Of a stretch of DNA of 37,839 nt, positions 1-37,839 are shown piece after piece. A model generated the notes under the pieces. The model did no database searches. It saw only the letters and a list, made by a program, of their open reading frames with translations, and was not told the origin of the DNA. Positions within the stretch are counted from its first letter, which is position 1. Each line of letters opens with the position of its first letter. The translations under genes and the position numbers were made by a program. Origin of the DNA: Muribaculaceae bacterium (GTDB lineage: Bacteria; Bacteroidota; Bacteroidia; Bacteroidales; Muribaculaceae); the NCBI GenBank assembly GCA_017453505.1, contig JAFTEU010000101.1, positions 1 to 37,839 of the forward strand, given 5' to 3'.

Positions 1-39
1 CTTATAAATAATATCTTAGCGGCTTGGCGGCTTAGCGTG
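1..39. repeat. Right half of a CACGCAAAG-family inverted-repeat element
   Basis: The first 39 bases nearly match 9096-9134, including the block CTTATAAATAATATCTTAGC followed by GCTTGGCGG and GCGTGAG. At 9096-9134 this sequence is the right end of a complete element (8968-9134), so the left half here probably lies outside the window. The similarity continues a little past the repeat (GAG-TTNAGTCGCTGA). Confidence 0.7.
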
Positions 40-129
40 AGATTGAGTCGCTGAAGAGTCACTGCCAATGCCCCAATGTTTAAGCACCGTTAAAAATCGA
101 GGACACCGTGTCAGGTTTTTAAACTATTT

Positions 130-158
130 TAAACTAAAAACTGACAAAATGTCAGTTT
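130..158 (-). terminator. Intrinsic terminator-like hairpin, minus strand
   Basis: A perfect 9-bp stem (AAACTGACA / TGTCAGTTT at 138-146 and 150-158) has a 3-base loop. On the minus strand it is followed by a T-rich tract. It would end leftward transcription from the 399-953 gene, about 240 bases past its stop. The stem is AT-rich, so it may be weak. Confidence 0.45.
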
Positions 159-202
159 CTTGCCAAAAACAATAAGTCTAGAATTATTACTGTCCGGTAA
201 AA

Positions 203-348
203 GCGTCGAAGACGCAAGCGGTTCGAAGAACCGATTTCTATGAGAAAGACCATGCAAGACCGTCGGAGACGGTCGCAGCTTGGTCCAGGAGTCTATGATG
301 AAAGTGCGTCGAAGACGAACTTTGTGATTGACAGTCGTCTGAAGGACG
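203..348. repeat. Array of five short hairpins with GAA/GGA-type loops
   Basis: Five short palindromes lie in about 146 bp: GCGTC-GAA-GACGC (203-215), CGGTTC-GAA-GAACCG (219-233), GACCGTC-GGA-GACGGTC (258-274), a longer stem around CGTC-GAA-GACG (301-323), and CGTC-TGAAG-GACG (336-348). Stems differ in sequence, but loops are nearly constant. The array lies downstream of the 399-953 gene, probably in its 3' untranslated region. The rest of the 1-398 gap holds the repeat half at 1-39, the hairpin at 130-158 and nothing else I can identify. Confidence 0.6.
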
Positions 349-398
349 TGGAAGTAACTTTTCAGGGTCAACTGCTATATCGTTCCCATTGATTATCG

Positions 399-953
399 CT
401 ACTCCAGGATGTTGACCGTCATCATGTAGCGGTCACCCGCGGCATCGGTATAGATGATGCGGCTGTCACGGCATGCTGGGGCCGACGCTTGCTGGTCGGG
501 AGGTGTCAAGTGGGTCATCCAGGAGCCGTCGGCCCGCAGCAGCACCAGGCGCGAGCGGGTCATCGTCATGCCGTCGTAGGCCGCATCCTGGGCCACCAGA
601 TGCTCGTCGTCAAGCCAGCACGGCATCTCGTAGTCACCCACCATCGCCAGCACCTGGCCACGCAGGTCGATGACCACAATGCCCTTGCCCGGGGCAAAGA
701 ACGCGATGCGGCGGCCATCGGGCGAGAGCGAGGGCCACAAGTACCCTATCCTGGCATCCACCGGCGAGAAGACACGCTCCACCCCATCGACGATGGCATG
801 GATGCGTTTCCCCTGGACCCACACAGTGCCATCTGGCGCAGCCGTGACATCATCAACAACCTCCAGCCGGGTAACCGAGGTCACCTCCACCTGTTGCGCC
901 ACCGCCGGCATCACCACCGCCAGCACCGCCATCAGCATCAACACCACCCTCAT
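399..953 (-). CDS. Small secreted propeller-like protein related to the upstream amidase N-terminus
   Basis: This 184-residue protein starts with a signal peptide (residues 1 to about 20, cleavage expected after AVA). It has no catalytic motif I can recognise. It contains a TolB/WD40-like blade motif, LSPDGRRIAFFAPGKGI. From residue 70 onward it aligns with the middle of the amidase at 1043-2950: GYLWPSLSPDGRR against GYLWASLSPDGKR, then EMPCW against LMPCW, and matching IIYT/VVYT stretches. It therefore looks like a partial paralogue that keeps only the propeller part. It lies 89 bp behind the amidase on the same strand and is probably co-transcribed. Its role is unknown; an accessory or substrate-sensing role in cell-wall turnover is only a guess. 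It could also be a decaying duplicate, though the frame is intact. Confidence 0.75.
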   Translation of the reverse strand: MRVVLMLMAVLAVVMPAVAQQVEVTSVTRLEVVDDVTAAPDGTVWVQGKRIHAIVDGVERVFSPVDARIGYLWPSLSPDGRRIAFFAPGKGIVVIDLRGQVLAMVGDYEMPCWLDDEHLVAQDAAYDGMTMTRSRLVLLRADGSWMTHLTPPDQQASAPACRDSRIIYTDAAGDRYMMTVNILE

Positions 954-954
954 C

Positions 955-1042
955 CCCTATAATCCTATAATCCCATACACCTATACACCTATACACTATA
1001 CACCTATACACCTATACACCTATACACCATACACCCATACAC
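955..1042. repeat. Octamer simple-sequence array (CTATACAC unit)
   Basis: The core, about 973-1042, consists of imperfect copies of CTATACAC with occasional 7-base variants. It fills almost the whole spacer between the amidase stop codon and the start codon of the 399-953 gene. Slipped-strand changes here would alter the distance between the two genes without touching either frame. Confidence 0.8.
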
Positions 1043-2950
1043 CTACATCTTAAAATTCCGATAAGTCACCTGGTTCTTCTTCACCTTCACCTTGACCTTC
1101 TCGACCAGCTGGTCATCGTAGTACAGTTCCAGGCGGTACTTCTCGGCAGGCAGGTCGGTGAACACAAACACGCCGTTGTCGCGGTTGTCCAGCGTGTAGA
1201 TGCGGCACAGCGCGCCACGGTCATTATACAGGCGCAGCATCGCCCCGTTGACCGGTTGCAGCTCATCCTCGCCGAAGAGGCGCCGATCCTCGTCAGCACG
1301 CGTCTCATTGCTCCAGCGCACGGTGCCGGCAATCACGCCCTGCTTGTGCGCCTTGTGCAGGCCGAAGTACTCGTCGATGCCCAGCGACTGGTTCCAGGCC
1401 TCCAACCAGCAGTAGCTGTCGTTGAGCAGACGCTCTCGCTCGGGCAGGTAGTCGTGGAAGGAGCCCTCACTCAAGAAGCCCGGCAGCTTGTTGAAGCGCA
1501 GCACGCCCAGGCCCACCTTATAGCCCCAATCATAGAACGACCAGTCGCCGCGGCTGCGCTCGGGGTGTGTCCACACGGTGAGCGCGTTCTTGACGGCATA
1601 TTTCATCACCAGATCACTGAGCTTGAGGCTGCCCTCCACTGCAGGCTTGCCATCCCAGCCGCGGAACAGTCCCAGCGGGAAGTTGATGCGCTTATCGATG
1701 CCTGTGGCATTGCTGTGGATGGAAAAGAAGATGTCGGCACCGCTGTTGGCGGCCAGCGACACGATCTCAAACAGGTCCAGGTCATCCTCAGTGAAGTTGG
1801 TCGTGCGCGAGATGGCGGTCTCGTAGCCCTTGTTGCCCAGGATTTCGACCAGCGCCAGGCCCTTGGTCAGGTTAGAGTTGGACTCATAGTAGTGCAGCGT
1901 GTCCTGCTCGCCGATGACCCACGTGGGCACATGGCGGTCGTCACTGTCATGGCCGCCGTGGCCCGGATTGATGAACACGCGCGGCACGTCCCACTTGCCG
2001 CCCTCGCGCTTCACCTTCTCGGTCTTGCCGTCGATGGGCAACACCTTGCGGCCCTCGGCCGCCGGAGCATCCAGCTCAAGCTGGCGCACCTCGCCGCTGT
2101 AGAGCAGCGTGTAGACCACCTTATTGCCTGCCACACAGGGTTGCACGGCACGCTCGCCTTGCGGCGAGATGGGTTTGCACACCTCGCCATCGACCGACAG
2201 CAGCCAGATGCGGCTGCCGTTGGTGCGCGTGTTGCCGGCATTGCTCATGGCAATGATGTAGTAGTTGTTGTACCAGCAAGGCATCAGGAACTGTCCCAGA
2301 TCGGCCAGAATCTGGCCGTCCAGGCTGCAGACATACAGTCCGCGCCCCGCAGCCTCAAACAGCACCCGCTTGCCATCGGGCGAGAGCGAGGCCCACAGGT
2401 AGCCGTTGCTGTCCTTGACAGGGCGCAGCGTCCGGCTATTGCCCGCCTCATCCACCACATAGAGGGCATCACCGCTGGTATAGCAGTAAGCGCCCGCTTG
2501 CTTGTTGCTCAGGTAGCGCTGGCGCTCACCATTGATCACGACACCGCCCCCCGTGCTGTGCAACGGCTGCACACGGCCACGCTGAGCCTTGAGCACCACG
2601 CGGTCACGGCCCGTCGACGGGTCATAGCAGTGTCCCTCACGGTAGAGCAGGTTGCGCTTGCGCGCCTGCTGCGTGACATAGTACACCTTGCCATCGTCAC
2701 TCAGGATGGCATCAAAACCCGGATACCCCTTGCTGGCGACAGTCGTCACCTGGCCCGTGTAGAGGTTCTTGAGCTGCAAGCTGGTTCCCTCGGTGGGCGA
2801 GTAGAGCAACCACTGCCCGTCGGGGGTCATCTGGGGAAAAAAGCCGCAACTGTCCACCAGGGTCTTGGCGCTGCCATGCTTCACGCCCACCGCCATCGTG
2901 CTCATGGCACACAGGCACAACAATGATATCAATAAGTAGATTCGTCTCAT
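1043..2950 (-). CDS. Secreted N-acetylmuramoyl-L-alanine amidase (Amidase_3) with N-terminal propeller-like region
   Basis: This 635-residue protein should cleave the bond between MurNAc and L-Ala in peptidoglycan. The chosen start (MRRIYLLISLLCL) begins with a signal peptide; a longer in-frame extension to 3043 would bury it. Residues about 25-310 hold TolB/WD40-like repeats (QMTPDGQWLLYS, SLSPDGKRVLFEA). Residues about 325-500 carry the Zn-amidase signature: INPGHGGHD (first His), a Glu near residue 356 (YYESNSN), SIHSNA (second His, near 411) and a late Glu in LSEGSF. The last 100 residues resemble an Ig-like or carboxypeptidase-regulatory fold. All key residues are present. Such large propeller-amidase fusions fit Bacteroidales periplasmic cell-wall enzymes. 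The gene has its own -7 promoter element and probably drives the 399-953 gene too. Confidence 0.88.
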   Translation of the reverse strand: MRRIYLLISLLCLCAMSTMAVGVKHGSAKTLVDSCGFFPQMTPDGQWLLYSPTEGTSLQLKNLYTGQVTTVASKGYPGFDAILSDDGKVYYVTQQARKRNLLYREGHCYDPSTGRDRVVLKAQRGRVQPLHSTGGGVVINGERQRYLSNKQAGAYCYTSGDALYVVDEAGNSRTLRPVKDSNGYLWASLSPDGKRVLFEAAGRGLYVCSLDGQILADLGQFLMPCWYNNYYIIAMSNAGNTRTNGSRIWLLSVDGEVCKPISPQGERAVQPCVAGNKVVYTLLYSGEVRQLELDAPAAEGRKVLPIDGKTEKVKREGGKWDVPRVFINPGHGGHDSDDRHVPTWVIGEQDTLHYYESNSNLTKGLALVEILGNKGYETAISRTTNFTEDDLDLFEIVSLAANSGADIFFSIHSNATGIDKRINFPLGLFRGWDGKPAVEGSLKLSDLVMKYAVKNALTVWTHPERSRGDWSFYDWGYKVGLGVLRFNKLPGFLSEGSFHDYLPERERLLNDSYCWLEAWNQSLGIDEYFGLHKAHKQGVIAGTVRWSNETRADEDRRLFGEDELQPVNGAMLRLYNDRGALCRIYTLDNRDNGVFVFTDLPAEKYRLELYYDDQLVEKVKVKVKKNQVTYRNFKM

Positions 2951-2987
2951 AATCGATTGATTTTGCCTTCTTTTTATTCTTATCAGG

Positions 2988-2995
2988 CAAAGGTA
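2988..2995 (-). promoter_or_regulatory. -7 promoter element of the amidase gene
   Basis: The minus strand reads TACCTTTG, matching the Bacteroidales TAnnTTTG -7 element, about 38 bases before the start codon at 2950. I see no clear TTTG -33 element at the usual spacing. The rest of the 2951-3131 gap has no recognisable feature. Confidence 0.55.
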
Positions 2996-3131
2996 CAGAA
3001 AAGTTTTCACATCACGATTCCCGCTGTCATTATTTTTCAACACACCTGCGTCTCATCAACCGCTCGAACTCATCCACCGACACCCAAAAACCAGCACCCG
3101 CACCCCGTTTTGAACAACAAGAATGCGGATG

Positions 3132-3173
3132 CCTAATTCCTAATTCCTAATTTCTAATTCCTAATTCCTAATT
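3132..3173. repeat. Heptamer simple-sequence array (CCTAATT unit)
   Basis: Six consecutive 7-base units (CCTAATT, one variant TCTAATT) run from 3132 to 3173. The last unit overlaps the stop codon of the LRR gene at 3172. It sits in the spacer between that gene and the amidase promoter. Confidence 0.85.
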
Positions 3174-5724
3174 AATTCCAGACGCCGCTCAGCAAGAAGT
3201 CGATCAGCGTCGTCACGTCATCGATGCTCACGTGACCGCTCTGGTCGCAGTCGGCCGCGGCCGGTGCCGTTGCCCCACTGAGCAGGAGGTCGATCAGCGT
3301 CGTCACGTCATCGATGTTCACATTGCCGCTGCCATCCACGTCGCCGCGCAAGCTGGAAACGCCCTCATAGGGCACCCACTCATTGGTCGTCCAGATCCAT
3401 TGCAGGATATTCCAATACTTGGCTCCAGCCTGGCTGACCTGGCTGGCGGTGATGACATTGCCGTCAACCCGGTCGTCCTCGACGTTGTCATTGACGTAGG
3501 TGTAGATGGTTCCAGTGGCATTTGCGGTGCAGGTGGGCAGGCCGTTGACCAGCTGACCCATGGCATCGGCCTTGATCTGATTGTAGAAAATCGTCAACTC
3601 AAGCAGCGCGGGGCAATTGTTCACGTTCAAGCTCGTGAGCCGGTTCTTCTGGACATACAATGTGGTGAGATTGCTGTGACCGCTGGCATCGAGGGTGGTC
3701 AACAGGTTATCTGGGGCATACAACCTCTCAAGGGCATCGCAGCCGCTGATGTCGATACTGGTCAACTGATTGGCATTTGCCCAGATGTCTTTAAGCTCAG
3801 GATGAGTGCCGAGGGTGAATTGCGAGAGCTGATTATTGTTGATGGCTACTTGGTAGAGTTTGCTGAAGCGGCTGACGTCGATGGTGCCCGTCATCTGGTT
3901 ATAGCTGCAATCCAGCGAGAAGAAGTCAGCCGAGGCGGCACTCAGGTCCAGGCAGGACAACTTGTTGTTATTGCACCACAACAATTCAAGACTCGGACAA
4001 TGGCTGACATCCAGACTTGTCAACTGGTTCTGATTGCAATAGAGTCGTTTAAGCGATGATAAAGTCGAGAGGTCAATGCTGGTCAAGCTGTTGTTGTAGC
4101 AAAACAGGTATTCCAGGGCGGTACACCCGGTGACATCCAGGTTGATGAGTTGAGCATTGTAGCAATTGATTTCTTGGAGTTGGGTATTGCCCGCCAGCAG
4201 CAATGTCTGCAACGGTAAGTTGTTGTCGGCATCGCTACTGGATTTGTAAAAAGAGGTCAACTGGTTGTTGCGGGCATAGATGTGGACCAGATTGTCCAGG
4301 CCGGTGAGATACAGATTGGTGATGGCGCAGTCCTCACAGTCCAGATAGGTCAAGGCAGTGCAGGTGGTCAGGCCAGTAATCGCGGTGAGGGGGGAGTTGT
4401 AGAAGCACCTCAGCTCCTCCAGGGCTCGGCAGCCTGTCACCTTGAGCGTGCTGAGGTTGTTTCTGGAGCATGTCAGCTTCTGCAAGCTATTGAAGGCCGC
4501 CACGTCCAGCGAGGTCAATGCACATCGAGAGCAATCGAGTTGCTTCATCGCCTTGCAGTCCGAGATACCCGTGATCTCGGTCAGATTCGGGTTGTCGTAG
4601 CAATTCAGCGTCTCCAGGGCTGTGCAACCAGTGACGTTGAAGGCGCTCAAAGCACCGTTGGCACAGGCATCAACACTGGTGAGCTCCGCGTTGTCGTCAA
4701 GCCACAGTTGCCACAGGGTGGAACTGTTGTTGAGCGTGAAGCTGGTGAGATTGTTGTCCGAGGCGACGATGCGCTTCAATTTGCTGAAGCCTTGCACCGC
4801 ACTCAGGTCAGTCAGCGCGCAACTGTAGCAGATCAGCTCCTGCATGGCCGTGCAGGCGGCCAGACCCGAGACTTCGGTAAGGTTACTGTTGTTGGAGCAA
4901 TCCAGCGTCTTCAATGCGGTGCAACCGCCAACTTCCAGCGATGTCAGGCCGCAGGCGTCGCACTCGAGAGAGGTGAGCGACTTGTTGCTGTTCAGCCACA
5001 GGGTGGTCAACGACCGCTTGCTGCTGATGTCGAGCGTAGTGAGGCTGTTGTAACTGGCCAGCAGGGTTTGCAGGCTTGTCAAGCTGCTGAGGGCACTCAG
5101 GTCGCTGATGGCGCAGTTCTCACAGTCCAGATAGGTCAGCTTGGTACAGGAATCCAGGCCCGAGATGCTGGTGAGATTAGGGTTATTAAAGCACCTGAGC
5201 CTATTCAACGAGGTGCAATTGGACACGTTGAAGTTAGTCAGTGCGTTGCGATAGCAATTGACGGTCACTAGATTTGGGTTCTCATGTACCCACAACGTCC
5301 TCAAGGCGCTGTGGTCGTTCACCACCAGCGTAGTCAGCTTGTTGTAGTGCAGATAGAGCTGCTCCAGCACGGTACAGTTGTCCAGGCCGGTGATCGAGGT
5401 GAGCTGGTTGCGGTAAACGTTGAGGTAGAGCAACTTGGTGTTCTTGCTCACATCGATGGTGGTGAGGTTGTTGCTATAACAACTCAGGCGAGTCAGCTCG
5501 GTGAAGTACTCCACGCCCTTCATGTTGCTGATGCTCTTGTTGTTCACCTCCAGTGTGGTGCGGGCATTGAGCTGGGCCGTGGTGATCGTGCCGCTCGGGT
5601 ACTCGCTCAGCAGGTAGGAGCGGAAGTTCGCGTCAGGGAAATTGGTGCTGTTGATGGTGACATCGGCGCGAGCCGCAAGCGATGCCGCCAACACAGCCAC
5701 AAGCATGAATATCAACTTTTTCAT
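3172..5724 (-). CDS. Secreted leucine-rich repeat protein with C-terminal dockerin
   Basis: This 850-residue surface or secreted protein has a signal peptide at residues 1-20 (cleavage near ARA-DV). An N-terminal cap follows, with NFPDANFRSYLLSEY and GVEYFTELTRLSCY. About thirty LRRs of roughly 21 residues come next, with the pattern L-x-x-L-x-C-x-x-N-x-L-T-x-L-x-V-x-x-C. The C-terminus is a type I dockerin with two calcium-loop segments, DVDGSGNVNIDDVTTLID and DCDQSGHVSIDDVTTLID, ending four residues later. The N-cap resembles that of LRR proteins carrying an EF-hand-like DxDxDG insert, but here that loop is shortened. Such proteins are generally adhesins or binding proteins; the ligand is unknown. 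No cohesin is present nearby. A close paralogue lies upstream at 6130-8772. I see no good TAnnTTTG promoter upstream. Confidence 0.85.
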   Translation of the reverse strand: MKKLIFMLVAVLAASLAARADVTINSTNFPDANFRSYLLSEYPSGTITTAQLNARTTLEVNNKSISNMKGVEYFTELTRLSCYSNNLTTIDVSKNTKLLYLNVYRNQLTSITGLDNCTVLEQLYLHYNKLTTLVVNDHSALRTLWVHENPNLVTVNCYRNALTNFNVSNCTSLNRLRCFNNPNLTSISGLDSCTKLTYLDCENCAISDLSALSSLTSLQTLLASYNSLTTLDISSKRSLTTLWLNSNKSLTSLECDACGLTSLEVGGCTALKTLDCSNNSNLTEVSGLAACTAMQELICYSCALTDLSAVQGFSKLKRIVASDNNLTSFTLNNSSTLWQLWLDDNAELTSVDACANGALSAFNVTGCTALETLNCYDNPNLTEITGISDCKAMKQLDCSRCALTSLDVAAFNSLQKLTCSRNNLSTLKVTGCRALEELRCFYNSPLTAITGLTTCTALTYLDCEDCAITNLYLTGLDNLVHIYARNNQLTSFYKSSSDADNNLPLQTLLLAGNTQLQEINCYNAQLINLDVTGCTALEYLFCYNNSLTSIDLSTLSSLKRLYCNQNQLTSLDVSHCPSLELLWCNNNKLSCLDLSAASADFFSLDCSYNQMTGTIDVSRFSKLYQVAINNNQLSQFTLGTHPELKDIWANANQLTSIDISGCDALERLYAPDNLLTTLDASGHSNLTTLYVQKNRLTSLNVNNCPALLELTIFYNQIKADAMGQLVNGLPTCTANATGTIYTYVNDNVEDDRVDGNVITASQVSQAGAKYWNILQWIWTTNEWVPYEGVSSLRGDVDGSGNVNIDDVTTLIDLLLSGATAPAAADCDQSGHVSIDDVTTLIDFLLSGVWN

Positions 5725-5870
5725 GATCGTATATTTTTTAGAGAGTTAATAACTGAGCTTCGCAAGCAGATAGCCTGCTCACTGTAAAATGTTTAAGGGT
5801 CAAAGAATTGCCTCTTAAAAAACTGAAGAAATTCCAGCAAAAGCCACCATCTGGCATTTCAAAGTCCATC

Positions 5871-6117
5871 TTTAACCATTAACCTTTATCCTTTAACCTC
5901 AAGTTTCTAAAGGGGACTTCTATAAATTACCGAAATGTTAATCTTTTAGTTGACCAGATTTTGTTTCTTTTTGGCTCCTTTTGCCTTATCTTCTTGGACC
6001 ATAGCTCGCTATGCTCCTGCGAAGTTAAGTCAAAATCTGCTCAAAAATAAATCAAAATCAATGTCAAGCTAATTTATAGAAGCCCCCTAAAGGGGTTCAG
6101 CCACTTTAGAAACTTGA
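5871..6117. repeat. Outer dispersed repeat, interrupted by the MITE-like element
   Basis: The left part (5871-5911) is, in reverse complement, almost identical over about 41 bases to 32491-32532. The right part (about 6092-6117) resembles 32465-32490. The edges are themselves inverted (CAAGTTTCTAAAG / CTTTAGAAACTTG). At 32465-32532 the two parts are joined directly, so the present copy looks like that repeat with a 176-bp insertion. The 5725-6129 gap otherwise holds the leader of the LRR gene, where I see no clear promoter. Confidence 0.65.
5912..6087. mobile_element. MITE-like element, 176 bp, with 18-bp terminal inverted repeats
   Basis: The termini GGGGACTTCTATAAATTA (5912-5929) and, in reverse complement, GGGGGCTTCTATAAATTA (6070-6087) match at 17 of 18 positions. 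TAAA flanks both sides (5908-5911 and 6088-6091), consistent with a 4-bp target duplication. The interior holds further inverted repeats (CAGATTTTG / CAAAATCTG) and a small palindrome (ATAGC-TC-GCTAT) but no ORF. Positions 5946-6086 are repeated in reverse complement at 37699-37839 with one mismatch in 141 bases by my reading. It is probably non-autonomous; no transposase is in the window. Confidence 0.75.
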
Positions 6118-6129
6118 ATAAATTACTGA

Positions 6130-8772
6130 TCAATGGCGGTTGCGTTGCGGTTTCTCGAGCACAAGACTCTTGTCGTCAACGAGATTCGGCATGCCGTCGG
6201 CACCGGCAGCGGCGCTAGAGAGCATAGCCCTTGAGGGCCAATGACCTGAGAGCAGGTAGTCGATGAGGGCCGTCACATCGTCAATCGAGATGTTGCCGTT
6301 CAAGTCGACATCGGCACCCTGCAGGTTGACATCTGAGTTGGAGCCCAGCAGGTAGTCGATCAAGGCTGTCACGTCATCAATCGAGACGGTGCCGTCACCG
6401 TCCACGTCGCCGCGCGTGAAGGCCGTGCCTGGATAGGCTTCCCAGTGGTTTGTATCCCAGTTCCAGCAATAAACATCCCAATACTTGGCTGCGGCCTGGG
6501 CAACCTGGCTGGCGGTGATCACGTTCCTCTCGACACGCTCCGATTCGGGGTGATTCTCCACGATGGCATAGAGCGCTCCACGGTCATCGGCACTGAGGGT
6601 GGGCAAGTCATCGACAACGCGTCCCATCGGGCCGGCTGTGAGAATATTGTTGTAAATCGGCAGTGCCCTCAGCGATGGGCAATTGCTCACGTTCAGGCTG
6701 GTGAGCTGGTTGTAGTGGACATACAAGCCGGTGAGGGCGCTCAGGCCACTCACGTCGAGCGTGCTGAACTGGTTCTGATGGAGATATAGCGTTTCAAGCG
6801 CACTACAGCCGCTGACGTCGATGCTGGTCAACTGATTATTCTGGCCAAAGATTAAGTTTAAGCTGGGATGGTTGCCCAGAATCAACTGCGAAATCTTATT
6901 ATCTGAGCAGGCCAGCTCTTTAAGCGCATTGAACCTGCTCATGTCGATGGTGCCTTCTATCTGGTTATCACGGCAGTCCAGCGAGAGGAAGTCATCAGAG
7001 CAGTGGCTCATGTCCACGCTGGTCAGCAGGTTGCCGTTACACCATAGGTAAACGAGTTTGGGATTGTTTGTGAGGTTCAGCTCTGGCAGTTGGTTGGAAT
7101 TGCAGAGGAGATACTCGAGATCGGGGCAAGAGTTGAGGTCCAGACTGCTGAGTGCATTGTTGCGGCAATCGATAGAAATCAGTTTGCTACAATTAATGAC
7201 CTCGAGCGTGGTCAGCGCGCAGTTGTAACAAGCCAAATCGATGAGTTCCTGGTTATTGCTGACTACCAGCGTGGTCAACGCGTGCTTATTCGCGACTTCA
7301 AGGTAGGTGAACTGGTTGTCACTGCACCACAGCTCCTGCAAATCGCTCATGTTGCTCACGTTCAGGTCGGACAAGCCGCAATTGGAACACTCCAGATAGC
7401 CAATCTTGGTACAATCCGCCAGACCGGTGATGGCGCCCAGGTTAGGGTTATTCCTGCAGTTGAGAACTAGCAAGCTGGTGAGGCCTGTCAAGTTGAGCCC
7501 TGTCAGCGGGTTGTTGTAGCAATACAGGCTCGTGAGTCCGGGGCAGAAGGTCATGTCAAGCGAGGACACAGCACAGAAGTCACAGGCAAACCAGTCGAGG
7601 GCAGTGCAGTCGGTCAATCCGGCAATCTGTGCAAGTGATGGGTTACTCTGGCAATCTAAGTGTTCAAGCGCACTGCAGCCAGTAACATCAAGCGAGGTCA
7701 AAGCATTATTGCTGCAATCGAGCCAGGTCAAGCCCTTGTTGTCCTTCACGCGCAGGGTGCTCAATTGACTCTTGTGGGTCACCTCGAGCGAAGTGAGCTG
7801 GTTGTTGCGGGCCCACAGCGTCTGCAGGCCCTGCATGTTGTTCACGCCCGGCAGTTCGGCAATGGCGCAGGCCTCACAGTCCAGATAGGTCAGTGCGGTG
7901 CAATTGGCCAGGCCAGTGATGGTTGTCAGGTTGGCGTTGTAGTAGCACTTCAGGGTACTTAATGCCGTGCAGCCTGTCACCTTGAGCGTTGTCAGGTTCT
8001 CGCTGTAGCAGTTGAGTTCGGTCAATTGGGTGTCGCCGCCCACTTTCAGGTTTGTAAGGCTGCCGCTGTGGCTGGTCTCCAGGGTGGTGATCTTGGTATT
8101 GCCCGCCAGCAACGTCTCGAGGGAGGTCATGCTCTTAACGACGCTCAAGTCGCCGAATGACGTGTCCTCGACATCCAGCCAGGTCAATGCCGTGCAGTCC
8201 GCCAGGCCAGTGATGCTCGTCAAGTTATAGTTGTTATAGATCTTGAGTTGCTTCAGGGCTGTACAGCCCGTCACATCGACGTTGGTCAACGCATTGCGCC
8301 AGCAGTAGAGGCCTGTCAGGTTGGGATTCTGATTTACCCATAACGTCCTCAAGGCGCTGTGGCTGCTCACCGAAACAGTAGTCAGCTGGTTGTAGTGCAG
8401 GTAGAGCTGCTCCAGCGCGGTACAGTTGTCCAGGCCGGTGATCGAGGTGAGCTGGTTGCGGTAAACGTTGAGGTAGAGCAACTTGGTGTTCCTGCTCACA
8501 TCGATGGTGGTCAAGTTGTTGCTATAACAACTCAGGCGAGTCAGCTCGGTGAAGTACTCCACGCCCTTCATGTCACTGATGCTCTTGTTGTTCACCTCAA
8601 GCGTGGTGCGAGCATTGAGCTGGGCCGTGGTGATAGTGCCGCTGGGGTACTCGCTCAGCAGATAGGAGCGGAAGTTCGCGTCAGGGAAATTGGTGCTGTT
8701 GATGGTCACATCGGCACGCGCGGCAAGCGCTGCCGTCAACACAGTCAGAATGAGAAGTAATGCTTTTTTCAT
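6130..8772 (-). CDS. Secreted leucine-rich repeat protein with dockerin and extra C-terminal tail
   Basis: This 880-residue paralogue of the LRR protein at 3172-5724 has the same layout: signal peptide (residues 1-20), the NFPDANFRSYLLSEY cap, about thirty 21-residue LRRs with conserved Cys and Asn, and a dockerin with DVDGDGTVSIDDVTALID and DVDLNGNISIDDVTALID. The first 130 residues are almost identical to the paralogue, at DNA level too, while the LRR body has diverged. Unlike the paralogue it does not stop at the dockerin. A 35-residue Ala/Ser-, Asp- and Arg-containing tail follows the final LLSGHW, possibly from a lost stop codon. A likely surface-binding protein, ligand unknown. It has its own promoter (8840-8871). 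Confidence 0.85.
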   Translation of the reverse strand: MKKALLLILTVLTAALAARADVTINSTNFPDANFRSYLLSEYPSGTITTAQLNARTTLEVNNKSISDMKGVEYFTELTRLSCYSNNLTTIDVSRNTKLLYLNVYRNQLTSITGLDNCTALEQLYLHYNQLTTVSVSSHSALRTLWVNQNPNLTGLYCWRNALTNVDVTGCTALKQLKIYNNYNLTSITGLADCTALTWLDVEDTSFGDLSVVKSMTSLETLLAGNTKITTLETSHSGSLTNLKVGGDTQLTELNCYSENLTTLKVTGCTALSTLKCYYNANLTTITGLANCTALTYLDCEACAIAELPGVNNMQGLQTLWARNNQLTSLEVTHKSQLSTLRVKDNKGLTWLDCSNNALTSLDVTGCSALEHLDCQSNPSLAQIAGLTDCTALDWFACDFCAVSSLDMTFCPGLTSLYCYNNPLTGLNLTGLTSLLVLNCRNNPNLGAITGLADCTKIGYLECSNCGLSDLNVSNMSDLQELWCSDNQFTYLEVANKHALTTLVVSNNQELIDLACYNCALTTLEVINCSKLISIDCRNNALSSLDLNSCPDLEYLLCNSNQLPELNLTNNPKLVYLWCNGNLLTSVDMSHCSDDFLSLDCRDNQIEGTIDMSRFNALKELACSDNKISQLILGNHPSLNLIFGQNNQLTSIDVSGCSALETLYLHQNQFSTLDVSGLSALTGLYVHYNQLTSLNVSNCPSLRALPIYNNILTAGPMGRVVDDLPTLSADDRGALYAIVENHPESERVERNVITASQVAQAAAKYWDVYCWNWDTNHWEAYPGTAFTRGDVDGDGTVSIDDVTALIDYLLGSNSDVNLQGADVDLNGNISIDDVTALIDYLLSGHWPSRAMLSSAAAGADGMPNLVDDKSLVLEKPQRNRH

Positions 8773-8839
8773 AATCCTAATATCTTTAAAGTGGATAATC
8801 TGATGACTTTGCTCTTACGATTTGGGTAATTATTGCCAA

Positions 8840-8871
8840 CAAAGGTAATAATCATTTACCAAATAAACAAG
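8840..8871 (-). promoter_or_regulatory. Promoter of the 6130-8772 LRR gene
   Basis: The minus strand shows TACCTTTG (8840-8847) with a CTTG -33-like element at 8868-8871, 20 bases away. The expected 5' leader is about 65 bases. Confidence 0.55.
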
Positions 8872-8967
8872 AAAAGAATAAAAAAAGTATTAATCAAGTT
8901 TTTTTCATAGCCGTTCGGCCTAATCGTTTATTCGTATCTATTCAGCCAAAACGTCTGATCACAAAAT

Positions 8968-9134
8968 CACGCTAAGCCGTTAAGTCACAAAGTTTTTAAT
9001 ATTAAGGATTTTATCATTGGTCATCTACAAGAATTCGGGAATTACATATCAGTGTCAAGACATCAATGAATGCCTGGAAAATATAATGTAAGCACCTTAT
9101 AAATAATATCTTAGCAACTTGGCGGCTTTGCGTG
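8968..9134. repeat. CACGCAAAG-family element, long form (167 bp)
   Basis: It starts with CACGCTAAGCCGTTAAG and ends with CTTGGCGGCTTTGCGTG, imperfect inverted repeats built from octamers of the type GCCGCNAA. The interior is AT-rich without an ORF. Its right end recurs at 1-39. It occupies the middle of the 8773-9296 gap; the rest of that gap holds the two divergent promoters and nothing else I recognise. Confidence 0.65.
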
Positions 9135-9244
9135 AGGTTAAGTCGCTGAATAATCTCGATCGGTTACATGCGACTGTACAAGCTGAGAATACCCCAAAAG
9201 GCCGGCTGTGCTTTTTGACATGGTGGAAAGGTGTGGCCACGTCG

Positions 9245-9252
9245 TATATTTG
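9245..9252 (+). promoter_or_regulatory. -7 promoter element of the phage-like gene pair
   Basis: TATATTTG at 9245-9252 matches TAnnTTTG, 45 bases before the chosen start at 9297. A TTTG at 9214-9217 is 27 bases away, longer than the usual 19-21, so the -33 element is uncertain. Confidence 0.5.
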
Positions 9253-9296
9253 CAGCCAGAAAAAAACTCAAAAACCAAACCAAAACCAAAACCAAA

Positions 9297-10142
9297 ATGA
9301 AAACCACACTGAACATATCGGTTGACACCGACACGCTCGCCCTGGTGGCCGCATCGCTCAAGAGCAGTGAGCTGGGACGGCTGTTCAAGGCCCTCGCTGC
9401 GCACGCCTGTGGCGAGGATGCCGAGCAGCACCTGAACAACTCGGGGCTGAGGCTCGCCTTCGCCCTGTTGAGCCCGCCCATCGGCGATGCCCGCCACCGC
9501 CTGGAGACCCTGCGAGCCAACGGTGCCAGGGGCGGCCGTCCCCGCAAGAACGAGGAGCCTACCGGCACTCAAGCAGATGCCGAGACCCCCACCACGGGTT
9601 CAACGGTGGATATGGCAAAAAAAACCAAAAAAGAAACCCTTTCCCCCACACCCCCTAACAAAGAAAAAATAAAAAAAAATAATAATATAACTCTCTCACC
9701 AGGCGCGTGCACGAGTGAAGCAGAAAAACCATCCACAGGCAGCGCCCTGCCGCCACCCACGGCAGTCATCGAGTGGGACGACCTGCAGGAGCGCATGCTG
9801 CAAGAACAGCCCTGGCTGCAGCAGCTGTGCATGACGCGCCGCATCACCGAGGCCGACATGGCCATGTATATCATGGACTTTATCGCCTACTTGAGGGAGC
9901 GGGACCTGCGTGAGTCATTGACGCATGCCAAGGTCCACTTCGTGAACCAGCTACCATACATCATCAAACAATATAAAACCAACCAGAACCATGAAACACA
10001 CAGTAAAAACCGTCAAGAATTTATTGCCGCCAACCCTGTCGCACGCCGCGAATATGAACGAGAAGCCCGCCGTCAGGAAGTGTGCCGCGCTATCGCCGAG
10101 GTTGCAGCCGAGGGTCAACGCCCTGCTGTCGTCCCATTCTAG
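9297..10142 (+). CDS. Phage-like replication-type protein (DUF6291-like N-terminus, DUF7833-like C-terminus)
   Basis: This 281-residue protein probably starts at MKTTLNISVDTDTLALVAAS; an in-frame extension to 9231 overlaps the promoter and encodes a Lys-rich stretch. Residues 1-85 resemble the small helical domain ending in GARGGRPRKN that is common at the N-terminus of phage and prophage replisome-associated proteins (DUF6291-like). A low-complexity Lys/Asn/Pro/Thr linker (about 86-145) follows. Residues about 150-215 (LQEQPWLQQLCM, then YIMDFIAYLRE and HFVNQLPYIIKQ) resemble DUF7833 of Bacteroidales. The protein ends in VPF. These names are from memory and unverified. The last 152 bases overlap the next gene in another frame. 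No capsid, integrase or other phage gene is nearby, so this is perhaps a domesticated or relic pair. Confidence 0.65.
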   Translation: MKTTLNISVDTDTLALVAASLKSSELGRLFKALAAHACGEDAEQHLNNSGLRLAFALLSPPIGDARHRLETLRANGARGGRPRKNEEPTGTQADAETPTTGSTVDMAKKTKKETLSPTPPNKEKIKKNNNITLSPGACTSEAEKPSTGSALPPPTAVIEWDDLQERMLQEQPWLQQLCMTRRITEADMAMYIMDFIAYLRERDLRESLTHAKVHFVNQLPYIIKQYKTNQNHETHSKNRQEFIAANPVARREYEREARRQEVCRAIAEVAAEGQRPAVVPF

Positions 10143-10665
10143 CCTGGACTCCCTCATGCGCGTCATGAACCCCGAGCTGCAGCAATACTGCGCCGAGCAC
10201 AAGGACAGGGCCTACTTCGGCACAGCCCCTACCCTAGTGATACTGCGCCAAGCCTATCATGACGAGGCGGCGACGATGTGGCTGCTGCCTCAGCTCTATG
10301 ACCTGTGCGAGTATTGCGGTGTCAAGGAGAAACTGGACAAGAACCAGCTCAAGCAACTGGCACGCGCCATTGCCAGCGAGTTCGGCTTCCTGAAGGTGAG
10401 CGAGATCATGCTGTTCCTGCACCACTTCAAGGCAGGCAGGTATGGCCGCTTCTATGGTGCCATCGACCCCATGATCATCATCATGGCACTGCGCCACGAC
10501 TTCATGCACGAGCGCGCCGCCGCCATTGAGAAGCGCGAGAGTGCCGAGCGCCAGGCCGAGTGGGATGCCCACTGCCGTCTGGTCGCCAAGCAGCGCGCCG
10601 AGGCCCGTGCCGCTGGCCGCCCGATGTATCCCCGCATGGACACGTCACCCGACACGCACTCATGA
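9991..10665 (+). CDS. Hypothetical phage-like protein (possibly DUF6633 family)
   Basis: This protein has 224 residues if it starts at 9991 (MKHTVKTVKNLLPPT). Alternative ATGs at 10054 and 10159 would reduce or remove the overlap with the preceding gene. The central core is soluble and helical: YHDEAATMWLLPQLYDLCEY, then KQLARAIASEFGFLKVSEIM and FHHFKAGRYGRFYG-like text. I recall this from Bacteroidales proteins annotated DUF6633, but cannot check it. The C-terminal 60 residues are Arg/Glu/Ala-rich and probably a helix. I see no enzymatic motif. Such proteins often accompany the DUF7833 type, which supports a functional pair. The upstream AACCAACCAGAACC resembles the A-rich leader before the first gene, arguing for the 9991 start. 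The stop codon lies 5 bases before the terminator hairpin of the opposing nuo operon. Confidence 0.6.
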   Translation: MKHTVKTVKNLLPPTLSHAANMNEKPAVRKCAALSPRLQPRVNALLSSHSSLDSLMRVMNPELQQYCAEHKDRAYFGTAPTLVILRQAYHDEAATMWLLPQLYDLCEYCGVKEKLDKNQLKQLARAIASEFGFLKVSEIMLFLHHFKAGRYGRFYGAIDPMIIIMALRHDFMHERAAAIEKRESAERQAEWDAHCRLVAKQRAEARAAGRPMYPRMDTSPDTHS

Positions 10666-10701
10666 AAAAAGAGAGCATGGTGGACTACCACGATGCTCTC
10701 T
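10665..10701 (-). terminator. Intrinsic terminator of the nuo-atp operon
   Basis: On the minus strand the stem AGAGAGCATCGTGG / CCACCATGCTCTCT (one mismatch in 14, loop of 4) is followed by six Ts. It lies about 110 bases past the nuoN stop. It may also slow transcription from the converging plus-strand pair, but it has no T-tract on that strand. Confidence 0.8.
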
Positions 10702-10811
10702 CAATCATTGCTATGAATAAACCTGATTTCAGTCTTTGGTTATGCTAAATGATATCAGAAGTATCTAAAACACTAGAGGCTCCAGCTCATCCAGAGCATC
10801 TAGACTGCGGT

Positions 10812-12281
10812 TTACTGCACGGCGCTGAACATGGCGCCAATGGCATCAACAGCGCCATTGATGCTTGCATAGATGCAAGAAACAAGGCCGATGAAGATGA
10901 TGCCCAGCACACACAGGATCATGCCCGTGCGCTCGGTCCAGTGGCTCTTGAACGCGGGAATCACGCACTCATCCTGACGGATGAACATCGCCTTGACCAC
11001 CAGCAAGTAGTAGTACAGGGAGATGATGGTGTTGACCAGCGCGATGAGTACCAGCGCATAGATGGCCACCGAGCCCTGATGGCAAGCGCCCACAAAGATG
11101 AAGAACTTGCTGAAGAAGCCCGCAAACGGGGGAATACCACCCAGCGAGAACATGGCAAGCATCATCGTGAAGGCCAGCCAGGGGTTGGTCTTGAACAGGC
11201 CGTTGTAGTCGTCCATGGTGACCTTACCAGTCTGGCGCTCGATCGCAGCGATCACGCCGAAGGCGGCGAGGTTGCTGAAGATGTAAACCAGCACATAGTA
11301 GATCATCGAGGACATGCCCATCACGTTAACGGCAATGACACCGAGCATGATGTAACCGGCCTGGGAGATCGACGAGAACGCCAGGAAGCGCTTGAGGTTG
11401 CGCTGACGGATGGCGAACAGGTTACCCAGCGTGATGGTGAGGATGATGACTGCATAGAGCATCCACTCCCACACCTGACTGTAGGCAGCGCCGAAGACCT
11501 GCACCAGAATCACCAGGAACGAGAAGGCGGCAGCACCCTTGCTGATGACCGACAGATAGCTGGTCACAGCAGTGGGAGCACCCTGATAAACGTCGGCCGT
11601 CCACAGGTGGAAGGGAACAAGCGAGAGCTTGAAGCCCACACCGGCGATGACAAAGGCCAGCGCAGCGATCAGCAGCGCCGAGTGGTTGCCGGTGAGCGCG
11701 GTGGCGATATCCTTAAAGTAGAGCGTACCACTCATGCCATAGACAAAGGAGATGCCCAGCAGGAAGATCGCCGACGAGAAGATGGCCGTGAAGATGTACT
11801 TGGCAGCGGCCTCATGCGACTCGTAGTAGCGCTTCTCAAAGGCTGCCAGGGCAGCGATGGGCAGCGAGGCGGTCTCGAGACCGATGACAAACAGCAGGAA
11901 GTGGCGTGCCGAGATCATGAAGAACATGCCCAGCAACGTCAACATCGTCAAGTAGTAGAACTCGCCGCGACGGACGCTGACAAAGTCACTGTTGGTCCAC
12001 TTGACGGCCTGCAGCAGCACCAGCACGACACCCACGTTGAGGATGTTCTTCATCACCCAGGTGGGAGCGTTGGACTGGAACATGCCGCCAAAGGCCTCGC
12101 CCTCCCCAGCGGGGAAGCAGAAGCAGTATATCGTGTAGAGCGCCATCATGATGACCGAGAAAACGGGCAAATAACGCTGAGAGCGCTCCGGCATGAAAGT
12201 GTCATAGATGAAAACGAGCAGGATAACCAGCAACAGGCCTATCTCCTGCGGCATCAACAAGAATTGTGAATAATCCATCAT
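10812..12281 (-). CDS. nuoN: NADH-quinone oxidoreductase-like subunit N
   Basis: This antiporter-like membrane subunit of complex I is one of three proton-translocating channels in the membrane arm. It has 489 residues with about 14 predicted hydrophobic helices. Family hallmarks include the Lys-bearing KLSLVPFHLWTADVYQGAPT segment and FSSISQAGYIMLG. The start is an ATG pair (MMDYSQF); a longer frame would begin at a TTG. It is the last gene of the operon, 43 bp after nuoM, and is followed by a strong terminator. All expected regions are present. Confidence 0.93.
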   Translation of the reverse strand: MMDYSQFLLMPQEIGLLLVILLVFIYDTFMPERSQRYLPVFSVIMMALYTIYCFCFPAGEGEAFGGMFQSNAPTWVMKNILNVGVVLVLLQAVKWTNSDFVSVRRGEFYYLTMLTLLGMFFMISARHFLLFVIGLETASLPIAALAAFEKRYYESHEAAAKYIFTAIFSSAIFLLGISFVYGMSGTLYFKDIATALTGNHSALLIAALAFVIAGVGFKLSLVPFHLWTADVYQGAPTAVTSYLSVISKGAAAFSFLVILVQVFGAAYSQVWEWMLYAVIILTITLGNLFAIRQRNLKRFLAFSSISQAGYIMLGVIAVNVMGMSSMIYYVLVYIFSNLAAFGVIAAIERQTGKVTMDDYNGLFKTNPWLAFTMMLAMFSLGGIPPFAGFFSKFFIFVGACHQGSVAIYALVLIALVNTIISLYYYLLVVKAMFIRQDECVIPAFKSHWTERTGMILCVLGIIFIGLVSCIYASINGAVDAIGAMFSAVQ

Positions 12282-12324
12282 ATCTGTATTATGCAATTTT
12301 TATCAGGTTAAACACTTTCATTTA

Positions 12325-13842
12325 TCACAGGGCAGCCTGCAGGGCCTTGACAACGGGCTCAAAGCTGCTGCTGATGATGTTCACAAAGAAGTTGGGGAAG
12401 CAGCCGATGGCTGCCACGGCCAGAATCAGCGTGGTGGTCGAGAGGCGCTCCTCCCAGCTGGCGTCGGTCAACGTGCGGTGATGCTCATCCTGCACCTCGC
12501 CGAAGAGCAACTTGGCGACAACGCGCAGGATATAGACAGCCGTCACGACAATCGAGGTGGTCGCCATGATGGTGAGCACGCGGTGGAACATGTCGGTGTG
12601 CTGGAACGAGCCGAAGAAGATGGTCATCTCGGCAGCGAAACCACTCAGACCCGGCAGACCCAACGATGCCAGACCGGCGATCACGTAGCCCACGCCCAGG
12701 TAGGGCATGATGTGCATCATGCCACCCATGTCGCGGATGTCGCGGGTGTGGGTGCGGCCATAGATCATACCGATCAGGGCAAAGAACAAGGCCGTCATCA
12801 GACCGTGTGACAACATCTGCAGCACGGCACCGGTCATCGCGGTGGTGTTGAACATCAAGATGGCAAACAGTACCATACCGCAGTGGCTAACGCTGGAATA
12901 AGCGTTGATGTACTTGAGGTCGGTCTGCACACAGGCGCTCAACGCACCATAGACGATGCTGAAGCCCGTCAACAGCAGGAAAATCCAAGCCAACTCATTA
13001 GCGGCAAACGGCATCAGGTAGATGGCGATGCGGAAGCAGCCGTAACCACCGAGCTTCATCAGCACACCGGCGTGGAGCATCGACACCGCGGTGGGCGCCG
13101 AGGCATGACCGTCGGGCGACCATGTGTGGAAGGGGAACATGGCACCCAGCACGCCGAAGCCGACAAACGTCAGCGGGAACAGCACGTACTGCCAGTTGTG
13201 GGGAATCGCATTGTTATGAGCGATGTCCAGGATGTTCATCGTCAAGTTGCCGTCGGCTGCCGAGTGGAAGTAGATACCAATCAGGCCGAGCATCAGGAAG
13301 GCCGAGCCACCCATCAGCATCAGCGTCAGCTTCATGGCACTGTAGTTCTTGTTGCCGCTGCCCCACACGCCGATCAACAGGTACATGGGAATCAGAGCGA
13401 CCTCATAGAACATGAACATCGTGAACAGGTCGATCGAGATAAAGAAGCCGAACACACCCGTGGACAACAGGAAGAACCACAAGAAGAACTGCTTGGGCAG
13501 CGGGTTCATCTTCCACGAGGCGAACACACCGGCGAACACGATGAACGCCGACAGCAGGATCATCACCACGCTCACGCCGTCAACACCCAGCGCCAGCTTG
13601 ATGTTGAACGGGGCATACCACGACACGTCGGTGCGCAGGATCATCTCGCTGGTGTCACCGGCACCGCGGGCTTGCAGGAAGATGCTCACCAGCCAGATGG
13701 CCAGTACCATCAACACGCTCGCGCCGCAGACGGCAACGGTCCTGATGGCCTTGATGCCGCGATTGCTGCACAGGGCCAGGCCTCCAAGTGTCAACAGAGG
13801 CACGATCACAAAGTAAATCAGTATATTATTGAAAATTTCCAT
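12325..13842 (-). CDS. nuoM: NADH-quinone oxidoreductase-like subunit M
   Basis: This 505-residue antiporter-like membrane subunit of complex I has about 14 hydrophobic helices. It shows the conserved Glu of FMFYEVALIPMYLLIG and the channel Lys region PFHTWSPDGHASAPT. AYSSVSHCGMVL is the usual conserved helix. It should conduct one proton per turnover in the membrane arm, between NuoL and NuoN. The start MEIFNNILIYF lies 36 bp after the nuoL stop, on the same transcript. Confidence 0.94.
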   Translation of the reverse strand: MEIFNNILIYFVIVPLLTLGGLALCSNRGIKAIRTVAVCGASVLMVLAIWLVSIFLQARGAGDTSEMILRTDVSWYAPFNIKLALGVDGVSVVMILLSAFIVFAGVFASWKMNPLPKQFFLWFFLLSTGVFGFFISIDLFTMFMFYEVALIPMYLLIGVWGSGNKNYSAMKLTLMLMGGSAFLMLGLIGIYFHSAADGNLTMNILDIAHNNAIPHNWQYVLFPLTFVGFGVLGAMFPFHTWSPDGHASAPTAVSMLHAGVLMKLGGYGCFRIAIYLMPFAANELAWIFLLLTGFSIVYGALSACVQTDLKYINAYSSVSHCGMVLFAILMFNTTAMTGAVLQMLSHGLMTALFFALIGMIYGRTHTRDIRDMGGMMHIMPYLGVGYVIAGLASLGLPGLSGFAAEMTIFFGSFQHTDMFHRVLTIMATTSIVVTAVYILRVVAKLLFGEVQDEHHRTLTDASWEERLSTTTLILAVAAIGCFPNFFVNIISSSFEPVVKALQAAL

Positions 13843-13878
13843 TGTATATCCTTTCTATTTTGTCAAGACCGTTGTTGT

Positions 13879-15876
13879 TTAGAAGATTACACAAATCATC
13901 GTGACTGCGGCCAGCAACAAGGCACCAATCAGGTAGATGAACACATATCCCTGGATGCTGCCCGACTGCAGGCGGCGCACACCGTACGATACCGACTGGG
14001 TAGCGTCGGCCAGCAGGTTCATGAAGCCGTCGATGATGTGACGGTCGAACCAAGCGATGGGCACACAGATGGCTTGGAAGATCACCTTGTGGGTGATGAA
14101 CTGGTAGAGCTCATCCATGTAGAAGCGCTTGTAGCTCGCTGTCCACAGGCCGCGCATCGCGTTAGCCATGCGCTCGGGCAGCGGGTTCTCCTTGTAGTAC
14201 ATCACCGTGGCCAGGCCGATGCCCACCAGGGCAACAGCGACGCTCGAGCCGGCCACCGTCCAGTCGATGGAGGTGTGCAGGTGATGGCCGTCCCAGGTGA
14301 CCATGTCATGGAAGGGGACGAAACCGGCGACCACCGAGATGCATGACAGGATGATCAACGGCAGCGTCATCGTCCAGGGCTGATCCTTGGGAGCGTGATG
14401 CTCGTCGTGAACCTCATGTTTCTTCCAGAAGAAGATGAGGTAGTAGATGCGGAACATGTAGAAGGCGGTCATGCAAGCCACCATCGACATCCACAGGCCC
14501 CAACCCAGGCCGCGGTGATAAGCAGCGACCAGGATCTCGTCCTTGGACCAGAAGCCGGCAAACGGGGGAATACCCGCAATAGCCAGACAGCCGATCAGGA
14601 AGGCAATGCTGGTGATGGGCATGAACTTGTGCAGGCCGTGCATCTTGCTGTTCTCGTTGCTGTGAACGGCATGGATGATGGCACCAGCGCACAGGAAGAG
14701 CAACGCCTTGAACATAGCGTGGGTGAACAGGTGGAACATCGACGCCATGTAACCCAGGCCGTAGCCCTCGTGAATCTCGATGAGCGAGTTGTTGTTCGAC
14801 GAAACGGCCAGCGAGGTCATCATAAAAGCGATCTGCGAGATGGTCGAGAAGGCCAGTGCACGCTTGATGTCGCTCTGGGTGCAGGCAATCGCTGCGGCAT
14901 AGAAGGCCGTGAACGCGCCGACAACCAGAATGACGTTCATCGCACCCTGCACGAGCACATAGAGCGGGAATAACCTTGCCACCAGGAACACACCAGCGAC
15001 AACCATGGTAGCGGCGTGAATCAAGGCCGACACGGGGGTGGGACCCTCCATAGCATCGGGCAGCCAGATGTGCAACGGGTACATCGCACTCTTGCCCGCG
15101 CCGCCAATGAAGATGAACGTCAGGGCCCATGCCATGACCGAGCAACCCATGAAGGTGGCACCACCGGCAGTGCTGATGGCGCTCTGGGCCGTCTCGAGGC
15201 TACCCGACATCGTGGGCCCGAAGACCAGCTTGTCGAAGTCGAACGTGCCGGTGTAATAGCTCAGGATCATGATACCCAACAGGAAGAACAGGTCGGCCAG
15301 ACGGGTGACGATGAAGGCCTTCTTGTTGGCATGGTTGGCCGCAGGCGATGAATAATAGAAACCGATGAGCAGGTAGGACGACAGACCCACCATCTCAAAG
15401 AAGATGAAAATCTGGAAAATGTTGGTAGCCACCACAAGACCCAGCATCGAGAAGGTGAACAGGGCCAGGAAGGCATAGTAACGCTGGAATCCCTTCTCGG
15501 CGTTGCCGTCATGGTCGCTCATGTACCCGAGGCTGTAGAGGTGCACCATCAACGATACCGTGGTGATGACCACAAGCATCATTGCGGCGATGGGGTCAAC
15601 CAGGACACCCATGCGCACCACCAGCGTGTCGGTAAACGACAACCAGGCGGGATTGGCGACAACGACGGCTTGACGCACGCCATCGACCATCTGGCCCTGG
15701 CCGCTACCGAAGAAATAGGTCAACGCCACGCCATAGGCCAGGATCGTGTCAACGAGCATGGCCAGCACGCCAATCACACCCGTGATTTTTCTACCCATTT
15801 TCACCCCGGCGAGTCCCAGGAACAGGAACATGAACAGGGGCAATGCTACAACTACTATTGCTAAACTAAGTGGCAT
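13879..15876 (-). CDS. nuoL: NADH-quinone oxidoreductase-like subunit L
   Basis: This 665-residue distal antiporter-like subunit of complex I has the usual length. Hallmarks include FFEMVGLSSYLLIGFYY, the PLHIWLPDAMEGPTPVSALI proton-channel segment, and AFSTISQIAFMM. The C-terminal region after about residue 470 would form the lateral helix that braces NuoM and NuoN; a hydrophobic anchor at the very end (IYLIGALLLAAVT) supports this. A His-rich loop (HEVHDEHHAPK) precedes that region. The start at MPLSLAIVVVAL is 5 bp after the nuoK stop, so translation is probably coupled. Confidence 0.94.
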   Translation of the reverse strand: MPLSLAIVVVALPLFMFLFLGLAGVKMGRKITGVIGVLAMLVDTILAYGVALTYFFGSGQGQMVDGVRQAVVVANPAWLSFTDTLVVRMGVLVDPIAAMMLVVITTVSLMVHLYSLGYMSDHDGNAEKGFQRYYAFLALFTFSMLGLVVATNIFQIFIFFEMVGLSSYLLIGFYYSSPAANHANKKAFIVTRLADLFFLLGIMILSYYTGTFDFDKLVFGPTMSGSLETAQSAISTAGGATFMGCSVMAWALTFIFIGGAGKSAMYPLHIWLPDAMEGPTPVSALIHAATMVVAGVFLVARLFPLYVLVQGAMNVILVVGAFTAFYAAAIACTQSDIKRALAFSTISQIAFMMTSLAVSSNNNSLIEIHEGYGLGYMASMFHLFTHAMFKALLFLCAGAIIHAVHSNENSKMHGLHKFMPITSIAFLIGCLAIAGIPPFAGFWSKDEILVAAYHRGLGWGLWMSMVACMTAFYMFRIYYLIFFWKKHEVHDEHHAPKDQPWTMTLPLIILSCISVVAGFVPFHDMVTWDGHHLHTSIDWTVAGSSVAVALVGIGLATVMYYKENPLPERMANAMRGLWTASYKRFYMDELYQFITHKVIFQAICVPIAWFDRHIIDGFMNLLADATQSVSYGVRRLQSGSIQGYVFIYLIGALLLAAVTMICVIF

Positions 15877-15881
15877 AATCG

Positions 15882-16193
15882 TTAGAATTTCAGTTTAGTG
15901 ATTTGGTTGATGTCCACGTTCTTGGCAATGCGGAACACATTGATGATGATGGCAATGGCAAGAGCGGTCTCGGCAGCAGCGATGGCAATCGCGAACAGCG
16001 AGAAGAACATGCCTTCCATCTGACCAGGGAACAGGTAACGGTTAAACACCACAAAGTTGATATCCACCGAGTTGAGCATCAACTCCAGCGAAATCATGAT
16101 CGCAATCATGTTCTTGCGCGTGATGAATCCGTAAACACCGCAGCCAAACATGATCAGGCTGGGGATGAGATACATAAATAATGTCAGATCCAT
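15882..16193 (-). CDS. nuoK: NADH-quinone oxidoreductase-like subunit K
   Basis: This 103-residue membrane subunit with three helices is homologous to MrpC. The conserved Glu residues lie in ISLELMLNSVDINFVVF and in AAAETALAIAIIINVFR, the positions that form part of the proton path next to NuoJ and NuoN. Its length is normal. It is 15 bp after nuoJ and 5 bp before nuoL. Confidence 0.93.
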   Translation of the reverse strand: MDLTLFMYLIPSLIMFGCGVYGFITRKNMIAIMISLELMLNSVDINFVVFNRYLFPGQMEGMFFSLFAIAIAAAETALAIAIIINVFRIAKNVDINQITKLKF

Positions 16194-16208
16194 AATCTTA
16201 ATCCATGT

Positions 16209-16724
16209 TTAGCGGCGACGGGCAATAACCACACCTCCAATGATACAAGCCAATAACAACACACTGATGGCCTCAAAAGGCAACAGATAGCCAAACTTGT
16301 CGGTACTCAACAGGAAATGGCCGATCTTTTCCATATTGACGTCCACCCCACTGCTGAGCAATCGTCCGCCGAAGTCGGCATAGCTGAACAGAGCGTAGCC
16401 GCAGACGGCTACACCCGCCAGTGCTGCCGCCAGTCCCAGCCAGCGACGCTGCGTGGCCAGTGCCTCGGCATCCTTGCCGGGCTGCTGCGTGAGCATGATG
16501 GCAAACACAAACAGCACCAGGATACCGCCGGCATAGACGGCAATCTGTACCGCTCCCAGGAACTGGTAGTCCATCTGGAAGTAGATGATGGCTGTGGCAA
16601 AGAGCACAAACAGCAGATAGGTTGCCGAGCGCAGGATCTTGCGCGTGGTGACCGTCAGCACCGAGAAGACGATGATGGCGATGGCAACGATAAAATACAA
16701 AATGATGTTACCTACTGATTCCAT
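16209..16724 (-). CDS. nuoJ: NADH-quinone oxidoreductase-like subunit J
   Basis: This 171-residue membrane subunit has five helices. The segment QIAVYAGGILVLFVFAIML carries the family's pi-bulge helix region, which controls the proton path from the quinone site. Its start shares one base with the nuoI stop (TAATG), so the two are translationally coupled. It ends with a short Arg-rich tail (VVIARRR). Confidence 0.93.
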   Translation of the reverse strand: MESVGNIILYFIVAIAIIVFSVLTVTTRKILRSATYLLFVLFATAIIYFQMDYQFLGAVQIAVYAGGILVLFVFAIMLTQQPGKDAEALATQRRWLGLAAALAGVAVCGYALFSYADFGGRLLSSGVDVNMEKIGHFLLSTDKFGYLLPFEAISVLLLACIIGGVVIARRR

Positions 16725-17284
16725 TATTCTTTGTTTTCTTTAGGTTTTTCTTCGTGGGTCGCTTCGGCAGCGGGCTTAGCGGCTGCGGGAGCAGCGGGCT
16801 TGGCAGCAGGTGCGGGAGCAGGAGCGGGTTCGTCCTTCTCGGGCAGGTAGTTGAGCTGCTTGTGGAGCTTCTCGCGCGTGAAAACGGCCTGCTCAAAGTC
16901 GTTGCTGAAACGGATCGCGTTGGTGGGACACACCTGTACACACAGGCCGCAGAAGGTGCAACTTCCCAGGTCATACATGTACTTGTCGAGCTTCATTTTC
17001 TTCTTGCCGTCAGGCAGTTCCACCATGCGCTTGGTGATGCTGATGGTCTGGTTGGGGCAGTTGCGCTCACAGCTGCCGCAAGCGATACACTTGTGGCCGC
17101 CGTTGTCGTCATAGATGAACTCCAGCGTAGCCCTGAAGCGCTCCGGGATGTGCAGCTCGGCGCGGTTCTCGGGATACTGCTCGGTCACCTTGGGGGTCAC
17201 CAGCTCCATGCCGGTCACCTCCATGCCCTTGATCAGGCTGTAAAAGCCCTTGAAGATTGAGACGAAATACTCCTTAATGTTCAT
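16724..17284 (-). CDS. nuoI: NADH-quinone oxidoreductase-like subunit I, two [4Fe-4S] clusters, with Ala/Pro/Lys-rich tail
   Basis: This 186-residue peripheral-arm subunit passes electrons toward cluster N2 in NuoB. Two ferredoxin motifs are clear: CIACGSCERNCPN and CTFCGLCVQVCPT, each with four ligating cysteines. The last 38 residues form a low-complexity Ala/Pro/Lys/Glu-rich extension that is not part of the core fold. It is the first nuo gene after the atp block, 37 bp from the atpG stop. In most Bacteroidales nuo clusters I know, it would follow nuoH directly. Confidence 0.93.
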   Translation of the reverse strand: MNIKEYFVSIFKGFYSLIKGMEVTGMELVTPKVTEQYPENRAELHIPERFRATLEFIYDDNGGHKCIACGSCERNCPNQTISITKRMVELPDGKKKMKLDKYMYDLGSCTFCGLCVQVCPTNAIRFSNDFEQAVFTREKLHKQLNYLPEKDEPAPAPAPAAKPAAPAAAKPAAEATHEEKPKENKE

Positions 17285-17321
17285 AATATAAAATGTATTC
17301 TTTTAATCTAAACACTTCGCG

Positions 17322-18206
17322 TTAGCGTTCCACCTGGCCGCCCAGGATGTCGAGCAGCTCGGTGGTGATGCCCTGCTGACGCAGTTTGTTGTACTCCAGT
17401 TGCAGCTCGTCGAGCAGCTCCTTGGCGTTGTCGCTGGCCGCCTGCATCGCCATCACGCGCGCGCTCTGTTCACTGGCCGCGCTCTGGATGAAGACATTCT
17501 GGAGCATCGACTTGATGTGCAGGGGCAGCACGGTGTTGAAGATGGTGTTGGCGTCCGGCTCGAACAGGCAGGGGCTGTTGGCGGCACGGGGGTCAACATT
17601 GTCGGCAAGGCCCTGGTAGCTCACGGGGAGCAACTGCTCGCGCGTGAACACCTGCTTGCCCGTGGAGATGAAGTGCATGTAGAGCATCTCCACGCGGTCA
17701 AACGTGTGCTCCAGGAAGCGCTGCTTCATCAGGTCGGTGAAGGTGTACAGGTCCTCGCTGCCGCTGCGGGTGTTGAGGGCCACGCGCTCCATCTGGATAT
17801 CCTTGCCGGCTATTTTCTCGACCGCCTTGGTCATCTTCTTGCCCACAGGCACGACGGTGATGCCCACCTGCTGGCCGTACTCGCGTCGCACCTCCTGGAT
17901 GCTCTGGAGCAACTGCTTGAAGATGTTGACGTTGAAGCCGCCACACAGGCCGTCGTCGCTACCGAATACCACAAGTGCGACACGCTGCACATCGCGCTCG
18001 GCGATGAGCGGGGAGTCAAACTGCTGGTCGGTCACCAGCAGGTGGCTGATGACGTGCTGCACCATGTGGCGGTAGGGAGACAGGCGCTGCAACTGGCCGG
18101 TGGCCTTGCGCATCTTGGACGACGAGATCATCTTCATGGCACTCGTTGTCTTCTGCGTCGAGGCTACCGAGCCTATTCGCGTCTTGAGTTCTCTTAATGT
18201 TGACAT
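17322..18206 (-). CDS. atpG: F-type ATP synthase gamma subunit
   Basis: This 294-residue central stalk subunit turns inside the alpha3-beta3 ring. The N-terminal helix (LRELKTRIGSVASTQKTTSA) and the C-terminal helix (EQSARVMAMQAASDNAKEL) carry the conserved family sequences, and FGSDDGLCGGFN is the usual central signature. Its length is normal. It is the last atp gene, 34 bp after atpA. Confidence 0.95.
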   Translation of the reverse strand: MSTLRELKTRIGSVASTQKTTSAMKMISSSKMRKATGQLQRLSPYRHMVQHVISHLLVTDQQFDSPLIAERDVQRVALVVFGSDDGLCGGFNVNIFKQLLQSIQEVRREYGQQVGITVVPVGKKMTKAVEKIAGKDIQMERVALNTRSGSEDLYTFTDLMKQRFLEHTFDRVEMLYMHFISTGKQVFTREQLLPVSYQGLADNVDPRAANSPCLFEPDANTIFNTVLPLHIKSMLQNVFIQSAASEQSARVMAMQAASDNAKELLDELQLEYNKLRQQGITTELLDILGGQVER

Positions 18207-18240
18207 CTTGCGAACTTAATGATTTCTTCGTTCAAGGTGA

Positions 18241-19836
18241 TTAACTGGCGGCACCCTGGGTGTAACGGGCGGCGACCTCGGCGGCGGCAGCCTTGAGCTT
18301 AGCCATCACGTCGTCGTCGATCTTACCGGTGCGCAGCACGTCGAGGACATCCTGCTGGTGCTTGCCGCGCAGGTACTGGATGAACAGCTTCTCAAACTCG
18401 CCCACCTTCTCCAGGGGCACGTCGCGCAACAGGCCGTTCACACCGCAATAGATGATGGCTACCTGCTCCTCGACCTGCATGGGTGTGTACTGGGGCTGCA
18501 CGAGCAGGCGCTCGTTCTTGCGGCCCGTGTCGATGGTGCGGGCGGTAACGGGGTCGATGTCGCCACCAAACTTGGTGAAGGCCTCGAGCTCACGGTACTG
18601 CGCCTGAGCGATCTTGAGGGTACCTGCTACCTTCTTCATACACTTGATCTGAGCGTTACCGCCGACACGCGATACCGAGATACCCACGTTCACGGCCGGG
18701 CGGATACCCGAGTTGAACAGGGCCGACTCCAGATAGATCTGGCCGTCGGTGATCGAGATCACGTTGGTGGGGATATAGGCGCTCACGTCGCCGGCCTGGG
18801 TCTCGATGATGGGAAGTGCCGTCAACGAGCCGCCGCCCTTGACGATGGGCTTGAGGGGCTCGGGCAGGTCGTTCATCACGCTGGCCACTGCCTGGTTCTC
18901 GTTGATCTTGGCGGCGCGTTCCAGCAGGCGGCTGTGCAGATAGAAGATATCGCCGGGATAAGCCTCGCGGCCCGAGGGGCGCTTGAGGATCAGCGAGATC
19001 TCACGATAGGCGACAGCATGCTTGGACAAGTCGTCATAGATCACGAGCGCGTCACGACCGGTGTCACGGAAGTATTCACCGATGGCAGCGCCGGCAAACG
19101 GTGCGTAGTAGCGCATCGAAGCCGAGTCGGCAGCGGTGGCAGCCACGACGATGGTATAGGGCAGCGCGCCGCTCTCCTCGAGCTTGTTGACCAGTGCGGC
19201 AACGGTCGAAGCCTTCTGGCCGATGGCGACATAGATGCAATATACCGGCTTGCCAGCCTCAAAGTTGGCACGCTGGTTGATGATGGTGTCCACCGCGATG
19301 GCGGTCTTGCCGATCTGGCGGTCACCGATGATGAGCTCACGCTGGCCACGGCCGATGGGGATCATCGAGTCGATGGCCTTGAGGCCCGTCTGCAACGGCT
19401 GGTTCACGGGCTGGCGGAAGATGACGCCGGGAGCCTTGCGCTCCAGCGGCAGACGCAGCTTCTTGCCCTCGATGTTTCCCTTGCCGTCGATGGGCTTGGC
19501 CAGGACGTTGATCACGCGGCCCAGCAGCCCCTCACCCACCTCGATGGAAGCGATTTCACCCGTGCGGCGAACCTTCATGTTCTCGGTCACGGTGTCGACC
19601 TCATCGAGCAGGATGATACCCACGTCGCTCTCCTCCAGGTTCATGGCGACACCGGTCACGCCGTTCTCGAACTGCACGAGCTCGTTGGCCTCGACATTGT
19701 GCAGGCCATAGGCATGAGCCACGCCGTCACCCACCTCCAGGACGGTGCCTTCTTCCTCAAAGGCCACCTGACGCTTGGCGATGTCATCGACGAGCTGCTG
19801 CTTCAGTATATCAGATATTTCACTGGGATTAATCAT
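18241..19836 (-). CDS. atpA: F-type ATP synthase alpha subunit
   Basis: This 531-residue subunit forms the non-catalytic nucleotide-binding sites of F1. It has the beta-barrel N-terminus, a P-loop near residue 175, and the alpha signature [14 protein letters not shown] with the conserved Arg. The P-loop reads GDRQIGKT, where GDRQTGKT is near-universal; the DNA codon is ATC. The stator-binding N-terminal segment ([15 protein letters not shown]) is intact. It is 23 bp after atpH. Confidence 0.95.
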
Positions 19837-19859
19837 CTCTATTAATCTTCTTGAGTCAA

Positions 19860-20402
19860 TTATTTCTTTTGCAATTGCAATCGCAATTCGTTCAATTCTC
19901 TCTTTACCGACGCGTCAAGCACCAGGCCGTTGATCGTCACGGTGAACCCACCGATCAACTCCGGGTCGATGACCTGCTCGATCTCGAGCGACATCGCGCC
20001 CAGGCGCTTCTTCACGATATCGATAATGGCATTGACCTCGGCCTCGGGCATGGGGACAGCGGTGGTGATGACCACATGGGCTATCTCGTGGGCCTCACGG
20101 TAGAGATCGACGTAGGCGAGGGAGATCTTCTGCAAGTACTCGGCGCGGCCATTGCGCACGCACAGCAGCAGGAACTTGTCCAGCGAGCTGCCGGGCCTGC
20201 CGCCCACGAGCTTGAGCATGAAGGCCCCCTTATCCTCGTCAGAGATTTCGGGGTTGAGCACCGCGCGCTTGAGTTCGTCGATAGCGGTGTAGCGGAAGCT
20301 GAGCGACTTCAGGAGCTCATAGATTTCCTGAGCGTCACCGTTCTCGACGGCGTACTTGTACAACGCTTTGGCGTATCGGCGTGGAATCAGTCCGTCACTC
20401 AT
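19860..20402 (-). CDS. atpH: F-type ATP synthase delta subunit
   Basis: This 180-residue stator subunit joins the b subunits to the top of F1. It has the N-terminal six-helix bundle start ([15 protein letters not shown]) and the C-terminal signature [20 protein letters not shown]. Its length is typical. It starts 6 bp after the atpF stop, so coupling is likely. Confidence 0.93.
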
Positions 20403-20408
20403 ATCGCG

Positions 20409-20906
20409 TTAGTTTTTAGTCTCAACCTCACTCAGATATTGGTCAACAAGCGCCTTCTGGGCATCATCGCTGGCAATATTGCGTCGGATGACCTTCTCGG
20501 CGATCTGCAGCGCCAGGTCACCGACCTCGCTGCGCAGTTGCTTCTCGGCCTCCTTGCGTGCCTGCTCAAGTGAAACTTGAGCGGCATCGGTCACCTTCTT
20601 GGCCTCGTCGGCAGCCTCGCCGCGAGCCTTCTCGATGAGCTCGTTGCGCATCTTGGCAGCCTCGCGCAGGATCTCAGCCTGCTCGTTACGGGCTTCGGCA
20701 AGCAACTTGTCCGCCTCGGCCTTGGCGTTGTCCAGATGCGACTTGGCCTCCTGTGCATAGGCCACGCCCTTGTCGATCAAGTCGGCACGTTCCTCCATAC
20801 TCTTGATGATGAAGGGCCACGCCCACTTGGCAAGGATGCCAAAGAGGCACAGGAATGCGATGAACATCCAGAATGCCAGGCCAAATTCAGGCTTGAAAAG
20901 TTCCAT
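20409..20906 (-). CDS. atpF: F-type ATP synthase b subunit
   Basis: This 165-residue peripheral stalk subunit has one membrane helix (about residues 8-28, FGLAFWMFIAFLCLFGILAK). A long charged Ala/Glu/Lys-rich coiled coil follows (about 30-150, for example AQEAKSHLDNAKAEADKLLA). A single b gene is present, so the stalk is probably a homodimer. It is 23 bp after atpE. Confidence 0.93.
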   Translation of the reverse strand: MELFKPEFGLAFWMFIAFLCLFGILAKWAWPFIIKSMEERADLIDKGVAYAQEAKSHLDNAKAEADKLLAEARNEQAEILREAAKMRNELIEKARGEAADEAKKVTDAAQVSLEQARKEAEKQLRSEVGDLALQIAEKVIRRNIASDDAQKALVDQYLSEVETKN

Positions 20907-20929
20907 CTGGTAAACCGGTTAAGGGTTGA

Positions 20930-21232
<303 letters not shown>

Positions 21233-21277
21233 GTTGCCATGTTGTCGATCCTTGCAGGCGGCCACTGCCGGCGTCGC

Positions 21278-22342
21278 TCACTCGTGGTGGGCGTGGACGT
21301 GGGCCATCGAGATGAACATGGTCGAGAGGATGGTGAACACATAGGCCTGGATGAAACTTACCAGGGTGTCCAGAATGAGCATGAACAGCGACAAGAGCAC
21401 CGACAGTACCGTCATGCCGCCGCCAACGGCTGCACCGAACATGCTGCCGAAGATGAAGATCAACAGCATGAACACGATCACCACCATGTGACCGCCCATC
21501 ATGTTGGCAAAGAGACGGATCATCAATGCGATGGGCTTGGTGAAGATGCCGAACAGCTCGATAATCTGCATCAGGGGCACCGGGCACTTGAGCGCCGTGG
21601 GCACCTCGGGCCAGAACATCTCCTTCCAGTAGTGCTTGGTACCCGTGAGGTTGGTCACCAGGAAGGTGATCACGGCCAGGACAGCGGTCACGGCCAGGTT
21701 ACCCGTCAGGTTAGCGCCACCGGGGAAGATCACGATCAGGCCCAGCAGGTTCATGGTCAGGATAAAGAAGAATACCGTCAACAGGTAGGGGCCATACTTG
21801 GGCGCCTCCTTGCCCATGATGGGGCGGATGGTGTCGGTATAGACAAAGTCCACCACCACCTCGAGGGCTGCGGTAAAGCGGCGCGGTGCCTTCATTCCGT
21901 TTTTCTTGTACCAGTTCTTGATCTTGAAGACCACCAGCAGCACCACGAGGGCGGCAATCAGGATGCCGGCGACATTCTTGGTGATGGAGAGGTCCACGGG
22001 ACGGTACTGGCTGCCGTCGGGCAGGATCTGGACAACCTTGTTGTTGTAGTCCCCACCCTGGGCGATCTGGAACCCGTCATACTGGGCGCCATCGGCCAGA
22101 CGGCACGACATGAAAGCATGCCACGAGCCGTCCTGGGCGCGCACGATGACCGGTAACGGGATGCGCTTGCTATGCGAGAAGGGCACCTCCCAGCCATAGG
22201 AGTCACCCAGGTGCTCAAAGATGATCTCCTGGGCATTCACCTCATGCATCTGGCCATCGCTGTGATGGGCGGCCTCGGCATAGCCGAGCGCCATCAGCAC
22301 GATGACGGCAACTGCGATGATTGCTGCGATTGCTTTCTTCAT
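21278..22342 (-). CDS. atpB: F-type ATP synthase a subunit with signal-like N-terminus
   Basis: This 354-residue membrane subunit contains the proton half-channels. The essential Arg sits in MIRLFANMMGGHMV. It is longer than the E. coli form because of a signal-like helix (residues 1-24) and an extracytoplasmic domain of about 100 residues, an arrangement seen in Bacteroidetes. The C-terminus is His-rich (HVHAHHE). It is 9 bp after atpC, with no atpI-like gene between them as found in some relatives. Confidence 0.94.
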   Translation of the reverse strand: MKKAIAAIIAVAVIVLMALGYAEAAHHSDGQMHEVNAQEIIFEHLGDSYGWEVPFSHSKRIPLPVIVRAQDGSWHAFMSCRLADGAQYDGFQIAQGGDYNNKVVQILPDGSQYRPVDLSITKNVAGILIAALVVLLVVFKIKNWYKKNGMKAPRRFTAALEVVVDFVYTDTIRPIMGKEAPKYGPYLLTVFFFILTMNLLGLIVIFPGGANLTGNLAVTAVLAVITFLVTNLTGTKHYWKEMFWPEVPTALKCPVPLMQIIELFGIFTKPIALMIRLFANMMGGHMVVIVFMLLIFIFGSMFGAAVGGGMTVLSVLLSLFMLILDTLVSFIQAYVFTILSTMFISMAHVHAHHE

Positions 22343-22351
22343 AGTCTTGCG

Positions 22352-22585
22352 TTAATAGAGGCAAACCGACACCACATTATCTTTTACATCGGCCACACCG
22401 CCGTGAATCTCACGCTCCACGGTGTTGCCATCGGCCACATAGCTCATCTTGCCGGCCTTGAGGGCGGCGATGAGCGCGGCATGGTTATTGAGCACCTGGA
22501 ACTGTCCCATGACGCCGGGCAGCGTCACCTGTTCGATGGTGCCTTCAAACTCGATTTGTTCAGCCGATATGATTTTGAGTGTCAT
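22352..22585 (-). CDS. atpC: F-type ATP synthase epsilon subunit, beta-domain only
   Basis: This 77-residue protein contains only the N-terminal beta-sandwich (EFEGTIEQVTLPGVMGQF, then NNHAALIAALKAG). The C-terminal helical hairpin, which inhibits ATP hydrolysis in many bacteria, is missing. Short epsilon subunits are common in Bacteroidetes, so this is probably not a truncation. It is 43 bp after atpD. Confidence 0.92.
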   Translation of the reverse strand: MTLKIISAEQIEFEGTIEQVTLPGVMGQFQVLNNHAALIAALKAGKMSYVADGNTVEREIHGGVADVKDNVVSVCLY

Positions 22586-22628
22586 GTTATATTAATAATG
22601 TATATTCAAGATTTGATACAGGTCGTGA

Positions 22629-24155
<1,527 letters not shown>

Positions 24156-24188
24156 TTATGATATTTATGTTTAGTCTATTTCATTTAC

Positions 24189-25271
24189 TCATGCACCGAA
24201 GTACCACCCCTGGGTCACGATGATGGCCATCACCACCAGGTTGACCAGGCCGATGGGCATCAGGTAACGCCACTCCAGCGCCAGCATCTGGTCGATGCGC
24301 ACGCGGGGGAACGACCAGCGGATCCAGAAGAAGATGAAGGTGATGAAGAAGGCCTTGCCCAGGAACCACACCACGCTGGGGATGTAGTCCATCACGTTGT
24401 TGAAGCCCTCCCATCCGGGGATGTGCAGGGGCATCCACCCGCCCAGGAAGAGCAGTGTGGCGATGCCCGACACGATGAACAGGTTGAGGTACTCGGCCAG
24501 GTAGAAGAAGCCGAAGTGGATGCCCGAGTACTCGGTGTGGTAACCGGCAGTGAGCTCGTGCTCGGCCTCGGGAAGGTCAAACGGGCCACGGTTGTTCTCG
24601 GCATTGGCAGCGATCATATATATAATGAACGCGAGAATGGCGGGCAGGTGGCCCTTGAACAGGAACCAGCCGTCCTGCTGCGCCTCGACGATGCCCGTGA
24701 TCGACATGGTGCCGGCAAGGCAGACGATGGTCAGGATCGAGATGCCGCACGAGAGCTCGTAGCTGATCATCTGCGCACCGCTGCGCATAGCGCCGATGAG
24801 GGTATACTTGCTGTTACTCGACCAACCGGCCAGCAGGATGCCCAGCACACCGATTGAGGAAACGGCCACGATGAAGAAGACACCGATGTTCATGTCAATA
24901 ATCTGGAGGCCCTTGCCCCAAGGCAGGCAGGCAAACGTCAGCATCGAGGCGATCAGCACCAGATAGGGCGCCAACTTGAAGAGGAACTTGTCGGTGTGCC
25001 ACAGGGTGATCAGCTCCTTCTGCAGGATCTTGATCACGTCGGCAAACACCTGGAGCAAGCCCCACTTGCCCACGCGCATCGGGCCCAGGCGGCACTGGAT
25101 CCAGCCGCAGACCTTGCGCTCGTAGAAGATGTAGAACATGGCGATAAGCGAGTAAGCGACCAGCAGGCCCACGGCCACCAGCACACACTCGATGGTCGTG
25201 GTGAGCCAGGACGGCATGAAGCCGTTCATCCAGTTGTCCAACCAATTAGTGACTGATGCGAAGTCAAACAT
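24189..25271 (-). CDS. nuoH: NADH-quinone oxidoreductase-like subunit H
   Basis: This 360-residue membrane subunit forms the quinone chamber and links the peripheral and membrane arms. It has about eight hydrophobic helices. Hallmarks are [20 protein letters not shown] and the acidic loop [20 protein letters not shown]. It is the last nuo gene before the atp block. Length and order are normal up to this point. Confidence 0.94.
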
Positions 25272-25321
25272 ATCTTATCTATCTTTTTAGTGATTTTTGT
25301 TCGTATGGATTAACTCGTTGA

Positions 25322-26956
25322 TTAGCGGTCAATGTCGGGGATGACAAAGTCGAGCGACGCCGTGATGGTGATCAGGTCGGCGATCATGTTGTCACGGCAC
25401 GTCAGGTCAACCACGCCGATCAGGTTGTAGCACGGCGACTGGAAGTGGACGCGCACCGGCTTGGTGTTGCCGTCACTCTCGATGTACACGCCGAAGGCTC
25501 CGCGGCTGGCCTCTACCTGCTGGTACCAGTGGCCGGCGGGCAGCTTCATCACCTTGGGCACCTTGGGGGCGCAGTACTCGCCCTGGATGCCCTCGGCCTC
25601 GAGCTTGTCGCAGGCCTGACGCAGGATCTTGATGCTCTGCTCCATCTCGCGCATGCGCACCATGTAGCGGTCCATCGAGTCACCGTTCCCATAGACGACC
25701 TCGTCGAAGTCAAACTCGTCATACAACGAGTAGGGGTTGGTCTTGCGCACGTCGCAGTGCCAACCGCTGGCACGGCCCGAGGGGCCGGTGATGGCATAGT
25801 CGATGGCATCCTGCTTGCTCAGGATGCCCACGCCCGTCATGCGGTTCACGGCGATGACATTGCCGGTGAACAGCTTGTGGTACTCGGCCAGGTTCTTCTC
25901 AATCACGTCACAGGCATGGCGCACGTCCTTGATGAAGTCCTCGTGCACGTCGGCCACCACGCCGCCGATGGTGCTGTAGCTCATCGACATGCGGGCACCG
26001 CAGGTGCGGTCAAAGATGTCATAGATCAACTCCCTCTCACGGAAGCCGTAGAAGAATGCCGTCGTGGCGCCCTGGTCCATCGTCAAGCAACCGTAGCTCA
26101 GCAGGTGGGACGACAAGCGCATGAGCTCGTCCATCATCAGGCGGATGAGCTCGGCACGGCGCGGCACCTCCAGGCCCAGGGCCTTCTCCACACACATGCA
26201 CATGCAGTGGCGGTTGATGTGTGCCGCCATATAGTCCATGCGCTCGGTGTAGAGCAGCATCTGGGGATAGGTCAGCGACTCGCACATCTTCTCGATGCCG
26301 CGGTGGATGTAGCCGCTCACGACGTCCACCTTCTTGATGATCTCACCGTCAAGGCTGGCGCGGTAGCGCATCACGCCATGGGTGGAGGGGTGCTGCGGTC
26401 CCACGTTGATGACATACTCGTCGTCCTCAAACACCTTGCCGTCGACCTTCTTGACCTTGCCGTTCTCGTCCTCGACCCAGCGGCAGGTATAGTCCTCGTT
26501 GGTCTCGTCCTCGAGACGCAGGGGGTTGCTGGCGGGGTCATAGTCCTTGCGCAGGGGGTAGCCCACCCAGTCGGTGCGCAGGAACATGCGGCGCATGTCG
26601 GGGTGGCCGATGAACACGATGCCAAAGAAGTCATACACCTCGCGCTCCTGGAAATTGGCCACGGGCCACAGGTCCACCACGGAGTGCAGGCGCGGGTGCT
26701 CGCGGTCGGCGGTAGCCACCTTGACGTGCAGCAGCTCGTGGGTGCTTGTATTGGTCAGGTAATAAACACAGCCCAGGGCTTCGGTCCAGTCCATGCCGAC
26801 GACGGCGCTCAGCACGTCGTAGTGCAGCTGGCTCTTCAACGCACGGGCCAGGTCGTGCCACTGAGCGTCATCGACGGTGACCATCGGGAACTCGCCCGTG
26901 GTGTCAACGGTGGCCTGTGGGCACAACTGTGTGATTTTGTTCTCTATCTCTGCCAT
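25322..26956 (-). CDS. nuoCD: Fused NADH-quinone oxidoreductase-like subunit C/D
   Basis: This 544-residue fusion covers the 30-kDa subunit C (residues 1 to about 150, with EREVYDFFGIVFIGHPDMRR) and the 49-kDa subunit D (about 170-544). The D part has GPQHPSTHGVMRY, GYIHRGIEKMCE and the C-terminal VDLTCRDNMIADLITI, which is in line with the quinone-site subunit. The C-D fusion is typical of Bacteroidetes and enterobacteria. It is 21 bp after nuoB. Confidence 0.95.
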   Translation of the reverse strand: MAEIENKITQLCPQATVDTTGEFPMVTVDDAQWHDLARALKSQLHYDVLSAVVGMDWTEALGCVYYLTNTSTHELLHVKVATADREHPRLHSVVDLWPVANFQEREVYDFFGIVFIGHPDMRRMFLRTDWVGYPLRKDYDPASNPLRLEDETNEDYTCRWVEDENGKVKKVDGKVFEDDEYVINVGPQHPSTHGVMRYRASLDGEIIKKVDVVSGYIHRGIEKMCESLTYPQMLLYTERMDYMAAHINRHCMCMCVEKALGLEVPRRAELIRLMMDELMRLSSHLLSYGCLTMDQGATTAFFYGFRERELIYDIFDRTCGARMSMSYSTIGGVVADVHEDFIKDVRHACDVIEKNLAEYHKLFTGNVIAVNRMTGVGILSKQDAIDYAITGPSGRASGWHCDVRKTNPYSLYDEFDFDEVVYGNGDSMDRYMVRMREMEQSIKILRQACDKLEAEGIQGEYCAPKVPKVMKLPAGHWYQQVEASRGAFGVYIESDGNTKPVRVHFQSPCYNLIGVVDLTCRDNMIADLITITASLDFVIPDIDR

Positions 26957-26977
26957 ATCTAATGGATTTTATCGGGT

Positions 26978-27586
26978 TTATTTGGTTTGGACCTTCAATT
27001 CGCCTCCGTCATACTGCAGGTCGAGCTTCTCCTTGCGGTTCACGCCGCCAAAGTACTTCTGCACCTTGATCTTGCGCTGCAGCTGCATCAGGGCATAGAA
27101 GAAGGCCTCGGGACGGGGCGGGCAGCCGGGCAGATAGACGTCAACGGGGATGATCTCGTCCACGCCCTTGACCACGCAGTAGCTGTTCTTGAACGGGCCG
27201 CCGCTCACGGTGCACGAGCCGCATGCGATGACATACTTGGGCTCGGCCATCTGCTCATACAGGCGCTTCAAGGCCGGTGCCATGCGGTAGTTGATGGTAC
27301 CCTGGCACATGATGTAGTCGGCCTGGCGGGGGCTGTTGCGGGCCACCTCAAAGCCGTAGCGCGCCATGTCGTAGCGCGCGGCGCCCAGGCACATGAACTC
27401 GATAGCGCAGCAGCTGGTGCCGAAGCACAGCGGCCACAGCGAGTTGCTCACGCCCCAGTTCATCAACTGGTCCAGCTTGCCCACCACGATGTTGGTGCCA
27501 CCGGCGCGCAGCTGCTCTACCAGACTGTCGATATACTCGTTGTCCTTGAAGTCCTCATGCTTCATCGACTTGATTTTCACTTCCAT
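26978..27586 (-). CDS. nuoB: NADH-quinone oxidoreductase-like subunit B, cluster N2
   Basis: This 202-residue subunit binds the terminal [4Fe-4S] cluster N2 next to quinone. Ligands are visible in FGTSCCAIEFM, CGSCTVSGGPF and LPGCPPRPEAFF. The start MEVKIKSMKHEDF at 27586 overlaps the end of nuoA by 10 bases; a longer frame to 27697 only reads through nuoA in another frame. It is the second gene of the operon. Confidence 0.95.
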   Translation of the reverse strand: MEVKIKSMKHEDFKDNEYIDSLVEQLRAGGTNIVVGKLDQLMNWGVSNSLWPLCFGTSCCAIEFMCLGAARYDMARYGFEVARNSPRQADYIMCQGTINYRMAPALKRLYEQMAEPKYVIACGSCTVSGGPFKNSYCVVKGVDEIIPVDVYLPGCPPRPEAFFYALMQLQRKIKVQKYFGGVNRKEKLDLQYDGGELKVQTK

Positions 27587-27951
27587 CTCAACGCTCCTTT
27601 CTTCCAGGCATAAGCCAGACCTAAAACCAGAATAACGAGGAAAGTGCCCACGGCCAGCAGCGCCTGGCTGCCGATGCCCTTGCAGATGGTTGCCCACGGG
27701 AACAGGAATACCGTCTCCACGTCAAACATCAGGAACAAGATGGCAAACAGGTAATAACCCACGTGATACTGGGCCATCGAGTCGCCACGGGTGGGGATAC
27801 CGCACTCAAAGGGCTCGCCTTTCTTCTTTGTGTAACTGCGCGGCCCAATCAGCCACGCGATAACCAGGGCACCGACTACCAGCAACACACCGGTCAAGGC
27901 CGCTGTGATGGCGAGAGTCGAGCTCTGTACTCCGAAAATTGCTGAATCCAT
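27577..27951 (-). CDS. nuoA: NADH-quinone oxidoreductase-like subunit A
   Basis: This 124-residue subunit has three membrane helices. The conserved cytoplasmic loop KGEPFECGIPTRGDS and the acidic helix FLMFDVETVFLFPWA are present. It is the first gene of the run, behind a canonical promoter about 140-170 bases upstream. No nuoE, nuoF or nuoG lies in or next to the operon. Confidence 0.95.
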   Translation of the reverse strand: MDSAIFGVQSSTLAITAALTGVLLVVGALVIAWLIGPRSYTKKKGEPFECGIPTRGDSMAQYHVGYYLFAILFLMFDVETVFLFPWATICKGIGSQALLAVGTFLVILVLGLAYAWKKGALRWK

Positions 27952-28087
27952 AAAAGAAATCTACTTGTTATGTTTTGTTTAATTTTTGGCAGGTTAATAC
28001 ATGTCAACGCACCAAACGCACTACTGCACAACAACTTACCGCCCGAAGGCGCAAGCAATTGCAACAGTGATGCCCTGAAATGCGGTG

Positions 28088-28118
28088 CAAATATACACAT
28101 TTTTTAATTATCCACAAA
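28088..28118 (-). promoter_or_regulatory. Promoter of the nuo-atp operon
   Basis: Minus strand: TTTG (28115-28118), 19-base spacer, TATATTTG (28088-28095). This is a full match to the Bacteroidales consensus. Transcription would start near 28084, giving a 5' leader of about 130 bases before nuoA. Confidence 0.75.
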
Positions 28119-28235
28119 CCTTTTTCACTGCTATTTTTCGCACTTGTCAACAACTTCATTCACATTGCACGAGCAGCCCATTTTTCACATCGCTATCAAG
28201 CACGGCACCGGCCACCCCATTCAACGACTTTACCT

Positions 28236-28323
28236 CACGCAAAGCCGCCAAGCCGCGAAGTTTTAAAATGGTGCTCGCAAGTGCTCGCAAAAAAATAGCT
28301 TTGCGGCTTGGCGACTTAGCGTG
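28236..28323. repeat. CACGCAAAG-family element, short form (88 bp)
   Basis: Left end CACGCAAAGCCGCCAAGCCG and right end GCGGCTTGGCGACTTAGCGTG are imperfect inverted repeats built of octamers. A small direct repeat (GTGCTCGCAA twice) lies between them. A single half copy follows at 28362-28390. The 27952-28646 gap holds the nuo promoter and these repeats; I see no gene in it. Confidence 0.7.
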
Positions 28324-28361
28324 AGGTTCAGTCGTCAGTTGCATCCGCGCACTTGGGGCCT

Positions 28362-28390
28362 CACGCAAAGCCGCAAAGCCGCGAAGTTTT
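28362..28390. repeat. Half copy of the CACGCAAAG-family repeat
   Basis: CACGCAAAGCCGCAAAGCCG followed by CGAAGTTTT matches the left end of the element at 28236. No inverted partner lies nearby. Confidence 0.65.
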
Positions 28391-28495
28391 TAAAGGAAGA
28401 CAATAAGTACAATAAATACTATGCCATCCGGCGCGGTACTTGATTAAAAACAACTCGCACAACTCTAACAACTGGCTTCAGCCAACTGATTAGAT

Positions 28496-28577
28496 CACGC
28501 AAAGTCGCTCAGTCGCGAAGTGTCTGATTATAATTGAATTGATAATTAATAGCTTAGCGTCTTTGCGACTTGGCGTG
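28496..28577. repeat. CACGCAAAG-family element, internally shortened (82 bp)
   Basis: The ends CACGCAAAGTCGCTCAGTCG and CTTAGCGTCTTTGCGACTTG are inverted. The sequence, including GTGTCTGATTATAATTGA, the block ATTGATAATTAA and the flank GGGGCATTATTCG, matches the element at 35397-35562 but lacks 84 central bases. Confidence 0.75.
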
Positions 28578-28646
28578 GGGCATTATTCGAATAGTAACCG
28601 TTGGCGCGTGTATGGTGCATGAAACTGAAATCACCTGCACCCGCCT

Positions 28647-29282
28647 CTATTGCTGCAGGGCCTTGATGGTGGCGATGGTGGTTTTCTTGCCGTGGCCGGG
28701 ATAGACGATGGTGTCGTCGGGGAGGAGCTGCAGGATGTAGTCGATGGAGTCCATCAACTGGTCGTAATTGCCGCCGGCCAGGTTGGTGCTGCCGATGTCG
28801 TCGTCATAGACGGTGTCGCCCGAGAAGGCGATGCCCGCCTCCTGACAATAGAAGAACACCGAACCGGGAGAGTGCCCGGGCGTGTGGATGACCTTGAGGC
28901 TGTGGTTGCCGAAGCGGATCACCTCGCCGTCGGTGAGGTAATGCTCGGGCATGGGGATGTCATAGGGGTAAGTCCTGTAGATCTGCGCCAGGCGGATGGG
29001 CAGGTGTTCCCGCATGATCCACTCGTCGTCCTTGTGGACCTCAGGCAGCAGGCCGTAATGGTCGCGCATCAGGTCGTTGCCGTACAGGTGGTCGTGATGG
29101 GCATGGGTGAGCAGCAGGCGCACGGGGCGCAGCTTCTTCTGCTCGATGAACCGGATGAAGCGCTCGCGCTCGCCAGGCTTGTACACGCCGCAGTCGATGA
29201 TGACGGCCTCGCCAGTCTCATCCCAGATGATGTGGGTACACTCCTCAAATAGGTTTGCTGTCACTTTATATACCTCTACCAT
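28647..29282 (-). CDS. MBL-fold metal-dependent hydrolase (glyoxalase II-like)
   Basis: This 211-residue cytoplasmic enzyme has the metallo-beta-lactamase motif THAHHDH (HxHxDH, near residue 80) and further metal ligands in HTPGHSPGS, FSGDTVY and YPGHG. This fits the hydroxyacylglutathione-hydrolase-like (YcbL-type) group that hydrolyses thioesters. The substrate cannot be told; Bacteroidales generally lack glutathione, so a different thioester is likely. The gene stands alone on the minus strand with its own -7 element at 29317-29324. Confidence 0.88.
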   Translation of the reverse strand: MVEVYKVTANLFEECTHIIWDETGEAVIIDCGVYKPGERERFIRFIEQKKLRPVRLLLTHAHHDHLYGNDLMRDHYGLLPEVHKDDEWIMREHLPIRLAQIYRTYPYDIPMPEHYLTDGEVIRFGNHSLKVIHTPGHSPGSVFFYCQEAGIAFSGDTVYDDDIGSTNLAGGNYDQLMDSIDYILQLLPDDTIVYPGHGKKTTIATIKALQQ

Positions 29283-29316
29283 AGTCCTTCATTACCCTAG
29301 TCCAACTTTATTGGCG

Positions 29317-29324
29317 CAAATATA
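29317..29324 (-). promoter_or_regulatory. -7 promoter element of the MBL hydrolase gene
   Basis: The minus strand reads TATATTTG about 35 bases before the start at 29282. No convincing -33 element is seen. The 29283-29583 gap otherwise holds a half copy of the CACGCAAAG repeat (29434-29454) and the promoter of the next gene. Confidence 0.5.
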
Positions 29325-29433
29325 CACCATCTTGACGAGTTGGGAGGTGCCTTGACATAAAAATGTGATTCTCATGCCTGAAAATCATATCTTCCACGAG
29401 TAACCGTTGGGTAAAAACGCCTATTCCCAAACT

Positions 29434-29454
29434 CACGCAACGGCGCTAAGTTTT
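29434..29454. repeat. Degenerate half copy of the CACGCAAAG-family repeat
   Basis: CACGCAACGGCGCTAAGTTTT resembles the left ends of the complete elements. No inverted partner is seen. Confidence 0.45.
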
Positions 29455-29570
29455 CCAAACAATCATATCAACAATCCGGTGTCTTGTGTCAACCCGCTCA
29501 CTGTGAGGCGATAGCGGGATGATGAAGTGAAAATTTTGGATTTACTGATTTTTAATTGCTGATTATTTTG

Positions 29571-29578
29571 TACCTTTG
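29571..29578 (+). promoter_or_regulatory. -7 element directly before the TonB receptor start
   Basis: TACCTTTG ends 5 bases before the ATG at 29584, so transcription would begin at or very near the start codon. A -33 TTTG at the normal distance is not obvious. Confidence 0.5.
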
Positions 29579-29583
29579 CAGCC

Positions 29584-31818
29584 ATGAAAAAAATGACATC
29601 ATTAATATTGGCTGCCGGTGTGACGCTAGCCGCTGCATCAAGTCCGACGACAACGCCCAGCACGCTGGGCGACACGTTGTCGCTGGACGAGGTGACGGTA
29701 ACGGCCATCAAGCAGAGCAGCGACCTGCGCAACCAGGCCACCACACTGACGGTCATCAAGCGCCAGGAGGCTGAACGCAACCAGGTGACATCGGTCAAGG
29801 CCGCGGCCGACCTGGTGCCCAACCTCTTCATCCCTGACTATGGCAGCCGGATGACATCGACGGTGTATGTCCGCGGCATCGGCACCCGCATCGATCAGCC
29901 CGCCGTGGGCCTGACCATCGACAACGTGCCGGTGATGACCAAGGAAAACTACGACTTTGACCTGATGGACATCTCGCGGCTGGAAATGATGCGCGGCCCG
30001 CAGAGCACCCTATACGGCCGCAACACCCTGGGCGGCCTGATGAACGTCTATACCCTGTCGCCCCTCAGCTACCAGGGCACCCGCGCCGTCATCGAGGGTG
30101 CCAACCATGGCACATGGCGCGTGGGAGCCAGCCACTACCGTCTGCTCAAGGAGGGCCTGGGTCTGTCGTTGTCGGCACAATACAACAGCACCAAGGGGGA
30201 GTTCACCAACCGCAACAACGGCCGGCGCTGCGACTGGGAGCACATGTTCAGCGCCCGGGCCAAGCTCGAGTGGCGCAGCCAGGACGGCTGGTACCTGAGC
30301 AATGTGGCCTCGGTGGCGGTGAGCCGCCAGGGAGGCTATCCCTATCAATGGGTCGAGACGGGCGAGATCGCCTATAACGACACTTGTTTCTACCGCCGCA
30401 CGTCGGTCATGGACGGCTTAACGCTGAGGAAGGACTTTGACCGCCTCAGCCTGTCGAGCATCACCAGCTACCAGTATATCGACGACAACATGACGCTGGA
30501 CCAGGACTTCACGCCCCGCGACTACTTCACCCTGACCCAGGCGCGCCGCGAGCACGCCGTGACCCAGGACCTGATCGCCCGCGGTCACCACAAGGCCGAG
30601 GGCTACAACTGGCTGGCTGGCGCCAGCGGCTTCTTCCGCCGCTACAAGATGAGCGCACCGGTCAATTTCCACGACTATGGCATCGATCAGCTGATCGAGA
30701 AGAACTTCAACGATGCCATGCCCAACTACCGCGTCACATGGGACACCCGCTCCTTCTTGCTGGGCAGTGACTTCACAAGCCCCAACTGGGGTGCCGCGCT
30801 GTATCACGAGTCGAGCTATAGCTGGGGGCAATGGACCGTCACCGCAGGGCTGCGCCTCGACTATGAACACGCCCGGCTGAATTATCACAGCGAGACCCAC
30901 ACGGGCTATAACATCCTGTATAGCTCAACGGGCGAGACATTTGCCCATGGAGCCATCGATATCGATGACCGCGCAACGCTCGACAAGGACTTCCTGGAGC
31001 TGCTGCCCAGCTTGAGTGTAAGCTGGCACCCCTGGGCCGGCAAGAACCACACCGTCTATCTCGCTGCCTCCCGCGGCAGCAAGGCCGGTGGCTTCAACAC
31101 CCAGATGTTCAGCGATGTGCTGCAACAGCGGTTGATGAAGATGATGGGCATCGGCATCCAGTATGATATTGACAAGATGGTGGGCTACAAGCCCGAGAAG
31201 GCGTGGAACTATGAGTTGGGAGGGCACTTTGAGTGCTGGGATGCCCGTGTGCAGAGCGACCTGGGCCTCTTCTTCATGGACTGCCGCGACCGCCAGTTGA
31301 CGGTATTCCCGCCGGGCACGACAACGGGGCGCATGATGACCAATGCGGGCAAGACCCACAGCTGGGGCGCAGAGTTCGCCATGGCGGTGGCTCCCACCGA
31401 GTTGACCCGCTTCAACTTCAGCTACGGCTTCACCCATGCTACATTCAAGGACTTTAACGACGGTAAGGTGGACCACAGCGGCCATCGGGTACCCTATGCC
31501 CCCATGCACACCCTGTTTGCCGAGGGCAGCCATTCCTTGAAGGTCAACGGTGACCGGGACAAGCTGCTCACCCTTGCCGCCAACGTGCGTGCCGTCGGGG
31601 ACATCTACTGGGACGAGGCCAACACGATGAAGCAACCGCTGTATGCCCTGCTGGGCGCATCATTGACTTGGAAGCAGGCACATTACAGCTTGCAGCTATG
31701 GGGCCACAACCTGACTGGGACCAAGTATAACACGTTCTACTTTGTATCCATTCAGCATCACTTCCTGCAACGCGGCCACGGGCGCCAAGTGGGTGCCACC
31801 CTGCGCCTGACCCTCTAA
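29584..31818 (+). CDS. TonB-dependent outer membrane receptor
   Basis: This 744-residue protein should import a scarce nutrient such as a siderophore, heme or cobalamin, driven by TonB. It has a signal peptide (residues 1-20), a TonB-box-like DEVTVTA near residue 36, and a plug domain with VRGIGTRIDQPAVGLTIDN and RLEMMRGPQSTLYGRNTLGG. A long beta-barrel follows, ending in GATLRLTL. The SusC-type N-terminal carboxypeptidase-like domain is absent, and no SusD partner is nearby, so glycan import is unlikely. The start at the first ATG keeps the Lys-rich signal peptide; a second ATG at 29593 would lose it. Four lipoproteins follow on the same strand. The substrate is unknown. Confidence 0.9.
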   Translation: MKKMTSLILAAGVTLAAASSPTTTPSTLGDTLSLDEVTVTAIKQSSDLRNQATTLTVIKRQEAERNQVTSVKAAADLVPNLFIPDYGSRMTSTVYVRGIGTRIDQPAVGLTIDNVPVMTKENYDFDLMDISRLEMMRGPQSTLYGRNTLGGLMNVYTLSPLSYQGTRAVIEGANHGTWRVGASHYRLLKEGLGLSLSAQYNSTKGEFTNRNNGRRCDWEHMFSARAKLEWRSQDGWYLSNVASVAVSRQGGYPYQWVETGEIAYNDTCFYRRTSVMDGLTLRKDFDRLSLSSITSYQYIDDNMTLDQDFTPRDYFTLTQARREHAVTQDLIARGHHKAEGYNWLAGASGFFRRYKMSAPVNFHDYGIDQLIEKNFNDAMPNYRVTWDTRSFLLGSDFTSPNWGAALYHESSYSWGQWTVTAGLRLDYEHARLNYHSETHTGYNILYSSTGETFAHGAIDIDDRATLDKDFLELLPSLSVSWHPWAGKNHTVYLAASRGSKAGGFNTQMFSDVLQQRLMKMMGIGIQYDIDKMVGYKPEKAWNYELGGHFECWDARVQSDLGLFFMDCRDRQLTVFPPGTTTGRMMTNAGKTHSWGAEFAMAVAPTELTRFNFSYGFTHATFKDFNDGKVDHSGHRVPYAPMHTLFAEGSHSLKVNGDRDKLLTLAANVRAVGDIYWDEANTMKQPLYALLGASLTWKQAHYSLQLWGHNLTGTKYNTFYFVSIQHHFLQRGHGRQVGATLRLTL

Positions 31819-31857
31819 GGGCTTTTTGTGAGAGCAGGAAGAAAATGCCGATAAACC

Positions 31858-31889
31858 TTTGCACGGTCAAGTAAAAACATATATATTTG
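31858..31889 (+). promoter_or_regulatory. Promoter of the first lipoprotein gene
   Basis: TTTG (31858-31861), 20-base spacer, TATATTTG (31882-31889). The leader would be about 70 bases. It lies in the 145-bp gap after the TonB receptor. Confidence 0.7.
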
Positions 31890-31963
31890 CAGCCTAAAAT
31901 TCATCAAGACATCTTGATAATTAGAATATTACATTTTTATAACGAATAATAAGACAAGCAACA

Positions 31964-32443
31964 ATGAAGAAATTTTTCTCAATGTTATTCATCGCCACCC
32001 TGTTAGGTCTGGTGTTCACTGCCTGCGGCGATGACAAAGACGAACCCGAATTGCCCACCACACAGAACCTGGAGAGTGTGCACGAGAACCCGACCGACAG
32101 CTACTACGTGTTTGACATCGACATGAACACGAACAAGGGCACCATCTACATGCACAACATCCAGTTTGCCGGTGCGCCCCACAAGATGACCCTGCGTGTT
32201 GAAGTACCCGTGAGCCTGAACAGCAGCAAGGATGCCTATGTCATGGCGGGCACCGACCTGGTGGCCGACATGGAGATGCCGAGCGTAGGCTGGGTGCCGA
32301 TGACCGATGAGAGATACCATCTCAACAACCTGACGTGCACGGTCAACCCGGGAGCCAAGTCATATTCCATCTCCTTTGAAGCCCACGGTGGCCACTTCAG
32401 CGACAGCGGCGACCTCACCGATGCTGCGCACCTTGAAGGATGA
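31964..32443 (+). CDS. Small lipoprotein, shared-domain family member 1
   Basis: This 159-residue lipoprotein has the lipobox FTAC followed by GDDKDEPE; such acidic patches after the Cys favour export to the cell surface in Bacteroidetes. After the linker it consists of one domain (YYVFDIDMNTNKGTI to the end). The C-terminal part NLTCTVNPGAKSYSISFEA closely matches DLDCTVNIKTLTYSIQFDY in the next gene. I do not recognise a named family. Function unknown; binding a ligand near the TonB receptor is possible only by context. Confidence 0.75.
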   Translation: MKKFFSMLFIATLLGLVFTACGDDKDEPELPTTQNLESVHENPTDSYYVFDIDMNTNKGTIYMHNIQFAGAPHKMTLRVEVPVSLNSSKDAYVMAGTDLVADMEMPSVGWVPMTDERYHLNNLTCTVNPGAKSYSISFEAHGGHFSDSGDLTDAAHLEG

Positions 32444-32464
32444 CCCCATCGCTATAGATTATTG

Positions 32465-32532
32465 ATTCAAGTTTCTATAGTAGCTGCGCCACTTTAAAAA
32501 CTTGAGGTTAAAGGATAAAGGTTAATGGTTAA
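32465..32532. repeat. Outer dispersed repeat without the MITE insertion
   Basis: The segment 32491-32532 matches the reverse complement of 5871-5911 with one mismatch in about 41 bases, and TTCAAGTTTCTATAG at its left resembles the right flank at 6092-6117. It looks like an empty site for the element at 5912-6087. The 32444-32746 gap also holds the terminator and promoter listed next. Confidence 0.65.
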
Positions 32533-32657
32533 TGAATAGGCCGCAATTGTGATTTCATAGAAAATTTCCCAAAGTTTGAGCGAAATATCATTAAACATTA
32601 ACCCTTAACCATTATGCAGTGAGCAAGTTAACAACTTGCGAAACTTAAATTATTGAA

Positions 32658-32698
32658 AATGAATTGCACCATGAAAACTTGTGCAATTCATTTTTTTT
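32658..32698 (+). terminator. Intrinsic terminator after lipoprotein 1
   Basis: A perfect 12-bp stem AATGAATTGCAC / GTGCAATTCATT (loop of 11) is followed by eight Ts. It overlaps the likely -33 element of the next promoter. Confidence 0.8.
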
Positions 32699-32709
32699 GA
32701 TTACGTTTG
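32679..32709 (+). promoter_or_regulatory. Promoter of lipoprotein 2, overlapping the terminator
   Basis: TTG (32679-32681), 20-base spacer, TACGTTTG (32702-32709). The -33 element lies at the loop and right-arm edge of the terminator hairpin. Confidence 0.5.
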
Positions 32710-32746
32710 TAGCCTGAAGGTAAAAACCATTTAAACATCGGATGAT

Positions 32747-33469
32747 ATGAACAAGCCATTTTTATTATTTATTGCCGCACTAGCGCTGTGCCTGGCACTT
32801 GCCGCCTGTAGCGACAAGGACGATGAGCCCGGCATCACTCCCGCACCCGAGATCCTGTCAGAACTCACCGAGCAGACGGTGATAGTGAAAGCCCAAGGAC
32901 TGGGTAGGGTCAGGCTCTATTATGGTGGTGACGAAGAGGTAGCGAACCCGACCTCTCTCTCGCGTGACTTTGTGAACTATACCGCACACTTCAAGGCAAC
33001 CGCACAGCAACATGGCAAATCGGTCAGCAAGGTCGCCGAGAAGGAAATCCTGGTCCCCAAGACTGATGACCCACTCATCATGACGGCCTTCAGCGTCGTC
33101 GAGAGCGAGAACGATTCCACCTTCTTTGAGTTTGACATCAATCGCGTGCAACCGCCTAGCCGCATCATTGTGCGCAAGGCCAGGTTAAGCGACAGTGGCC
33201 CAGAGTTGCCCAGCTTTTATGTAACGCCGGCATTGACATTTGACAAGGGTACCGGCATCTTCACCTTCTCGGGGACCGACATCACGCCCAGCGTGAGAAC
33301 CGGTGGCTCCTATGTCAGCCAGCCCGACAGCAAGGTGACGGACCTCGATTGCACGGTCAACATCAAGACGTTGACCTACTCAATACAGTTTGACTATCAG
33401 GGCAAGCACTTTGACTACAGCGGATCGATTTCCAAGACGTACCCCGTCCGCATCATCATTCACGGGTGA
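32747..33469 (+). CDS. Lipoprotein, shared-domain family member 2
   Basis: This 240-residue lipoprotein has the lipobox LAAC followed by SDKDDEPG. Residues about 30-115 form a separate N-terminal domain with no recognised motif. Residues about 120-240 (FFEFDINRVQPPSRIIV onward) match lipoprotein 1, including the YSIxFxxxGxHFxxSG end. It has its own promoter and terminator. It is probably surface-exposed. Function unknown. Confidence 0.75.
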   Translation: MNKPFLLFIAALALCLALAACSDKDDEPGITPAPEILSELTEQTVIVKAQGLGRVRLYYGGDEEVANPTSLSRDFVNYTAHFKATAQQHGKSVSKVAEKEILVPKTDDPLIMTAFSVVESENDSTFFEFDINRVQPPSRIIVRKARLSDSGPELPSFYVTPALTFDKGTGIFTFSGTDITPSVRTGGSYVSQPDSKVTDLDCTVNIKTLTYSIQFDYQGKHFDYSGSISKTYPVRIIIHG

Positions 33470-33508
33470 TGATGACCGCATTTAACGTCATTTAAGATAA
33501 AAAACATG

Positions 33509-33545
33509 ACAAATGGTGCAAGATTGAATGCACCATTTGTTTTTT
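33509..33545 (+). terminator. Intrinsic terminator after lipoprotein 2
   Basis: A perfect 12-bp stem ACAAATGGTGCA / TGCACCATTTGT (loop of 8) is followed by six Ts. It is 39 bases past the stop codon and 5 bases before the next -7 element. Confidence 0.85.
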
Positions 33546-33550
33546 CAATG

Positions 33551-33558
33551 TATCTTTG
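33551..33558 (+). promoter_or_regulatory. -7 promoter element of lipoproteins 3 and 4
   Basis: TATCTTTG lies 33 bases before the start at 33591. No -33 TTTG at the normal spacing is clear. Confidence 0.5.
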
Positions 33559-33590
33559 CCGCCGATATACAACAGACATCATACACAGAC

Positions 33591-34442
33591 ATGAAAAAGA
33601 TTCTTTTATTGATAGCAGCAGTCGGGCTGCTCACGGGATTCATCTCATGCAGCGACGACGAGCCCAAGCGCGGCGACAGTGTGTTCACCGTCAACACCGC
33701 GATGATCAACCACATCGTCAACACCACGAGCGGCAGCGTCATCGGCATCAGCGACACGCACAACCGCCTCACGCTCGACACGCTCAAGCACACAGCAGTG
33801 CTCGAGCTCAACTACAATGACGGCAACGGCACCAGGAGCATCAGCCTGCAGGACATCAAGGCCACGGCCAAGCGGCTGGGCTTCTATGAGCTCACGGCCA
33901 GCGGCAACGGCCAGGTCAGGGACTTCAAGGGCTATGTGGACTTCAATGAGGGTTCACTGCGCTACCGCTACACCACGACCGACGGCATCCGCGTCATCTC
34001 GACCACGCCCGAGGTCTTCTTCCTCAAGACCAAGAACGTGATCACCTATGACGACACGACCAAGGCCACCACAATGGACGACGTGATGTACCAGTTCGAG
34101 GTCAGCCCGGTCACGGCAAGGGCCGTCATCAAGGTCATGGGCATCGTCCATGCCAAGGAGATGAAATACTTCACCAACATCACCGCCACGAGCGTTCCCG
34201 TGACGGTCACCGCCGACGGCTATTCCTTCCAGGGCCAGGACATTGCCACCACAGCCATGTTCCGCAACTGGACCGACAGCGTGGGCGTGCCGTCGATCAA
34301 GACAACAGACAAATACCCGTTCAAGACCTTCAACGCCAAGGTTGACCTGGCCAACGACACATTGGTGATCAACTACATGATCGGCAGCAGTGCCACCGTC
34401 GTGGCAAGCGGACGCACCTATCCCGACTACACCGCCTATTAA
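33591..34442 (+). CDS. Lipoprotein, shared-domain family member 3
   Basis: This 283-residue lipoprotein has the lipobox FISC followed by SDDEPKRGD. The start MKKILLLIAAVGLL is chosen for the signal peptide; the frame extends upstream to 33528, over the promoter. Residues about 40-155 and about 155-283 look like two related halves; the second (YQFEVSPVTARAVIKVMG) fits the shared domain. Highly Thr-rich. It is followed by lipoprotein 4 after only 25 bases, so the two form an operon. Function unknown. Confidence 0.75.
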   Translation: MKKILLLIAAVGLLTGFISCSDDEPKRGDSVFTVNTAMINHIVNTTSGSVIGISDTHNRLTLDTLKHTAVLELNYNDGNGTRSISLQDIKATAKRLGFYELTASGNGQVRDFKGYVDFNEGSLRYRYTTTDGIRVISTTPEVFFLKTKNVITYDDTTKATTMDDVMYQFEVSPVTARAVIKVMGIVHAKEMKYFTNITATSVPVTVTADGYSFQGQDIATTAMFRNWTDSVGVPSIKTTDKYPFKTFNAKVDLANDTLVINYMIGSSATVVASGRTYPDYTAY

Positions 34443-34467
34443 TCAACCGTTTTATTCACTATCTGAT

Positions 34468-35262
34468 ATGAAAAAATCTTTCATCTATCTTTTTGCATTG
34501 CTGGCAGTCGTCATGTTCACCTCCTGTGGTAATGATGACGAGCCAGTCAACAAGCAGACGTTCACCTCGACCATCAACACGCGTGCCATTGAGGATGACG
34601 CAGTCGTCTTCTCGCAGGGTTCGGCCAGTGTCGAGGCCAACTTCACCAACATGACCATTCAATTCACCAGCGACTTCAAGGATGCCAATGGCCGCTCCCA
34701 CTCCATCACCACTCCCGAGATGCCGATGACCTCGACAGTCGGCACGATATACAGCTTCGGCAGCGCTGCATCGACAATCGGTTCGGGTGCCGACAACCTG
34801 CGCGGTAATATCGACCTGGCAACGGGCATGATGTGGTACACCTTCACGCTCGACGGCAGCACGACGGTGGTCAGCACGACCCATCTGCTGTATGCCTACA
34901 CGACGACAACGCTCACCAACCCCAGCAACGGCAATACCGGCGAAAACAACTCGTCGGCCTACCTGTTCGCGCTGAGTGCCACGGGCGAGTCCTGCATCAT
35001 GCAGATCAGCAACTTCATGTCCTCACTGGGCAGCGGCGTCATCGATGCCGCCGAGCTGCAGTATAACGGCCTCAACGTGTTGCACACCCCGACGGGCTAC
35101 GTCATCACTGCCGATGAAGTGGAGTCGTCCTACAAGGGCTTCTATACCCTCACCGACGTACACTTTGAGCTCGATGACCAATGCCGCGTCATCGAGGGTG
35201 CCTACAAGTGCAATGGTCTGGATTTCAAGGTCAACGGTGACCTCTTCCCCAAGGCCAACTAA
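34468..35262 (+). CDS. Lipoprotein, shared-domain family member 4
   Basis: This 264-residue lipoprotein has the lipobox FTSC followed by GNDDEPVNK. The start MKKSFIYLFALLAVV is chosen for the signal peptide. Two halves are visible, split by an Asn/Gly/Ser linker near residue 155; the second (YLFALSATGESCIMQISNFM) fits the shared domain. It is co-transcribed with lipoprotein 3 and ends 27 bases before a terminator. It is probably surface-exposed. I do not recognise a named family. Confidence 0.75.
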   Translation: MKKSFIYLFALLAVVMFTSCGNDDEPVNKQTFTSTINTRAIEDDAVVFSQGSASVEANFTNMTIQFTSDFKDANGRSHSITTPEMPMTSTVGTIYSFGSAASTIGSGADNLRGNIDLATGMMWYTFTLDGSTTVVSTTHLLYAYTTTTLTNPSNGNTGENNSSAYLFALSATGESCIMQISNFMSSLGSGVIDAAELQYNGLNVLHTPTGYVITADEVESSYKGFYTLTDVHFELDDQCRVIEGAYKCNGLDFKVNGDLFPKAN

Positions 35263-35289
35263 CGGCAGAAGAGAGAACAGACATCATCG

Positions 35290-35326
35290 CGTGACAACAG
35301 GCGGCTCCCGTTGTCACGTTTTTTTT
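35290..35326 (+). terminator. Intrinsic terminator after lipoprotein 4
   Basis: A 9-bp stem CGTGACAAC / GTTGTCACG (loop of 11) is followed by eight Ts. Confidence 0.85.
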
Positions 35327-35396
35327 CACGAGAGTCGTGGAAACTCAGCAAGACGGACCTCAGGGCCGTAACTATTAATCATCTGCCGAAAAACCT

Positions 35397-35562
35397 CACG
35401 CAAAGTCGCGAAGACGCTAAGTGTCTGATTATAATTGACTTCTGATAACTAACTTGTTGACGATAATTGGCGACAAGTATGAATAGATGCTTCGATTAGT
35501 CTATGATTAATCATTGTATTAAATTGATAATTAACAACTTAGCGTCTTTGCGACTTTGCGTG
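35397..35562. repeat. CACGCAAAG-family element, long form (166 bp)
   Basis: The ends CACGCAAAGTCGCGAAGACG and GCGTCTTTGCGACTTTGCGTG-type sequence are inverted. The interior is AT-rich without an ORF. The outer parts and the flank GGGGCATTATTCG match the shorter copy at 28496-28577. It fills most of the 35263-35682 gap. The rest of the gap holds the terminator above and a weak TAACTTTA -7-like site at 35656-35663. Confidence 0.75.
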
Positions 35563-35682
35563 GGGCATTATTCGGTGAATGGTTGCTCATGGCCTTGAAA
35601 TACTAAAAAAAGCATAAAAAAGAGCGGTTTTATAGCAAGTTGGCAGATTTTTTGCTAACTTTACGGCTCAAAATGTATTTTT

Positions 35683-36243
35683 ATGGCAGCACGAGAGAAA
35701 TATGACGAGTCACAAGTCGTTGAGCAGTTGCACAATCAAGCGACCTGCAAGGCGGCATTCGGTAAGGTGATCGAGCACTACAGCTCGCAGCTTTACTGGC
35801 AGATACGTCGCATGGTCATTGACCATGACGATGCCAACGACGTGCTGCAGAACACCTTCCTGAAAGCATGGACCAACATCGACAACTTCCGTGGCGATGC
35901 CAAGCTGTCGACGTGGCTCTACAAGATCGCCATCAACGAGTCGATCACGTTTGTCAACAAGAAGAAGGTGATGAACCAGCTCTCGATCGACGATGACGAG
36001 AGCTTCCTGGTCAACCAGCTGGAAAGCGACGAGTGGTTTGACGGCGACGAGGCCCAGTTGCAACTGCAGAAGGCCATCGCCACCCTGCCCGAGAAGCAGC
36101 GCCTGGTGTTCAACCTGCGCTACTATGACGAGATGAAATATGACGAGATGAGCGAGATTCTCGGCACCAGTGAGGGTGCCCTGAAAGCCTCTTATCACCA
36201 TGCGGTGAAGAAGATAGAACAATTTTTGGGCGAAAGGGAATAA
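35683..36243 (+). CDS. ECF-type RNA polymerase sigma factor
   Basis: This 186-residue sigma-70 family (ECF) factor directs RNA polymerase to a specific promoter set. Region 2 (DHDDANDVLQNTFLKAWTNI, then GDAKLSTWLYKIAINE) and region 4 (LPEKQRLVFNLRYYDEMKYD, then GTSEGALKASYHHAVKK) are both complete. Sigma factors of this group usually sit next to their anti-sigma factor; the following one-TM protein is the candidate. The Spy-like third gene suggests an envelope-stress role. It may be autoregulated, but the upstream region shows only a weak -7-like site. Confidence 0.9.
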   Translation: MAAREKYDESQVVEQLHNQATCKAAFGKVIEHYSSQLYWQIRRMVIDHDDANDVLQNTFLKAWTNIDNFRGDAKLSTWLYKIAINESITFVNKKKVMNQLSIDDDESFLVNQLESDEWFDGDEAQLQLQKAIATLPEKQRLVFNLRYYDEMKYDEMSEILGTSEGALKASYHHAVKKIEQFLGERE

Positions 36244-36296
36244 TTTTTGATGACACCGATTAAACTTTTTTGACATTCAATAGTCAAATAGGCGTT

Positions 36297-36698
36297 ATGA
36301 AACGAGAAGACTCCACAATATTGAACAAATACGGTAAGGATTCAGGCTTTAAAGTGCCTGAGAATTACTTTGAAGATTTCAACAGCCGGATGCTCGACAT
36401 GCTGCCCGAGGTTGAGATTACCCCCGTTGACACCAAGCCGTCGATGTGGCAGCGCGTCAAGCCTTTCGCCTACATGGCCGCGATGTTTGCAGGTGTGTGG
36501 TGCATGATGTCGGTGTTCAGCCACTTCACCGATGCCAACAACCTGAACGGTGTCCGTGCCGTGGCCGAGAAGCTGCACGATGACAATGGCAACATCGACG
36601 ACTTCATGATGAGTGGGTCGGTGAGTGACTATGACATCATCAGCTACGAGGACTCGGTGGCCATGAGCAATGAGGAGGGTAGCTTTGATGAAGAATAA
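36297..36698 (+). CDS. One-TM membrane protein, candidate anti-sigma factor
   Basis: This 133-residue protein has an N-terminal soluble segment of about 55 residues (FKVPENYFEDFNSRML), one hydrophobic helix (about 58-80, FAYMAAMFAGVWCMMSVF) and an acidic C-terminal segment that would be periplasmic. A standard anti-sigma motif (such as HxxxCxxC) is absent. The start at 36297 (ATG) is preferred over an upstream TTG. Its position between the sigma factor and the Spy-like gene and its topology suggest that it regulates the sigma factor; this is inference. Confidence 0.65.
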   Translation: MKREDSTILNKYGKDSGFKVPENYFEDFNSRMLDMLPEVEITPVDTKPSMWQRVKPFAYMAAMFAGVWCMMSVFSHFTDANNLNGVRAVAEKLHDDNGNIDDFMMSGSVSDYDIISYEDSVAMSNEEGSFDEE

Positions 36699-36706
36699 TT
36701 AATGTG

Positions 36707-36712
36707 AGGAGG
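36707..36712 (+). promoter_or_regulatory. Strong Shine-Dalgarno site before the Spy-like gene
   Basis: AGGAGG lies 8 bases before the ATG at 36721. This is notable because Bacteroidales genes, including those in this window, mostly lack one. It also favours the ATG over the GTG directly before it. Confidence 0.6.
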
Positions 36713-36720
36713 ACCAAGTG

Positions 36721-37164
36721 ATGAAAAGAATAGTTTCCATACTGATTCTGACACTGACCATCGCGACGACAGCCCTGGCCCAAGGCAGCGGCGGCAGCCG
36801 CACGAGATTTGCCACGGACATGTACCAGGCCAAGCATGAGATGATCATCGAGGAACTGGGCCTGACCCAGACCCAACAACGCCAGTTCATGCCGCTCTAC
36901 GAGCAGATGGAACGCGAGATCTATCAGGTGAACCGCAACGCACGAGCGCTGGCAAACGAGGTCGAGAAGAAGAAAAACCCCACTGACAAGGACTATGAGG
37001 CCGCCGCATCGGCCCTGTCACGCACCCGCATTCAGGAGGGTGAAATCGAAGCCAAGTACTTTGAGAAATTCTCCAAGATCCTGTCCAAGAAGCAACTCTT
37101 CCAGCTCAAGCAGGCCGAGATGAAGTTCACACGAGAGATGCTCTCCAAGAAAAAGAAGAAATGA
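36721..37164 (+). CDS. Spy/CpxP-like periplasmic protein
   Basis: This 147-residue secreted protein has a signal peptide (residues 1-20, cleavage after ALA). The rest is helical and charged: ELGLTQTQQRQFMPLYEQME resembles the LTxxQxxxxxxL motif of the Spy/CpxP family, which bind misfolded periplasmic proteins or damp envelope-stress signalling. It ends in a Lys-rich tail (LSKKKKK). Together with the sigma factor and membrane protein it forms a three-gene operon, 22 bp after the second gene. Confidence 0.75.
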   Translation: MKRIVSILILTLTIATTALAQGSGGSRTRFATDMYQAKHEMIIEELGLTQTQQRQFMPLYEQMEREIYQVNRNARALANEVEKKKNPTDKDYEAAASALSRTRIQEGEIEAKYFEKFSKILSKKQLFQLKQAEMKFTREMLSKKKKK

Positions 37165-37198
37165 CATATCACTTCCTTCAGGGAAGACAAAATATACC

Positions 37199-37238
37199 GT
37201 TCCGCGATATCCCCACCATGGTTCGCGGAACTTTTTTT
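37199..37238 (+). terminator. Intrinsic terminator after the sigma-factor operon
   Basis: A 9-bp stem GTTCCGCGA / TCGCGGAAC (loop of 15) is followed by seven Ts. Confidence 0.85.
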
Positions 37239-37249
37239 CGGTCAATACA

Positions 37250-37280
37250 TTTGCATCCACCAGAAATATGATTATCTTTG
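37250..37280 (+). promoter_or_regulatory. Promoter of the 37290 gene
   Basis: TTTG (37250-37253), 19-base spacer, TATCTTTG (37273-37280): the same spacing as the nuo promoter. The -7 element ends 9 bases before the ATG at 37290, so the leader would be only a few bases. Confidence 0.75.
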
Positions 37281-37289
37281 CCACTGACA

Positions 37290-37643
37290 ATGAAACGCTT
37301 GGACAAGGCATACTGGTCGGCATGGGTGCTGCTGTCGGTGTTTATACCGATGGTGCTGCTCTCGTCGCTGCATGTCCATCCCGAATTACTTGTTGACGGT
37401 CAACCCTGCCACGAGTGTATCGACCACACCGTCCACAACGGCCACATCGCCGCCATCAAGGCATCGGTAGATTGCCCGTTGTGTGCCTTCCAGAGCAACG
37501 CCTATCAGCCCGAGGACGAAGTCCAGATCCACTACAGCCAACCCTGCTGCCGCGTGAAGACGTATCGGGCCGTGCCCTTGACCGTCGCTGGTTTCCAGAG
37601 CATGAAGCAGAGCCGTGCCCCACCCTTTACATTCTGTGCTTAA
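37290..37643 (+). CDS. Small Cys/His-rich membrane-anchored protein
   Basis: This 117-residue protein has one N-terminal membrane helix (about 8-27) and no signal cleavage site. The rest is likely periplasmic and rich in potential metal ligands: LHVHPE, CHECIDHTVHNGH, DCPLCAF and PCC. Similar small proteins, ending in RAPPF, are found in Bacteroidales next to metal- or heme-related TonB receptors, as far as I recall, and the family recalls DUF2946. Metal binding is inferred from the residues. An upstream TTG start is rejected in favour of the ATG. No downstream gene is visible before the window edge. Confidence 0.6.
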   Translation: MKRLDKAYWSAWVLLSVFIPMVLLSSLHVHPELLVDGQPCHECIDHTVHNGHIAAIKASVDCPLCAFQSNAYQPEDEVQIHYSQPCCRVKTYRAVPLTVAGFQSMKQSRAPPFTFCA

Positions 37644-37698
37644 ATCACCTTTTTCCTCTATCCACACCTGTTTTTTACACTATTATTCATCTTTTTAA

Positions 37699-37839
37699 GG
37701 GGCTTCTATAAATTAGCTTGACATTGATTTTGATTTATTTTTGAGCAGATTTTGACTTAACTTCGCAGGAGCATAGCGAGCTATGGTCCAAGAAGATAAG
37801 GCAAAAGGTGCCAAAAAGAAACAAAATCTGGTCAACTAA
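37699..37839. mobile_element. Second copy of the MITE-like element, cut by the window edge
   Basis: It begins with GGGGCTTCTATAAATTA and continues as the reverse complement of 5946-6086 with one mismatch in 141 bases by my reading. Its other terminal repeat should lie about 35 bases outside the window. Confidence 0.8.

Follow-up and report, generated by a model that had tools for sequence, protein, structure and literature searches.

The ATP synthase genes of a gut bacterium that most likely belongs to the Muribaculaceae are nested within its complex I locus, and the gene order nuoA-B-CD-H, atpD-C-B-E-F-H-A-G, nuoI-J-K-L-M-N runs along the minus strand from the nuoA start at 27951 to the nuoN stop at 10812. 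The window, i.e., the whole analyzed stretch of 37,839 nucleotides, corresponds to positions 1-37839 of contig C47 in a MAG that comprises 188 contigs and is 88.8% complete. The best overall explanation, to which we assign a probability of about 0.8, combines a single transcription unit under the control of the nuoA promoter with one ancestral nesting event and subsequent vertical inheritance.

Architecture of the nested locus

All 18 gene identities, their order, and their location on the minus strand are backed by Pfam, and the order proposed in the sequence-only reading proved exact to the base. The front part comprises nuoA (27577..27951; PF00507, E 1.8e-34), nuoB (26978..27586; 10-nt overlap with nuoA, PF01058 on the longer frame, NF011391 over the cut-off), a nuoCD fusion (25322..26956; PF00346 and PF00329), and nuoH (24189..25271; PF00146, E 6.8e-117). 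A spacer of 60 nt (24129..24188) leads to atpD for the beta subunit (22629..24128; PF00006, TIGR01039 over the cut-off), followed by atpC for epsilon (22352..22585; PF02823), atpB for a (21278..22342; PF00119), atpE for c with 80 aa (20930..21172; PF00137, TIGR01260 over the cut-off), atpF for b (20409..20906; PF00430), atpH for delta (19860..20402; PF00213), atpA for alpha (18241..19836; PF00006, TIGR00962 over the cut-off), and atpG for gamma (17322..18206; PF00231, TIGR01146 over the cut-off). Beyond a second spacer of 37 nt (17285..17321) lie nuoI (16724..17284; Fer4 domains), nuoJ (16209..16724; PF00499), nuoK (15882..16193; PF00420), nuoL (13879..15876; PF00361 and PF00662, TIGR01974 over the cut-off), nuoM (12325..13842; PF00361), and nuoN (10812..12296; PF00361, TIGR01770 over the cut-off). 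Since nuoL, nuoM, and nuoN all match Proton_antipo_M, the name nuoM was assigned from the operon position. The NCBIfam names of the 10 proteins submitted agree with the Pfam-based calls; NuoI (best match TIGR01971) and AtpC fall below the cut-off of the best-matching general model. AtpC is a short form of 77 aa with the beta-sandwich domain only, and its match to TIGR01216 ends at position 76 of 130.

All genes are on one strand and closely spaced (-10 to 105 nt for the remaining internal spacers). A Bacteroidetes-type promoter precedes nuoA on the minus strand (28088..28118), in which TTTG (28118-28115) and TATATTTG (28095-28088) are separated by 19 nt, and an intrinsic terminator follows nuoN (10665..10700), whose hairpin (10700-10671) and T-run could be read in the sequence and whose core was found by the scan. 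Neither junction spacer contains TAnnTTTG according to the motif search or a terminator according to the scan, so that the layout is that of an operon as it had first been described from the sequence.

The cluster contains 11 of the 14 complex I subunits, and Pfam detected no nuoE, nuoF, or nuoG in it. The sole Complex1_51K match found in this 88.8% complete genome is located inside an Fe-hydrogenase cluster on contig C87. One F-type a subunit (PF00119) is present; the same holds for 8/8 nested genomes, none of which has a V-type D subunit, and the nested atp genes appear to encode the only rotary ATP synthase of the cell. Loss of the V-type ATPase as a partner trait of nesting was rejected as not specific to it: matches occur in 43 of the 119 order-sample genomes (42 over the cut-off), most genomes being without them, and the 69 family genomes yielded one marginal match (G178). 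In sodium-coupled c-subunits, the sodium ligands follow the pattern Gln...Glu-Ser/Thr. Inspection of AtpE by eye, covering a stretch of helix 2, shows an Ile at the position where the Ilyobacter c-subunit has Gln.

Distribution and origin

A search of related genomes for the two junctions, which the sequence-only reading had suggested, found the nested order at 59 of 75 NuoH loci in public assemblies (13 not nested, 3 without a call). At least one junction is present in 67 of the 69 genomes of the window's family, and the contigs of the remaining two end too early; nuoH directly followed by nuoI was seen in none of the 69. The NuoH protein is 97% identical to those of MAGs titled Muribaculaceae, while MAGs with a comparably similar NuoH carry the titles Prevotellaceae, Porphyromonadaceae, or Bacteroidales. 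With respect to the order, at least 8 of 119 sampled genomes from at least 7 of 118 families are nested among the matches listed. The expectation that nuoH is normally followed by nuoI held for 22 of the best 30 NuoH loci of this sample, the other 8 being nested. The genes of the pump and the ATP synthase lie apart in most Bacteroidales genomes sampled. Across the nested loci, the median spacer is 51 nt between nuoH and atpD (n=96) and 39 nt between atpG and nuoI (n=54), and none of the sampled genomes pointed to a loss of nesting.

The window is a single contig of a fragmented MAG, and a chimeric or misassembled contig could in principle mimic such an order. Its recurrence in dozens of assemblies is far beyond chance: the 59 of 75 loci stem from several projects and include one titled isolate (L057, Isolate-037), one or both junctions recur throughout the family, and nesting has already been published for it (accessible text of PMC4936053). 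The conservation of the gene order refutes a misassembly, the probability of which we regard as negligible.

For phylogenetic analyses, matches with at least 55% coverage were collected from 38 hand-picked taxa, and taxa represented by no fewer than 5 of the 8 genes were retained (33 for nuo, 30 for atp). The nested taxa form one split with FastTree support values of 0.999 to 1.0 in the nuo tree and 1.0 in the atp tree (UFBoot of 100 in the nuo tree), and the branch order of the nested families is identical in both. Because the nested taxa represent one clade in both trees, the arrangement most likely arose once, in an ancient event common to several related families. In the ancestor that the window's family shares with six or more sister families, the native operon for ATP synthase would have moved between nuoH and nuoI, or a rearrangement would have fused the two operons at this position. 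The nested form would afterwards have been passed on vertically.

Spread by horizontal transfer, or repeated convergence driven by strong selection for coexpression, would also generate nested loci in several families. The long retention of the arrangement suggests selection, and loosely linked nuo and atp genes are found on one contig in three genomes, i.e., on opposite strands in G106 and G187 and on the same strand in G208, where about 8 kb separate atpG and nuoH. Against both scenarios stand the single clade, the matching branch order, and the phylum sample of 90 genomes, in which the matches listed include no further case of nuoH and atpB lying less than 5 kb apart and no nesting in the other 89 genomes. 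Transfer or convergence is therefore very unlikely, and a single origin with vertical inheritance is preferred.

Promoter motifs and the proposed transcription unit

The TAnnTTTG-type consensus of Bacteroidetes promoters was taken from the accessible text of PMC7366714. For motif counts, sequences with more than 95% ungapped identity and those with less than 300 nt upstream were dropped, and expectations were derived from mononucleotide shuffles. Within 300 nt upstream of nuoA, the motif is present at 56 of 61 nested loci (11.1 expected), in many cases at about -130 to -145, versus 3 of 87 upstream of nested atpD (11.4 expected). Stand-alone atpD-C-B-E-F-H-A-G operons of other Bacteroidales (e.g., G106, G008, and G003) have the internal order of the window and lie outside nuo; unlike nested atpD, their atpD carries the motif at 6 of 8 loci (1.5 expected), and its absence from the other two, including G106, illustrates that a missing motif does not equal a missing promoter. 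These 8 loci were the countable ones of 13; 20 further stretches contributed L178 and L183, and an atpD start suitable for counting was available in L183 alone. Speaking against a single unit, TAnnTTTG occurs upstream of nested nuoI at 6 of 55 loci within 300 nt (1.8 expected), although the count falls to 2 of 55 when the range is narrowed to 150 nt (1.1 expected) and the motif is in no case accompanied by a TTG partner. Since the motif precedes nuoA and is rare before nested atpD, the comparative evidence supports the earlier proposal that the 18-gene cluster is one transcription unit read from nuoA; a single transcript and shared regulation are inferred.

Adjacent nuo and atp genes might nevertheless be expressed separately, either from internal promoters of another type or by read-through combined with termination at the junctions. 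ATP synthase is in general needed more constantly than complex I, which would favor separate control. TAnnTTTG motifs precede atpD at -51 and -109 in G088 (L153), which represents the deepest nested lineage, and strong hairpins are found 3' of atpG, before nuoI, in two other nested families (G060, z -3.6; G068, z -2.7), so that the unit may be split in these three genomes. In addition, nuo is poorly expressed by Bacteroides fragilis in rich medium according to the accessible text of PMC7002350, and the atpG-nuoI spacer of the window contains a sigma-70-like match (17312-17283), a type of match that is commoner in the region than in shuffles (19 vs 9.0). The sigma-70-like match was set aside as a promoter because Bacteroidetes use another consensus (PMC7366714, accessible text). 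The short junction spacers, the lack of TAnnTTTG and of a listed terminator at both junctions of the window, and the depletion of the motif before nested atpD relative to its stand-alone counterpart argue against separate expression, which we consider improbable without being far-fetched. A relic of the old atp terminator found little backing, as a clear hairpin with a T-run was recognized by eye only in L169, one of six stand-alone operons whose sequence 3' of atpG was folded.

Under the favored single unit, an 11-subunit complex I without NuoEFG and the ATP synthase would be produced together. In most descendants of the nested ancestor, the atp genes, devoid of a TAnnTTTG promoter of their own, would be transcribed from the nuoA promoter to the terminator 3' of nuoN, and the proton pump and the enzyme using its gradient would come under common on/off control. 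The further suggestion of a pump-to-synthase ratio fixed by one 17-kb transcript is not supported, as cotranscription does not set protein ratios: one atp message gives rise to about 10 c-subunits per gamma subunit. Shared on/off control need not fix this ratio, and the predicted atpG-nuoI hairpins of the two other nested families could make it unequal.

In part of the family, the transcript would pass through a nuoA leader (27952..28091, minus strand) with a candidate conserved stem-loop, which is indicated by covariation in 34 selected sequences. To be picked from the 62 loci, a sequence had to carry a suitably spaced promoter motif together with a CCAAAAAT-like element, and the conservation of both features in the alignment is partly a product of this selection. 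Rfam gave no match for the leader at gathering score; four miRNA-family matches at relaxed thresholds, all located on the plus strand and overlapping or adjoining a dispersed repeat, stayed far below the gathering scores and were discarded. The leader model R1 has one strong match each in 19 of 297 family genomes, all from the window's genus and all immediately before nuoA, and marginal matches without an adjoining nuo gene in G450 (E 0.03) and G399 (E 0.06). Among 72 sequence sources, 36 matches were strong, two of them outside the training set (L010 and L070), and 2 were weak. R1 misses divergent leaders whose folds look similar on inspection by eye. A one-promoter regulon in which this new structured RNA leader turns both complexes up or down via the 17-kb message is a speculative and rather unlikely scenario.

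Comparison with known loci and meaning of nesting

The family designated S24-7 or 'Ca. Homeothermaceae' is now named Muribaculaceae. The window's family is probably the same as the S24-7 family of PMC4936053 (Microbiome 2016), the accessible text of which reports that the F-type ATP synthase, present in 26 genomes, lies within the complex I locus, that 25 of 30 genomes possess a complex I of 11 subunits devoid of NuoEFG, and that NQR occurs in 27 of 30. The window resembles this locus in the position of its atp genes and in the missing NuoEFG, and its genome has only two Rnf-Nqr matches, adjacent on contig C57, compared with the NQR of those 27 genomes. The nesting itself, which had been implied to be novel, is hence known for the family, and the literature searched, as far as its text was accessible, contained no other report of it. 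The exact order, junctions, promoters, origin, and occurrence outside the family do not appear in the accessible text of PMC4936053 and are added here. Bacteroides fragilis likewise possesses an 11-subunit nuo operon without nuoEFG (BF638R_0841-0850), for which the accessible text of PMC7002350, unlike the situation in the window, mentions no atp genes; because it spans ten locus tags, it would leave no room for eight of them.

The gain over the published record concerns extent, origin, and regulation, namely, the wider distribution, the single origin, the promoter asymmetry, and the covarying leader before nuoA. A clade that has been nested since its common ancestor and whose inner promoter motif is mostly gone represents a natural test of selection for coexpression. 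With nested genes, moreover, a single deletion can eliminate both complexes at once, as exemplified by genome H5, which lacks the two together (PMC4936053, accessible text).

Gene order in the window and its family

The 18 genes named by the sequence-only reading, nuoA-B-CD-H, atpD-C-B-E-F-H-A-G and nuoI-J-K-L-M-N, were all recovered, arranged as stated and running along the minus strand from 27951 to 10812, with its spacers of 60 nt (nuoH-atpD) and 37 nt (atpG-nuoI), which are unremarkable since the remaining internal spacers range from -10 to 105 nt. Its promoter 5' of nuoA (TTTG, 19 nt, TATATTTG, the latter beginning at -144) and its terminator after nuoN (a hairpin with a T-run, about 110 nt downstream) were also borne out. 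The consensus promoter, in the relevant passage of PMC7366714, has TAnnTTTG at -7 and TTTG around -33.

Assembly error, which might have produced the nested order, is ruled out by recurrence of that order in public loci and in the window's own family. Gene order was read by tblastn with the window's proteins in 75 NuoH loci from a genome contig search, which are not all independent genomes (L002/L036, L041/L074 and L060/L070 each come from one assembly): nuoH was followed by atpD in 59, the contig ended with nuoH in three (L036, L070 and L074), and 13 were not nested. One locus of that search, L057, is an isolate by its title. In the family sample (69 genomes, 30 genera), 62 genomes have nuoH and atpB on the same strand at a distance of about 2 kb; inspected contigs of the remaining seven showed the nuoH-atpD junction in four (G165, G173, G181 and G184) and the atpG-nuoI junction in one (G156), and stopped directly after nuoH in two (G162 and G164). 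None of the 69 showed nuoI directly after nuoH. The nested arrangement has been in print since 2016, in a section of a Microbiome paper (PMC4936053), and the central point of the sequence-only reading is already known for that paper's family, provided that the window belongs there, as its relatives suggest. The fixed ratio of proton pump to ATP synthase that it had inferred is unsupported.

Upstream of nuoA, on the opposite strand, are a TonB-dependent receptor plug protein (29584-31818, plus strand) and a sigma-70-type factor that contains regions 2 and 4 (35683-36243, plus strand; 186 aa, an ECF-like size). Between a metallo-beta-lactamase-fold gene and nuoA (28224-28528), a dispersed palindromic repeat resembling CGCAAAGCCGCNAAG forms three direct copies and inverted arms; it also occurs at 9118, 35399 and 35546 and throughout the window's own genome, where its degenerate 15-base pattern has 74 matches versus 1 for the reversed control, and it looks like a REP-type element. 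The minus-strand stretches 3172-5724 and 6130-8772 encode neighbouring proteins, both of which combine LRR_4 repeats with a dockerin type I domain at the C terminus.

Signals at the junctions and before nuoA

The motif TAnnTTTG was counted up to 300 nt upstream of start codons and compared with expectation. It preceded nuoA in 56 of 61 nested loci (11.1 expected) and 6 of 13 stand-alone ones (1.8 expected). Nested atpD had it in 3 of 87 loci (11.4 expected) versus 6 of 8 for stand-alone atpD (1.5 expected), and thus mostly lacks the motif usual there. The count before nested nuoI was 6/55 (1.8 expected), and the internal controls nuoH, atpA and nuoL gave 3/87 (4.7 expected), 0/68 (4.3 expected) and 8/45 (5.5 expected), respectively. 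Within 150 nt, the counts were 49/61 for nested nuoA, 3/87 for nested atpD, 2/55 for nested nuoI, 5/8 for stand-alone atpD and 6/13 for stand-alone nuoA.

In the deepest nested lineage, G088, the nuoH-atpD spacer carries TAATTTTG, with a second motif at -109, and these may be surviving relics of a promoter. Two sister families (G060 and G068, stretches L151 and L152) have strong atpG-nuoI hairpins whose folding surpasses that of shuffled sequences (z -3.6 and -2.7) and which may be remnants of a former atp terminator; for the fold after atpG in 50 other nested loci the median z was -0.1, with five below -2, and a clear terminator followed atpG in only one of six stand-alone operons inspected. 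Resting on single genomes, these traces would fit an atp operon that brought along a promoter and a terminator of its own, both lost later.

Directly 5' of nuoA (27952-28091, minus strand), covariation points to a conserved stem-loop, a candidate cis-acting leader of the nuo-atp operon. Thirty-four of 62 nested loci, picked for a suitably spaced promoter motif and an element resembling CCAAAAAT, could be aligned over about 140 nt, and RNAalifold predicted two helices with 13 pairs in total, of which 11 show changes on both sides. The covariation score of 0.440 (shuffle mean, 0.302) was reached by none of 500 shuffles and the number of pairs changed on both sides by 3 of 500, a test in which related sequences may surpass such shuffles without structure; slid versions of the alignment scored 0.04 to 0.19. 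The window's leader by itself has only a small folding advantage over shuffles (z -1.1), 31 of 200 of which did equally well or better. By eye, a similar long stem-loop lies 3' of the promoter in six more distant leaders (L035, L039, L043, L047, L048 and L069); L050, inspected likewise, lacked the motif. Among 297 genomes of the family, the leader model had a single strong match per genome, directly 5' of nuoA, in 19, which all belong to the window's genus and make up part of it; no Rfam family was found for the leader. Its inner hairpin (28059-28038) also appeared in the terminator scan, without a clean T-run.

Complex I, ATP synthase and other energy genes

The nuo set of the window lacks nuoE, F and G. 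The sole Complex1_51K match of its genome is next to genes for Fe-only hydrogenase and for a NuoE-like protein; at C87:1-9000 of that genome, NuoF-like and NuoE-like genes stand with two Fe-only hydrogenases, probably an NADH-linked hydrogenase. Two adjoining Rnf-Nqr matches lie on contig C57 of this incomplete metagenome-assembled genome, in which absence of NQR or RNF is uncertain; 13 other genomes had four such matches (11 genomes), five (G023) or two (G028).

One F-type a subunit was present in each of eight nested genomes and the V-type D subunit was found in none of them, so these genomes seem to have no rotary ATPase besides the nested F-type enzyme; absence of V-type ATPase is common across the order sample. 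By its motif, the window's c-subunit may be proton-binding. Epsilon (atpC, 22352-22585, minus strand, 77 aa) is without the C-terminal helical domain, which inhibits ATP hydrolysis in other ATP synthases.

Spread and origin of the arrangement

Among the matches listed for the order sample (119 genomes, 118 families), at least eight genomes of at least seven families are nested by coordinates, and in its best 30 NuoH loci nuoH is adjoined by atpD in 8 and by nuoI in 22. The full stretches L148-L154, from six outside families and one more genome of the window's own, carry the 18 genes in the window's order. No further nesting was found among the matches listed for the phylum sample (90 genomes including the window's). 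In G208 and in G187 a single contig carries both nuo and atp genes, at a distance from each other; in G208, of another family of the phylum (L216-L217), atpB-E-A-G and nuoH-I occupy the same strand, and about 8 kb separates atpG from nuoH.

In G106, atp and nuo genes share a contig on opposite strands, about 11 kb apart, separated by genes for a HAD hydrolase, a sigma factor with FecR, a TonB receptor, SusD and peptidases. This layout could hint at an ancestral nuo/atp neighbourhood. The atp tree places G106 beside the nested taxa (support, 0.946), but the nuo tree groups it with G023 instead.

In trees of eight concatenated nuo proteins (33 taxa) and eight concatenated atp proteins (30 taxa), all 19 nested taxa fall on one side of a split (support, 0.999 to 1.0 and 1.0, respectively; 100 for the same split in the IQ-TREE nuo tree). 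Rooted on the other taxa, both trees give the same branch order of nested families: G088 first; next G060, G068 and G028 together; and after them G021 and G109 beside the window's family, a group within which the position of G025 differs between the trees. On these phylogenies, the simplest reading is that nesting arose by a single event and was then inherited vertically.
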